The position numbers and the translations under genes are program-made. A stretch of 64,000 nucleotides of DNA from contig NW_003215453.1 of the NCBI RefSeq assembly GCF_000006405.1, forward strand, positions 156,631 through 220,630, in the 5' to 3' direction. Below the pieces are notes generated by a model that searched no databases, had not been told where the DNA came from, and was given only the letters and a program-made list of their open reading frames with translations. Source of the stretch: Perkinsus marinus ATCC 50983. Taxonomy: Eukaryota > Perkinsozoa > Perkinsida > Perkinsidae. Each line of letters begins with the position of its first letter. The first letter of the stretch is position 1. Of the stretch, positions 1-64,000 are shown piece after piece.

Positions 1-149
1 ATTTTTCACTAGTGTTTTTCACATCACGGGTGAAACTCTATTGATAATACATCAATAAGTATTAAAATTGATATCATTGCATATCATCACGAATATCGCG
101 TTTTTCACCGAGTTTTACGCCACTCCACGTAAAATGGGTGAAACTCCAT
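1..149. repeat. F1 element remnants, two opposed pieces
   Basis: Positions 1-40 are the right end of an F1 inverted-repeat element (CACTAGTGTTTTTC then GGGTGAAACTC). Positions 79-149 are a reverse-oriented piece with TATCGCGTTTTTCACCGAG and the end GGGTGAAACTCCA. About 38 nt of AT-rich sequence lies between them. See the 24057-24190 entry for the family description. Confidence 0.7.
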
Positions 150-471
150 TATATCAATACATGATGTCAATTTTTCTATGCATATCAAGTAAGTATGCTG
201 TGAATCGTCACGTGTTGAATCCTATTATCCGGATATTTCAATTTGGATTTCTGCGGAATTGTTTGATTTCGTTACGATGAACAGTTTGTGGATGGTCAAA
301 TGAACACAGAGCAACTGAGCGGGATGGGTTAACACTACGTATGTTATGCATATTCCTTATAAAACTCGTCTTAGTAGTGTATGGTGTAGCAACACATCTA
401 TAGTGGGTGAGCGCAAAATAGAAGTCGTCAGTATTCCACTATCCTGGAACATCTAATTGTTGATGGATTAG

Positions 472-2104
472 GACGGACATGGACAGTTTCTCAGCAAAAT
501 CGAAGATTTGAAAGCTCGTATTGCGAATACAACCGCGATGGGGTTGCCAGCTGATCTGTTGGAATTGAAACAACTGGAGAAAACTAAAGCAGCATACAGG
601 TCGATCGTTAGGCCAGCGAGTAAGTCTTCAAGTGTGGACATATGATGCATAATCAGCTACATGTATTGATGACGATGAGAAAATTCCCGCATGCTTTCAC
701 TTGAAATTGTGTGTGAAATTTCGAATTGCAGCTTTTTGATCTCAGCTGAGGATAGCAAGCATATATTCCAAGCAATATTTTGCGTCTTATTGGTGATGAT
801 TAGGTGCAAATGAGAGGGCGATCCAGATCACTGTTATGCAGAAGTAAACTGTCGTTGTAGCTTTGGAGGATTGCTGTTGGTTTTGGTTTCGGGTGAAAAA
901 TGTGAATGAATTTTTCCGTTTTTTTCTGTCAGAGAAATGATACCCCGGCCGGTACGATTGTGCGCTGTGGGGTATATGCAATCAATCCGTGTTAAAAAGT
1001 TGAGGGAAATATCAGCGCAATACTTGGAGGATATAAAACAGTTTAAAAGAGACCTCAAGATTTGGAAAGATATCGATGATGCAGTGAGGATGATAAGTCC
1101 AACTCAAGGTGAGGCTTTGTTAAGGTTTACCTGAGGTCCGCTTATGGACTTCCCCGTGATTGACGAAGTTTTCTGACTATAGTTGTGAAAGCCATATTGC
1201 TTATTATGTTTTTGAACTCTCCATTTGTTGTTGTTCTTGTTGTTGTTGATGCTGATGATGATGATGATTATTATTATGATTATGATGAATAGGTTAATAC
1301 GTTTGAGTCTCGAAGTTTGAGGTTGCGCCAGGATTCGAATTCTGCACGCATGCACAAGATATCTCTGATGTGCGATTTGAATGCATGCTGAGATACACAC
1401 ATTCCGAGGCCGCCGTGTCCGTCCGTTCCTCGAACCATCGCTACTGTGCCGGATAGCGTTATAGAGGAAGTGATAAGACGACTTCATGATGAGGTGGGTT
1501 TAATAAAGGGAACTTATGGTGGAGGTGGCGAGTGACAGGTTGGGGGAGGGGATCCTGAAGGAGAATCGAAGAGACAGAAGCTGATGGTTGATTTTCAGGA
1601 TAGTTCGACGAGGTGCGGTATGTTATTGATTGGTTTTTCTGTCCTGACTGTGAAGTATCTGTTTAATTGCAGGATCTGTAGAGTCTACAGTGTAGACTAT
1701 AGATTGTGGTAGTGTGATAAGTTCGTATTGTTATAGTGATAACATTGAAGTTTCACCCATTTTACGTGAAGTAGGGCAATACTCTGTGAGGAAACCCGAT
1801 GTTCGCTGTGGGATATGTTTTTCATTAGTGTTTTCCATATCACGGGTAAATCTCTATTATAATATTGATAGGGATGTGACGTACTTCGAGTAAGCCTGTT
1901 GTTGATCTTGTTCAGGGGTGGTGACTCGCTTTGGGAGGAAGCACGACAGAGCCCTTCAGGCCGATTCTATGGACTGCATCCAAAGCTCGACAAGTGAGAC
2001 CAGACGAACTAAGTGAACTTGTTATGGATTTGAAAGAGAGTCGTCTGCATACACGCTTTACGGGAGATCTTCTCCTGTCGGAACTGTTCATCAGCATATT
2101 CTAA
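472..2104 (+). CDS. Unidentified spliced gene (coiled-coil-like), 5' end unresolved
   Basis: Not recognised. Open segments with splice-like borders are 472-619 (after TTAG, before GTAAGT), 933-1108 (after TTTTTCTGTCAG, before GTGAGG), a piece near 1425-1490 ending before GTGGGT, and a last open run ending in TAA at 2102-2104. The first two are rich in Lys/Glu/Leu and look helical (for example KIEDLKARIA and KKLREISAQYLEDIKQFKRD). The intron 620-803 contains a degraded F2 element. Joining phases between the second and later pieces could not all be reconciled, so exon order beyond 1108 is tentative. No start codon was chosen. No other homology is evident by eye. Confidence 0.35.
1747..1857 (+). 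repeat. F1 inverted-repeat element, diverged copy
   Basis: Begins GAAGTTTCACCCATTTTACG and ends near GGGTAAATCTC. It keeps the internal TTTTCATTAGTG / CATATCACGGG segment but carries several substitutions, so it is an older copy. Confidence 0.65.
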
Positions 2105-4068
2105 TCACTGTCCCGGTTTTTCCTCAACTGAGAATTATTTTATTCCGCGCTATTGTATTCTCGAGCAGAACGATTATATCGATAGTGGAGGAGGCGATTG
2201 GTGGGTCGAAAAATGCCGATTGGATTGTTGTTGATGATGAAGCTTTGGGGTCACATGATTCAACCTGATCTTCCAGGATGTCATCTCTTTGTGCCGCGTT
2301 TATTGTGTCAATCTGTATGAACTTGTTTCTTTAGAGTTATCATAGCTATAGTGTTATAAAAGCTTTATTATTTCATGTTATAAGAGTAATGTGGACATTG
2401 AGTATAATTATACCAATGAGAATCTGATTATTATCATCAGACTTTGATGATAACCTTAGAAAACAATCATAATCATTATGTTAGATTCTGTTCTCTGTAT
2501 GGGAAGATATGAAATAAGAATAGACTATCAGTTAGTTCACAAAGTATCCCCAGTTCGGCATTTTTAGCTGATATTATGTATTTCATGGCGACTGAATTCG
2601 ACATTGTTAAAGATCAGACTGTTGAACAGAAGTCGACGACAGGTGATGAAGTGGATCTGAACATGTAAGGGCAGAGACGTGGGTTTCATGTGCATTTTTA
2701 TGTTTAATACGCACACTAAAATCCATACGTGATTTATGGTAGAACTTGAAGGCGCGTATAAAATTTACGATTAACTTCCCCAATTTGCCTCATGATCTGG
2801 GTAGTGTCATCAACACCCGTAGTTGACATAAGTGACATAATCTGTATTAAATAAGGTTGATGGAAATTGAATGCGCGCGTGATTCGTATATCAGTAGAAT
2901 ACATACGACGCCAGGCTGCGATAGTCGTTGTACTCCGACTCGCAGTGACAGTCATTCAACACTCACCGAGTGTCACTCAGTGACTGGCTCAGTCGGGCTG
3001 GGTTAATGAGCGATTCACTGTAGCATCGGATGTTATTGGTGATATTTTGTTTCTCCCTTCATCACGTATGAGACACGACAGAAAGTTTAGACCCGATTTT
3101 GGTGTGAACTCGGCACGAGCGAGTGACTTACGTGGACGGGAAAATTTTCAAGAGATGCTGGTCACACCACCCTGGTCCCATCGTCGGCCAACAAGCTTAT
3201 ATGACCGACCTCAATGAGATCATCTTAGCTCTGACTTGTTCTCGTTCAAGCTCTGTACCAAAATTACTAGTTTTGGATTTGTGAAGATGATTTCATTACC
3301 GACTACTCAATCACTTTGAGAGCCGGGCAATGGGATGCGTTCAAGATATCAGCACTTACTGCTCGACTGCTCTGATGCTGTGCCAACCTACTGAGCCGCT
3401 GCCCTTGGTGGGTGCAAGCGCTCGAATGATTGTCCTGTAACCAGTCCAAGTTTTTGCTATATATTCGAGGAGGAGGTTTCGAATGGCGCCGTCAATTCCG
3501 CATCTGACCGTCCTCATATTGGACCACGGTCTCACGAGCAGTCGTTCGAGTGCGTTGGATTGTATTCAAGCCGAGCTAGTCTTCTCGCAGGACCATATTT
3601 ACGTTGCCGCTTCGAGGGTCGGCGATCCTGGAGACATGTGATTGGTGATCAACCAAAACTGCCTATGAATGTCACTTCTATCGTATGGCACAGGGTTTCA
3701 CTCTAATGAGCTACTAGCTTAGAGCTACAGCATCCCATGTCGCTCAGCATCTGAGATAAACAGATATGTTCAATTTGTATTGTTCTCTTCAAGTCGTTAT
3801 GCTCTCATGCGCACGTTATGGATGAGAAGATTACCTGTAGTCATCTGACTCAAGAAGATATCTAACTAATTTTGTGAGAACCAACATGATTGATGAGAAC
3901 ATCATGCCACTTTACTGATCGCACATCAGCAGGAGGCTGTTATTGAAGCCCTGGGGAGGGGCTGAGGAGCAGCCGTGGTCTTCACGACCTAGTACGCCAT
4001 ACGCCATTCACAATTCTGATCAGCTGAGTTGCATTCCATCCACGCACGATTTGAAGTAACGTGTTGAG
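2105..4068. other. No resolved gene; scattered short open segments
   Basis: About 2 kb with no exon chain I can support. An open segment at 2585-2668 (MATEFDIVKDQ...VDLNM then TAA) could be a terminal exon, and another at 3068-3214 begins MRHDRKFRPDFG. A further open run of about 58 codons ends at TAA near 3711. Around 2957-2990 there are short palindromes (ACACTCACCGAGTGT; GTCACTCAGTGAC) resembling the cluster at 4512-4640. The local base composition is more GC-rich than the repeat-rich parts of the window. Confidence 0.4.
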
Positions 4069-4530
4069 TTGAAATCATGGTCTGGCGTGAAAGTTAGATG
4101 CATTGGATCATTTATCATTCTGTATCTCTTGTACTTTCAAAGTGCATTGGATCACATTCTGGTTGACCAACACCTTCGGATCCATATAACTTTTCTAGAA
4201 CAAAAGTGGTCTCGAATTTCTCATCGAGTATCATATGACAGACCAGAAGGTAAGCTGGTCGGTGGTGTCATCGACGTGGTGTTCACTTCTGGTACGCTCT
4301 AGTTGCTAAGCTCATCGAATCACTATTCAGGTCGATGTGTTCCAGCTCCCGCTCAAGCCTTTGCTATGCCGCCAAGACTCGACGACCATTTTAGATCACC
4401 AACGTTTTCCAAATGGCAGGTTGTCGGCATTCGAGAGGAACCCTACCCCCACATGATTAGGATAAAATGGAGCAACTCATCCAAAGTCTCGCGAGGCACC
4501 ATGACTGAGGTCGTTTGTGACTCACTGTGA
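4069..4530 (+). CDS. Possible two-exon open frame, function unknown
   Basis: A frame running to 4293 and a frame from 4332 to TGA at 4528-4530 join in phase if the 38-nt segment 4294-4331 (GTACGC...TTCAG) is removed as an intron, giving ...IDVVFTSG / RCVPAPAQAF.... The resulting product is about 140 residues with a hydrophobic run near its start (SFIILYLLYF). I do not recognise a domain. The stop codon sits inside a perfect 14-bp palindrome (see 4512-4610), which is unusual for a coding end and lowers confidence. It may instead be part of a larger gene beginning upstream. Confidence 0.3.
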
Positions 4531-4610
4531 GTCACAAACGTGGGAATTTGCTAATAGCAACTTCCCTTTTTTCCTTTGGTCCCTGTTGAGTCACTCACAT
4601 GTCATGTGAG
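4512..4610. other. Cluster of perfect palindromes built on GTGACTCA/TGAGTCAC
   Basis: 4512-4540 is CGTTTGTGACTCAC, one base, then its exact reverse complement. About 4592-4610 holds ACTCACATG, one base, CATGTGAGT. A third small stem (CTCACAAACTGTGAG) follows just downstream. All share the GTGACTCA/TGAGTCAC core. They could form hairpins in RNA or be paired binding sites; function is not known. Confidence 0.6.
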
Positions 4611-4619
4611 TCAATCTCA

Positions 4620-5770
4620 CAAACTGTGAGACTGACGGAGATGACCGTGGTGGGACAGTCGAATTCTGATTGACCTATGGCATCGCCTTGTATCGGGCGA
4701 GGACAATTACTCGGATGTTAACTGTGTAGAAGTAGTACATAGAAGTGATTGATTCGAGGTTCGTCGACGATGAATGCAAATATCAGTCTTCATCTCAATA
4801 GATTATTTGCTTCGTCTCGTTGGTTTCCCGAGAGGCTCCACATCAACTATCTTCGTAGGCACGGCTCGTGTACGTTTCCAGATGGTCGCATTCGGATGGA
4901 GTAGCGTCCGATTGTGTATGTATACGGAGCGCAAAGGGCTGTTGAGTATCCATCCGTGAGGAACTTCCTAAACGTTGAAGTGTAACATCACTGATGGTGT
5001 AGTGTTAGAGTATTCGAAGAGTTGTTCTGCAGCTCGATTCAGGATGAGGAGTTCATTTCGTTCGAGGCATTAGTTGGTCGTCAGAGACAGACCTCATATC
5101 AGATCAGAGAGTTGCAAGCGGTGGAAGATCTGAGAGCTATGAAGCTGCTGATTGTCAAGTACTTGCTCGCGTAGGACTCGGGTTCGAATCCTGGCTGTCT
5201 CTCAAAGCATGGGAATGTGGCGGCCACACTGACAAGACGCTCATATACGTAGTTCATATAGTTACTTTGTAGTTTAGGAAATCTCTATGGTGACTGTTCA
5301 TCAAGTTGAATACACGACTGGGACTTGACGAACTTCGGATGCTCATTGAGGTGTTGGCAATCTTCATATTGTGGAGTCTAAAGTCTGGACGGCGAGCCTT
5401 ATTCGGTCAGCGGAGGGTTGTGCGGAATACCTCTTCTCGCGCAACTTGTTTATATTTCTGATATTCTCAGGGATATTGTAGGTGGCCGCGAAGTGACGAG
5501 TGGTATAGAAGCCTGTCCATGATTGGGTTATAGGTCTCATAGGGAAATGTGAATGATCGTTGCTGTTGCGATTTCGATTACTGATCGACACCGTATTCCT
5601 CGTTGGTACAGTCTGCGTTGGTTGCGCATCAGAAGGAGGTTACAATAATTTTGGGAGTGATTCGGTCATTGTTTTACCGTCTCAGGATGAGTATGGGTTT
5701 AGTGATCCGGTGAAGACGGGGTTGTTAACCTAGCGGATTAGGTGGGATCTGCCAGAGTCGGTTATCACTT
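4620..5770. other. No resolved gene; one probable terminal exon
   Basis: Mostly unassigned. The frame 5571-5733 (LRFRLLIDTVFLVGTVCVG... ending LLT then TAG at 5731-5733) has a hydrophobic stretch and could be a last exon; an open run upstream (about 5350-5480) also contains a hydrophobic FIFLIFSGIL. A T-arm-like sequence, ACTCGGGTTCGAATCCTGG, lies at about 5177-5196 and resembles the tRNA-derived introns elsewhere in the window. Confidence 0.3.
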
Positions 5771-5842
5771 GGCCCTGTGGCGCAACGGTAGCGCATCTGA
5801 CTCCAGATCAGAAGGTTGTCCGTTCGAATCGGGCCGGGGTCA
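5771..5842 (+). tRNA. tRNA-Trp (CCA)
   Basis: A full cloverleaf is readable: acceptor GGCCCTG pairs with CGGGGTC, the D-arm contains GCGCAACGGTAGCGC, the anticodon loop is CTCCAGA with anticodon CCA, and the T-arm is GTCCG-TTCGAAT-CGGGC. The discriminator is A. There is no intron and no encoded CCA tail. It stands alone between repeats, in contrast to the decayed tRNA-like sequences found inside introns. Confidence 0.93.
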
Positions 5843-6756
5843 TTATTTCGCGCATCAATCTGTATTTGCGTTCACCCTTGCAGACATTCCTTCGGTAACC
5901 TATGAACCTCATCGATAACCTTCGATACTTTTATGTGTCCTACAGATCATTACTTCAACTTCACATAAGTATGACTATCAGACATTCAATTCGATAATAA
6001 TCATTGAAAACCCGACCTTACAGTTGAGCGTCTTGGTCGAGGCTTGAGCCACTCGAAGAGATTCTTCTTCCCTGCTGTTGAATGACTCCTTATGCGTTGG
6101 ACCTATATGAAAATTCTGAGGAAATCTTGGGAGGTTTTGATTGGTTTCTGTACACTTTCACGCGAATTCTTGAGTAAACTCATGAGCTCAGCTGAGGAAA
6201 GAGAACATATATTCGAAGTTGCTGTCGAAGTTGGAAATTGTTGTGACGAGGTCGAGCTCGATATCACATAACTGTTTTGCTATTCGATAGATGCTTTCTT
6301 CCTTTATCACTACGCATGCCGTTGACATTAATGGTCTCCTCTCATGTGAAATGAATGCCTTGTGTTCTCTCAGCTCCTCATAGAGTAACCGTTGCGCAGA
6401 TTCGTTATCCTATGATTCGATTCATACTACTACTATTTCAGGTAACACGTGCGATATCATTATCGAGGTGAGGCTTCCCTTGTCAGTCCTATTCTTGAGG
6501 AAAGCCGTCAAAATTGACTTAACCCTTGGATGAATTTCGACGTCAAACAACTTAACTCCACCGGCTCGTTGAAATATGTTTTTCACTAGTGTTTTTCATA
6601 TCACGGGTGAAACTCCACTGCATATAACTTTTCATCATGCAGAAATATGCATGTTAGAGTTTGACCTGTGAAAAGGCGGCTGGTGCACGCTAGAATTCAC
6701 CATTAGAACTACGTGATGGTGCAGGTCATTTTTGAGCTTGCTTTATTTTTTTTCAG
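5843..6756. other. Repeat-rich spacer
   Basis: No gene seen. 6107-6218 is a diverged F2 copy (GAAAATTCTGAGGAAATC..., GAGCTCAGCTGAGGAAAG, ACATATATTCG). 6570-6618 is the right half of an F1 element ending GGGTGAAACTCCA. Confidence 0.55.
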
Positions 6757-8457
6757 TCCGGACGATATTACTTCTGGAATTATGAGGAGTGTTGTCTCCT
6801 CCTCGTCACCATCATCTGAGGACGTTAGCAGTGCGACTTTAGCCCAACTCGAAGCTAGAAGAGTGAATGAATTAATTAAAACTACTGAGGTTGGTGGTCA
6901 TTTACTCACTGACATCAGTTGTATTCAGTCAACTGAAGATATGCCGCAAGAATCTGTGAGCTCATTTTCGGTGGACGCTAAACATGATGTGAGTTCCCAG
7001 GAAGTGTTTTGGAAATATTGTGATTTCACTTCGATATTGCAGTTTAAAATTTGAGAGAAATTTGTTCCGTACATTCCGTTGTATTTGAGAGCGTTTCCCA
7101 GTGTTGGGGGGATGTGTTCGCTTTCTTCAGCTCAGCTCAAGCGTTTCCAAAGCTAATTATATGGGTTCACATAAAGATTCGGGTAGAATTTAAAAAAATT
7201 TCTCGAAATTTCGTCCGATTTTCCGTATTCACCCGTTTCACGTGGAGTGGCGTAAAACTCGGTGAAAAACGTGATATGTAGTAGTCGTGAAATATGTTTA
7301 TACTAGTGTTTTCCATATCACTAGGGCTGCCCGTGAAACTACAGTGTCACAGTTTCATCGTGTTGCGGCTACTTAATATTGCATTACTTGTGATAATGTG
7401 ATGTTCGGTCGTCGCAGATTGATGCAAGGGAAAGCAAAATGGTGGAATCCTTCCGCCGATTTGAAAAAGATGCTGAGAAAACAATAGAAGCGATCCTGTC
7501 ACTTGAGCCGACTGAAACCCCTGCTGTTGTTGAGGAAGAGAAGAGCAGTAGCAGCAGCAATTCTGTTGGGGACTTACCTCAGGTGAGCTCCTGTTATTGA
7601 TCGTATATGGTGTGAACCAAACCGTTATGTAAAGTAGTGTTTTCAACAACGCCTTCAATTTTTGAGTGATATCAAAATGATAACAATGCGAATCGGTTGA
7701 CACCAACTTTAGCGTTCTGTAATCTTGAATTGAAGAAAACCATCTCCAAAATCTAGATATGCATAACTGCTTGCTTCTACTCGGCGTGGGTATACCGCGA
7801 AAATTGAATGAGAAAATTTTCAAGTAATTATGGCAAGATAAATAAGTTATTTTCGGAAATTTTTTTGTGAAAACTGTGAGAAGAGTTGATAATGGTGAAT
7901 ATTATGAAACGAATTACAGCGTTGATAAAGTGATCTAGTGTGGAAAATATGCACATGGTCAACTACATGTGTTGGTGATAATATGGAAATTCTGAGGAAA
8001 TTTTGGGGAATAATTACTGGTTTCTGTACATTTCTACCGTAGTTCTATAACTATTGAGAAACCCCATGAGCTCAGCTGAGGAAAGCGAATATATGCTCTT
8101 CCAACACTGAAGAATCATGGTCGTTGAAATGTTCATTAAAAGCTTAAGCGATATCAAATTGTTGATTTTTTGAGGTCCAAGAGGAAAGCTCGAAAAAAGG
8201 GCGTCGGCCCAGTAGACGGTATATAACCTTTCTGCGGACACTTAATGATCATGATGATGAGATTGAGGAACGCAATGAGAAGGGCAGTCTTGTTACGGTG
8301 AGTGCCTTTGCTGTGCAAGAACGGAGGAAGCGTATTAGAGCAATATGATCATGTTTAGAGAGTTTATATGCAAGGTTTCAGGTTGATATGTGTAGTAGTT
8401 AGGCAGTTGTGACTGCCAAACGAAATTGGGTCTTTAGATTGCGCCTAGTGTAGCTTG

Positions 8458-8494
<37 letters not shown>

Positions 8495-8763
8495 ATTGTT
8501 GGTTTGGAGTCCGATGCCCATGCACAGTAGCTTGTGTGTTAATTTCGGATGTATCAAGATTAATTCGTCTCAATAACATCAAAAGTCGTTGAAGATTTCC
8601 AACAGCTTCTCGAGCTTATCGAAATATTGTTTTTCCTGTTTTGATTCAGCGTCAGGAGCTGTACACCGTAGCTCTGTCGACTCTGGTCGTGATGTTCCTC
8701 ATGTCCATCGGAGTTGTATATTTCGTGCAATCAGAAGGGGAGAAAATGAATACTCAATTGTAG
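6757..8763 (+). CDS. Tail-anchored single-pass membrane protein, unidentified
   Basis: Four in-phase segments can be joined: 6757-6988, 7418-7582, 8262-8297 and 8650-8763, ending at TAG 8761-8763. The N-terminal part is Ser-rich and polar (SSSSPSSEDV), the second exon is a charged helix (ESFRRFEKDAEKTIEAIL) followed by a Glu/Ser run, and the last exon holds one membrane helix (VALSTLVVMFLMSIGVVYFV) followed by only about 13 residues. That topology, a cytosolic domain plus C-terminal anchor, is typical of SNARE-like or ER/Golgi tail-anchored proteins, but I see no diagnostic SNARE heptads, so no name is given. The first exon is not the true start: it begins in phase 2 after TTTTTTTTCAG. Intron 6989-7417 holds an F1 copy and intron 7583-8261 an F2 copy. 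The acceptor at 8261 lacks a good pyrimidine tract and is the weakest junction. Confidence 0.55.
7229..7342 (+). repeat. F1 element inside an intron
   Basis: TCACCCGTTTCACGTGGAGTGG through CTAGGGCTGCCCGTGAAACTA. It lies wholly in the intron 6989-7417, sense to the host gene. Confidence 0.8.
7936..8109 (+). repeat. F2 element, near full length, inside an intron
   Basis: Runs from AGTGTGGAAAATATGCACAT to CTCTTCCAACACT, so the two ends are imperfect inverted repeats of AGTGT(T)GGAAnATAT. The middle contains GAAATTCTGAGGAAATTTTG, GGTTTCTGTACA and the palindrome-bearing GAGCTCAGCTGAGGAAAGCG. I use it as the reference copy for F2. It sits in the intron 7583-8261. Confidence 0.8.
8458..8500. repeat. 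(TTG)n microsatellite
   Basis: About fourteen consecutive TTG triplets with one TTA interruption near the end, located in an intron of the tail-anchored protein gene. Confidence 0.9.
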
Positions 8764-9304
8764 GCCACCCAAACACACCCTATGTTGTTGTATAAGTCTA
8801 CCACAGATATGATGCATTTGCTTGCCATAATGCTTCATTGGAAAGAGCATGTGACTATAGCGCAACGCTGATGCAGAACCCGGGTTATCATCCCGTGTAT
8901 GCGACAACAGGCGGGGCTGCTCGACCGAGCTCAGGTGCATATTACAGACTATATTAGTCATTATTGATGCCGTTTAAATAAGCGCTCGCCCATGTGATCG
9001 ATATCATTATTTTGTTTTCTATCTGATGGTACATTTGGTGGCATTTGGTATTGCATCGATTTTGTTTGAAGTGGATTATACAGCCACTATGATAGTGCTC
9101 ATGTTTTCACTACATATCTTTTTTCAGCTAGCTGAGTTGTGTTATCAGTTGTGGTTGCCTGCTATGTGTACATTTTACCCGAGGAAAAACGTCGTCTTTT
9201 TGCATGCTCAACATCGTCTGGTGAGCTCGCGCGAAATGATGAAAGAATCGTGTGGGGAGGCGCCTTGTATCGAGTAGAAACGACACGAATGGAATCTGTA
9301 AAAC
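8764..9304. other. No resolved gene; possible exons
   Basis: An open run at about 8792-8949 (YDAFACHNASLERACDYSAT...) and another after TTTTTTCAG at 9128 look exon-like, but phases and start could not be fixed. The motif AAGCGCTCGCCCATGTGATC at 8980-8999 belongs to a short dispersed motif discussed in the findings. Confidence 0.3.
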
Positions 9305-9305
9305 T

Positions 9306-9366
9306 GCAGTGGATAGGATGTCACGCTGTGACCGTGACAACCCCGGTTCAAATCCGGGTATCGACT
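9306..9366 (+). pseudogene. 5'-truncated tRNA-His (GTG)
   Basis: Matches the intact tRNA-His (see 37194-37265) from its D-loop onward: AGTGGATAGGATGTCACG, anticodon loop with GTG, then AACCCCGGTTCAAATCC and the acceptor end GGGTATCGAC. The first 13 nt of the tRNA (acceptor 5' strand and start of the D-arm) are replaced by unrelated sequence. An oligo-T follows. Confidence 0.75.
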
Positions 9367-9450
9367 TTTATCTATATAAAAATATACGCTGGAAAAGGTA
9401 TAGCGATGGATAGTCCACATCGACCAACAGCGACTCGTAGATTTTCGAGT

Positions 9451-9480
9451 CGCTATCGTCCAGTGGTTAGGATGCCACTG
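9451..9480 (+). pseudogene. Isolated 5' end of tRNA-His, downstream of the 3' piece
   Basis: GTCGCTATCGTCCAGTGGTT followed by AGGATGCCAC matches the first 30 nt of tRNA-His, then homology stops. It lies 84 bp after the 3' piece at 9306-9366, so the two parts are in permuted order. Flanking GATTTTCGAG and CTACGAAAATC can pair. Confidence 0.6.
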
Positions 9481-9971
9481 AGTGGTCTACGAAAATCAAA
9501 ATCTATTCTTACATTGGTGATAGACTGATCTAACCATAGTCTTGGCGTTGGACTCTACTCTCACACACATATCATGATTGATGTTCAGCCTTACCGGGCT
9601 GAGGTTAGACGCGCTGCTCACACTTCGACTGCATTGAACTTCTCGTTCCCAAACCTTCCGTTTTTGCTCAGGAATGAGCTGGCGAAATCTAGCATGCAAT
9701 TCACTATCATCTCAACTAAGGGACAGTTTCTGTTCACTGCTTCTAGGTTGTGACATCCAATTTCGTTCCCTCATCAACGTTGTTGATCAGAAGGCCTCAC
9801 GATTTGGCACTAAATTAAATGCATTAAACTTGTGGCTGTCCCTTAGTGTTGAGTTGAAATAGTTTGGATCTCCAACGCAACAGTATCGTATACAACATCT
9901 ATCATAACCAGGCATTCAACACAGCTTCAAAACAACTGATATAATTCACGACGAAAAAGCAACTCAAATGG

Positions 9972-11072
9972 TTAAACCGTTGTTTCTCGTCCTTCAACGT
10001 TTTCCGCAATCGGAGGCATCGACGATCTTTTTATTTCTTTAATCATTTTGCCCAGATAATATTTATCTTTCATAATCTCCCGCATCGAAGGTCTCCTCCG
10101 CAATGTATCCCCGTCATACCACGAATACACCGATTTCCTTCTGCGTCGTATCTCTTCTACCGTACTTCGCTTCCTTCTCCTCACGATGTTGTAGTCATCC
10201 CCAACATCGACGTCCCACTCGTGAAGTTTCCCAATGGTTAATTTTTCCTCAAAATGTTCACCATTTTCGCACGAAATCTGCCCGCCCGATGGTGGTAAGA
10301 ACAAATAATTGACAAATTTTCTCCCGGAGGCATCAACAGTATGTAGCGCGGCAAAAACCGAATTACAAACTGGCATATAAAGCAGTCCAGATGGGAAACC
10401 CGCTTCTCGGGTGAAATCCTCTGTCGCTGACATCGACTTGACGAGAGCTGAAGAATCGTCGTTGATAGCCAGACTGATTCTAAATAGATTTTCGCGGCCG
10501 CCTTCATAAACTTGATCGGCATTTATAATCTCGAGGGGCGGCCCGAGCACTGAGAACTCATCTTTACAAAGTTCGTTCACTTCCTCTTTCACCGTTGGAT
10601 CGTTCAGTGCGCCATTTCCTCCCGAAAAGACTTCGCCGTTTTTTCCAAGCTCCGCACTGATTCTACTCTGAGACTGAATTTGAAAGCAATCTCCTTCGTT
10701 TGGAATCGTGGCTCGGTACTCTTCAGTGGTATTTCCTTTTACTCTGAACACGCGTGCTTCGGTAACCCTACTCTCAGTGTTGTCAGATTCCACCAGTAAA
10801 AAGTCCATATTCGCCAGAGTGAAATTCTCCGTAACCGTATTCAGCAACGGGCATTTTTGAGATTTCGATCCGATCAGCGCACCAGCTTCATCGGCTTCAG
10901 CAGGAGTATTAGCAACAGTTTCGCGGTCAGCGGGAATGAAAAAATATTTCACGTCATCACTGAGATAGGCGTACAGGATCTGTCTGCGTCTGAGTTCGCC
11001 TCGTACGTACACAACAGCTGAAGTCAAACATAGGATTTTCATGTAGCGATTGGGCATTGAGAGAAATAGCAA
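9972..11072 (-). CDS. Intronless secreted protein, unidentified
   Basis: One uninterrupted frame of 366 codons. The second or third Met is the likely start: MKILCLTSAVVYVRG reads as a short signal peptide, implying export. The mature part has few cysteines (KCPLL, GDCFQ, LCKDE, PVCNS, ISCEN), is acidic, and ends in a very basic tail (RRRKRSTVEEIRRRRKSV) that resembles furin-like cleavage sites. There are two possible N-glycosylation sites (NFT, NTT). I recognise no domain. It is one of two intronless genes adjacent on the same strand, with the aspartic protease upstream at 12224-13630; the lack of introns contrasts with the intron-dense neighbours and could reflect retroposition or a lineage-specific secreted gene class. 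Confidence 0.75.
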   Translation of the reverse strand: MLFLSMPNRYMKILCLTSAVVYVRGELRRRQILYAYLSDDVKYFFIPADRETVANTPAEADEAGALIGSKSQKCPLLNTVTENFTLANMDFLLVESDNTESRVTEARVFRVKGNTTEEYRATIPNEGDCFQIQSQSRISAELGKNGEVFSGGNGALNDPTVKEEVNELCKDEFSVLGPPLEIINADQVYEGGRENLFRISLAINDDSSALVKSMSATEDFTREAGFPSGLLYMPVCNSVFAALHTVDASGRKFVNYLFLPPSGGQISCENGEHFEEKLTIGKLHEWDVDVGDDYNIVRRRKRSTVEEIRRRRKSVYSWYDGDTLRRRPSMREIMKDKYYLGKMIKEIKRSSMPPIAENVEGRETTV

Positions 11073-11211
11073 CTCCGTAAGAAATCCGATATCGAAAATG
11101 CTCTCGATAAAGCTGGCAAGAATTTGAAGTCAAGTTCTGGAAACCCTTGGAAAGTTCATACTAGCTCAACTGAGGAAAATTTGTAGCCGTCCATTTCCAC
11201 GGAAACGGCGC

Positions 11212-11258
11212 CATCGTGTCGGGCGAGCACGTGTGGTCTCCGCTCGCCCGACACGATG
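11212..11258. other. Perfect 17-bp stem-loop
   Basis: CATCGTGTCGGGCGAGC, a 13-nt loop, then GCTCGCCCGACACGATG. Very GC-rich, just upstream of the secreted-protein gene on the minus strand (140-190 bp before its first Met). Confidence 0.85.
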
Positions 11259-12117
11259 CAGGCAGTAAAGGGTGCTTCAAGACTTCGTGGACAACATGGA
11301 GGCCCTGGAATTCCTAAACCACGTAGTTTTTGACAAAGACAATTTGTGTGAACATCAAGCACATCACAAGGAGCACGCATGCTGAAAATGAAAGAAAGTT
11401 TTTCATGCCCACCACTGTGAGTGGGGGCACAAAAACCACAGCACGTTGAAGACCATGTGTACCACTCCATTTTTTCCTTGTTCAAAGCACAACGTTCAGA
11501 GGTTGTCGGGGGTCAACATAGAAGGGTTCTCTAGCCTCGATTCCGCCTGGACCCTCACAAAAAAGGCTCGGTCCCACCAGCGTGACGGAGAAGGATCGAA
11601 CACACTCGGTGATATCCGTCTAATCGATGATCCACCCCGGTTTGGCGTGAATGTAATTTACTGTATAGAACCATCTCATTTGGCCCGGACTGAAGCCGAG
11701 CATCGTCACACTCATCCCACAGTGGGAGTGGGATTCCAATCGGACGTAATGTCAATACAATCTGACTAGAGTAGAGGCGTGCTCAATGAGCACTGCTCAT
11801 CATCCTCGGGAAGACTCTTATAGCCCTCAGGTTTTCCAGCTATTATTTGGGAGCTTCGAACATCTTTCTGAAGTAGATTATATTTTCATGCGACGCGTGA
11901 CATGCGTCCTCGCTGTCTGATTATGTATAACCTCTCGCAGCCTGCCGCTAGCACGAGGGCCTCAAATTGAGCAACAGCTGATCTTTTCCTTCAAGCGACA
12001 GCCTTTAGATTGAACTAGGAGCCCAACTCTCTAGAATCAAGTGAACATCGACAGACACCTTAAAAAAACCACATATGCACTACCGACTATCTTGATTTTG
12101 ATACAGCATGGACGAGA

Positions 12118-12194
12118 ATCGATAGCACATAACTTATGTGCTATTGGTGCGCTAGCTCGTTTATGTGACATAGACGAGCACCAGTGCTATCGAT
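12118..12194. other. Nested palindromes able to form a three-way junction
   Basis: An outer stem ATCGATAGCA / TGCTATCGAT encloses TAGCACATAACTTATGTGCTA (an interrupted palindrome) and GCTCGTTTATG...CATAGACGAGC. The outer and first inner stems share bases and so are alternatives. It lies about 30 bp past the stop of the aspartic protease gene and may act as its 3'-end or terminator structure. Confidence 0.75.
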
Positions 12195-12223
12195 GATGGG
12201 CACATATCGATCATGAAAAATGG

Positions 12224-13630
12224 TCACATTATAACACACTGGATACAACCAGCGCGCGAGGTCCCAAGCCGCTTAGATTTTTTCGGCCTCCGAGTTGGCT
12301 CCAAGCCTTTGTCATGATCCTTTCTAGTGCTGGCAACAACACTGCGATTTCGTTCTTTCTGTAGGACGGCCCGGTCCTGGTCGGGGGGTGCACCGCAGTC
12401 CTGCGCCGTTAGAGATGAGTCCCCCGCTGATCCCGAGCAGGGAGGTGTTTCAACGGTGTTCCGAGGTGATGAACGCCGCACCGAGGTGGACTGCCTAGCA
12501 CCATTTGGAGTGATGAAGAGCATCTTATTGTTCAAGTCGAAGTACGTATAGTAGGCACGAAAGAATGGATGTCCGAGGCAGATAACCTCATCTGTAGTCG
12601 GGTACAGATCCAACGCGCATTTGTCGGGGAAACATTCCCGAACGTAATGCTTCGGCGATATCCTAAGACTCGTGAGTTCTACACCAGAGTCGTCCATCAA
12701 GTAAAATCCCAACTCAGGAAGATAGTTGAAAGCTCGTGCGTCGACCCACACCAAACTCTTCGGGCCCACCCATATAGGATCAGCCAGTGGGTTCCCTTCT
12801 TCCTGCATCCTATCTTTCATCTCGCTCAACATCAGCTCGTATTCTCTTTGTGTGAGGTCTAAAGCAGCCGCTCCGGTATCCACCACGACGTGCGTCCACT
12901 GACGGGTGAGATTCGAGGAGTTCCTGGCAGAGCCTTCCCCAGCAAGTTGGCTTCGGCGATCGACTGGCTTCAGCTCAGACCTTAGAACAGTGACGCAACG
13001 GGGGCAGTACGATGGATGCGTTGTGAACTTCACTGGAGAGAGTTCTGCCGGACGCTGTGGACTACCGCCAAGAAACAGTCTACCATTTATCGCACTCTCT
13101 GTTTCGCTCGCTTCAACCGCGACAGAGACTTCTTCAATAACTCCATGCATTCTCAGCTGGTCCAACATGGAAGGACGTTTTGCGGTACCCAGAGCCAAGC
13201 CCAAAATGCCCATGGGCGGCCCTCCCCGTGGACTCTTGAAACTGATAATTAGACCGAATTTCACTTCGATGTCACTCACATTGCCAATGGAGAGCGTTCC
13301 TGTATGCTCGACATATTCTATATCATCTCCATCAGCAAACTTGATAGTTCTCCGCGGGCGTTTGTATATATCATCACAAGGAAGAGTTGGAGGACAGAAA
13401 TAACATCCTGTTGCCAGCTCACGGCACGCTCCCGCACGGCTTGATTTCTCGTAGGCCTCACCCGACAAGACCAAGCAACGAGGTGTCGCTGAATCGAGGA
13501 ACAATTTGACGGTGTGACCATCAAGGGTAATCGGCACGAGGTTATTGATGATGTTCAAGTGCAGCGGAGTCGATGCTCCCTGGACGATGAGGCAGGCGAG
13601 ATGTGACAAGTGCAGCCATGGATTCATCAT
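12224..13630 (-). CDS. Pepsin-like (A1 family) aspartic protease, atypical first active site
   Basis: One frame of 468 codons, intronless. Residues 1-20 (MMNPWLHLSHLACLIVQGAS) form a signal peptide. The first catalytic lobe has LFLDSATP at about residue 44, where A1 proteases have DTGS/DSGS: the Asp is kept but the Gly is Ala. The second site is normal, VVVDTGAA at about residue 249. The A1 C-terminal signature follows (LGHPFFRAYYTYFDLNNKMLFI, about 352-373; given here as parts LGHPFFRAYY and TYFDLNNKM). Cys pairs in the first lobe (GACRELATGCYFCPP) suggest disulfides. The last ~90 residues are polar and basic, ending CIQCVIM, which resembles a prenylation-like C-terminal box but may be chance. 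The family cleaves peptides in acidic or secreted compartments. Whether this one is active is uncertain because of the Gly-to-Ala change. Confidence 0.9.
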   Translation of the reverse strand: MMNPWLHLSHLACLIVQGASTPLHLNIINNLVPITLDGHTVKLFLDSATPRCLVLSGEAYEKSSRAGACRELATGCYFCPPTLPCDDIYKRPRRTIKFADGDDIEYVEHTGTLSIGNVSDIEVKFGLIISFKSPRGGPPMGILGLALGTAKRPSMLDQLRMHGVIEEVSVAVEASETESAINGRLFLGGSPQRPAELSPVKFTTHPSYCPRCVTVLRSELKPVDRRSQLAGEGSARNSSNLTRQWTHVVVDTGAAALDLTQREYELMLSEMKDRMQEEGNPLADPIWVGPKSLVWVDARAFNYLPELGFYLMDDSGVELTSLRISPKHYVRECFPDKCALDLYPTTDEVICLGHPFFRAYYTYFDLNNKMLFITPNGARQSTSVRRSSPRNTVETPPCSGSAGDSSLTAQDCGAPPDQDRAVLQKERNRSVVASTRKDHDKGLEPTRRPKKSKRLGTSRAGCIQCVIM

Positions 13631-14555
13631 GGAGATAACTGAAATATTTCTAATGAAGGTGAACCACGTGACTCTTCTCTTTATTCAAGAGTCTTGAATG
13701 ACTCATAAGGAGCGTTGCTCCTCTTCAACGCCTCATTCAGACTGAGGGGTTGATGGAAGTTCATTCGATATGTCAACGTCACAGTGCCTGTGCCATGCCG
13801 GGCTATTCACGCCATCGGATTTGCTAAGAAATATCGCAGCCGAGGCGAAGATGAGTTGGAAGAGGACTGCCGCTCGAGGTGTGGGCAGTGAGCCTCGCTC
13901 GTCCTGGAAACACAACTGCGTTGCTACATAGCTCCCCCTGCCATCCTTCAGAGATTACTCCGGAGGAATATGAACCCGTCGTCAGAGATAGCAACGAGCT
14001 TCACTCTCAGAGAGAGAAAAGCTCGTTGCGATTTCTGCCTGAACAGACTAAAACCTAGTCCGCTCGGTTATGCGCTGAGTTTCGTCTCGGCGGAATCGTT
14101 GCGCTCTTCGGGCAAAAGTTCGTCCGGGGCGAGCTCGGTGTAGTTACGGAGGGAGTAGGGCATATACTGTCACGTTGCCCATTGCCAGTAAATGACTTCC
14201 TGTGCGTTCGGAACGCAGCGAAAAATAATTTGAATGAATCAACGGAGGAACGCAGCGTTCGGAACGGAGCTGCTTTAGGGGGAAATGGGGGATAAGTTTC
14301 ACCCATCCGAGACATGGCCATCGCACGAGCGCGTCCAGGAGAGCAGTCTGGTGATCGGACAGCCTGGTAGCTATTATAACACATGTCGTTTCTGAGGACA
14401 ACGGCTTTGCGACGCTGTAGGCTCCGAAAATTTCACAAGACGTTCAGGATGTTCTGGTTTTTGTAGGTATTAGGGATAGGAGGGAAAGTGTGTGTTCGCT
14501 TTCCGCGATGACGTGGGTAATGATCGCTTGTGTTGGTGAACAGATCAAACGATGA
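13631..14555. other. Intergenic, no gene seen
   Basis: Contains overlapping open frames on the minus strand (14055-14401) without recognisable features. A small inverted repeat GAGCTTCACTCTC...GAGAGAAAAGCTC lies at about 13989-14017. Confidence 0.4.
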
Positions 14556-14627
14556 GGGCTGAGCCGAGAATCGAACCCGGGACCTCGCGCACCCGAAGCG
14601 CGAATCATACCACTAGACCACACAGCC
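14556..14627 (-). tRNA. tRNA-Pro (CGG)
   Basis: Read on the minus strand: acceptor GGCTGTG with CTCAGCC (one T-T mismatch), D-arm GGTCTAGTGGTATGATT, anticodon stem CGCGC / GCGCG with loop TTCGGGT (anticodon CGG), and T-arm CCGGG-TTCGATT-CTCGG. There is no intron. Confidence 0.92.
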
Positions 14628-15396
14628 GATGCTGTGTGTCATGCGAAGCTAGCTGATATTCTGAGAATAGGAGGTGCGAAGGAGAGAATACTATCTTCCC
14701 TTCGCGTCTCAGGCATATCAAAGAGGTAATATCCAAGGCGCTTCTCTCTAACATTCCAACTTGGAATTCGCTTGGAATTTCCAAGCGAATCCGCAGAAGC
14801 TTGACTGACTGTTATGGTAAAGGTTTTACCGGATCTCGTTCATAGATAGTGCCTCATGGTCACTTGAGGGTCGATGATTAAATCCTAGCCGTCTTCGTGT
14901 TGTTTGAAACAGAAACAACTTGTATCTATGTATAACAGGTTTCTGTATGTTCTTAGGAGATAGGTCGCGGATTCGAATCTCAGATGAAAATTTTAACGTT
15001 TAGGATGTTCCGGTTCTCGTAGTATACTTCGATCCCCGCGGTCCCTTCTAGGCAATACTCCTATACATCTATATCATATGGAACTCGCATTGCGAACCTC
15101 TGCATCACCGATTCCTATCTCTAGATGTCTCTTTAATTGCGACCAAAATATCAGGGAAGAAAGTCACTCCACCAAGCCCCTTCAAATAGTCAACACACAA
15201 AAATACAATTGCACGGAAAATTTACTTGAAACCTTTGATGTGGCACACAACAGCGAAGAATTCATACAATTACAAGCGCGACAATGGAGATATCTTTGCG
15301 CACAGCGCAGATTGTCATCATTGTCAACAACGACGTCAACAAGATGTAATAGTAACAATAAACAGGAATTGACATGTATAATGGATATGTTGCAGT
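14628..15396. other. Intergenic; one T-arm-like fragment
   Basis: No gene seen. Sequence at 14959-14979 (GATAGGTCGCGGATTCGAAT) is a tRNA T-arm-like fragment. An inverted repeat built on TTGGAAT / ATTCCAA lies at about 14760-14790. Confidence 0.4.
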
Positions 15397-17660
15397 TTAC
15401 TCGGCGGTAGCTTTCACAGGTGTCGAAATCGATCGCGCGATCGATTCGGCCAAGGTAGGATTGTTAAGATAGACTTCCTCAAAGACTCTATCAGCAACCC
15501 TGAGGGCCTCTTTGGTGCCTTCACACGTAACCCTCCATTCGTGAGGGATTTGCTCAGCGCCGTATCTAATACAACAACAGCTATCAAGAGCATCATCCTC
15601 GAGGAACGACCGGAATTGAAAATACGGCTGTTAAAAGTCGAGAAATGTTAGTTTCTGTTGTCCTCTCATGCCACCTATGAAATACTTCTCAATTATGAAG
15701 TGGGAAATTTCAGAGTTTTCGAAGAACTAGTTTCAACAAATTCCAAAAAAGTGAGAATATTTATTTACTCGTGCGCTACCAACTCACGTTGCTCCTGCTA
15801 TCGCGCCAGCAAGGCATGCATTGGCTCGAGTATCACCACCACAGCTGATGGCCCAGCTCAGAATCAAATGCATTTCTGAAAAAAATACATCAACCAAGAT
15901 TCGAACCAGCGACCTATACGACGATGGCCGACAATCTTACCGTTTTGACCATACGTCGGACTGGCATTTTCAGTCTCGTCATAATACTGTTCAGCAAAGT
16001 CTATCTTGTTGCTACTGTTGAGAATATCAGGACAGAGCATTGCTGGCGTCAAAGTCGCTCCACCCAAATCAGCATCCCTGAAAAGAATATTCAATTTCGT
16101 GGCGCGTGACAAAAACAAACAGCCATCAGCTATTCGAGATGAGTCCCCCATATCGTCTCATAAGATTCTTACTCATCAGCGCCGTGAACTTCCTCTCCCA
16201 CCAAGCCTTGCTTAATAGCAAATGCAACGATCGGCAACGCAGTACTAGCCATGGAATCATTTCCAATCTGAACGCACAGCGAAGATTTTGGAAATGTCGC
16301 GCGCCACGAAATTATGTCCTTACCCTGGCGGCGAGCCTCCGCTGTACATCCATTGAAACCTCACTGTAGTTGACAGGTGTTGCCAGTTGGAGTGCAGATA
16401 TCGTCCTGATGCAAAGATACACAATAGGCCCGAACGTGAACACTACGGAAGAACCCTAAGGGAAAAGATTGACTTTATTTTTCGATTTTTTGTATTTTTT
16501 GAAAAAAAGGAATAAAAACTACCACACGAAAATAACCAAGCCGATGAAACTCACCGAGAATCTTTGATGATGCTCAAATCGCAAACTCCCGTCCTCACGG
16601 CATTCCGCGCGATATCTACCAAACACTTAGCACGATCCTTAGCGACATCATGTGTAGGGACGGCTCCAGCCATCTGAAAACAACAACATGATTCCTATAC
16701 ATATTCACACTAACAGAAAACTCATGAAACCGCGACGCTGAATATTGAAAATAGATATGCGATTCCGCAGAATAATCACAATATCTTTCCCAAAGATATC
16801 CACTGCGCACAGCGAAGATTCCACTCACTTGCTCAAAAACAGTTTCATATTCACCATCCGGGAACAATGCCGCGGGTAAGTCCTTATCATAACAGTGTTG
16901 CCGCGCAGTGTGTTCGATTTAGGAACTTCACCATGCAGGACCTGAGATGATGAAATCGATCACGTGATCGATTATGTTAGCATCTTACAGAACCAATCCC
17001 AGCACCCCATTTAAGGTGATTCATGTCGGGATCGTTAATCAAATCTACAAAACTTTGTCGGAGGTGCGCACTGTCTCCACCGTTGAGAACGTTCTTCGTC
17101 GCATTCAGCATCTAAGGTTCAACACTGTAAGATACAAAATAGGCCCAAAACAATACCATATATCCATTACAGGATTGTCTGAACAACCACTGACCTCCAG
17201 AGAGCTTTGCCAATGAGGGCGCCATGGCTCTATAGGAAAGCGATTCGGCAACTTCAGCCATCGGCAATGCGTTGACGCCGATATCACAGAACCTTACAGA
17301 GAACAACAATTTCCAGATCTGTCACTATATTTACACTCTGTCACATAATTACCCAAAGAAACCAACGCGTTGACCCCAATATCACAAAAAACGGCTATTC
17401 CCAGATCTGTCACTATATTCACACACTGTCACTCAAATACAAAGTAGGAACCATCAGTAACGAGTTGACGCTGATATCACAGAACCTCACAGAAAACGAC
17501 TATTTCCAGATCTGTCACTATATTTACACTCTGTCACTTACCTAGTGCCGAAGCAATCACCAACAACAGCGCCCAAAAGCATTCCTCTAATTCTCGACTG
17601 TAGGACGCTCAAATTGGCGCTCACCACAGGAGAAAGACTCTTCCCAGTTGCTGCTGACAT
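15397..17660 (-). CDS. ADP-ribosylglycohydrolase (ARH / J1-crystallin family)
   Basis: The family removes ADP-ribose from proteins or related substrates using a two-metal site. Exons on the minus strand: 17542-17660 (Met start; RIRGMLLGAVVGDCFG, the N-terminal family motif), 17195-17292 (tentative), 16989-17111 (ends LKWGAGIGS), 16829-16931, 16555-16673 (MAGAVPTHDVAKD, matching the conserved TH region), 16324-16405, 16173-16267 (GNDSMASTALP), 15941-16077, about 15785-15875 (CGGDTRANACLAGAIAGA, the C-terminal GGDT motif; the usual second acidic residue after Thr is Arg here) and 15397-15627 (YGAEQIPHEW, ending at TAA). The region 16829-16931 needs a change of frame or a different acceptor, since GNTVMIRTYP and AALFPDGEYETV are in different frames. 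The first-exon DDT metal motif is not evident. Intron 15876-15940 is tRNA-like; intron 1 carries a triplicated segment. Confidence 0.8.
15876..15940 (-). other. 65-nt tRNA-derived intron of the ADP-ribosylglycohydrolase gene
   Basis: On the minus strand it begins GTAAGATTG, includes TAGGTCGCTGGTTCGAATCT (tRNA variable region plus T-arm), and ends in TTTTTTTCAG. The exons on both sides join in phase in a conserved domain, so the splice sites are well supported. Confidence 0.8.
17293..17541 (-). repeat. Intron with three tandem ~95-nt copies of the intron/exon-2 border
   Basis: The segment GTGACAGAGTGTAAATATAG TGACAGATCTGG... followed by CTGTGATATCnGCGTCAAC occurs three times; the last copy runs into the exon 2 start at 17292. 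The donor of exon 1 is itself the start of the first copy. The duplications create decoy 3' splice sites. Confidence 0.75.
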
Positions 17661-17967
17661 GACGTTAACAGAAGAAAACAATACGAGCAACTACTATACC
17701 AAATCACGTTGAAATAATTCAACATCGATCGAGATCGGAAAGTAGCTCTTCGCATGTTAGAGGAAGTCGGCCCCTCAGAGGAAAGCCACTATACGTTCAT
17801 GAACTTTCCACAAAAACGCGAACAATTTATCTGAACAGTAGAGCACCACGTTATCAACATAACAACCAAGGTTCAACTCCCACAACTTACTTTACGACAC
17901 CAACAACCTCTACACGTCTTCCTACTAGACATTCCGAATACTCACAGAACAGTTTGTCAAACATTCA

Positions 17968-18949
17968 TTATCTCCCAGGATCGGCTACCCAAGGCAAATC
18001 TTCAACTGTCCCCTTCACACAATCGAGCTGTGCTGATACAAACACGAACTTATTTCTAACTACATCACTTCTGAGAATTTCTCAGTGCGTAAAAAGAGCG
18101 AACATTCTCGCGACCTACTATATCGCATCACACGATTGTAGAATTTATAACAGAAAACAAAACATCATCTCGGACGGCGCGATTCTTAGCTATCACACGG
18201 CATGAACCTCTCAATCGGAATAACCTGCAAAAACCGAATAAATTGCGTCACGGCGCCACGAAATTATTACGAGCATTTTTCCCCAGGCTCAACTAACTCC
18301 ATCGAAATCTCGAACTCACTGCTAAAGAGCTCAACTAAGCGTGTTGATGTCAATGTGAAAATTAATGGGAAATTCTCGTTGGTTTTTTTCCTAATTTAGC
18401 TTTGGAAATTCCTGAGCTGAGACATAAATCAAACATATATTTTAATACCACACATGAACCATGACATTTTTATGCAACTTTCACGACTACAATTAAAAAA
18501 ACATGAAATACTTTCAAAAAACCACCCTACCACAAACGCTACCCTATACTAATTTTACCGCGCGCCACAAAATTACTATCGGTCACAAATGCGCAGAGTA
18601 TTAATTACCTCATTACATAAAGTCATACCACTCCTCGCCGAGATCATCAATCACCTACATATATCTTCAAGTGCAAGCAAACACCTACAACCAAGTATTG
18701 ATAACAAATCCAAATCTTGCATTCTTACTCTCACTTGCATTTCCTCAACGGCACCACACCGAAGGCTGTCCCGCAGCCGTTGAATGCAGGTACCTGAAAA
18801 TAACCAATTTCGCACCCAACATGTAGCTCAGCAGAACAAGTATCTGTGAGTGCAGTTAGCGCTCGCCCTGATGATCGATTACAGAATATTACCAATATCG
18901 AAGAATGGGTAGTCGACAAAGCATCGCGCTGCTGGTCACAGCATTGGGC
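17968..18949 (-). CDS. Unidentified minus-strand gene, cysteine-containing exons
   Basis: Supported pieces are 18893-18949 (AQCCDQQRDALSTTHSSIL, after TTTCAG, before GTAATA), 18735-18793 (VPAFNGCGTAFGVVPLRKCK, after TTATTTTCAG, before GTGAGAG), a possible exon near 18273-18335 (SSEFEISMELVEPGEKC) and a last exon ending at TAA 17968-17970 (FVFVSAQLDCVKGTVEDLPW). I do not recognise the family. The NGCG and CC motifs hint at a small disulfide-rich secreted domain, but the order does not fit a phospholipase A2. Start not found; the gene lies upstream of and in the same orientation as the ADP-ribosylglycohydrolase gene. Confidence 0.4.
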
Positions 18950-19257
18950 CTGAAATGAATCTTACACTAGACGCAACAAGATACGCTAAGATTCACAATA
19001 ATAACTCACCTCATCTTATTCGTATCATACCACAATAACAGTAGATATGCATATAACACAATGACGACAATGCTAGTGTATCTTTCAACTTAGCTGATCT
19101 GACACTTTCAATCGAAAATTTTCCCTGAAATTCCCTGAAAATTTGAAAATTTTCGCTGACCGATTCAAACTTATAAGCTTTTATCTGTCGCGCTCTCCTC
19201 TTCGTTTGAATTTTTCTGCATGTCACAACAGTAAATTTCGAGAGAAAATTACTTCAG

Positions 19258-19663
19258 AAAAAAGAGGAAAATTACCTTGAAGAGGGAAAATTACCTTAAA
19301 GAGGGAAAATTACCCTGGAAAGAGTGGGAAAATTACACTGGAAATGAAGCGGGAAATTACACTGGGAATAAGGGGGAAAATTACCCTGGAAAAAGGGGGA
19401 AAATCACCCTGGAGAAAAAAGGGGAAAATTACACTGGAAAAAGCGGGGAAAATAACATTGGAAAAAAAAGGAAAATTACCCTGGAGAAAGGGAAAATTAC
19501 ACTGGAAAAAGCGGGGAAATTAACCTGGGAAAAGTGAAAATTACACTGGAAATAAGGGGGAAAATTATCCTGGAGAAAACAGGGGAAAATAACCCTGGAG
19601 AAAAGTGAAAATTTCACTGGGAAAAGCGTAAAAATTACAATGGAAATAAGGGGGAAAATTACC
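19258..19663 (+). repeat. GGGAAAATTACACTGGAAAA minisatellite
   Basis: About 17-18 head-to-tail copies of a 20-26 nt unit, GGGAAAATTACnCTGGAnAAAG, with variable A-run and G-run lengths. It can be read as a long open frame on either strand, but the low complexity argues against a protein. The purine strand bias is nearly complete. Confidence 0.9.
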
Positions 19664-20720
19664 CCCTCCCCCACCTTTCAACCACTATCACCACACCACA
19701 GCATCCAAGATATAAACCCAATATAGGAGATGACCACAGTAACTTCAGCCTATCCAAGGCGTACAATCATACGGATTCGTCGTGATTGACACATTTACGG
19801 TATCGTGCAAACAACTATAATGCAAATAATTCCGAAAAAAATGAGTTCTTCAATTTCAGGAGTATAACAACAGATTACAGGCAGCTACAGAAACGTGACC
19901 GACCGATTCACTTCATCATCATGTGGCTCTTGAAACCTGAGAAACACTTTTTTGCAAGAAGTTTGATTCACACAGCTGCATAATGATCCAGGTAATCTAC
20001 ATAGCCGATCGTGTCACTACTTTCTCTATACTCAAAAACACGACAACAAATGTTCCTAGTATTAGACTTGCATCTACTCATGTGCAACAGTAGTCGTAGC
20101 AGATACTGAGTAGACCAGAGGACCAGTACAATACGTATCAACCTGGGGGGAAGGTAGCAAACACTACAAAGACGGCCTCAGGAAACACTATGGGAAAATA
20201 TGCACGTGGTCAACCACATGTGTTGGTAACAATATGAAAATTCTTAGGAGTTTTTGGGAATTTCTCATAGTGAATTCTATATTAACTTCTATAGTGAGTG
20301 AGGAAACCTCTGAGCTCTGTTGAGGAGACAAGGCATAATATAACGCTCGTCCAACAGACTCAGATGAGCTTGCTGGTGACGTAGGGGAGCAGGGTGGGAA
20401 AGCATTCACATGGGCAACATGGAAACTGTGGGAAAACTAACTTCTACCCGAATCCGTAAATAAACATGTGAGAAAACTTCTGTACTCGGCAGAGGAAAGC
20501 GAACATATATTCCCACATTGTTGTGGAATCCGAAACCGTTGGATATGTCAGGCCAAGACACTCATCTTGCGCACTCGTCGTTGCTGGGCTCACGTTAACC
20601 GCGCAGCGTGGGAAGTGATTTTACGGCGCCACGAATCAAAAGCGCACGCCCAGATGATCGATTATGTACCGCTGAACTGCTATTGTACGACTTAAGTAAT
20701 TGTCTTCGTATTGTTTAACC
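19664..20720. other. Upstream region of the KH gene with two F2 copies
   Basis: Other than the F2 copies at 20188-20355 and about 20430-20526 nothing gene-like is seen. The short motif AGCGCACGCCCAGATGATCG at 20640-20659 is one of a dispersed set. Confidence 0.45.
20188..20355 (+). repeat. F2 element copies, intergenic
   Basis: GGGAAAATATGCACGTGGTC through GAGCTCTGTTGAGGAGAC and CTCGTCCAACAG. A second, 5'-shortened copy follows at about 20430-20526 (CTTCTACCCGAATCCG, GGCAGAGGAAAGCGAACATA, TTCCCACATTG). Confidence 0.7.
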
Positions 20721-23146
20721 ATGAAAGGTCAGAATTTGCTTATCAAGCCAAACCTCCTAAATCCTCAAGCCGCTGCTCAGGGTGAGGATATCTTGAGGTT
20801 GACTTCGTAAGATACAAATGAGGTTCGTTTCAGGCAACGGGCAGTCAACTGGTGAGACCAAGTTTGAAGGTCCTCCGATGGTGAATGAGCCTGTCCAGAC
20901 GGACTGCTTCCGTGGCCGGGCTTTTCAGAGTGATTCCATGGGTGGAAATTATGCAAAAATGGTAACTCCCTTTCCCATGTTGGACGTCTTCATTTCTGTA
21001 TCAGATGAAGGAGAAATACGGAGTTAACGTGTCGGTAGCGCCTCTCAGCGGCAACGGAGCTGTTGTGAACTGCCGTGCTCCATCTAAGGACCAAGCTGTG
21101 GCGGCCTCGAAAGTCATCTCCAAGGTAAGTGAGGGGGTTGGCAGTGTGGTTGGTGATTTGAAGGAATTATGGTATGCAGATTCTTGCTGGGTTCCACGTG
21201 GAACTCATTGAAACGACTGATGAAGTTCTGGACAAGCTCTTTGATACTACTATGAATCCTGACAAGACCATTGAAGAGGTAAATAATATTTCGATTAATT
21301 CTCTGTTATCATCACTCACCCTCCCTCCAGATCTATATGCTCGGTCGTGTGTCTCAACTGAAGAACAAGGAGCCTGGTACTACTATTGCTAGGTCCAATC
21401 CCGACAACTTTGAGAACTCGCAGGTATAGTGACGTGGGAGAACTCGCGAGGTGGAGGTCTTCTTGTGTAGGTTGGAATCATCGTGGAAGAGTCCGTCAGA
21501 AAAGAGCTGCCTCGTATTCGGGGAGATGTGATGGACATTATACGGAAGTGCTCTTACACGACGGAGACGGTTAAGGTTCCTAGGTAAGGAATTGATGATG
21601 ATGATGGTGTGGTATGGTGAGAGTTGATGTAGGGCGCATACGAAGACTTGGGGTGAGACTACTACGACGAGTTTGAATGATGCTCTCAACGGCGAAGCTA
21701 TGGTCTTTTTCCGAAGGTGAGTTGGCGTCGGGTGATTTGGTTTGATGGTGGAAGTTGTGGTTGTCTACCTAGAGGTATGCGGTTCAATTCCTAGGGATGT
21801 CTTTTTTTCTTGTTAGAGCCCAGACTAAGGATGATGAGAGCTATTTGGACTTGTGGGGGAGCCCTGAGGGGCGCGAGAGGGCTAAGGAACTTGTAAGAAA
21901 TTGTTTTGATTGTGCATTCCATCTTTGATACAGAGATAGTAAGCTGTGAGTTTACTATTCACTTGTTATTTACCAGAGTGCTGCTGTTGAACGTTTAGTG
22001 CGCTGTATCGTTGATCGGACTTTTACATTGTTGATTCGTATGCTTTCGGATCTCTATTACGGGGTGGATTAGTTCGGCTCCCTCTGGTGGGCGTATTTCA
22101 ACTGAATATGGTCTGTTCTGTGATCAGCTGAAGCAGTTCTATGAGGCAGTGAGCGTATCGGTTCCCGAGGAAGCCGTCCAACCGATGCTGCAGGACAGAT
22201 GCAAGGTCCTGCAAGATATCCAGGTTAGTCTAGTGGTTAGTTGTTTGGTTCTCCATCCTGGAGGTCGTGAGTTCGATCCTCATCTCTCTATTTTTTCAGA
22301 GAGATGCCGCTGTATCGCTGTATTACTCTAAGCCTGACTCGGCCGTCTTCATATACGGACTGAAAAAGAACAAGGATAAGGCTGCTGCTGATTTCAACAA
22401 GTAATGGCGATGAGCACTTCGGAGGGTTCTGAAGGTATCATTTGTAGTTTTTTGGATAACCTACACAAGCAGCTCGCGAAATACACAATAAAGCAGATTG
22501 AATTGCGATCTGACGAGATGGGCATTCTGATTGGACCTAAGGGCCGAAACATCAGGTGGGTAATCGAAAGGTCCCCGGATCTATCCGTGGCGAGTGGATT
22601 TTATACTCTTGTTGTCGTCAGGCGTATCACGGAAGAGTCCCTTTGTCATGACATTCGTGTTGGTGAGGATCAGATTGTAAGTTTGGGAAGTCTCATACCG
22701 TAACTCTTCGAATTCGAGATGATTCCCTTCGTTGCGATGGACATTGTATGGTTATCGAAAATTAGTCGGTTCGTGTTTGTGTAGAATTTTCGATGTGAGT
22801 GGAGAAGTGGACTCATTCCATCATCAGGTCACTATCACGGGATTGCCCGCGGCGGTTGAGAAGGCTGTTACTATGATCGAGGAGGATCTAAGTAGGTTAT
22901 ATTTTGTCTCTAGAAAGTTATATGTTTACTAAGTACTCTATATGTTAATTTCCGTTTTATACCCTATCTTTATGAAATTGTTGTGATGCAATATTAACAT
23001 TAAAAATGCCAAGCGATTAAATTCGCTTTTGGGGCCGATTTTGGTAGTAGTTGGAATTTGGTGATCTTAGATGCTAGAAAGGATGTTGTCACTGTACAGT
23101 CGCCTGGAAATGAGAAGGAGAACGAGCCAACTCCAGGTGAGAATTA

Positions 23147-23187
<41 letters not shown>

Positions 23188-23444
23188 ATTGCAGTGTATG
23201 ATGCTTTTGTTGTTGTAGAAGCGAAGTCGTTCTTGTTCGCTCGTCGTGAAGGGGGATGGGGAGAGAAAGTAAGAATTGTAGGGTGCCGGGTTTGAACCTG
23301 AGATCGTTGGTTTGTGAGCAGGCCCCTGATGTGGCTAAGGAAGAGCCAGTGGATTTGAACTCGACCGATCAGTTCCCGCCACTTGGAGCTCATCCTTCTG
23401 GAAAGCCGAAGAAGGCGAAGTTCCGTGGGACTAAAAAGCATTAA
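20721..23444 (+). CDS. KH-domain RNA-binding protein (vigilin-like)
   Basis: Sixteen exons join in phase: 20721-20781, 20834-20961, 21005-21124, 21180-21278, 21331-21423, 21471-21593, 21817-21892, 21977-22063, 22128-22223, 22300-22400, 22448-22555, 22622-22676, 22828-22891, 23071-23136, 23219-23268 and 23322-23444 (TAA 23442-23444). The protein is about 480 residues. A clear KH domain spans exons 11-13: DEMGILIGPKGRNIRRITEE (GPKG is the GxxG loop) through DIRVGEDQIVTITGLPAAVEKA. Two weaker KH-like regions are around YGVNVSVAPLSGNGAVVN (exon 3) and exons 6-7. The C-terminus is basic and ends FPPLGAHPSGKPKKAKFRG. Such proteins bind mRNA or tRNA on ribosomes. At least four introns contain tRNA-like sequence. 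The start is the first ATG in frame before a 52-nt intron; no upstream exon was found. Confidence 0.8.
21752..21803 (+). other. tRNA-like fragment within intron 6 of the KH gene
   Basis: CTAGAGGTATGCGGTTCAAT TCCTAGGG resembles a tRNA variable region and T-arm, followed by a run of seven T. It lies in the intron 21594-21816, whose acceptor is CTTGTTAG. Confidence 0.5.
22224..22299 (+). other. 76-nt intron that is almost a whole tRNA
   Basis: The intron reads GTTAGTCTAGTGGTTAG (tRNA D-arm, A-box-like), an anticodon-arm-like part, AGGTCGTGAGTTCGATCCTC (T-arm, B-box-like), then TTTTTTCAG. The length equals a tRNA. Splicing is needed to join KVLQDIQ to RDAAVSLYYSK in phase. The 5' splice site coincides with the start of the D-arm; the 5' acceptor strand is missing. 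Confidence 0.85.
23147..23187. repeat. (TAG)n microsatellite in an intron
   Basis: About thirteen TAG triplets in intron 23137-23218 of the KH gene. All three sense frames would include stops or Val runs, so the intron call is consistent. Confidence 0.9.
23269..23321 (+). other. 53-nt intron with an antisense tRNA T-arm
   Basis: GTAAGAATTGTAGGGTGCCG GGTTTGAACCTGAGATCGTT GG...GAGCAG. The GGTTTGAACC is the complement of a T-arm, so here the tRNA-derived part is in reverse orientation. Confidence 0.65.
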
Positions 23445-23455
23445 GGTGATATATA

Positions 23456-23536
23456 GTGTCTGAATAGTCTAGTGGTTAGGTTGTTGGCCTCTGATGCGGT
23501 CGGTTGTGGGTTCGATCCGAGGATGCTTCATTTCAG
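23456..23536 (+). other. tRNA-like element ending in TTTCAG just after the KH stop codon
   Basis: Twelve bases past the KH stop: GTGTCTGAATAGTCTAGTGG TTAGG, a middle arm, GGTTGTGGGTTCGATCCGAG, then TTCATTTCAG. It has a GT at one end and a good acceptor at the other, so it could be spliced as a 3'-UTR intron. The anticodon stem does not pair cleanly, so it is not called a functional tRNA. Confidence 0.65.
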
Positions 23537-24056
23537 GCACTGTGATTGTGGATTGTTTCGAGTACTGTCGTAGCTTGAGAAGATCTGCAGGGGTGCGAAC
23601 TCGGTCCCTTTACTTTATCCCAACCTTTCCTTTTCTCTGTTGAGGTTGAGTTTGATGTGCTTCAGATAGGATGGCATTCAGGGACTTGGAATGATACCGA
23701 GGGGTGCTCATCTCGAATGTTTCACATGTGTTCATATGTAGCACGTGAATGCGATCATATTAGGAAAATTTTCCCACAAATGTTATTTCTCTAAGCTGGG
23801 CGTGAATCTCTACAGATCTTGTTGCGGGTTCTCGTGGATGCCTTTGGACAGATCTGTTTGGTGAATTTTGGGTCTGTCATGAAATTTCCTGGCTGAGTTT
23901 TTTTGGCGGTCGTCGCGATAGGAAAGAACAAGGCCAACATGTTGGTGACTATGACCTTGGAATTGATGAAGGAGTGATTATTCATTTACGTGGATGGTAG
24001 TACTGGCTGGGCACCGTCTGTGGTTAATTGGAGTTATCCATTATAATAGGGAGTAA

Positions 24057-24190
24057 TGGAGTTTCACAACCCGTTTCACGTGAAGTGGCGTAAAACTCGG
24101 TGAAAAACGCGATATTATTCGCGGTGAAATGCAGTAGTCGTGAAATATATTTTTCACTAGTGTTTTTCATATCACTAGGGTGAAACTCCA
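24057..24190 (+). repeat. F1 inverted-repeat element, reference copy
   Basis: A complete copy, 134 bp: TGGAGTTTCACAACCCG, CGTGAAGTGGCGTAAAACTC, GGTGAAAAACGCGATATTAT, TCGCGGTGAAATGCAGTAGT, CGTGAAATATATTTTTCACT, AGTGTTTTTCATATCACTAG, GGTGAAACTCCA. The ends TGGAGTTTCAC and GTGAAACTCCA are exact inverted repeats of 11 bp, and shorter internal inverted repeats (TTTTTCACTAGTG; ATTATTCGCGG) would fold it. No open frame, so a non-autonomous MITE-like element. About 25 copies or pieces exist in the window, most in introns and in both orientations. Confidence 0.9.
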
Positions 24191-24271
24191 CTACACACTA
24201 CTAGGTCCTCGCGACGAAGGGGCGGAGTTCGCTTAGTCGACGTCTATTGATTCAATCAATGAATTTGACAT

Positions 24272-24300
24272 AGGTCCCGGGTTCGATCCGCGGGTTGGAC
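24272..24300 (+). pseudogene. Isolated tRNA T-arm and acceptor fragment
   Basis: AGGTCCCGGGTTCGATCCGC GGGTTGGAC, the 3' half of a tRNA without the rest. It is nearly identical in its core to the tRNA-derived introns at 27513 and 44945. Confidence 0.6.
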
Positions 24301-24610
24301 AGTTTTCTGTCAAAAAATGTTTTCGTGCATATCTCTTTGAGCTGTTGGCGAAATCGAATTTCTCGATTTTTTGCGGAAACCTCGGCACATAGAGGAGTCG
24401 TGTGATCCATCTGATGGCATCCTACGCTTTGTAGTTGAGCCAGAATAATTCTGCACGCACGCACAATGCGAAAGAGCCTGTTGTTGCGGTATACGATCCG
24501 CCCGCTTCGTTTGCTCCGCAATTTTATATATACATCCTTTTCTTAGTATACTAATATCGCTGTGTTTCCACTGTTTATAATAAGTACTCGTTTTGGATGG
24601 AATCGCGATA

Positions 24611-24797
24611 GCTTATATGAATGCAGTTTCCGATGCGTATGATGGCGTCAATTTTGTAGCCGTGACCCGGCTCCATATGGAAGTGGTTTCCGGTGCGTGT
24701 GATGGCGTCAATATTGTAGCCGTGACACGGCTCCATATGGAAGTAGTTTCCGGTGCGTGTGATGGCGTCAATATTGTAGCCGTGACACGGCTCCATC
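24611..24797. repeat. 60-bp tandem repeat, three copies
   Basis: Unit: CCGGTGCGTGTGATGGCGTC AATATTGTAGCCGTGACACG GCTCCATATGGAAGTAGTTT. The period is exactly 60, so both strands stay open and would encode a 20-residue repeat; on the minus strand it reads MEPCHGYNIDAITRTGNYFH. Whether it is translated is unknown. Confidence 0.85.
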
Positions 24798-24892
24798 GAA
24801 GTTGCGCGATATGTAATCACTGGTTTTACTCGTTTACTGGGGCTTTCCCTTGTTGTGTTATGGAATTTTATAATTATATCGCTAAGGCTAAA

Positions 24893-25013
24893 TTGTAGAA
24901 GTCTACGTACAAATTCGGGTAGGAGTGTACAGAAACCAATAAGACTTTCCTCAACTTTCAGAGATGTTACAAATACGTGTAGTGGACTGCGTGTATATTT
25001 TTCCACACCGGGT
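24893..25013 (-). repeat. F2 element copy
   Basis: TTGTAGAAGTCTACGTACAA, GGAGTGTACAGAAACCAATA, AAATACGTGTAGTGGACTGC and TTTTTCCACACC. It is the reverse orientation of the 7936 copy and lacks the palindrome end. Confidence 0.65.
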
Positions 25014-25756
25014 TTTCTACTGAGAGGCACTAGGAAATTACGTCACTTCACTGGAGATGGGTCCGTAGATGTGAGTCTGAGCGCTCGGTCTCGGATCGAT
25101 CCGAATTTACATCGTAGTTGGAATCAGTAATGTGGTAGTGGTGGAGTAGGGGACAGGGATGAGTGGAGCGATACTTTTTGAGGTGGAGCGTTTTTGTTGG
25201 TGTGCATGCGTGCTGTCGTCTTGGATTTCAAGTTGCATGTGGTTAATTGATGAGAATTTGGGTAGACAAGATAGCTTTATACGGTGACCCACAGTCTGTG
25301 AGAAGAAGTGTGGGGAGGAATTTAACTCTTGAGAGGCTTTGGCCGTTCGAGTTGGTATATGTTGGTGACGACGCGGAGTAGATGAGGAAGTGGAGCTTGC
25401 ACGCATGCACAAGGGCGCCGCCGCCGCCTGTTGGTTGTTATGACCTTCAAGAATGATCCAGCAATCGAGGTTCATATGTTGGATCTTCAGGATAGGTCTA
25501 TTGAGGTTATATGCAGTGTGGGAATATATGGTTGATTATACCGATGGGGAATTTTTATGATTTTTTGGGGGAAAATTGTATTGATCGGATTTAGATTTTC
25601 GTATTTTTGGTTTAGAAGTTTGTGCTGTGGTGTTTCATGGATGTGAACGTTTTAACGGCGTGTTTGACAGGACTTTTTTACCCATGTCTGCATATCCATA
25701 TGAATCGATCGTGCCTAATTATTCTAATTTAGCCAACGAAGACGGCTCTGTGGGGA

Positions 25757-25801
25757 GGTGAGATTTGGACCTAATTTGCATCTTGTAAGGTCAACCTTTA
25801 G
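25757..25801 (+). other. F3-family intron (45 nt)
   Basis: GTGAGATTTGGACCTAATTT GCATCTTGTAAGGTCAACCT TTAG. It shares the core GGACCTnnTTTGnATCTT...CAACCTT with introns at 27371 and 31767 and with the 35076 array. The upstream exon end (GTGGGGAG) is tentative. Confidence 0.6.
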
Positions 25802-27706
25802 ATATTCTTCCGAAGTTTCGCGTGCCGGTGGAATTGAAGTTCCAAGTCAGCCGGGTCGAAGTTCCCTATCGGAAGATCCTCACTACTTGTTAGAAGCGGA
25901 TCGAATGGCGCCGCGGATGTTGACCGAGGTGCGGGTAGGTCACCCACCATTCTGCGCAAGTTCGATCCCTGGTGGGCGCTTTTTTCCCTAATATTCGAAA
26001 TAATGCATGCCGCGATGATGAATGTGATTTTCTTCTTAGGGTGTGGACGAACCTCAATGGGTAGGGGAACAGTCACAAGATTTAGCGTATAACTTTTTAA
26101 GGTTGGTTACTCTAGGTAGTGAGTTCTTAATTTTGTGGCGCGCGCGGTAATTTCCTATCCTCTTCAGCTACTACCGAAGGTCGGCTGGATGCTACTCCTC
26201 CAATGGTAGGATGACGTGTCTGGCGGTTGTCATTGTTGGGTTCTTCAGGACGTCAGACCTGGCGCCGCTCCGCTCTTGTGTGACCCGATTTTGAGTAAGT
26301 TTTGCAGTGTTGGAGGAGTATATGTTCGCTTTTCTAAGCTGAGCAGACAGAAATTAATGAGAATTTCCTCTCAGAATTCTCGTATTGTTATCAACACGTG
26401 TAGTTGACCATGTGCATATCTTCCTCCCCACCCGATTCGTTCGCTCAGGAGCTCCACCGCCAATACGACGAGACTTAACCTCCTCAGAGCTTGGCAGCCG
26501 ACCGAATTCGGAAGGATCAAGAGAAGTGATAGGAGGCCTCTGTGATGATGGTGTATGATGATGGAATTCAGATCGCTACTGTGGCACCACCGGGATGTCA
26601 TAGAACTCTAACACTTGGCATGAGGGCACAAGCGGTGGATTTGGATGATCTTGCAAACTTGCGGGAAGATCGGACGACGTTGATGATGAAGAGGGTGCCT
26701 CGAAAGTAGGAAACATGGTGTAGTGGTTAGAGGTCGTGGTTGGTAATCGGAAGGTCGTGGGTTCTATCCCTGTAAAGAATCTTTTTAAGTATTAATGATC
26801 GAATACTTCAAGTATTGAGTTATCGAATTCTATAACCGAAGTCGTTCTCAAGTAGGTCGTCAGTCTTGCTTCTGAAATTATGAAGGATTTAGATATTCAA
26901 ACTTCAACGCCCAGTTTATGCCCGATTATCGTTTCGATATTATGTTGTATTTCTATTCATTCAGATATTCATTGGCGCTTCTTCGCGAGGAAATTGCATC
27001 TTTCCCAGGCCTCAGTGACAGCTACGATTTGCTGTAATAAAAATGCCCGCCCCTGGATTCGATCCGGGGACCTTTCGCATGACAGGTATCTACCAGCCGA
27101 TGTGTCCAAGAATGCGAATAGAGGCTATGCATTTATCAATTTGAAATCTATTAGTCACGTATACATCTTTGCAAGCATGCTACAGGTGAGTAGCAACTGT
27201 CACACCTGGGGCGCGCGCTTTTTCGTCGCATTCCCGCGGAATTCGCGTGATTCTCGTGCGCTTTCAGAACCATGAGTGGCGACATTACAATGCTTCGCAC
27301 AGAACTTGCCAACTTCGCTTTTCTCATGTGCAGGGACGAGAAGATACTCTGCAGCATCTAACTCAAGAACGTAAGATGGTCATTTTCGGACCTGTTTTGA
27401 ATCTTTGTCGGGGAACCTAAAAGATATCTTTGATTTTAGGTCATCCTTTATATACGCTTCAGCAACGGAGGAGACGTCAGAACTACGGAGCGGGGGCTGA
27501 ACTGGTCTTATTGTAAGAGGTCCCGGGTTCGATCCTCGGTCGCGGCATTTTTCCTTTCATTTAAGACCAGTCGGTTCACAAGACGAATGGGCGGCAGATG
27601 AATACCAATTGCCGAACGAGGGTAAGCGGAAAAATTAATGAGAATTTTTTCCCGATTTTTTTTCTGTTTTTCAGACTTTTTTCAGCCCAGTTACAGTACT
27701 ATGTAG
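25802..27706 (+). CDS. Mei2-like RNA-binding protein (C-terminal RRM)
   Basis: Mei2-like proteins bind RNA through a special C-terminal RRM and act in meiosis or development. The domain is read across several exons: ...DRTTLMMKRVPRK (to 26705), YSLALLREEIASFPGLSDSY (26965-27033), LYLPADVSKNANRGYAFINL (27086-27185), then HEWRHYNASHRTCQLRFSHV and QGREDTLQHL (27268-27370), matching the order TTLMIRNIP, LLEEI, FYLP, GYAFINF and AxIQG of the family. Further exons are 27440-27512, 27566-27621 and 27675-27706 (TAG 27704-27706). Upstream exons 25802-25928, 26040-26101 and pieces near 26168-26295 and 26530-26640 are less sure, and the true start is not identified. Introns are 43-259 nt; four are tRNA-like and two or more are F3-type. 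An F2 copy fills the intron near 26296-26530. Confidence 0.75.
25929..26039 (+). other. tRNA-derived intron of the Mei2-like gene
   Basis: Starts GTGCGGGTAGGTCACCCACC, includes CAAGTTCGATCCCTGGTGGG (T-arm plus acceptor end) and CGCTTTTTTCCC (oligo-T after the tRNA 3' end), and ends TTTTCTTCTTAG. Confidence 0.7.
26706..26964 (+). other. 259-nt intron carrying a near-complete tRNA-like sequence
   Basis: The donor GTAGGAAACATG runs straight into GGTGTAGTGGTTAGAGG (D-arm), CGTGGTTGGTAATCGG (anticodon-like arm with loop TTGGTAA) and AAGGTCGTGGGTTCTATCCC (T-arm), then TTTTT. The acceptor is TTCATTCAG. It splits the conserved NIP-K-Y region of the RRM, so its boundaries are firm. Confidence 0.75.
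27034..27085 (+). other. 52-nt intron made of an antisense tRNA fragment
   Basis: GTAATAAAAATGCCCGCCCC TGGATTCGATCCGGGGACCT TTCGCATGACAG. Read backwards it is a tRNA 3' half: anticodon-stem end ATGCGAAAGG, T-arm CCCCGG-ATCGAAT-CCAGGGG and GGGCA, followed by the oligo-T (AAAAA on this strand). Removing it joins SDSYDL to LYLPADV in frame inside a conserved RRM, which makes this the cleanest case in the window. Confidence 0.88.
27371..27439 (+). other. F3-family intron (69 nt)
   Basis: GTAAGATGGTCATTTTCGGA CCTGTTTTGAATCTTTGTCG GGGAACCTAAAAGATATCTT TGATTTTAG. The core CCTGTTTTGAATCTT is shared exactly with the intron 31767-31812 of the SANT gene. Confidence 0.8.
27513..27565 (+). other. 53-nt tRNA-3'-half intron
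   Basis: GTAAGAGGTCCCGGGTTCGA TCCTCGGTCGCGGCATTTTT CCTTTCATTTAAG. The donor is the variable-region side of a tRNA; the oligo-T after GGCA becomes the pyrimidine tract. Confidence 0.8.
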
Positions 27707-28436
27707 TGGCTTTCGCGCAGAAAGCGTTTTCAAGTCAATTTCATCTACTGAGGCCCTTTCCGTGGCGCTCCTTTACGGGTTGTTGTGTTATTAGTTGTAT
27801 ATCAATTATGGAATTTATATGTTACAATAGGAAAAACTGCGAATGAATATACATGAGCTCATCCAGAGTGATGGTAGAGTGAGGGTAGAAAAGGAGAACT
27901 CGATTGAGAGTTAGCAGTGAACTGAGGCGCTTTCCGTGGCGCCCTTTTACACGTTGTTGCGGTATTAGTTTTATCAATGAGGAATTCATAGATACATAAA
28001 ATTAGTAGTGGAGTTTCTCAGCTGTCATATGAAAATCATATTTCATAAGTTATCGATTAAAAATAAAATGATATTCATTTACGTTAGTTGTATTATCGGT
28101 CGCAGAAATATCCACTTCTCAAAACTGTGTGGAGTATGACGCCACTTCGCGGTGAAACTATAATGGAGTTTCACCCTAGTGATATGAAAAACACTAGTGA
28201 AAAATATATTTCACGACTACTGCACATCACCGCGAATAATATCGCGTTTTTCACAGAGTTTTACGACGCCACTTCACGTAAAACTTGTTTTTAGGTAGAT
28301 CGGATATTTCGATATTATAAACTAAATTTTTCAGCTACTCTTAGGGTCGGAAAAAAAATCTTAATTTCAAGTTTTTGTAGATGTGAATTGACACAAATGT
28401 GGTATTAAAATTCTCAACAGTTTTGGGGTATTATAA
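27707..28436. other. Intergenic with F1 pieces and a duplicated GGCGC motif
   Basis: Two related sentences, TGAGGCCCTTTCCGTGGCGC (27749-27768) and TGAGGCGCTTTCCGTGGCGC (27922-27941), each followed by CnTTTACnnGTTGTTG, show a short direct duplication about 173 bp apart. No gene is seen. Confidence 0.5.
28164..28285 (-). repeat. F1 element, right end missing
   Basis: TGGAGTTTCACCCTAGTGAT through CACTTCACGTAAAAC. A further fragment with ACGCCACTTCGCGGTGAAAC lies just before it at about 28139-28159. Confidence 0.8.
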
Positions 28437-31400
28437 ATGCCGTCCTCTTCAAAGGAAAAATGGACTCTTCGAGCGGCGTCGGAGTTCTCAACGGAAGCAG
28501 CGTATAAAGAGTATCTGTTGAGTTTGACAAAACGGTAATTTTTTTGGGAAAATGGAGTTTCACCCTAGTGATATGAAAAAAAAACATATTTCACGACTAC
28601 TACATACGACGAATATCGCATTTTTTCACCGAGTTTTACGCCACTTCGCGTAAAACGGGTGAAACTCCAATATTTCCATTTTCGAATTAACAAGTAATTA
28701 TTGGAGTTTCACCCGTGTAAAAAATATTTTACTATTCATTCCCGTGGAATGCATCGGTCGCGAAAACATATATGTCATATTATTCGCATTACATCACTTC
28801 GCGTTAAAAAAGTGAAACTCCAGTGTTGGAATATATGTTCGCACTCCTCAGCTGAGCTCGGGAGTTTCTTCGTTAGTTATAGAATTAGGGTAGAAAAAAT
28901 TCCTCAGAGTTTTCGTAATTTCACCAACACATTTTTCCCACATTGTAAACAATTTTTGAAGATAATCACGGTTTTGTTTCCTCATTTGAGTTCGGGAAAT
29001 TTTTCACTATTTATTGGAAATTTACCAAAAAATTCCGAAGAGGTGTATTAAACCGACAAAAATTTACTCAAAATATTCATATTTTTACCATCACACACAA
29101 TTGAGAGTAAAAAAACATTTTTTTGGGGAAATTTTCCGACTGATCATTCGATCGTATATTGGAGTTTCACGGGCGGCCCTAGCGATATGAAAAACACTAG
29201 TGAAAAATACATTTCACGACTACTGCATATCACCGCGAATAATATCGCGTTTTACGACGCCACTTCACGTAAAACGGGTCGTGAAACTCCATTAATATTT
29301 CAGATTTGAGTGCACTGAGGATGATGACGATGAAATTATGGAGAAGTGCAAAGGTAAAAAAGGGTGGTGATTCGAATTGACAGTTCTAAATTTAAAATAT
29401 GTTTTTGTTGTTCTGTACGCGCGAAAACATGTTCATTTTCTACTTAGGATTTTTATGACCAAACTGATCATAATAACGAGGAACTGGTTTATGAATATTC
29501 AAATAAATATGAAATTCACTCGATTTAGGTGGTGTATTGGAGTCAGCCTTTGACGACTGCGACGATGAACTAACGAGAAGCATTTTGAATGATTCCAGGC
29601 TGATTGCCCAGGTAAAAAATTTTTGGAGAAAAAAATTCCGGAAAAAATTCTGTTGGTAGAAAAATAGTAGATCCTCCGAAATTTTTGTCGTTATGAAAAC
29701 GCGTAGTTGAGTATTTTCTCCAGCAATGTTGTTTGGGTAGTTTTTTCATACCGAAAAAATTAGCATGTGAAAGTTGGTTCACAACCCGTTTTACGTGAAG
29801 TGGCGTAAAACTCTGTGAAAACGCGATGTGAAGTAGTCATGAAATATGTTAGTATTTTTCATATCACTAGGGTGAAACTCCCATTGAAATTCGCGAAGTT
29901 AACATCACATTGTTGGTAAAAAAAGAAAAAAATAGAAAAAATAAAAAATTTTCCCGTGTAAATAGAGCTCCGCTCCGCTAATTTTTAGTCCATTTTCAGT
30001 CGAATCAATTGCAACTCGTATCAGACATGCTGCGAATATGTCCGATTTCCGCAGAATCAGTAAAGCCAGGCGGAAGTAAGGGCGGAGCGAAGCGATTCAT
30101 GTTTTAATGATTTTATGTTATGTTTAGTATTGGCGTCGTCAGCTATTGAGACAACAACGGCGAGTGGTCGTAGTAGCGATTCGGAGAGTTCTACAGCTGA
30201 TAGTGAAAATAAACTAGAAAAGGGTAAGTTGCTCATTCGGTTTTCTAGATGTGAAAATGTATATTTCGAAATATGAGATCACGCAAATGTAGTATAATTG
30301 TCATATATAGAGAGCTCAGCTGAGTGTGATAGTAGCTTCTACATATTACTAGCGGCTCGCGTCGCTCCGCTCCTACGGAGGGGGAGGTTGTAGTGTGTTT
30401 CTGTCGATTGGTTTGTTATGAAAATAAAGCGTGGACTCCACAGTGTTAAGTAGTAGTTGGGTAGGAGTGTATTCCCATAGGACCACTAAAGCGATGTAAA
30501 GTTTGCACGAAGTGCAAGGAAACGTGATGAAATTACGCACGATGTAGGTTCAGGAATATCTTGGAGTTTCACAACCCGTTTTACGTGAAGTGGCGTAAAA
30601 CGCGATATTCGCGGCCTGCAGTAGTCGTGAAATATGTTTTTTACTAGTGTTTTTCATATTACGAGGATGGCGAAACTCCATTATTAATATTTTATATAGC
30701 CATACTCTAATATTGATAATATTTATACTAGTAGTATATTGGAGTTTCCCCCGTTTTACTGTGTTTTTCACTAGTGTTTTTCACATCACTAGGGTTGTGA
30801 AACTCCATTGAAAAGAGTAGAATTGGAGTGCTAGGAGGCGTTTAGAATTACTAAGTGAGAAGCCACGCATAAGAGGGACATGCAAACGCGATGTGAAGTG
30901 AACTGAAAACACTTCGGGAATCATATCAATCAAGTCACCACATTTCACGTTAAACACATTCCGCGTTTTAGACGTGTTTTTTTCGCGGAGTGAAATTTGT
31001 TATGATCATGTTCGTATATTGGAGTTTCACAACCCGTTTTACGATATGCAGTAGTCGTGAAATATGTTTTTCATATCACTAGGGTATAACTCCATTGAAA
31101 TTTTCCAGGTATGAGTATAGTATTGGGAGATAGGATTCCGGGAGAGCTCGCATCGTATGGTGTCACCGCAAGAGGACACACAGCTGATAATGGCCGACCT
31201 GTTGCGGTTCCGTTAAGGCTTGGTAATAATTTTGTGGCGAGTGACGGAAAATTTTTGTTTTTTTTTCGTTCAGGAGGGTTCGAAGAAACTGAAAGAATGT
31301 CTGAAAATGGCGTATTGGAGCTGCGAAATGAAGCCCTGCGGGAAAAGGGAGGGATCCGAATAAAAGCTGAACCGTAAGTGGTTGTTGTTGTTGGTGTGGT

Positions 31401-34400
31401 AGAATATGCACATGGTCAAGTACATGATGTGTTGGTGATGAAAAATATATGTTCGCTTTCCTCAGCTACTGAGCTCAGGAGTTTCCGAACCTATATTATA
31501 GGAGTTTACATACAAATCCTAGTAGAAGTGTACAGAAACCAACAAAAAATTCGCAAAATTTCCTCTGATTTTTCGAATTGTCACCAAATTTTTCTCCAAC
31601 GCTGCTGTTTTAGATTTTTCGAAGGGTTCACGGAAACCGTGTCGATTCCGAGTGATATGCCATTTTCGGAAATGACCGCCGTCCCGGGTCTACCCGAAGT
31701 AGCGAAGACTGTGGCGAGGAGGAGCGTGAGAATGCGAAAAAAGCTCTTAGAGCCAGCAGCGAAAGAGTGCCGTTTTTGGGCCTGTTTTGAATCTTAGCAT
31801 CTCAACCTTAAGATACGTCCAAGCTTATGGAGTGTGGTCGAAAATAGCTGAAGCTCGGCAGAGGGAGCTTTTGGAGCTATCGGGAGTTTTTGGGCATAAA
31901 CAAACTGATCTGATACGAGCATTGGATGCTACTGTTTATAATCGCGAGGATAAGAAAACGTTCGAAACAAGAATTAGGTAAAATTGCCGCCACTGGAAAT
32001 CGAACCTGTGCGGGGATATATGATTGGTTTCCTTACTGCAGTATGAAAATTGACATACGATTTGGGGTAAAAGTATGCAAAAACCTTGGAAAATCTCGGA
32101 AAATTTCAAAAAATCAGAAAATTTCAGAAAATTTCAAAAAAATCCGAAAATTTCAGGAAAATTCAGAAAATTTCGGAACATTTCTGGAAAATCCGGAAAA
32201 TTTCAACTCTTAATTTTCATATTCTTACTAACACATGTAGTTGAGCATGTTCATATATTCTCTCACCGAGAATCGAACCTGTGCGGGAAGAGTACCTGTG
32301 GGTTTCGCAGATCGCAACATTACCTCCTCCTTGGCAACCATGAGAGCTTTGGAGGTGGATGTTCGATTATGAACGCCCGTTCTCGAGGAAGGCATCATCC
32401 AAGGATGCCCGAGGCGCTCAAGGGGACGACCAGCTCGAGCGCTAAAACAGGTAGGGGGGGAGGATTGAAATTGGTTGTAGTGTGTTGAGTATTGGTGAGT
32501 AATTCCGCTTATTGAGTTAACACAAGACAGACTTGTTTAGCCTGATTCTAACTTATAACTTACAATTACAATTACAACACTAGCTTGACGCTAGATATCT
32601 TAGCTAACACAAAGTGGAGCGACTCCATAGGGACAACAATCACACAACACAGTAGTGGAACAGTCGTGGAAAATATATTTCACGAATAAATTCGCGAAAA
32701 ACAACAGTGTTTCTGGACTCTTTGCATTTAAATGGAGTATTACGCCACTTCATGTTAAACGGATGAAACTCCGTTTAAAAAAATAATATATTTGATTCTT
32801 TTATTTCCTTGTGAAATTTCGATTTTTTCCATTTTTTCCACATTTTTCATTTGGAAATTATATGAAAATTCGCTGATTTTGTCGTTGAGCATGTGGTATA
32901 ATTTTTTTCAAACTTTTATGTACTGTGAAAATTTTTTGTGGGTATAATTTCAGAGATTTCCTCGTCGGACTACGACACGCCGCGAAATGAAGGAGGAGGC
33001 AGACGGAAACGCTCGAGTCGGGTGAGTTGAGGGCGCCAACGTTTTTAGTGGGGTGAATTATTCCGATTACGTATCGTGAGTATTAAATCGTTGGTTCTAT
33101 TTGTGAGTGAAGAAACTCCTGAGCTCATGTGAGTAGCTTTTGTAGGGTTGATGCTATTTTTCATTTTTATCGTTATTTGAATTGTAATTGCGGGAAATAA
33201 AAAGATTCTTTTCCAAGCTTAAGAATGGAGTTTCACGGGCGGCTCTAGTGATATGAAAAACATATTTCACGACTACTGCATATCACCGCGAATAATATCG
33301 CGTTTTTCAACGCTTCACGTAAAACGGGTTGTGAAAGTCACAAATTTTTTCGGTGACTTGTTCGGTCGGTCAGGGCGCAACAGCGAAGGAGTCTCCAGCT
33401 GTTGAGCAACAAATAGAAGAGGAAGCAGTTGATGAGGAAGCTGAAAAACGGGCGTCGATTCCCGATCTGGAGTTGTTCGATTATTCGCTGGTTGGCTCTA
33501 GTGTGGCATTTAACGACACGAATAGAAGAGTTGCAGATCTAGCTGAAGCTAATAAAGAGTAAGTGGGCGAAAATATGCATATGTGTTGGTGGTGATGGTA
33601 TGGAAATTCGGGGAAATTATTGTTGTGTATACTTTTATAATTAGTGAGGAAATTGCTGAGTTTATGGAAGTATATTCCTCCAGCACAGCGAGATGGTGAA
33701 GTTGAAATGGAGCGGTACTCGCAGAGGGAACTTCTGAGATTTTGCAATTTGACAATATTGCAGACAGGCGCGAGGATTTTCCATTGAAAATTTATTCAAT
33801 TTTAAAAAAAAGTTACTTCCACACGTGTTTTTTTTCGGTTTGCCGCGTAATGCGCGGAATTTTGGTATGTTAGTGATGGAATAATATGCACGCAGATCTT
33901 CCCTGCAGCTAACTCAGCGAACAGATGCAGATATTAAAAAATTGACTTTTGATTTTGGGATAATTTCGATTGATACGTATGATATATTTATCCACATGAT
34001 ATGAAATGGAGTTTCACGACCCGTTTTACGTGACATTCTAGTGGCATCGTAAAACTCGGTGAAAAACGAGATATTACTCGCTGTGATATGCAGTAGTCGT
34101 AAAATATGTTTTTCACTAGTGTTTTTCATATCACTAGGGTGGTGAAGCTCCAATGAATGAGTACGAATGAAGTGGGCTCTGGCTTTAGTTGGTGTTGGAT
34201 TTATCTACACGCAGATATTTTCTACAGCTAACTCAGCCAACAGATGCAGATGTCAAGAAATTTCTCGAGAGATTGGTATCATTCCCCAAAGACTTTAGAC
34301 GTATGGCAGCGGGAAGCGATCGCCTTAGTACAGGACAGATGATCGAGATCTACTTTAGGTGAGCGGGAGGTCGTGGATTCGATCCCGGCACGCGTTTTTG

Positions 34401-36481
34401 GTAAAAAAATATTGAAATTGTGAGGAAATTATCATTGGTTTTCGTATACTTTTACACGAAATTTTGCAAGGATTTTCGTAATGCAGTGAGAAAAGTTACA
34501 AGCTCAGTTGAGAAAACTAAATATATATTCCCACACTGTCTACTGGTGACTATGTGGAGATTATGAAGTAATTTCTTGGGAAATTCTCATTGTAAACTCC
34601 TCTCATTTTTTATACATGATTCATATGTAAACTCCTATAATGTAGCTTTGGAAACTCCTGAGCTCAGCTGAGGAAAGCGAACATATATTTCTACTCCAAC
34701 ACTGTGGTCGACTACATGTGTTGGAAAATATTTTGGGAAATTCTTATTGGTTTTTTTTGTACACTTCTACCCTAATTCGTATGTAAACTCCTGAGCTCAG
34801 CTGAGGAAAGCGAACATATATTCCTACTCCAACACTGTATAGGAAACTCCTGAGCTCAGTAGCTGAGGAAAGCGATTACATATATTCCTACTCCAACACT
34901 GTATAGGAAACTCCTGAGCTCAGTAGCTGAGGAAAGCGATTACATATATTCCTACTCCAACACTGGCTGTGTTCAGATATAAAAATCTGTTGGGATGCAA
35001 GACTATGTTGAGTGGATCTTTGAGAAGCCAAACGTGCAAACACATTGCTAGGAAGGTGAGCGGAGGAGCGCATACGGACCTCATTTGAATCTTACGATCT
35101 TGAACCTTGGATATCTTTGCGCACTATGAATGTTTTTTGCGATTTGTATATGTGGACCTCATTTGAATTTTACGATCTTGAACCTTGGATATCTTTGCGC
35201 ACTATGAATGTTTTTCTGCGATTTGTATATGTGGACCTCATTTGAATTTTACGATCTTGAACCTTGGATATCTTTGCGCACTATGAATGTTTTTCTGCGA
35301 TTTATATATGTGGACCTCATTTGAATCTCACGGTCTTGAACCTTGGATATCTTTGCGCACTATGAATGTTTTTCTGCGATTTGTATATGTGGACATCATT
35401 TGAATCTTATGATCTTGAACCTTGGATATCTTTGCGCACTATGAATGTTTTTCTGCGATTTGTATATGTGGACCTCATTTGAATCTTATGATCTTGAACC
35501 TTGGATATCTCTTCATTGTGTCTTTCTTTATCAGGAGATCAAACGTACTATGTATTATTTATCAAAAGCTGCAGATAAGGTCCCTCATCTCTGTCCAAGA
35601 GCTCCTCCAGTGGGCGCGCATGGGCGACCGGTGAGAATGTTTGAATATTTTAAATCCACCCAATTGTGGTATTGTCAGAGTCGCTATTATACGCACGAAT
35701 TCCTGCGCTGTCTGGAACAGAACTCGCTGCGTTATAATCCGCATAGGCGTCGTGCTATTGTGAATACGGAAGATGATAATTCACTGAGAGGTGGGGAAGG
35801 GTTTTTTTCATGGTTTGTGGTTCCGTATTAGGAAAGCGACTATATTATAAGTGTGGTAAAATATGCGCATGGTCGCTTACATGTGTTGGGAAAATTTTCA
35901 TTGATTTCTTTACACTTCTGCCCGGAATTACACATGAAAATCCTAGACTCAGGCGAAAAGAATGAACATATATCCCGTCGCGGAAGAAATGCGTGGCTCA
36001 TTATTGATCGTTTTTTTTGTGGTGACTGGGGATGGTGTTGGTGATAATTAATTGTTTATTTCGATCTCTGATACTATTGAGAATGTTGTCATTGTATCCT
36101 TCCTTCGGGAATGTAGTGAAGGTATTTATAATGGAGTTGCACCCGTGATGTGAAAAACGCATTTCACTTTTCACATCGCGAATATCACGTTTTTCACGTG
36201 GAGTATTACACCACTTCGCGTAAAAAAGGTGGAGCTCCGATGTATCAGTTCATTATTCGAATTATGTTTTTTCTCGAACAGGAGGGACGTAAACGTAGTT
36301 GTTTTGTATCTTGTGTAGGCAAGTTGGAGGATATCCTCGCAACAGCTGTGGCGTCGCATTGTCTGGAATGGGCGGATCTGGAAGCAGTAGCACAGAGAAG
36401 ATACCGACCGTCGCCGTTTAAAGGGGGTGAGCATCTGCCACAGATGAGTTCATCAACAACCCCTAGTGGCAATCCGGTTTA
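28437..36481 (+). CDS. SANT-domain nuclear protein (NCoR/CoREST/MTA-type), repeat-inflated
   Basis: The SANT region is LTQPTDADVKKFLERL, VSFPKDFRRMAAGSDRL, STGQMIEIYFRYK (34228-34358 plus 34977-35055), matching the pattern F..A...FgKDF..IA..L..KT..Q.I.fYyryK of chromatin SANT domains. Exons in phase: 28437-28534 (Met start, MPSSSKEKWTLRAASEFSTE), 29304-29353, 29529-29611, 30000-30075, 30128-30233, 31109-31222, 31274-31373, 31614-31766, 31813-31977, 32311-32450, 32954-33021, 33374-33558, 33661 to about 33750, 34228-34358, 34977-35055, 35535-35790 and 36276-36481 (TAG). Acidic, Ser-rich and helical segments dominate. The donor after 33661 and the junction 35790/36276 do not fit phase simply (GTGAGA at 35631 is an alternative donor). 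Introns are packed with F1, F2 and F3 elements. Confidence 0.7.
28553..28822 (-). repeat. Two F1 copies in intron 1 of the SANT gene
   Basis: 28553-28669 (TGGAGTTTCACCC...GGTGAAACTCCA, reverse orientation) and 28702-28822 (TGGAGTTTCACCCGTGTAAA ... AGTGAAACTCCA, more diverged), only 32 bp apart. Confidence 0.85.
28822..28944 (-). repeat. F2 copy abutting an F1 end
   Basis: Starts AGTGTTGGAATATATGTTCG directly at the last bases of the preceding F1 copy, continues CTCAGCTGAGCTCGGGAGTT and ends CACCAACACATTTTTCCCAC. Confidence 0.75.
29160..29291 (-). repeat. F1 copy ending just before the exon 2 acceptor
   Basis: TGGAGTTTCACGGGCGGCCC to GGTCGTGAAACTCCA; only 12 nt separate its end from the exon (ATTAATATTTCAG). 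Confidence 0.85.
29774..29882 (+). repeat. F1 copy in an intron of the SANT gene
   Basis: TTGGTTCACAACCCGTTTTA to GGTGAAACTCCCA; its left end has lost the GAG of the terminal repeat. Confidence 0.8.
30562..30808 (+). repeat. Composite of two F1 copies with a shared spacer
   Basis: A 119-bp F1 copy (30562-30680), a ~59-bp spacer (TTATTAATATTTTATATAGC ... ATACTAGTAGTATAT), and a short F1 copy (30740-30808). The same arrangement and nearly the same spacer occur at 60650-60870. Confidence 0.85.
31020..31094 (+). repeat. Short F1 copy, internal deletion
   Basis: TGGAGTTTCACAACCCGTTT TACGATATGCAGTAGTCG... to GGGTATAACTCCA. The segment between the GAAGTGGCG box and ATATGCAG is deleted. Confidence 0.8.
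31400..31595 (-). repeat. F2 sequence in intron 7 of the SANT gene
   Basis: A forward end piece (ATATGCACATGGTCAAGTAC) is followed by a reverse copy (ATATATGTTCGCTTTCCTCA, GAGCTCAGGAGTTTCC, GTACAGAAACCAACAA). Confidence 0.75.
31767..31812 (+). other. F3-family intron (46 nt)
   Basis: GTGCCGTTTTTGGGCCTGTT TTGAATCTTAGCATCTCAAC CTTAAG. Removal joins LEPAAKE to YVQAYGVWSK in frame; without it the frame stops at TAG. Confidence 0.8.
31978..32310 (+). other. Intron bounded by two antisense tRNA T-arm fragments
   Basis: Near the donor: GTAAAATTGCCGCCACTGGA AATCGAACCTGTGCGGGG. Near the acceptor: CTCACCGAGAATCGAACCTG TGCGGGAAGAG...TTTCGCAG. The shared ATCGAACCTGTGCGGG means the same antisense tRNA piece sits at both ends, with F2-like and low-complexity AAATTTCAGAAA repeats in between. 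Confidence 0.7.
33226..33338 (-). repeat. F1 copy in intron 11 of the SANT gene
   Basis: TGGAGTTTCACGGGCGGCTC to GGGTTGTGAAAGTCA. It sits 35 bp before the acceptor of exon 12. Confidence 0.8.
33559..33660 (+). other. 102-nt intron consisting of an F2 element
   Basis: From the donor GTAAGTGGGCGAAAATATGC through ATATGTGTTGGTGGTGATGG, TATACTTTTATAATTAGTGA to GGAAATTGCTGAG, which is used as the 3' splice site. In full-length F2 copies the same position reads CTCCTGAG before CTCAGCTGAGG. The next exon (LWKYIPPAQRDGEVEMERYS) is in phase. Confidence 0.65.
34007..34152 (+). repeat. F1 copy, full length
   Basis: TGGAGTTTCACGACCCGTTT to GGTGGTGAAGCTCCA, with an insertion (CATTCTA) in the GAAGTGGC box. 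It lies between two copies of a duplicated splice-acceptor region (33893-33935 and 34209-34255). Confidence 0.85.
34359..34395 (+). other. Donor region of an intron made of a tRNA 3' half
   Basis: GTGAGCGGGAGGTCGTGGAT TCGATCCCGGCACGCG followed by TTTTT. Directly follows the SANT-coding exon. Confidence 0.7.
34450..34966. repeat. F2-derived tandem array in an intron
   Basis: After two fuller F2 copies, a ~60-bp tail unit (TATAGGAAACTCCTGAGCTC AGnTGAGGAAAGCGAnnACAT ATATTCCTACTCCAACACTG) is repeated four to five times up to 34966, just before the acceptor of the next exon. Confidence 0.85.
35076..35514 (+). repeat. F3-unit tandem array, six copies of 78-79 bp
   Basis: Unit begins GGACCTCATTTGAATCTTAC GATCTTGAACCTTGGATATC and ends TTCTGCGATTTGTATATGT. 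Starts are at 35076, 35154, 35233, 35312, 35391 and 35469. It fills the intron 35056-35534; a single unit is what the F3 introns elsewhere resemble. Confidence 0.92.
35850..35975 (+). repeat. F2 copy in the last intron of the SANT gene
   Basis: GTGTGGTAAAATATGCGCAT, TTACATGTGTTGGGAAAATT, TTTACACTTCTGCCCGG and GAATGAACATATATCCCG. Confidence 0.65.
36132..36239 (-). repeat. F1 copy in the last intron of the SANT gene
   Basis: TGGAGTTGCACCCGTGATGT to AAAAAAGGTGGAGCTCCGA, diverged in both ends. Confidence 0.7.
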
Positions 36482-37193
36482 GTAGCGAACTATTGAGTCG
36501 CGTTGAGTTCGACTGAGAGATTTGTAGTGAACGAATATCAAGTTGATATAATCAACTTCACAGTTTCACCGACAGAATGAATTCGTTCAGAATCGATTAT
36601 GTATACAAAGGTTCTAGGTGATGAACTTGATGACGAAGTGAGGACCAAAATGGAGCCTTGGTTGCTCTGATGAAGTCGGGATAACAATAGCAAGAATCAT
36701 AACACAGTATTGTGGAAATATGCAGATAGTTAACTTCATGAAGTTACCCAACATAACCAATGTTAACTTACATGAAAATTCCAAGGGAATTTTGGTATTT
36801 TTTTCGTTGATTTCTGTATACTTCTACTTGAATATGTATGTAAACTAGATCTTTTTGATACCACGACGATATCAGCATTCGAGCTAGCGCAACGGCCGCT
36901 GAGGCTGCCAGCAAATCCTAGAGGGCTATACGAGCAATCTCTCAGGCGAGACCAAAACGACTAAACAAAACGGACTAAAACAAAAAACCGTTAAGGTGAA
37001 GGTCGGCGTGAGCCGTCCAACGAGAAGCCTCGCAGCGGTCATATCCTCATTAAAGCTCAAAGATCAGAAGTGATGATAGCAAACCGCTCAGTCGGATCTA
37101 CCGCGGCCTAGACCGTAATGAGATCGTGACTCCCCTTCACTTCTTGGATCACTCATTATCTTTCAACTCAAAATATGGACAGGCGTTTGTAAT
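36482..37193. other. Intergenic; one diverged F2 copy
   Basis: 36713-36850 is F2-like (TGTGGAAATATGCAGATAG, TTGATTTCTGTATACTTC). No gene seen in the remainder. Confidence 0.45.
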
Positions 37194-37265
37194 AGTCGCT
37201 ACCCGGATTTGAACCGGGGTTGTCACGGCCACAACGTGACGTCCTAACCACTAGACGATAGCGAC
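37194..37265 (-). tRNA. tRNA-His (GTG)
   Basis: Minus strand: acceptor GTCGCTA / TAGCGAC, D-arm CGTCTAGTGGTTAGGACG, anticodon stem-loop GTCAC-GTTGTGG-CCGTGAC region with anticodon GTG, and T-arm CCCCGG-TTCAAAT-CCGGG. Seven-bp acceptor stem intact. No encoded G(-1) was assumed. Confidence 0.93.
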
Positions 37266-37902
37266 TTGAAAATTTTCAGCGTAGATATCTCGGATTGGGG
37301 GGTCAGCCTTCCCGGCGTGGATGACGCTTTCGAGTAGTTCCGAAGCTGAAGGTCATCCTTGCAGTACGACTAGGCTCAGCGGAGAGTTTCTCACGGAGAG
37401 GAGTCAACTCTCCTAAATGAGGGGTCCTCATCCAGGGTGAGTGAAGTCACTAAGTCCTGGTATCGTTCACTTGCGCAAGTCCGGTCTCTGGTGACTCGAT
37501 GTCTTTCAAGTGGAACGGCGTGTAGCAGCGAGTTGTATTCTGCAGGCTGGCTAGAAATAGATGTTGATGATTCACACTCATGAAACTCAAGGTTGCCACA
37601 TGCTTAAAAAGAAAAACAAACTATTCCGAAATGTGTGGCGAAGCCGACCAAATTCTGAGAATCCACGAGAGAAGTTCTCTTATGGAACGACTCTAGAGGA
37701 GACGGTGTGAAAATAGCTAAAGCATCTTGTCCTTGAATTCCTCAATACTTGTGTGCTCCTGAACAAGCCTGATGACGAGTAACAGGTAGTTGTAATAGGC
37801 TCCTTGGCTGAATCACACATCACTGCTGATCATAGTTGGGTTAATGTCGATCGTGAGCGAAGCACTAGATACCTCCGCAGGGTGAGGGTAGAGTCATACG
37901 TA
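37266..37902. other. Intergenic, nothing recognised
   Basis: GC-richer than the repeat regions; short inverted repeats such as GAGAGTTTCTCACGGAGAGG are present, but no coding or RNA gene is supported. Confidence 0.4.
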
Positions 37903-38037
37903 TCATAAGGTGCAGACACATGTACCGTCATCGGTTTTCACGCACACGCCGCCGCAGCTGACGCAAGGATGTGGACACTTCTCACAGCCTTGCATGACGA
38001 ACGCAATGAGAGCAGCAACAGCGAGTTTGACGCGCAT
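37903..38037 (-). CDS. Tiny secreted cysteine-rich peptide (44 aa)
   Basis: A single short frame from ATG to TGA: signal peptide MRVKLAVAALIAFVMQG, then CEKCPHPCVSCGGVCVKTDD and GTCVCTL. The mature part of about 27 residues has eight cysteines, enough for four disulfides, as in secreted defence or effector peptides. It shares the signal-peptide end MQGC with the gene at 47836-47997, suggesting a family. Function unknown; no domain is claimed. Confidence 0.65.
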   Translation of the reverse strand: MRVKLAVAALIAFVMQGCEKCPHPCVSCGGVCVKTDDGTCVCTL

Positions 38038-38679
38038 CTAGAATTGAATGAACTAAATATACGAAGCGTAAGATATATAAGCTCAAGAAAATAATGTGAA
38101 TTTTCAAAATGGGTATCAGAAAAACTATGAGCGATCGCAGTGGCAAGCGGACGGGAATCTCATGTTTTTCCCAGCAGACCAGTGTGCCTCCAAATGCATG
38201 CCAATCTGCTAGTTAGAGGAAAGCCGCCAAACTTCGGCACGCCAACCTACCCCTTCCCCGAGGCAGCTGTTTTTTGCGTTGATAGAATTTCTACATACAG
38301 TCCGTGACGAGAATCATCTCCTGCCGTGATAGGCTGTTCAGAAGGTATGAAATTTCGGGCTTTTTCCTATTATTCGCCGTCACAACTGCCAATACAATGC
38401 TCGTTCGAGAATTGGAAATGACGCATAAGGTTCGCAATCAAACCCATATCCTCACCTATCATGCAGTCGAGCTCTATTTCAAGGACTAAACAGTTTCCAC
38501 CATAAAGATCATCTTCACATAGTTAAAGGGTCAGTTCCTCCGTCCACGCGAGTCGCGTGACGCGCTCGCGCACGCATGCACAAATCTCTCTGCACGGAGC
38601 GGTTCGCAGCCCACAAGCTGCAATGGATAAGAATGCATATTATGGCTCTTCCAAGTGTTGTTGAGTCAGCCAGTGCCAG

Positions 38680-39789
38680 GTGTTACTACTAACAAGAATT
38701 GCGTCACGTGTGTTTATACCTCTTCTTTGTGCTGTAGCGTCGGCTGATTCAAACCCCGGAATAAGTGGTGGCAACTCAACCCCTCCGCCCCTTGAAGATG
38801 GGGTCTTAAATATGTTGTGTGAGTTGAGCAGCATCCGAAGATGGGAAATGAGAGGCTACACAGAAAGCGAACAACGCCTCATGGGAAAGGGTGCAATGAA
38901 CGGGGCTGATCGTGCACGTGTCACAACCGTCGTCACGATATTGTGCGCGTGAAGGAGACAAGACCCTTAGGGAAGCCTTCGGGTCGAGTCCTACACTGCA
39001 GTGCTGTTGCTCAAAGGAGGGCACCAATTCAATCAACTCCTCGTTGGGAATGTTACAAGATACCCGGCAGCTAATTCACTGTAAACTTCGCGCCCATCCA
39101 TATCGTGGCTCTTGAGCAGTGCTCAATGAGCACGTTTCTGGTGTCAAGCAGCGTGTGGCACGCTGATTCCCAACCTGGGAATCTCAGACCGATTACGGCA
39201 TTTCCAGGCGCCCGCTGCGACTTCCGGATCCGAGTCTTAGTAGTGAAGAAATTCCGATTGGTGCTCTGTTCAAGTGTGCTTCCTCGGAAGGATGCAACTT
39301 CTAAGGGCATTTCCCCAGTATGCTATCCCAGCAGTTGCAATATACGCTCAATCGTTCTTCCGAGTCATTGCCGGGACTCGCAAACTTCGTTCCCCTCTTC
39401 GAGGAAATTCTTTCTATTGGAAAATGGTTGCGCTTCATGTTTAAACTCACGTAGCACAAACGACCTGAACTTCAAGTGTTTGATACACTTTGTGTGTTAA
39501 GGGAAAATCCAAGGCAGTCCGCTGCGTGAATCAGCTTTGCAACGTGCGTGCAAGACAAACCACGTCACCCGTGTGCTCGTCGAAGCGAGCTGGTGTCCAG
39601 CACTATGGTGTCGGGTGTCTGGAAAATGGGGTCGTCCCACCCGTCCCACCCAGGGGCTTGCCTGGTAGGAACGTTTTCTTTCTGGCTGATCGATTCGCGG
39701 CTCCGAGTCGCTTAACATTGGGGAAAGAGTCGCTCGAGTCGAAACCCGAACTTAATATACCCTATATTCTCTTTTTATTCTCCCTCTAA
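38680..39789 (+). pseudogene. Probable frameshifted gene for a secreted cysteine-containing protein
   Basis: Four open stretches in changing frames overlap end to end: 38680-38952, 38912-39115, 39105-39500 and 39490-39789. The first begins with GTG, not ATG, and reads like a signal peptide (VLLLTRIASRVFIPLLCAVA); an in-frame stop lies just upstream. Cysteines are frequent in the later parts (QCCCSKEG, CASCLNS, RCVNQLCN). The end-to-end pattern fits a ~350-residue coding region broken by indels and loss of the start codon, but a spliced gene or chance open frames cannot be excluded. Confidence 0.35.
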
Positions 39790-40804
39790 GAGAGTGTCTC
39801 ATAGACAATGAGACATAGAATGTTCTCTAGTAGTCAAAATAATAGTGAATGAGTTCATTGTGGGCCGGGTTTATGCAATTGATTATTAAAATTAAGTTTT
39901 ATTGCACAAGTATTGAGTGATTGCTTTGCGTTCCGTGTGGGACTCGGAAACTTCCCTGGAATGTGCGGTTTTTAGGAAAAAAATACCCACTATGTGACAC
40001 TGCTCGGATTGCAAGAGCTTGGCACACAAACTCGGATGAAATTCTAACTTGAACATATTTTTTTCCCTCCGACCGAGTACTCGGACTCAAAAAATTGAGC
40101 ATTTGATCGAGCTCCACATCACTTTCATATTCGGCCTGAATTTTCAACTCTTTGAAAATTTTCCCTCTTTTCTGACTTTCTACCTACGAGTTTTATTTTT
40201 TGTTAAGATTGGCCCGCCCCGTTATAGCTGCAACTCGTCGATTATGCTATTTGGTGCGATGAACAATCATAATTAGTATGCAACTCTCTCAGGCTATTTC
40301 GTATTGCATTTCATATGGTTAATACCCTAACAAGTAACTAAGTAAAACTCGTCATTAAATGAAGTGTCCTAACTGTTCAAATTTGCAATGAAATAACTTG
40401 GCTTATCAAAAACGTATCGACTTCAATCAATGACGTTAATTTTGGCTGATCGAGTAGATTATCGAAAATTTCGAGAAACTATCCGATTTACCCCTTAGAA
40501 ATTCACGCGATAAACTTTTTCAAGTGACTATTCGTTTGCATCACCATGATACTATGCACTGCATAGTATGCAGAGGCTTCACACACTTACATTTCTCAGC
40601 ACTTTCTATGTTCTCAATGTGCAGAGCTTATTACTGTTCTTCACTCAACTCAAAACCAAGATTTCTATAACATGATAACCGATGATCAGCAATCATAAAA
40701 ACTCAGCGATACGGGTCATTTTGATCAACGCCATCGTCGATTCCAATGATTGAGTCATACAATAAAAGGAGGATAAGCATATGTCAATGATACGTAGATA
40801 ACTT
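39790..40804. other. Intergenic, nothing recognised
   Basis: AT-rich spacer between the probable pseudogene and the 3' end of the IscU gene. Contains ATACTATGCACTGCATAGTAT at about 40549-40569, a palindrome. No gene is seen. Confidence 0.5.
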
Positions 40805-43091
40805 TTAGACAACTGTAGCTTCCTCAGCGCCCTTCAATGAGCTTCGCTTGCGCTCATAATCAGCCAGAGCTGCGTGGACCGCCTGAAGTGACGATATCAA
40901 AAGGCGGAGACGCAAACTCGAGTCTTAACTAGCAGTATCGAGCATCGCAGGTTGCGTACACAATAGGACACGCGACATCGAAACCTCAAAATGCTATATC
41001 ATTTCTTTAATTTGAACATCGCGAGCTCACAACAAAAGCGAAAAAGTTCGTTCACTCCTTGACCAAAATTAGCGGAACTCAGATAGAAAATGAATTTCCA
41101 TATGAGACTAAAACCACGAACTCTGAACAAAATATAAGGCACATCTCTCTGCTTCTATTCACCATAGCCATTTAGCCCCACTTTAGTGAGGAAACTACTA
41201 CCTAGTATGCAGCAATATTGATGAAATTGTGTGACATCGAAACCGCTCAAATTGAGACAGTTTTTCTTGGATTCGATTAAAAAATAATAAATTTCCAATT
41301 TCACCGAACGGATCATCGTACCTCTTCGACGAGGAGTGAGCAGTGGATCTTCACCGGGGGCAGTTTGAGATAGCCAGAAATGTCCGTGTTCTTCAACTCG
41401 GAGGCTTCCTTCTGAGTCTTACCTGACGAAAAAAAACTATTTTAAACAACCCAAGTTGTGCATAAAACGACACGGGAAAAGTTGAATAGAGTAAAATACA
41501 CACTGTAGGATAAGCCTTCTAGCACACAAAGTATGTCTGTCCCCATTGTGCCATCCTCCGTAGCATAGCCTAGCTTAGCCATGTATGAGTGCTACATATT
41601 AAGTTCTAACGAGTCGGATAATAACGTTGATCTACTGTTTGTTAAGTTAGTCTTATAACACTCAATTGAATCACAGTATAGAACTGATAGTGAAACCGTC
41701 AGCATTATCATTCCGATCGACTCACCTTTGTTTCAAACTACTTATATGAGGAGTGTGTTTGTGAATTTAAAGTTCAACGCCTACTACGACAACGTGGCTC
41801 GATTAGACTCGCATCTATGCACATCAACTTTCGAGGCATCAGTTTTAGCCTTTCAAACTGTCTACTTTCGAGAGGTGACTAAAATTGAGTATAACAGTCA
41901 CTCTTCAGATGAGAAAATGTGAAGCGATGATACCACACACGAGTAATAGAAGTATAGATCGTTTTTGACCATGGACACCCTTGTAGGAAAATTTGCACAT
42001 GGTCAACTACATGCGAAAATTTCGGGAAAGACTGATTGATTCCTGTACACTTCTACCCTAATTCGTATATAAACTCCTATAACTAGTGAGAAAACTCCTG
42101 AGCTCAACTGAGGAGAGCGAACATTGCCATATACTTTTTCGCATGAGAAGTGATATACAGTTGGGAAGTTAGAACAGAGAGCTCACCCTTGATCATCTCA
42201 GTGGCAAGACTACTGCTCGCAATCGCCGAACCGCAACCGAATGTCTTGAACTTAGCGTCTTGAACAACACCGTCTTCTATTTTAACTTGAAGTTGGACGA
42301 CATCACCACAAGAGGCCTTACCTGAATAGGCACTTCATCAAATCTAAGCGAGATGCATAAAAACCAAAGAAGCGCGCGCCATTAATGGAAAGTGAGGTTG
42401 ATATCCAGGTGATGACCATAACGCAAGTGAGCATCTAAACTGCAAACTCCAAAAGAAGTGAAAGCAAGAACTGCAGGTGAAAGCGGAGAAAGGGAAGCCC
42501 GAAACCCCACCCGAAACCCGACGGGAAACCAGAAACCCGAACTGTTATCCGAGGCTAAGTCGAAATTCAAGTGAGAGCGTGAGCTAAACTTCTTTAGAAA
42601 AGAGGATTTCCCCTTACCTGAACAACTACAATGGACGAGTTTCACGCGAATAACACTAGTGAAAAACATATTGCACATTTCACTACGAGGAAAACAATAG
42701 TGTTACGTCTGAGGATTTGCATTCGCCACTTCACATTGGAATGACGAGCATAAACTCACCAACAACGGCAGTGCCAACACTGGGGTCCTTCTTATCGAGC
42801 TTTCCGGCATTTCGAGGGTTCTTGAAGTGGTCTAACACGTTGTCATGATAGTATCTGCAAAAACCACTTCACAGTGTAAGCTCTGCGGAGTTTCCTCACT
42901 AACTATAGTAGTTTACATGCAAATTCGAATAGAAATGAGCTAAAACCAATGAAAAATCAAAGTTTTCATATTGTCACCACCACGTGCATATTCTCCCAGG
43001 CGTCACTAAATCACCTCTTCTGAGCAGCACATGAGCACCACGCCGAAGTGATACGAGATGCCGCACCAGATGGGAATATAGGGCGGAGCAT
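40805..43091 (-). CDS. iscU: Iron-sulfur cluster assembly scaffold IscU/ISU1
   Basis: The scaffold on which [2Fe-2S] clusters are built in mitochondria or relict mitochondria. Five exons (minus): 43015-43091, 42760-42854, 42187-42321, 41332-41422 and 40805-40882 (TAA). All ligand residues are present: Cys and Asp in [16 protein letters not shown], Cys in [20 protein letters not shown], and His-Cys in [14 protein letters not shown]. The hallmark [17 protein letters not shown] starts the conserved domain. Exon 1 ([20 protein letters not shown]) is rich in Arg/Ser/Ala with no acidic residue, a mitochondrial presequence. Length about 158 residues is normal for the family. Introns carry F1 and F2 remnants. 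The start Met is supported by the presequence and sits 119 bp from the divergent gene at 43211. Confidence 0.95.
41981..42125 (+). repeat. F2 copy in an intron of iscU
   Basis: AGGAAAATTTGCACATGGTC, TTCCTGTACACTTCTACCCT, and GAGCTCAACTGAGGAGAGCG. It is antisense to iscU. Confidence 0.75.
42635..43000. repeat. Degraded F1 and F2 pieces in iscU introns
   Basis: About 42635-42740: GAGTTTCACGCGAATAACAC TAGTGAAAAACATATTGCAC, an F1 remnant in intron 42322-42759. About 42877-43000: GTAAGCTCTGCGGAGTTTCC to CACCACGTGCATATTCTCCC, an F2 remnant in intron 42855-43014. Confidence 0.6.
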
Positions 43092-43210
43092 TAGGATGAA
43101 GCTTGTCAAGAACTATGACAAGCGAGAATCTTTCTATGTAAAAAGCGCGCGCCATTCTAATCGATTATTATGAAACTGTTTCTGGTGCTACAACGCAACT
43201 ACTTGTAACT
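43092..43210. promoter_or_regulatory. Bidirectional promoter between iscU and the membrane protein gene
   Basis: Only 119 bp separate the two start codons, so both promoters must lie here or overlap. It contains AAAAAGCGCGCGCCATTCTA, the GGCGCGC-type motif also seen in several introns. No TATA box is evident. Confidence 0.55.
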
Positions 43211-45993
43211 ATGGCAGCTCGTTTGAATTCAGACAGAATGAACGGACGACGACGACGCCCACGTGATGAAGTTGATGATGATGATATTGACTTAGATGAC
43301 CCTCAGGAAGAGCGAGCGATGGAAAGAGGCCATTCCCGAATGGTGAGGCGGGTATTATGTGACACAGTTTTTGTTTTATTTTTAGTATGTCTGTATTAGT
43401 GGAGTTTCACGAGCAGCCGTGATATGAAAAACACTAGTGGAAAATTTATCGATTTTTTTATATGAAAAATTCAAGTTCGCAAAGAAAACTCCATTTTTGT
43501 TGAGGATTAGAAGCAAAAGTTTTCACGCACATTCGTGTTAAAGTTCCACCAGAGTAACTCTGTTTAAATTCCCGATAAACTTTAATTTCGTCTGACGCAA
43601 AAAAGAAAATCTGGATTTATTTTCCTTGTGAAATTATTGGTGATGATTTTATTTAAAAATATATTGAAGTTTCGACGACCGTGATATGAGAAAAACACAA
43701 GTGAAAAATATTTTTCACTTTTGTAAAACTTCACACTGTAACGACAAAACGTGAGTTGAAAAGTTGTCTTATCTCAGATTCTCCTAGTGTTCTGCATAAT
43801 GTGGTCGGCTATCACAGTAATCGCATCGATCATCTTCGCCATCTATGCGGCAGATCGAAAACAATCTAATGTAATTCGTAAAAACTGTGATTCATTAACA
43901 TGCGTTTTCGTTTCAGGTGGTGATATTATCGTCACTATTCGCGTGCTTGATAGCAGCACAGGCAGGAATAATTTTGTATTCGGAAAATAATAAACCATTG
44001 TTAAGAGAAGCAGTGACTAAAGGATTCGGTTGGGTAGTATGGGAATATGTAAAATTTCTGGGAATTTTAATTTTTGGCAAAATTTTGGTGTATATCCAAA
44101 ATTTTCGGGGATTTTAAATGAACTCGGGCGGAAAAATTGTGAATTTTTCGATTTTCCGCAGTGTATGTAATGGAGAGCAGTGCGGGAATATATGCACATG
44201 TGTTGCTAGTAATATGGAATTTTTGAGGAATTTCTGCGAAATTATCGTTGATTTTTGTGTACTTATATCCAAAATCGTGCGTAATTTTTCATAAAATAGT
44301 GAGAAAACCTACGAGCTCAGTTGAGAAAACCAAACATATATTCCCATATTAATAAAGAGTATTACAATGATACAATAATCAGTGTGGTGAACTACTACAT
44401 GTGTTGACGAGAATAAGGGAATTCTGAGGAATTTTTGTTGGGTTTTTGATCACTTCTACCACAAATCGCGTGTAAATTGTTGACAAATTAGCTTTGGAAA
44501 CTTCTCGAGCTTAGCTGAGGAAAGCAAACATATATTCCTCCAACACACGTGAAGTGGCGTCGTAAAACTCGGTGAAAAACGCGTCGTGAAAACCGCAGTC
44601 GTGAAAAATGTTTTGCACCAGTGTTTTTCATATCACTAGGGCCGCCCGTGAAACTCCATTGAATACCAAATTTTTTTATACACTAGATGTGCATCGTGCA
44701 TTTTAACCTATTTTCCTCAGCTGTTCCGAAACCCTCCCCGATTTGCGGTTTTTCTTTGGATGATCATCACAATCGGGTCTTTAGTAAGTGCGTCGCTCCG
44801 CTGTCATTATGCGCATTCTTTCACCAGGTTGTTTTTGGATTTCTAATATCAGCGTTAATCTCTACAATGGGTGAGCTGCGTACGGCTGGGCTTATCACAT
44901 ATATACTTATTGGTGTTGGATGGATGAGCGTCACCATCGGACTGGTAAGCTATCATAGGTCCCGGGTTCGATCCCCGGCAAGGGCATTTTTCTGCTTTTT
45001 TGGCTAATACGCGATATAGAGAAAAATTAGAGTAAATTTCAACTCCGTGTGAAGGAGTTTCATAACCCGTTTTACGTGAAGTGGTGAAAAACGCGATATT
45101 ATTCGCGGTGATATGCAGTAGTCGTGAAATATGTTTTTCACTAGTGTTTTTCATATCACTGGGGCCGCCCGTGAAACTCCAATATACATAAGACGAGACT
45201 TTTACACCGACGTACTTTCGTGGCCTGGTGTTAGCAGCAGTGTGGAAGAATGTTGGAGGCAATATGGAAATTTCGGGAAATTTTGGGAAATTCTCATTGG
45301 TTTTTGCATACTTATTAAACTCGAATTTATGTGTAAACTTAGCTTTGGAAACTCCTAAACTCGGCTGAGGAAAGCGAACGTATATTCCTACTCCAACACT
45401 GTATAGGAAACTCCTGAGCTCAGCTGAGGGAAGCGAACATATATTCCTACTCCAACACTGTATAGGAAACTCCTGAGCTCAGCTGAGGAAAGCGATTACA
45501 TATATTCCTACTCCAACACTGTATAGGAAACCCTTGAGCTCAGCTGAGGAAAGCGATTACATATATTCCTACTCCAACACTGTATAGCAAACTCCTGAGC
45601 TCGGCTGAGGAAAGCGATTACATATATTCCTACTCCAGGGCTTATTATCAGTCAGCTCGATAGGTACCCGAAACGCTACGCTCCGCCACTGTTATATTAT
45701 ATGTTCGCCCTCCTCAGCTGAGCTCAGGAGTTCCCTCATAAATCGTAGGAGTCCATATACGAAAGGATTTTCCCAAAAATTTTCATATTGTCACCAACAC
45801 TTGTGATTGACCATGTGCATGTACCCCCACACACTTAAGTGTGAGCGGTTATCAAATTGAATGTTTTTTTTCGTTTTTCATTTCTAAAGAAAAATTTTTT
45901 GTTTCCGCTCAGTTATTTTCTTCGGTATTCCGAGATGTACGTCTTCGTGTTGGTGATGGATGGGAAGAACTACACGAAGAAATCGGGGGGTGA
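43211..45993 (+). CDS. Multi-pass membrane protein (4-5 helices), unidentified
   Basis: Six exons join in phase: 43211-43342, 43778-43870, 43917-44033, 44721-44783, 44828-44944 and 45913-45993 (TGA 45991-45993), about 200 residues. The N-terminus is cytosol-like, basic then acidic (RRRRPRDEVDDDDIDLDDPQ). Helices: ILLVFCIMWSAITVIASIIF, VVILSSLFACLIAAQAGIIL, RFAVFLWMIITIGSLVVFGF with LISALIS, and LITYILIGVGWMSVTIGLLF. The C-terminal tail is short and charged (RLRVGDGWEELHEE). I know no family match. Intron 5 (44945-45912) begins as a tRNA 3' half and then contains an F1 copy and an F2 array. Shares a promoter region with iscU. Confidence 0.75.
44172..44545 (+). repeat. Two F2 copies in intron 3 of the membrane protein gene
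   Basis: 44172-44350 (GAGAGCAGTGCGGGAATATATGC region through GAGCTCAGTTGAGAAAACC and ATATTCCCATATT) and 44382-44545 (TGTGGTGAACTACTACATGT through GAGGAAAGCAAACATATATT). Confidence 0.75.
44547..44658 (+). repeat. F1 copy joined to an F2 end
   Basis: CACGTGAAGTGGCGTCGTAA to GGCCGCCCGTGAAACTCCA; it directly follows the CTCCAACAC end of the preceding F2 copy. Confidence 0.8.
44945..44986 (+). other. tRNA 3' half at the 5' splice site of an intron
   Basis: GTAAGCTATCATAGGTCCCG GGTTCGATCCCCGGCAAGGG CA then TTTTTC. It matches the 27513 intron in the stretch AGGTCCCGGGTTCGATCC. Confidence 0.8.
45053..45181 (+). repeat. F1 copy in intron 5 of the membrane protein gene
   Basis: GGAGTTTCATAACCCGTTTT to GGCCGCCCGTGAAACTCCA, with the usual interior (ATTATTCGCGGTGATATGCA). 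Confidence 0.85.
45243..45830. repeat. F2 copy, tandem F2-tail array and an inverted F2 copy
   Basis: 45243-45350 is F2-like; then the ~60-bp tail unit with CTCCTGAGCTCAGCTGAGG and ATTCCTACTCCAACACTG is repeated about five times to 45640; 45690-45830 is an inverted copy (TATATGTTCGCCCTCCTCAG, GAGCTCAGGAGTTCCC, CACCAACACTTGTGATTGAC). Confidence 0.85.
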
Positions 45994-47835
45994 GTTAAAG
46001 TCATAGTGGACTTTCTGTGTAATTTTTTCACTTAAAAAATTATCGAATTCAGCATTTCTCGCTGATAAATTTGTGTTTCACGCTGGAACGATTAGATATA
46101 GCAATAAGCTACTATACACTGAAGTGGAAGGGTCTAGTCGTGACCGTTATTCATAAATAATGACGAGTGAAAAGTTCACTCCATATACGCCTTGTGCGCC
46201 CTACTACTTACATCTCGCTACCTTTGTTGTTCTGTTATGCTAGTCGGTAGAGTTAGTAGAAGTCGGACCGTGCACGTGGCGTCTCGAAATCCATAGATTT
46301 CATGCCTCTGAAATCGTCTCGTCTCGAGAACAGCGGAGCGAAGTGTTACACGATGTGCATTATATTCGTATAGCGTTCATCTGATTACTCAAATCTCGTG
46401 CGGTTTGTATAAATCGTGTACTGCTAGTATGGGATCATTATTATTATTCAGTGTGTTTTAGAGATTCGGAAACTATCGGGCGCCCAACCGGCGACAGCGG
46501 TAGATTGCAAAACTATTCGTAATTATGTCAGTTTCTCAGCGACAGCGACAACAGCGTTATGTTTAAAGTTGATACTCTAATTTAGAGTCTCTAAATGATG
46601 TGGAGCCAGCACTTATGTTCTATCAAGGTTTCGTAAACTAGTTACATCTGATACTATCTAGTAGTACACACTTGAGTCGAATTTAATAGTGTATATGATT
46701 ATTTTATGGCGACAAGTTGAAATAAATCGGCAAAGGACGTATCGAATTCGTTCGCAATGTGGTGGCAACGACGACTACTGCATTGACGCGAGGTAGACTC
46801 GATGTTGTACACCAAACTCAACGGTGATCATCGGAGCATTGATAACTATATCAGCGGACAATAAGAGGAGAGACAATTATGTTAGATGATAGCTATAGAG
46901 AATCGGATGGCTTGGGGACAGGGTCTGTGCAATCCATTACAATCGAGAATGTGCCTCTATGAAGGTGAGCAACACTGATCCAACCAACTTGGTCGGACCA
47001 AGCACTCGCCACATTTTAACTGATTTTTGCGAGATCTGGTTATGCAGTAGGAAGCAGCATCAACAAGTGCTCTTATGGCTAGTACCTGTCCTAGACTGAT
47101 CCTCTGTGGGGATTGGTTCGCTTCTGATTGCCCACATTTTGGACGTACAATCCACAGCTGTGGGAGGATAACAATCCGATGGAAACAGATGAGGTCGGTA
47201 TGGTGGGATGAGTTTAACTCGGGAGTTTCGGGCCTGTGGTTGCAGCCCGTATACAACCGAGATACTAACTTCATCCAACTATAACACCTTGGCAAACCTG
47301 CACACCATGTTATCTTCCATTATATGAAATCCATATAGAGGGGGATGCGCGTTGGTCTTTCAGTGAAACTACATCAGGCTCTGATGAACAGGAGAGTTCT
47401 CTGACTTAGTATCACTCCCAATGATTCAGTGGGAACTAACTTTATCTGAAAAAACCCCGACCTGGGCAACAACGAAAAGCATCGAATTGTTACTGTCAGC
47501 AGGTCTGCGTTCGCAACGTCGGCACTATTATGGTGCTATAGCTCGTGAGTTTCCTAGACTCAGTTTCGCGTACGCCTTGAACTGTCGTCAGGGCATTCTT
47601 GAGATTCCGGGGTTGTTGCTCACCCGAGTTTCCCGATAACCACCCAAACCACTGTGTCTATACACAACCCGGTATTGGAAGAGATTAACGAAAAATATGA
47701 TTCCTCAAAGTCTTACGGATACTAATAAATATAATTCGGCGAAGTAAATTCGCAGACTCCCGCTTTGATGACGAGAGGTGATGAAAGACTCTGTGTTTTC
47801 GCCCCGAAAACCCGAGTGAATTCAACCTGAATTCA
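45994..47835. other. Intergenic, no gene supported
   Basis: Open frames here (for example around 46957-47295 on both strands) mirror each other and lack protein-like features. Hydrophobic or domain-like segments were not seen. A short sequence AATGATTCAGTGGG... region near 47420 gives a 72-codon frame of no clear character. Confidence 0.4.
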
Positions 47836-47997
47836 TCACCAGTCACAATAGCATCTTAGGCTCACAGATTGATCATAGTAGCAGTCAAAGGGACAGAGTT
47901 CGCAATCAGGGTTCGTGCTCGGATTCTTGCACTTTGGGTCACCACAACCTTGCATCAGATAAACCGTGAGGGCAACAATGGCGATGACGAAGATCAT
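47836..47997 (-). CDS. Small secreted cysteine-rich peptide (53 aa)
   Basis: From MIFVIAIVALTVYLMQG (signal peptide) to CGDPKCKNPSTNPDCELCPF and DCYYDQSVSLRCYCDW, ending TGA. The mature part has eight cysteines in about 36 residues. The frame extends upstream to an earlier Met (MQFAICVSQISYLLF), but the MIFVIAI start gives a typical signal peptide. It resembles the peptide at 37903-38037 in the MQGC signal end, size and cysteine count, though spacing differs. Confidence 0.6.
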   Translation of the reverse strand: MIFVIAIVALTVYLMQGCGDPKCKNPSTNPDCELCPFDCYYDQSVSLRCYCDW

Positions 47998-48419
47998 TGG
48001 GAAAATGGTATCGAAGAGCAGATATGATATCTGAGATACACAAATTGCAAACTGCAAATCTCTTCAGGAATCATGAGATTGATAGGACCTCACGAGGTCC
48101 ACGAGCGAAATCGAAGTGAAGGGATATTCATAGTGGGAATTTCTGTTCAACAAAATGTGGGACGTAGGAATAATATGTGCGAGGACTCTATGAAGAACGT
48201 TTCCTTCCATGGCATGATTCCGAAGGTAAGATCTTAAGCGCACGGGACCCTGCAAGAGATCGTCCAGACCTCTTACGCACACTGGTGCGACCTGCCTACC
48301 AAGCTAAATTTAAACGAGTTGAAATTGGCTGATTATCCGTGTACGCATAGAAGTCTATGCTAATGAGTGCCTTCTCAAGTATGATTGAAACTGAAATTCT
48401 GTGACCAGAGATTGGTTTT

Positions 48420-48953
48420 GAAATGTCCGAATTCACGTGGTGCTGCGTGAGTATAGCGCGCGCTAAAGTCTCTTAAGAACAGTTTCACGGGAAATAGAAG
48501 GTTGACTCGGTGGATTGGGTTCCAAGGTCTTAGCCTTCAAGTGATACAGCAAATCACAGGCATGGTACGCTCTGTGACGTCTTCGAACTCATGCGGGGGT
48601 GAGAAATGTTAGATTTGGTACGTCTGGTCGCACACGCCTGACTTATCGGGACAATGATTTCCATGTTGATGTGTTGTTGAAATGTTCGATTTCACGTGGT
48701 GCTGCGTGAGTATGGCGCGAGCTAAAGCCTCTTAAGAGCAGTTTACGGGAAATAGAAGATTGACTCGGTGAACTGGGTTCCAAGGTCTTAACCTTCAAGT
48801 GATACAGCAAAGCACAGGCATGATGCGCTCTGTGACGTCTTCGAATTTACGCTCTGGGGTGACGAATTTTATATTAGATACGTCTGGTCGCACACGCCTC
48901 ACTTATCGGGACCATGGTCCCGGACCATGATGCCCATGTTGATGTGTTGTAGA
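48420..48953. repeat. Two tandem copies of a ~260-bp unit
   Basis: 48420-48676 and 48679-48953 share AAATGTnCGAnTTCACGTGG, TGCTGCGTGAGTATnGCGCG, ACTCGGTGnAnTGGGTTCCA, TTCAAGTGATACAGCAAA and TCTGGTCGCACACGCCTnAC. The second copy carries the extra palindrome GGGACCATGGTCCCGGACCA. No coding potential is evident. Confidence 0.85.
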
Positions 48954-49204
48954 TGGCCCGAGTTTAATATATGGCTCGATCGTTATGAATTACACTTTAA
49001 TTGAGCATGTTGTCCAATAGTCAGGACTAGGCCATCTCGGAGACGGGGCGGAGCTCGCGTCAGGCACGCAAGAACGATTGACTCGATTGCCTCCCGCGCC
49101 GAAAATGGATGACGCAGGTTCGATTTCCACGAACGTCACTTCTAACGCAATCGATTTTTCGGCGGCTTTCGCAGCAGCTGCTGATGAGTTGGTCGAGTAC
49201 ACAG

Positions 49205-50365
49205 GATTTCACATTTTTGGCAAGATCCCCACTGGGGATCACTCAGGGTGTGATGTGAGTGGAAATTCAGCACGATGTTCTGTGTTTGGAAATTTCAAGG
49301 TGGAAATTTCCGGAATTTCCAGGAAATTTCCGCCAAGGTGCTTCCGGGCTTCTGCGCTAGCGCGCAGTGGGGATCGAGGAAGTACAAGAGAAGCAAGATC
49401 ACGAGTTGGAGAGTCGTTTCGTGGGTCCATGCGTTACATTGTCGATTGCGTGTCGCGTTCAGTTCGGGAGCCAATGATGACTCGAAAGGGATGTAGGTGC
49501 GTCAATCACGATCACGACTGACGATCCGTCAAAGCAGCTTTGTGAGAGACAGGTTTTCGCTCTTGAAAGACTTTGTTTTTGGGTGGTCGAATTCTGTTCA
49601 GTTTCTCGAAGAAATCTGGTTTATCCATGTCTTTGAAGGCTTTCCTGTTATATTGCCTATCTCTTAATGGCACTTTCGTCGCGTAGGAGAAGCTCTGTCT
49701 TCGACCCCCGACCACATTACCTGGTGAAAACTCGGGCTGAGCTTGGCCTCCCACCGCTGTAGTACAGGTGCTGTAGTACAGAAGCAAGTATTACTTGCCA
49801 AGTAACTAGGTTACTGTAACCCCAAGTTGAACTTCAAGACTTGAACTTAGTTCAAGTTCAAGTTCACCTTGCTTCAAGTTGTTTCAAGTGGCACCTCATG
49901 ACGCACGACGAACGTGGCGGTCCAGTGGATGATGAACTCGACATGGAAATGCTTGGGATCAAAAGTATATCTCCTTATTACTTACCATGGTATGAATTAC
50001 TGTGCAGTTGCATCTCCGAGCGTTACAGGCGAGCGAGAAAATAGATGCGCTCGACCGAGCGAGGTGAATTGCCATGAATCGCCATGCGAAGACTTGTAAT
50101 CGCTCGCCTTGATGATCGATTCCAGCCGTTGGGGCTTTTACGCACAACAACCAGTTCTGAGCATCACTACGATACTCTATCTATGCGGAGAGCTATTCTT
50201 AATGCAGAACGAGCTTTTTTATAAACGAAACGTGAGTAGAGATCAGTAAATAGCCATTTTTGTTAGATTTCCTGGAAATTCAAGGGTCGTGGAAATTTTT
50301 CCGAAATTTCCTTCGGAAATTTCAGGAATGGAAATTAACGCTTGCAAAAATCACACCCTGGGATC
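49205..50365. other. Possible element bounded by long imperfect inverted repeats
   Basis: Left flank: GGGGATCACTCAGGGTGTGA followed by a GGAAATTTCCGGAATTTCC region. Right flank, in inverted order: a GGAAATTTTTCCGAAATTTC region and AATCACACCCTGGGATCACT. Between them is a minus-strand frame of 91 codons (49512-49787) and a cluster of TTCAAGTT repeats (about 49830-49890). Either a non-autonomous DNA element or the decayed front of the LINE that follows. Confidence 0.4.
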
Positions 50366-50375
50366 ACTGGCGGCG

Positions 50376-53131
50376 CCAGTCACGGACAGTTATCCGTGAC
50401 GCCAGTCGTCACTGTTCACCTGAGGCTGGCTCGATCGATGGTATAGAAACTATGCGTCGGGCCAAGGGGGCATATTTTAACGCTATCAAGCTGGCAAAGG
50501 TGAACCATCTAGAGATATAATTCAGCAAAATGGATGAGGTGGGGGTCCACAGACGTTTCAAAACCCGCACTCCAACCGTGGCCACATACAGTAAAGCCGA
50601 GATCCTCGATCAATTCTTCGGCTTGCGGGAGCGCCCCCCCCAGCCGCTCGGACACGAGGAGGAAGACTACTCGGCAGCTGAATCAGCTGAGCTGATCGCG
50701 ACATAAACTGGAAGGCTCTGGGAGGCCCCTTAGCGAACGAAGAAGTGGAGATAGCTATACGCAACCTCAAAACTCGTAAGGCCTGCGGTCACGATGGCAT
50801 CTTCTATCATAGAAGTTCTATGAACATGTGAAGTACGCATGCCAGAATGTGCCCTGGTTCAGCGATGCGGTAGAAGGAGTTTTCAACTCGATACTCAGAT
50901 TGACACATTACCCGACGGTGCTCAAACGTGCGGACCTTTGCATGCTGTATAAAGCTAATGGGCGACTTGGTCCAAAAGCGTGGCGACCGGTAGCACTGAC
51001 ATCATTTTTAGGTAAGTTTTTCGAGCTACTACTGAAACGGAGACTCCTGACGGCACTCGGGCCTCCTCCGGGATACGTACATGGCTTCGTCCCTCACCGC
51101 AGCACGATCACTGCCGTGCAGTCGATCATCCGTCATCAGCCGCAACAACCTGAGGAGGCACGCACCATAACCGTCACGTTCGATGTCGCTGCGGCTTTCG
51201 ACAGAATTGGTCATGCTCATATCGTAGCAGAGATCTCTGCCATTACGGGAATTTCGCAATGGAGAGCTCTCGTGCAATATTACTTGCATGTTGGAGATGT
51301 GCATATCGATGGTCTCACAACCTACCGAGCAGCGGGAATTCCCCAAGGCGGGGTGCTCTCGCCCGTGTGCTCGGCATCGACGTGGCGAGTCGGAAGAAGG
51401 ATCACAGATCTCAGGGGTCCCTTCTCTACCGAAGTGGCTATCTATGCGGATGATTCCTGCGTACGGATTGTTGCTCTAGATGTGACTGGACTCTCCGCTG
51501 GTGTGAGACAGTCTCTGAGTACTCTTTCTGCGTGGTCGATCGAGGCAGAACTCGCGACCGACCGTGAGAAAACAGAAGCACTCGCTGACTCTGATGCGAC
51601 TGCTGATCTGCTGAAAGAAGAGCTAGCCGGTACTGACGCTCAATTCATCAGCGAGAGCATTAAGAGGTCCATCAGATGGCTGGGACTGGTGATCACAGCA
51701 TCTCTCTCCTGGCGCAGTCACCTGGACTTCGCCTTCGGTAAAGCCTTGAGGTGCTTAAGCACAGTTCGCAGGATGCTGGGAAAATACTGGGGCATATAGC
51801 CTAGCTTGGCGCTCTGCGCTTGGCGCATGCACATTGCCCCAACTCTTCTATATGCGGCAGAGCTGTGTGGCGAGTGCTCGTCGTTTGAATGGTTCCGAAA
51901 GCGCTTCTCTCGCTTGGAGGCGACGCTATTTCGATCCATCTCTGGACTGAGCCGCTCCGCCTCGACTGTAATCGCTGCGCGTTGCTTAGCTATGGTCACA
52001 GAACCACTCTGGATTCAAGCGAGGATTCGATACGCCACATACCATCTGCACAAGATTGGACACGCCGAAGATCGGAGAGTCCGAGCGGTGCTCTCCAAAT
52101 GGGGTATAGATGATTGTTCGCGTGCTGAAGTTTCACGATCGACGGGTTATCTGCAAACTGCGGGCCTGACTCATGGGTGGCACTGTGAACTGAGTTCCGG
52201 ACTGCCCCCATCTTTCGACGATTCCGCCCACTTCTTCTTCACTGATGGCTCCGTCACTGGCCGGGGAAATGTGTCAGCAAGAACGGGATCTGGAGTCGTC
52301 AGGCATGTACCGGGACATCGGCCTGAGTATGAGGGACGCTGTTACATCACAGGACCTCACGCAAACATCTCGCAGTGCGAAGTGGTTGGCCTATGAGCTG
52401 CGGTTTCATGGGCTCTAGAGCTGCGTGCTGAGGGCGATCCTCGGAAGATGATCTATTTATGCTGCGATTCTCAAGCAGCGATCAAGTCTGTGGCCAATGC
52501 TCTTTGCCATAACGGCCTCGCTTCTACCAAACTGACTCAGGACGTGGCGAGCCTGATTCATCGTTGGGTAGGTCAGGATACGGAGGGATATCGAATCTGT
52601 TTGTGGTGGGTCCGTGGTCATGCTGGCCATTGGCTGAATGAACTAAGTGACCTGCATGCAGGACGTGGGGCCCGGAACGGACCCGATACTATCTATTATG
52701 AAGTTGAAAGACCAGTATCTTTCACAAAAGCACAGCTAATACACTTCTCCCATGTGCACATGGAGGAGAAGTGGAGGTGTCAGAGAGGGCGGTTAGCTGT
52801 GAACAGACTCGGTCTCGGCCTTGGCCGTGAACAACTGTCTTCTATATTTGAAAGATGTATTGGATGAAAGATCGGGGATCGGCGGCGTTTGTTCGAACTC
52901 CTCACCTTCCACAGCAGCACGAAGGGCTATCTTCGACACCCTTCAGCCGATATCACGGATTGGAAATGTCGCTACTGTCGGTCTCATAAAGAGGACCTAC
53001 CACACTTCTTGTGGTGCCCCTCGAGGAAGATGTGTACACTCAGAAAGAAAATCTGGGGCGCGGATCCACTCCTGTCAGCACTAGCAGGAGAGAGACCGCA
53101 ACGCGGACTCACCCTGGTCCGCGAGGCGTGA
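50376..53131 (+). mobile_element. 5'-truncated, decayed LINE (RT, RNase H, CCHC)
   Basis: Non-LTR retrotransposon coding region. 50828-53131 is one frame interrupted only by three stops: TAG at 51797, TGA at 52394 and TGA at 52865. It contains reverse transcriptase (DVAAAFDRIGHAHIV, GIPQGGVLSP, AIYADDSCVRIV: the YADD catalytic motif), RNase H (FFFTDGSVTG, CEVVGL, LCCDSQAAI, WVRGHAGHWLNELSDLHAG: the D, E, D, D/H set) and a C-terminal zinc knuckle (CRYCRSHKEDLPHFLWC). The pre-RT part (AKGAYFNAIKLAKVNHLEI, EVEIAIRNLKTRKACGHDGI) lies at about 50376-50815 in changing frames, so indels are present there. No apurinic endonuclease domain was seen, so the copy is truncated or its 5' end is unrecognisable. 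Two of the stops (TGA for CGA) fit C-to-T decay. Confidence 0.85.
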
Positions 53132-55015
53132 AGGAGTCGTTACTTCTCGATGTATCAAAGAGCAGCATTGTGGTAACCACCTCCCATGTAGGGCATTGCC
53201 GAGGCGGATGTATTTGAGGAGAGCGTGGTAGGTGAGATCTATTGTGTGTCCGTGGAAAGAGACTCGAAGGTTGACACCGACAGGAATCAGTCCTTCCAAA
53301 AGGTGATCGACGTTGCCTCGATGGAGACATGCATTCTCATCAGAGCGACGGGCCCTGGTTTGCATCCTCCTCGTGAGAGAGAAGGCGACAACGAGGCGAT
53401 GAAAGCGGCACGACGCAGAACTGACCGCCAGGCTGCTGTATTTTATATGCTATGTGAGGTTGATGGTTCGCTGCCCTTGTCGAGGAGTGGTTGTAGCTCG
53501 ATAGCCTCTGTGAAACAATGAGTCGAAATAGATCTGTCGTGGTATTCGAGTACCTGCTCTATCAAATTGGCGTATTTGATTGAGTCGATTCAACTTTGCT
53601 CGCTCGCTGGTTTACCCTGAACACTCTACCATACTCTTGTCGAATGTCTGTTCAACAGACTCTGTTGTCCAATAACATCCATTCATTTAGTTAGTTGGGA
53701 GTAGTGGGTAGTGGGGCGAAAGCATGATACGTTGCTACAGAACTAGTGAGATCCGAAAGTCTCAACCTCGAAGTTCTGTCGAAAAATTCTCCGAAACTTG
53801 CAACGCTGGATGCTTCGCTCCGCATAAGTAGCAGCGAGATTATGAGATACTCTCATCTGCCACAGAGAGTCAATTCGGTGCTCTCTGGGCCAGAGCCTCT
53901 GGCCTATGATCCTCGCTTGACTACTCATGCCTCCCAAACCAACTTAAACCGGATGCGGGCGGGTGGGTTCAGGAAAGTCCCCATTAACTAAATGGTAACT
54001 GGATATTAATCGATCCAACACCCCCCAACCACATCACAAACCATTCGCTCGTTTGTTGACCTAGCCCAATAAATTGACCTTCATTGAATGTTGTTTTTGT
54101 GTAAGGTAACGCTGGTGTGGTACGACAATTCAATGAGTTGTCTCAGGAGAGGAAGTGGAAGTTGAGCGGGGAGGAGTGAGTATTTTATCGCACTGTGGCA
54201 TGGTTTTTCGGATACAGTTTGGACTTTGCATCACTCGCGTTCCACGGTTTTACCGTGTGTTATCCCTTCCAAAGCGACAGGGTGCTACAGCTTTTCTTCT
54301 TACCGCCCACACAACAGAGACTCTCTGTCAGAGAGTCGAAAACAGTAGTTGCGCATTTGCTAGTATGTGGGGCGTTAGGGCCCATGATTTAAAACGGGAA
54401 TGTTCTTCTTGAAGCTGTAAATCGTTGAAATAGAGTTCAGGTTGGTGTTGTTGCAGGCGGGTATTTGGTCCTTCTTCGAGCAGCAACACTCGCTTGGAGA
54501 GCTGTGAATTCGAGTGTGCTGAGTTCAGTAGAGTTGATCGCCATAGGATGGTCCTGGTTGATACAGCTACGAAGAATCTTCTGGTAGGCTTTCGAGAAAG
54601 GTGTGGTATTGAAGCCTTGTGTTAAAGTGTCGACCTTGGATGCTGACGCACCGCCAATTGATAGACGCAATTGATAGATTGGAGAGAAGGTCAATGGAAT
54701 AATTGCGGACGGATAGCATCGAAAAAAATAGAAAACAAAAAATTTCAAACAAAAAAGGATAGGCTCGATAAGCGAGTCTTGCTTACTAATAAGGGGGATA
54801 TCTTCTTGTACAAGAGGCACACGCTGTGTCGAAAGAGTGCAAGGTTTGCGCCACAGGCGCGGTGATGCCAGTTAACAGACTGTTCATCGGGTCGTGACGA
54901 AATCCTCTCTATGTTGATTGAATCAACTTGATTCGATGGAGATGGATTGGAAGGATTGGTCAATCCATCGAGATGGATTGATTGAGATGACGTGCACGGG
55001 ACGAGGGAACTAGAG
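53132..55015. other. Unresolved region downstream of the LINE
   Basis: 53225-53521 may be LINE 3' sequence. An open stretch ending at TAA 53989-53991 (LATLDASLRISSSEIMRYSH) and one at 54181-54392 (WFFGYSLDFASLAFHGF) plus a hydrophobic one near 54460-54590 (LVLLRAATLAWRAV) might be exons of one membrane protein, but no junctions could be fixed. 54905-54985 is rich in short palindromes (GTTGATTGAATCAAC; GGATTGGTCAATCC). Confidence 0.35.
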
Positions 55016-57252
55016 ATGTCTTCCGAAGAGCATTCTCAACTTGAGAATCTCAAGTCTGACTTTTCGCGGGTAGTACCGAATGTGACGAAGACGATTTATC
55101 CTCGCAAGCTGGAGGAGATGTTGAAAGAACGTACCCGTGAACGTCGGACATGTGGAACTTAGAGTGGACAACAGAACATAGTTTTAGACAGGTCCACGAG
55201 GTTGAACTTGGAAGGAGTTTCAGGGAGATAAAAACCAGTGACAACTTGAGGAACGATGGCTTGGCGAGATTCGCGCTTTCTTGTGCGCACAATCGCGCAA
55301 GGTTTTGTTCTAGTCTTGTACGAGGGTTCTACCCTAGTCCGTACTAGTTACTAACTTGTACAAGCTCACATCTATATCGAGTGAGGACGATATGGATAAC
55401 AGAGTCTTCAGTGTGTTGCAACGGTTCGTGGCCATTGATTGCACGCTATTGGGCGTCGGATCATTCGCAATGGGTTTGCGTCATCACTGCCTGGCTTTCA
55501 CTGCTGTTGGGGCATAATGTTTCACCTGTTTTCGATAGATCACGCAAAAAGTTTGAAGCAGCCTCGAAAGCGATAATAAATGGGAGGAATATTACATCTT
55601 TATCAGGGATATAGCAATGATGCGCGAGAAGTTAGGCCACAACGCGTGAGGCTACGTGCGCACACGCGGGGTGGAGAGGAAAGGATGAGTTTCAGCATGA
55701 GGCGCTTCTGGGCTGGTGTACCATAATCCATTGTCCATTGTATTTGTTTCTGGTCGAACTCCGAGATTATATCTTCTGCCTCACATCTGTCGCGTATGGA
55801 GGTACCGCTACGACGATCTAGGCAGCCGCCTCCAACGGTGATCGTGTCTGGCTTGACTTCTTCGTTGGTCTATCCGTGTGCGGTTTGTGGCAGGTCAACG
55901 CCGCACAAGGTGGTGCGGAATCTTGTTTATTGATAGCGTTTAACGTGAAGTACGCGAGTTGATCGATATGGTTGAAGCAGAAGGACGCTGCACATCGGCT
56001 ACGTGCGTCGTCGAGTTGCACAACATCTCTACTTCGCGGGATCGGTCGGCTGGGTCCCAGGCTCTAGGAGGAATGCAGGAAGGCCATGTTGCTTGCTCAG
56101 GAAGACTATTTCCAAACCAAACATGATCCCAATCGGCTTATGTGTTGTGCTCTTCGTCACTACAGTCACCGGAGAAGTCATCTACCGCAACTATAAGGCA
56201 GGTGACAAAATGTCAAGTACTTTGTATAACCTCATGTGCGTGAGGAAGTCCAGTCACCCCCCCCCTGCTTCGTAGCAGTCGATATGGACGAAGGGCCTCA
56301 TGTAATTATTATGCAGAGAATGGCTCCTGCTGTCGCTCATCTGCGCGTTGGAAATGATTCGCTCTCAATTTGAGCATAATTGAGCATGGACGATCGAGCA
56401 GCTGCCACGTGCTCACGTCACAAATGGCACTGTGGTGTCTCTGGTGTCATATAATACCAACTGCTGTTGTGTGACGCCTGCAAGCCTTGCAGTGCAAGGC
56501 CATCCTAAGTGAACTCATAGACTTAGCATTCTCTAGTAGGAGCTTCATGCTCCTACACAGTTTGTTGTCAGGTGGTTATTGGCGCCGTTAGTATGGTTAT
56601 TCCCTACTCCATGACGAAGAAAGAAGAGAAGGCTATTAGAAAGAAAATGTGAGCCGTGAACTTTACCATCCAAAAAATTATTTTTTCCAGGCGACATCCA
56701 GGGGCGAAAGGTGATTTTGGTTACATAGAATATGTAAGCCGTTGATGACACTTGGAGAGGATCCCTGACATTTTTCGCTGCAGTGCTCAAAGTCTATTTG
56801 CAACATAGTCTGATATTTTCCACCACGTTTGTTCCCGCAATGATAAAAGTGAAAACTTTTTGCTCTAGTATAATTTTCCACTCATCCATATCTTAGTATG
56901 TAAGCATGAAACGATAGACAGTTTTCGGCGGGTGTATTTCCATCACTGTAAGGCATAGCGTGTTGAGAAATCATGTCGAAACCCCCCGGAATTGGAGCAG
57001 AAATGACTTACTAGACTATTACAAATTAGTACAGAGCACGGTAGAATCCATGCAACACTGTACTCCTGACCGGAAGGCTCGCGATCATTCATCAGGAGCC
57101 CTCCGATCAGGAGGGCTCATCAGCGATGAGCCTTCGAGTATCACTGTTTGTTATTCGAACTCCGAATTTCGGGTTTGTTGCTGGCCATTGATGAACCACT
57201 CGCTATGAGTAATAGGATCCCTATCGATATCCGCATCCCATTTCAATCTCAG
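55016..57252. other. Likely 5' exons of the GNAT gene and a possible secreted peptide, unresolved
   Basis: An ATG at 55016 opens MSSEEHSQLENLKSDFSRVV and PNVTKTIYPRKLEEML, a plausible gene start. An ATG at 56123 opens MIPIGLCVVLFVTTVTGEVI, a signal peptide followed by a short exon-like stretch. A GNAT-like strand (ITLFVIRTPNFGF) ends near 57175 before GTTGCTGG. These may belong to one or two genes. Hairpins: GAGCCCTCC GATCA GGAGGGCTC at about 57097-57119 and GCCTTGC AGT GCAAGGC near 56480-56500. Confidence 0.35.
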
Positions 57253-57614
57253 GTGGAAGTTGTAGAATCCTGGAGAGGGAAGGGTATCGGCACTAAAATG
57301 TTGAAACGTGCCATCCTCAAGGTGAGGATCCATTTTCGTGACCTTCGGGCTCCGGGACGAGGAAGTCCAATACTGGCCACGCACCGTCCTCATGCTCAAT
57401 ACTCATTAACAAGGAGGGGAGCGGGCCCCTCTCTCCAAGAGACTTCGAGTGATCCGTTCATTCTCAGGCCATCGGTGAATTCTGGATTATTGCTTTGTCC
57501 CTGAAGGTTGATTACGAGAATTTGCCAGCCATCAAGGTCTACGAGAAACTCGGATTCAAGAAGATCCTGAGTAAGTTGAGACTCCCTGCTGAACACTGGA
57601 TAGTTTTCCTCTAA
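57253..57614 (+). CDS. GNAT-family N-acetyltransferase, 3' exons
   Basis: Transfers an acetyl group from acetyl-CoA to an amine. Exon 57253-57321 (after TCTCAG) reads VEVVESWRGKGIGTKMLKRA, the acetyl-CoA-binding motif A (R/Q-x-x-G-x-G; here RGKGIG). Exon 57468-57614 (after TTCTCAG) gives IIALSLKVDYENLPAIKVYE then KLGFKKILSKLRLPAEHWIV, the motif B with the N..A...YEKLGF pattern, and ends TAA at 57612-57614. The intron between is 146 nt. The substrate is unknown; it is similar in layout to protein N-alpha-acetyltransferases. Upstream exons lie in 55016-57252 but are not fixed. Confidence 0.7.
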
Positions 57615-58456
57615 AGCTGCTCGCTCACGAGGAACTGTGTCGTTCACCTTCAGGAGAAGGCGATCTCCTCCTTTACACATTTTTCCCTCGATGAATTTGC
57701 CCAAAGTATGCCGCTCCCGTAAGAGATATGATGGAGGCACCATGGATTCTGACCCCCGCAGTATAAGGGGACGTCTTATTCCCGGACTTCTACCGGGTTC
57801 GAACATATCAATACCAAGAGACTTCTTATCATCTTTTCTCTTCCCTCACAGACGATGCGTTAGCGAAGGCAAGTAAGGGAGGGATTTATGCGCCCAGAAA
57901 AGTCTCCTCAACAAGGCTTCATGTCGCAAAGGCTCCGCGGCAAAGCTCACATCAGAAATACCTTATCCGACGCAGTATCGGAATATCCCCTTATAAGAAG
58001 GAGGCTACTTCCTTTTTGGAAGGGGATATTCGGACACTGCGTTTGCCCCCTCGAGCCAAACGAACACGTGAGGAAACGGAAAACTCTCCTGGGACGATGC
58101 TGGTGCATATATCTGTTGCCATCCTAATCGCCCGTAGCACGTAATATGTCGCTACCGAGCGAGAAGTTAATTTAATGAGCAAAAACCACTAGCATCAGCC
58201 AGATAGATCGAGACCCGAGACAGACTATGATGGTCCTAGTGCGCACTCGTTGTTTAGCACGGAAATTGTAGTTCTTCGATTGTAGATATCGTATTATCAT
58301 GTCGACATCAGTAAATGTCGAATATTTATAGCAATCAGTACAGTTCGTTCTTCCTCATTTATGCAAAGTTGACTCAAGGCAATCTCAACAGTGCCACAAT
58401 AACAACAACATGTAGCGGCAAGCGGAATCATGAACAACTCCATTTTCATCACTTAC
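57615..58456. other. Intergenic with a long stem-loop
   Basis: 57971-58041: CGCAGTATCGGAATATCCCC TT pairs with AAGGGGATATTCGGACACTG CG (two mismatches in 22 bp), with a loop that itself contains AAGGAGG...CCTTTTT pairing. No gene seen otherwise. Confidence 0.6.
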
Positions 58457-61400
58457 CCTCAGCATGAGAGGATCCACACAACTCTTCCTCTTCGTCCTCA
58501 TCCACGTCGCCAAAGCCCGACGATTCTTTTTCCCACATCGCTTGCAATCTCGGATCAGTCAGAAGTGCCTCTTCCAACTCAGTGAATTTCTTAATAGCTT
58601 GTATTTCATGTCGGGCCAGCCGTTGCTCCAAAATTTGAATCCTGAGATAAAGATTAAGTACACCTAGTTCTAGACAGATAAATGTAACAAAAGCAACATT
58701 CATACGAACGTAAAGAAATGATTATATTCCAAATAGATACAGCACTGGGACGATCGATATCGCGAGAAATTTTCTCCGAGGAATGCAAACGTTTATCTAC
58801 CCGTTTTTTGAAGCCAGCGAAGGAAAAATGAAAATTTTTTATTAGTTTCCGTATATTTCTACTCCGGAACGTACTCCGATGAACGCTTGGAGCCGCCTCA
58901 ATGATTCTATCATTGAAAAAACAACAGAGTGTTGTCATTATAAATATCTGCTTTTTTTCACTGCTCAACAGCATGGTGCTGTATAAGTCACCTAAAGTAT
59001 CCCTCTATTCCTAGGCGTTGATTCTTACTACAAGATGGCATTTATCTATGATGAATGTAGTCATAACGCGATCACGATTTTCCGCGTCTGTCAGAATGGC
59101 GTGGTATAAGTAAACTATATTGTCCCTTTAGCGCTGAGAGTCAATCATGTTCTCTTTGATTCTCTTTGAGTATGACTAACCTCCATCATGTTTCTCAACA
59201 GAGGGAATTATAACAAGTGTCGATTCCTTCACGAACAAGTAGGGGTGTTCAACAAGACCGCTGGGTAGAGTTTTACACGTGAAATCCTAGGAACGTTTTT
59301 GAAGCTCAGGAGAGATCTACTGATCGCGCTGAATGAATTTTCAAGTGTTTTTCTGTGTGGCCGATGGCGAGCAAGCAAGAATCAACCATTGATACAACAC
59401 CGTCGAGATTTCCAGTCGCATAATAACAATCTCTTACCGGAACATAGCCAAAGTTTGGTACTGTTCGAAATCAGATTCAGCTCTCCCTTGCTGGATTTCA
59501 GGACCACCGCGACGTTGAATTTGAGCACGCCGTTTTTTCAATGCCTCCTGCAGAAAACATATCAAAGCATCAGAGATTTTATTCAACTTAGTGAATTTTC
59601 CGTTATGGATGAACCGAGCATTCGACAACTACTACCCCAACACTTCATATCTATGCACCTTTCAACTTCTATTATAAATGCGTTCGAGTTTTCATAAGTA
59701 TATAGTATTCGGCGACTTCCAATATCTACACCATGCAGCTCCCGACAACATCGCTGCATACACGATTGCTCCAAAGTGTGTTATCATCGCTACTCTGAAA
59801 CATACTCATTTTTTTCTCATATTCTCATCATCTTTTCCTATACACATTCTGTTTTATCGTTATCACATCTACACTAACTCCTATACCACAATAACGACTA
59901 CTGCTCAAACCACAATAACGACTACTGCTCAAACCACAATAACGACTACTGCTCAAACCACAATAACGACTACTGCTCACACCACAATAACGACAGAGAG
60001 ACTTACTTGTTCCTCTTCTAACCTTTTCTGAATAACCGCCGCCCTATCCAGGAGCCTCTTGCGGAAGTCACTTTTACACCTGCGATCAATTCAATGACAC
60101 TTTGCCGAGAAAATCGAATTACTTCTTAACAACAAATTCCGCCTGGAGTGCATCTAGCTGTTCTCCACGGAACTCTGCCAAATACGGCATCAAAATGTCC
60201 ATCTAAAGAGTTCATGTTTTCAACCTGGTCGAATTCTAATTCGCCAATACAACTTAATTGCTTCAAAAAACAAAATTTGTGATACTAGCGACATACGGGG
60301 AGTGGTTCTAATAACAAGAAACTTACTCTTCACATAAAGTGCACCCACATATTGATATAGGAAATATTCAAGTGAATTCATCTACTTTATTATTTTCATT
60401 GTGACTTTCGCTTCCAAAATTAATGATATTAGCGCGAATCAGCTTGATAATTTCAAACTAATTCCGATGAGATTTCGCGATATGCCCACTTTTTTCTCAG
60501 CTATTTTCGTCGCACTATCCTCCCCATATTCCTCCGAACCATCTTCCAGCGGCGTGACTTCAGCCAAAGCTCCTCTGGCGTAATCGTATACGTTTTTCAT
60601 CAGCACCTACATAATAATTTTTCACGAAAAAAAATATTAAAAAAAATTGTAGTTTCACCCGTTTTGTGTAAACTCGGTGAAAAACGCGATATTATTCGCG
60701 GCCTGTAGTAGTCGTGAAATATGTTTTTCACTAGTGTTTTTCATATCACTAGGGTGAAACTCCATTATTAATATTTTATATAGCCATACCTTAATATTGA
60801 TAATATTTATACTAGTAGTCTATTGGAGTTTCACCCGTTTTACTGTGTTTCTCACTAGGGTGAAATTCCATTCAACTATATATAAACAACATATCACATC
60901 TAATGCAATTGAACTGCGTTCATACTACTCGCAGACTGATATTCCTTCACTATGAATTTCTCTTCTTGTAATGTGAAGATTCGCTCTAATTGTGTAATTG
61001 TATCTTCTTTTCCTTAGCTACATAGCGAGCTAAAGGATCGCTTATTGGGTGAGAGCCAAGAACATGTGTTGTTACTTTTCCTTATGCACACTATCTTGCA
61101 TCCCCCCAGTAAAACAGAAACCGACCACGACATTGTATTGTCTACAACATTCCCGAAATTCATAAAAAATGATGACGTTAAACTTACCAAATTTCGCTGA
61201 GAAGCCACAGTATCTCCTCCCTTGTTATGAGCACTTTTTCCAACATCAACGGGTGGACCAGCAAAATCTGCTATCGCCGCAGCTGCACTCGCTGAGTCCA
61301 GACTTTCACAATAAGGATATCAACGCTACTCTACCTTTCTGAACTCCTTCATTTTGACTCATTAATCTCACATTCTTCACTTTGTTTTCCTCTTTACGAC

Positions 61401-63742
61401 GTAATACCATCTCAGAAGTAACTACAACGAACATTTTCTAGTCATTTTACGTCGATACTTATGCGCTTTTTTTCCAACGTTACTTAATTTTAACGCATAT
61501 TTATACTTTTTTCACATTTTTTAAATTCTTCTCGGGTAGATTTATCCTCAACTGCATCGAATTTCGAGCTACTTTTTCTCGCCAAACATCTCCGGTATAC
61601 TTCTTTTACTCGTACGTCAAATTCTATGAAAATTTTAACCCAATCTTAGTTGACCACCCTCGACGATGCACTCCTGCTTCTGCGAAATATGCGTGAACCA
61701 ATCGCGCTCATTTCACTCCTACATACGATATCATATAATCATACAACATAAGACTTGAAAAATGGTCACTTAAAAATTTGCTGAAATTTTCAATACCTTC
61801 TACAGGAAAAAAAAACAGCGTATATACAACAACAATTCTTCTATACAAAATAACGCGAATCCATTAGAAAATTCAGCGAGGAACGGTATAACTAGAATCT
61901 AGTCATCTCACTTTGATTAGTAGTCTCAATGAAGCTATGCTTAGCCGTTTTCTCGAGTTTCAATAATTGCAACAACTGCATAGGTGTCGGCAGTTTGATA
62001 TCATCCCCTGCTCCAATTCGGCTGAGCTTATCCAATCTACCAAACACGAAAAACCACAATCACCACGGAAATTTTTTATGGAAACAGAATTATACGAACG
62101 AACTCACGACGAGTGAAACATTCACTGATCACAAGCAGTGAAACAAATAAACATGACCTACAGAGAAACGATGTTGTAGTCGCTGAAGCGAAAACATGCT
62201 ACCGCGAAATCGTTCCGATTGGGGATTCCCCAGAGTCGCTCAATCGATGAGATTGGTTTCGTAAAGGGGGAAGAGTCAACGATTAAAATATAAGAGTGAA
62301 AATGAAAAAAAACTGCATTTCTACACATCTTTATTTCCCAAAAAGTTGATCACTGGAGTTTCACTCGTTTTTCGTGAAGTGGCGTAATACTCCATGTGAA
62401 AAACGCGATATTATTCGCGGTGATATGCAGTAGTCGTGAAATATATTTATCACTAGTGTTTTTCATATCACTAGGGCCGCCCGGGAAACTCCAATATAAT
62501 AGTTATAAAATTAATAACTCCATTAATACACATTATAATTAAATATTCATATAATAAAGTATATACGAAACTCCACCGAACAAGACCTACGTCAGAGATT
62601 GCCCGTCAGGGGTTTTATAAAAAGTCAACTGTTGGCCCATCAGCCGTCCTTCCGGACGGTGATAAGTAATGCGAATACACTTCTTAGGGAGGTGAAACAC
62701 AATCTTACCTGACAAAAAATCGCCTCTATAGCTCAGTGGTAGAGCGCTCATCTACTAACCACCAGGTCGTGAGTTCGATCCCAAGGACGTTCATAATTCA
62801 CTGCGAATATTCAACTAGACCCAATCATATCAACACCAACTCAGATTCACTCCACCGTTTTTACTGCACAACTCCGTTTTTCCCCATACTTCGCATAATT
62901 TCACATACACGTAAAACTCCATCAGATATTCCACAACTATGTACCCATTAGCTATCGAACTATATGTTTCATATGCACGCCGTCCCACTAGAGGCTCTCA
63001 TAAATAATTCTATCGATTTTATATTTTCATTCATCCTGAGCAACTCTGTAACTCATCCACTTCGTATCAAGAACTCCGCGTTTTTCACCGAGTATTACGC
63101 CACTTCAATTGAAACGGGTCGTGAGAGTCCATCGAAAATTCCACTTATGTATTCAGAAGCTGTTCGGAGTTTCACCCGTAATATGAAAAACATCTTTCAC
63201 ATTTCAATTTGCGAAAAATGCATCTGAGCAGCGAATATTACACATCGCGTTTTTCACATGGAGTACAACGCTACTTCACGTAAAACGGGTAAAACTCCAA
63301 CCAACATCGCCCCGCGATAATAAAACCCGACTTTCTTACTGCACAACTCTGTAATTCCACACGTTTTTTCATTCACCACATATTCAGGAGCTCGATACTT
63401 GTGTGAAATCCTCGTCATCGGTACATTTCCAATACTCTCTAAAAACCGTTCCATCGCTAACCAACTCACCATTAACGTACTCACCAATCGGCAAACTCGG
63501 TAGACTTCTGCCCACCACACTTCCCATCAGTTCACGGTCTAATTTCACTGAGTGATACTCCAACATATCATCGCGATCGATGAAATACTCCTATGAGGAA
63601 AAAAAATAATATTTTTTCTCCCGGAAAAAAATTTCACTTTAATTTTTTCCCCAATTTTCTCAACAGTTCGTTCCAATCTATCTGCCCTTCCCTCGTGATA
63701 GTACTCCATAATTCTCACGCGCTCATCTATGTCGACCAAAAC
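58457..63742 (-). CDS. DRC7/CCDC135-like axonemal protein (partial, 5' end outside window)
   Basis: Exons on the minus strand: 63638-63742 (VLVDIDERVRIMEYYHEGRA, DRLERTVEKI), 63399-63590 (EYFIDRDDMLEYHSVKLDRE), 61912-62036 (LDKLSRIGAGDDIKLPTPMQ), 61198-61302, 60490-60606 (VLMKNVYDYARGALAEVTPL), 60123-60202, 60007-60079 (DFRKRLLDRAAVIQKRLEEE), 59438-59547 (EALKKRRAQIQRRGGPEIQQ) and 58457-58641 (RIQILEQRLARHEIQAIKKF). The repeated sense of '[F/Y]..GR.D.L..R' and '[Y]F..RDDMLEY' is typical of dynein regulatory complex subunit 7, which holds the nexin link in flagella; the rest is coiled coil. Phases between several exons were checked only locally, intermediate exons may be missing, and neither end is found. 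Introns hold F1 copies, a tRNA-like piece and a 24-bp tandem repeat. Confidence 0.5.
59885..59994. repeat. 24-bp tandem repeat, about 4.5 copies
   Basis: Unit ACCACAATAACGACTACTGCTCAA in an intron of the DRC7-like gene. Copies are almost identical, indicating recent expansion. Confidence 0.92.
60650..60870 (+). repeat. Composite of two F1 copies, same arrangement as at 30562
   Basis: F1 copy 60650-60764, spacer TTATTAATATTTTATATAGC ...ACTAGTAGTCTAT, short F1 copy 60824-60870. The spacer differs from that at 30681-30739 by only a few bases. Confidence 0.85.
62354..62493 (+). repeat. F1 copy in the large intron of the DRC7-like gene
   Basis: TGGAGTTTCACTCGTTTTTC to GGGCCGCCCGGGAAACTCCA, full length. 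Confidence 0.85.
62722..62794 (+). pseudogene. tRNA-like sequence within an intron (opposite strand)
   Basis: GCCTCTATAGCTCAGTGGTA GAGCGC is a very good 5' tRNA half; CCAGGTCGTGAGTTCGATCC CAAGGACG is T-arm-like. The anticodon stem (CTCAT / CCACC) and the acceptor (GCCTCTA / GGACGTT) do not pair, so it is probably dead. The loop reads CTACTAA. Confidence 0.65.
63162..63299 (-). repeat. F1 copy, with a second partial at 63061-63132
   Basis: CGGAGTTTCACCCGTAATAT to GGGTAAAACTCCA. The partial upstream copy has GCGTTTTTCACCGAGTATTA and ends GGTCGTGAGAGTCCA. Confidence 0.75.
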
Positions 63743-63763
63743 CTGTGAAAATAATATCAGTCG

Positions 63764-63882
63764 AGTTACACGGGCGGCCGTGATATGGAAAAAACATATT
63801 TCACGACTACTGCATATCGCCGCGAATAATACCGCGTTTTCACGGAATATTACGCCACTTCACGTAAAATGGGTGAAACTCT
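63764..63882 (-). repeat. F1 copy joined to an F2 array
   Basis: CGAGTTACACGGGCGGCCGT to GGGTGAAACTCTA, directly followed by AGTGTTGGAGTAG of F2. Confidence 0.8.
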
Positions 63883-64000
63883 AGTGTTGGAGTAGAAAAA
63901 TATGTAATCGCTTTCCTCAGCTGAGCTCAGGAGTTTCCTATACAGTGTTGGAGTAGGAATATATGTATTTGCTTTCCTCAGCTGAGCTCAGGAGTTTCCT
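63883..64000 (-). repeat. F2-tail tandem array running off the window
   Basis: Two units of AGTGTTGGAGTAGnAATATA TGTAnTnGCTTTCCTCAGCT GAGCTCAGGAGTTTCCT; the array continues past the end. Confidence 0.85.

Follow-up and report, generated by a model that had tools for sequence, protein, structure and literature searches.

The origin of new introns is an old open question, and the sources known so far include introners that resemble transposons, duplication and, rarely, the insertion of a SINE. tRNA pseudogenes and 5'-truncated retroposed small RNAs consist of degenerate tRNA sequence whose 3' end is fixed while the 5' end varies. The members of an introner family are copies of a single element, in some families with and in others without TIRs or TSDs, and most introners fit an origin by DNA transposition (PMC9860276), while a subset of the non-canonical introns of Amoebophrya has inverted and direct repeats (according to the passages of PMC7789003 that deal with them). 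The sections of PMC2394776 on SINE-derived introns describe a SINE-made intron in the rice catalase A gene and four Alu-made, alternative introns in human 3'UTRs, and name the AG that follows a poly-T stretch as the 3' splice site selected most often in SINEs. Perkinsus introns are described as GT/AG introns, mostly shorter than 100 bp (intron passages of PMC3101222).

The tRNA-like introns described here for Perkinsus marinus, a unicellular shellfish parasite, resemble the introners of PMC9860276 (a survey across diverse eukaryotes) and of PMC7789003 (Amoebophrya) in that many introns of a genome come from a recognisable source and the intron is coextensive with the element, but differ from them in that introners have one element per family, whereas here apparently many tRNAs are involved and nothing common was seen beyond the tRNA. 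Similarly, they share with the SINE-derived introns of PMC2394776, in the sections mentioned, that a short retroelement in an exon turns into an intron, but those comprise a single coding case (rice) and four alternative ones in 3'UTRs (human), whereas here there is a genome-wide class of tRNA pieces with no SINE body seen. Decay and fixed 3' and variable 5' ends link them to tRNA pseudogenes and retroposed small RNAs, but in Perkinsus such remnants make up entire introns and contribute the splice signals. Retroelement-made introns are a known idea, and a genome-wide class made from tRNA pieces was not found in our literature searches: the main text of PMC9860276 contains neither 'Perkinsus' nor 'tRNA' nor 'SINE', and no paper was found joining 'tRNA-derived' with 'introner', which does not prove absence from print.

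A tRNA-like intron in a KH-domain gene

The window (64,000 nucleotides of P. marinus contig NW_003215453.1, C251:156631-220630, to which unlabelled coordinates refer) contains a gene for a KH-domain protein at 20721..23444 on the forward strand, with 15 introns and 478 aa; genome-wide searches covered the host assembly of 54.5 Mb in 347 contigs. The spliced model runs from the start at 20721 to the stop codon TAA at 23442-23444, and 14 of the 15 introns are confirmed by the orthologues from P. chesapeaki (P0001) and P. olseni (P0002), the relatives found in the database (86% and 89% identity in the alignment), the exception being 23137-23218. An exon placed inside 21893-22127 in the first model is absent from both orthologues, so that this region is a single intron, and three additional introns that the gene finder set at the stop codon or beyond it found no confirmation. 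The gene is single-copy in the genome, and no empty allele was found for the intron at 22224..22299.

This intron is 76 nt long, in phase 0 and on the forward strand, and has the ends GT...CAG (GTTAG...TTTTTTCAG). When it is kept in the transcript model the frame shifts and stop codons appear, and the junction obtained by its removal (KVLQDIQ/RDAAVSLYY) aligns with no gap to both orthologues, which upholds the claim of the first-pass annotation that its removal keeps the reading frame. With GT...AG ends and exact exon joining, it behaves in sequence as a U2-type intron.

The same annotation had called this intron essentially a tRNA, of which the general layout stands. The D-arm or A-box-like block TAGTCTAGTGGTTA (22226..22239) has the same letters as positions 8-21 of tRNA-Val(UAC), and is followed by a T-arm with five standard pairs and the B-box GTTCGATCC (22267..22283, GTGAG-TTCGATC-CTCAT), a seven-base acceptor-like stretch, and six T and CAG (22291..22299), where the terminator-like T-run of the tRNA would serve as polypyrimidine tract and 3' splice site. 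A covariance model built from 17 native tRNAs (R1), with which 284 kb was searched and for which E-values are rough, matched the intron over its full length (model positions 1-72) at 22.1 bits and E 4.9e-4, making it the third-ranked of 30 R1 hits outside tRNA genes. Its closest relative among 15 native tRNAs is tRNA-Val(UAC), aligned in sense over positions 8-61 with a score of 34, where 200 dinucleotide shuffles reached at most 27. What does not stand is completeness: ARAGORN called no tRNA at 22224-22299, the D and anticodon arms have broken pairs in the alignments, the first acceptor bases are exonic, and the general Rfam tRNA model gives only 12.1 bits, below the 29-bit gathering score for a tRNA gene, so that the intron is a decayed tRNA without its first acceptor bases.

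A search of the 54 Mb genome with the DNA of this intron returned only the intron itself. The exact combination of TAGTGGTTAG and GTTCGATCC, spaced 20-45 apart, occurs at two places in the 54 Mb, both in the window: in this intron and at 23458..23525, on the same strand and 1.24 kb apart, and the two may have a common local origin. The second block, which shares 15 nt of the D-arm with the intron, is tRNA-like (R1 17.0 bits, E 0.02), as had been proposed for the stretch 23456-23536, but this stretch lies beyond the KH stop codon, and its removal is therefore not required by any reading frame. The CAG/CAG at the ends of the 22224-22299 intron is uninformative as a target-site duplication, as CAG is also splice consensus.

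Two further tRNA-like introns of the KH gene were overlooked in the first reading. The 100-nt intron at 21717..21816 (forward strand) holds the T-arm motif GGTTCAATTCC and a T-run, and its junction is confirmed gap-free by both orthologues; R1 matched 21731-21802 at 10.2 bits (E 2.9), and its alignment score of 22 against the native tRNAs is not above the shuffles, which reach 25. The 53-nt intron at 23269..23321 (forward strand) contains an antisense T-arm (GGGTTTGAACCT; antisense score 25), and its junction is gap-free against P0001, with 11/19 residues alike around it in that one orthologue.

Together with these three, the last of which has one relative, tRNA-like introns were located at 12 homology-supported junctions, which were picked for their tRNA look and therefore give no rate: 6364-6439 and 6905-7015 in the Sec13 gene (L004), 5475-5525, 7445-7500 and 7586-7680 in the Naa15 gene (L018), 638-736 (L072) and 684-740 (L074) in DHX15 genes, 701-752 in a PRPP synthetase gene (L087), and 2950-2999 in a PKA gene (L013). 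For KH, Sec13 and Naa15 combined, 38/46 predicted junctions passed the homology check, and a Sec13 encoded here matches a partial P. marinus record at 94% identity. The DHX15 copies on contig C52 (L072/L089) and contig C69 (L073/L090) are 94-98% identical, and the C69 copy carries about 400 additional nt inside one of its introns.

Frequency of tRNA-like introns

The genome was sampled with 25 stretches of 10 kb outside the window, of which about 50 kb reads N, and introns in sample and window were predicted with a self-trained gene finder, on which splice sites beyond the 12 homology-backed positions rest. As the training was partly on the KH gene, its recovery of 15/15 KH introns is not independent. 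A strict T-arm scan (five pairs, G53-C61) gave four matches in the 250-kb sample and eight in the window, with three tRNA genes in each; these low numbers indicate that intact T-arms are rare, and a B-box motif and alignment to native tRNAs were used instead.

Of the 400 predicted introns that were usable (median length 57 nt), 21 contain the B-box motif, whereas 200 shuffled sets average 1.8 and never exceed 7; outside the window the count is 15/343. Per kb, the motif is found 0.61 times in introns, 0.21 times in intergenic DNA (31 matches in 146 kb outside genes) and 0.10 times in exons. Alignment to 15 native tRNAs (part of the full set), with a score of at least 24 and the motif not required, recovered 19/316 introns with the window included versus 36/3160 shuffled introns, 60/2987 intergenic windows (overlapping) and 24/2000 exon windows. 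With the window left out and introns limited to 40-150 nt, this became 15/272 versus 20/1405 non-overlapping intergenic tiles, after tiles scoring at least 60 had been left out (Fisher p 1.4e-4).

The test set by the first-pass annotation, whether tRNA-model hits are more frequent in introns than in intergenic DNA, favours its proposal with the motif (p 2.7e-4) and the alignment, but is borderline with the covariance model, for which introns account for 10 hits, intergenic DNA for 18 and exons for 2 (assigned by majority label; p 0.058). The tRNA-like introns are several times over-represented in comparison with shuffles, exons and intergenic DNA. Extrapolated to the whole genome, a rate of 5% would equal several thousand introns, and with about 5 in 100 predicted introns of the sample being tRNA-like, the source would be one that is universal to all cells and has its splice signals partly built in. 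The first-pass annotation had spoken of introns from whole tRNAs, and a tRNA-derived class does extend beyond the KH gene, but many members retain no more than the 3' portion of a tRNA.

A search of the whole genome for a T-arm followed by a T-run and TTTCAG returned 27 rows (26 places), against 0 rows for the reversed control of the pattern. We fetched 20 of the 26 places; two more had already been sampled, and four copies of a five-member repeat were left out. Predicted sense introns ending at the CAG of the pattern make up 15/20 fetched sites (with L072/L073 and L083/L084 as duplicate pairs), whereas T-run + TTTCAG sites in general are at predicted 3' splice sites in 6/24 cases (Fisher p 0.002). 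The predicted 5' splice sites in L071, L082, L083 and L084 adjoin the T-arm and are doubtful. The remaining five sites comprise three without a predicted gene (including one copy of the repeat family), one antisense to an exon, and one tRNA gene (L077), a class II gene which was also the sole tRNA found by Rfam in the 20 fetched sites.

Anatomy and origin of the introns

The tRNA-like introns occur in either orientation, and many keep only the T-arm, the 3' strand of the acceptor and often a T-run. The description as a whole tRNA suits 22224-22299 and L079 and, by eye, 7586-7680 of L018 and 4331-4428 of L014, while tRNA-like introns of 49-57 nt contain hardly anything besides T-arm, acceptor and T-run. 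Sense introns (n=13, including the doubtful 23506-23573, which lies past the KH stop codon) range from 49 to 123 nt with a median of 68, versus a median of 57 for introns without the motif (n=379). Their discriminator base is 8-22 nt from the 3' splice site in 8/13, and the 5' splice site falls anywhere between 12 bases ahead of the tRNA and tRNA position 40, with one doubtful case at 49. Of the 10 antisense introns, 7 have their 5' splice site within -1 to 12 nt of the tRNA 3' end, two introns with a palindromic T-arm being counted in both lists. The PRPP synthetase intron starts at anticodon base 35 of tRNA-Thr(CGU), with 14/14 letters (GTAAGCAGAAGGTC, also a good 5' splice site) and an alignment score of 36 against at most 23 for shuffles. 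Native tRNA genes have TTT directly 3' in 14/39.

We consider it reasonably probable that tRNA-derived sequences repeatedly became spliceosomal introns in this Perkinsus, with 22224-22299 as an unusually complete example. Copies of tRNA transcripts, often 5'-truncated as in target-primed reverse transcription, would have landed in exons, where a GT within the tRNA (GTAAG in the anticodon loop of tRNA-Thr; GT just before U8 in 22224-22299) could be taken up as 5' splice site, while the T-run behind the tRNA would provide the polypyrimidine tract and a CAG close by would act as 3' splice site. For a copy inserted the other way round, the 5' splice site would come from the complement of the tRNA's 3' end. 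Target-primed reverse transcription would produce copies that share their 3' end and differ at the 5' end, and such a route predicts that the 3' end of the tRNA is fixed and its 5' end variable, and that orientation sets which splice site the tRNA supplies. The first-pass annotation had seen in such introns a route of intron gain, and gain remains the best reading of the tRNA-like sites, albeit one reached by inference, as no empty allele was found. A broader claim, that Perkinsus recruits its own tRNA transcripts (mainly 3' parts from the anticodon region) as introns in their thousands, with the B-box then selected at the DNA level, appears unlikely to hold in full.

The paralogues bear on age. 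The PRPP synthetase paralogue at C251:296690-296930 shares the tRNA-like beginning of the intron (32/42 letters), after which it has extra sequence, and as both copies have this beginning, the intron predates the duplication and has changed in length since. In the PKA copy on contig C217 the corresponding site holds a 42-nt intron, again with that antisense T-arm, so that both close pairs (PRPP synthetase and PKA) carry the intron and as empty sites caught no gain. Three distant kinases match across the PKA site in an unbroken stretch (C138, as well as C6 and C243, each of which has an in-frame TGA), which fits gain, and also loss.

It is possible, although we would not expect it, that tRNA pieces entered pre-existing introns, and that the older intron sequence was later lost while the tRNA remnants stayed. 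This would agree with the motif matches outside genes, with the change in size around the tRNA core of the PRPP synthetase paralogue, with the somewhat greater length of sense tRNA-like introns, and with an intact tRNA-Ala(CGC) gene that lies antisense within a 236-nt predicted intron of the PP2A B56 gene (L006 4907-5142). Two observations speak against it: in the introns of 49-57 nt the room left beside T-arm, acceptor and T-run is less than a minimal intron, and in 7/10 antisense cases the 5' splice site is close to the tRNA 3' end.

Selection could also have kept the T-arm or B-box whatever its origin, for example as a TFIIIC-type DNA binding site, which we regard as improbable. The PKA pair on contigs C137 and C217 hints at such a constraint on the T-arm: third codon positions agree in 26/53 and the neighbouring intron pair has no similarity (p 0.75), but TCGAACC-ACG is preserved at matching positions of the tRNA-like pair (p 0.008). 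This is a single pair, however, for which gene conversion could give the same result, and because introns were chosen by their T-arm motif its conservation looks inflated. If the constraint on the B-box were true, Pol III promoter elements would be linked with intron evolution.

That one mobile family with a tRNA-like part, be it an introner or a SINE, made all these introns seems very unlikely. Five near-identical rows of the genome-wide pattern search with GTTCGAACC...TTTCAG, as well as the related blocks at 24242-24301 and at 4043-4109 of L013, would fit such a family, but 22224-22299 lacks the near-identical copies expected of an introner family. When 11 introns were singly compared with 15 native tRNAs, their best matches were Val, Thr, Pro, Ala and Arg tRNAs, with Val, Thr and Pro among those that beat the shuffles, and matches on several different tRNAs do not have the appearance of one copied introner family; by eye, nothing common beyond tRNA features and no shared non-tRNA (SINE) body was seen in these 11. 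Chance, with B-box-like words arising in introns of such base composition, would account for short matches that are individually weak (6/11 exceeded all 200 shuffles and 5/11 did not), but is hardly credible given the excess of motif-bearing introns over shuffled sets, the full-length R1 match of the KH intron and the zero rows of the reversed control.

Other tRNA-like blocks and tRNA genes

ARAGORN and R1 searches identified three functional-looking tRNA genes in the window, used as reference: tRNA-Trp (5771..5842, forward strand), tRNA-Pro (14556..14627, reverse strand) and tRNA-His (37194..37265, reverse strand). At 9294-9366 there is a truncated tRNA-His pseudogene with about 90% similarity to the tRNA-His gene, from which it is separated by 28 kb. 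Elsewhere in the genome, clusters of tRNA-Cys genes are found at G000:C282:9745-14547 and C9:245-1435, some of the genes 373 nt apart and one on C9 read as tRNA-Tyr.

On the reverse strand, the gene finder predicted a 65-nt intron at 15876..15940 that ends in a T-arm and TTTTTTTCAG, overlaps an R1 match (15886-15956, 13.5 bits, E 0.26) and is also among the genome-wide pattern rows. With regard to 26706-26964, where similar introns had been reported, there is a weak tRNA-like match on the forward strand at 26716..26773 (R1 13.7 bits, E 0.24), but the gene finder places this region outside genes and an intron is unconfirmed. R1 matches cluster within 22200-27600 (22223, 23458, 24242, 26716, 27044 on the minus strand, and 27518).

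The block at 24242-24301, which has its relative at 4043-4109 of L013, comes after one copy of a dispersed repeat of about 100 nt with TTTTTCACTAGTGTTTTTCATATCAC; copies of this repeat are found at 24100, 34059, 44561, 45084, 60674 and 62396, and inverted at 28161 and 29154. Dispersed copies like 24242-24301 may be SINEs. Three consecutive open frames at 50813-52867 have, by eye, likeness to a non-LTR reverse transcriptase and RNase H, and a tandem repeat with a 79-nt unit is located at 35054-35527.
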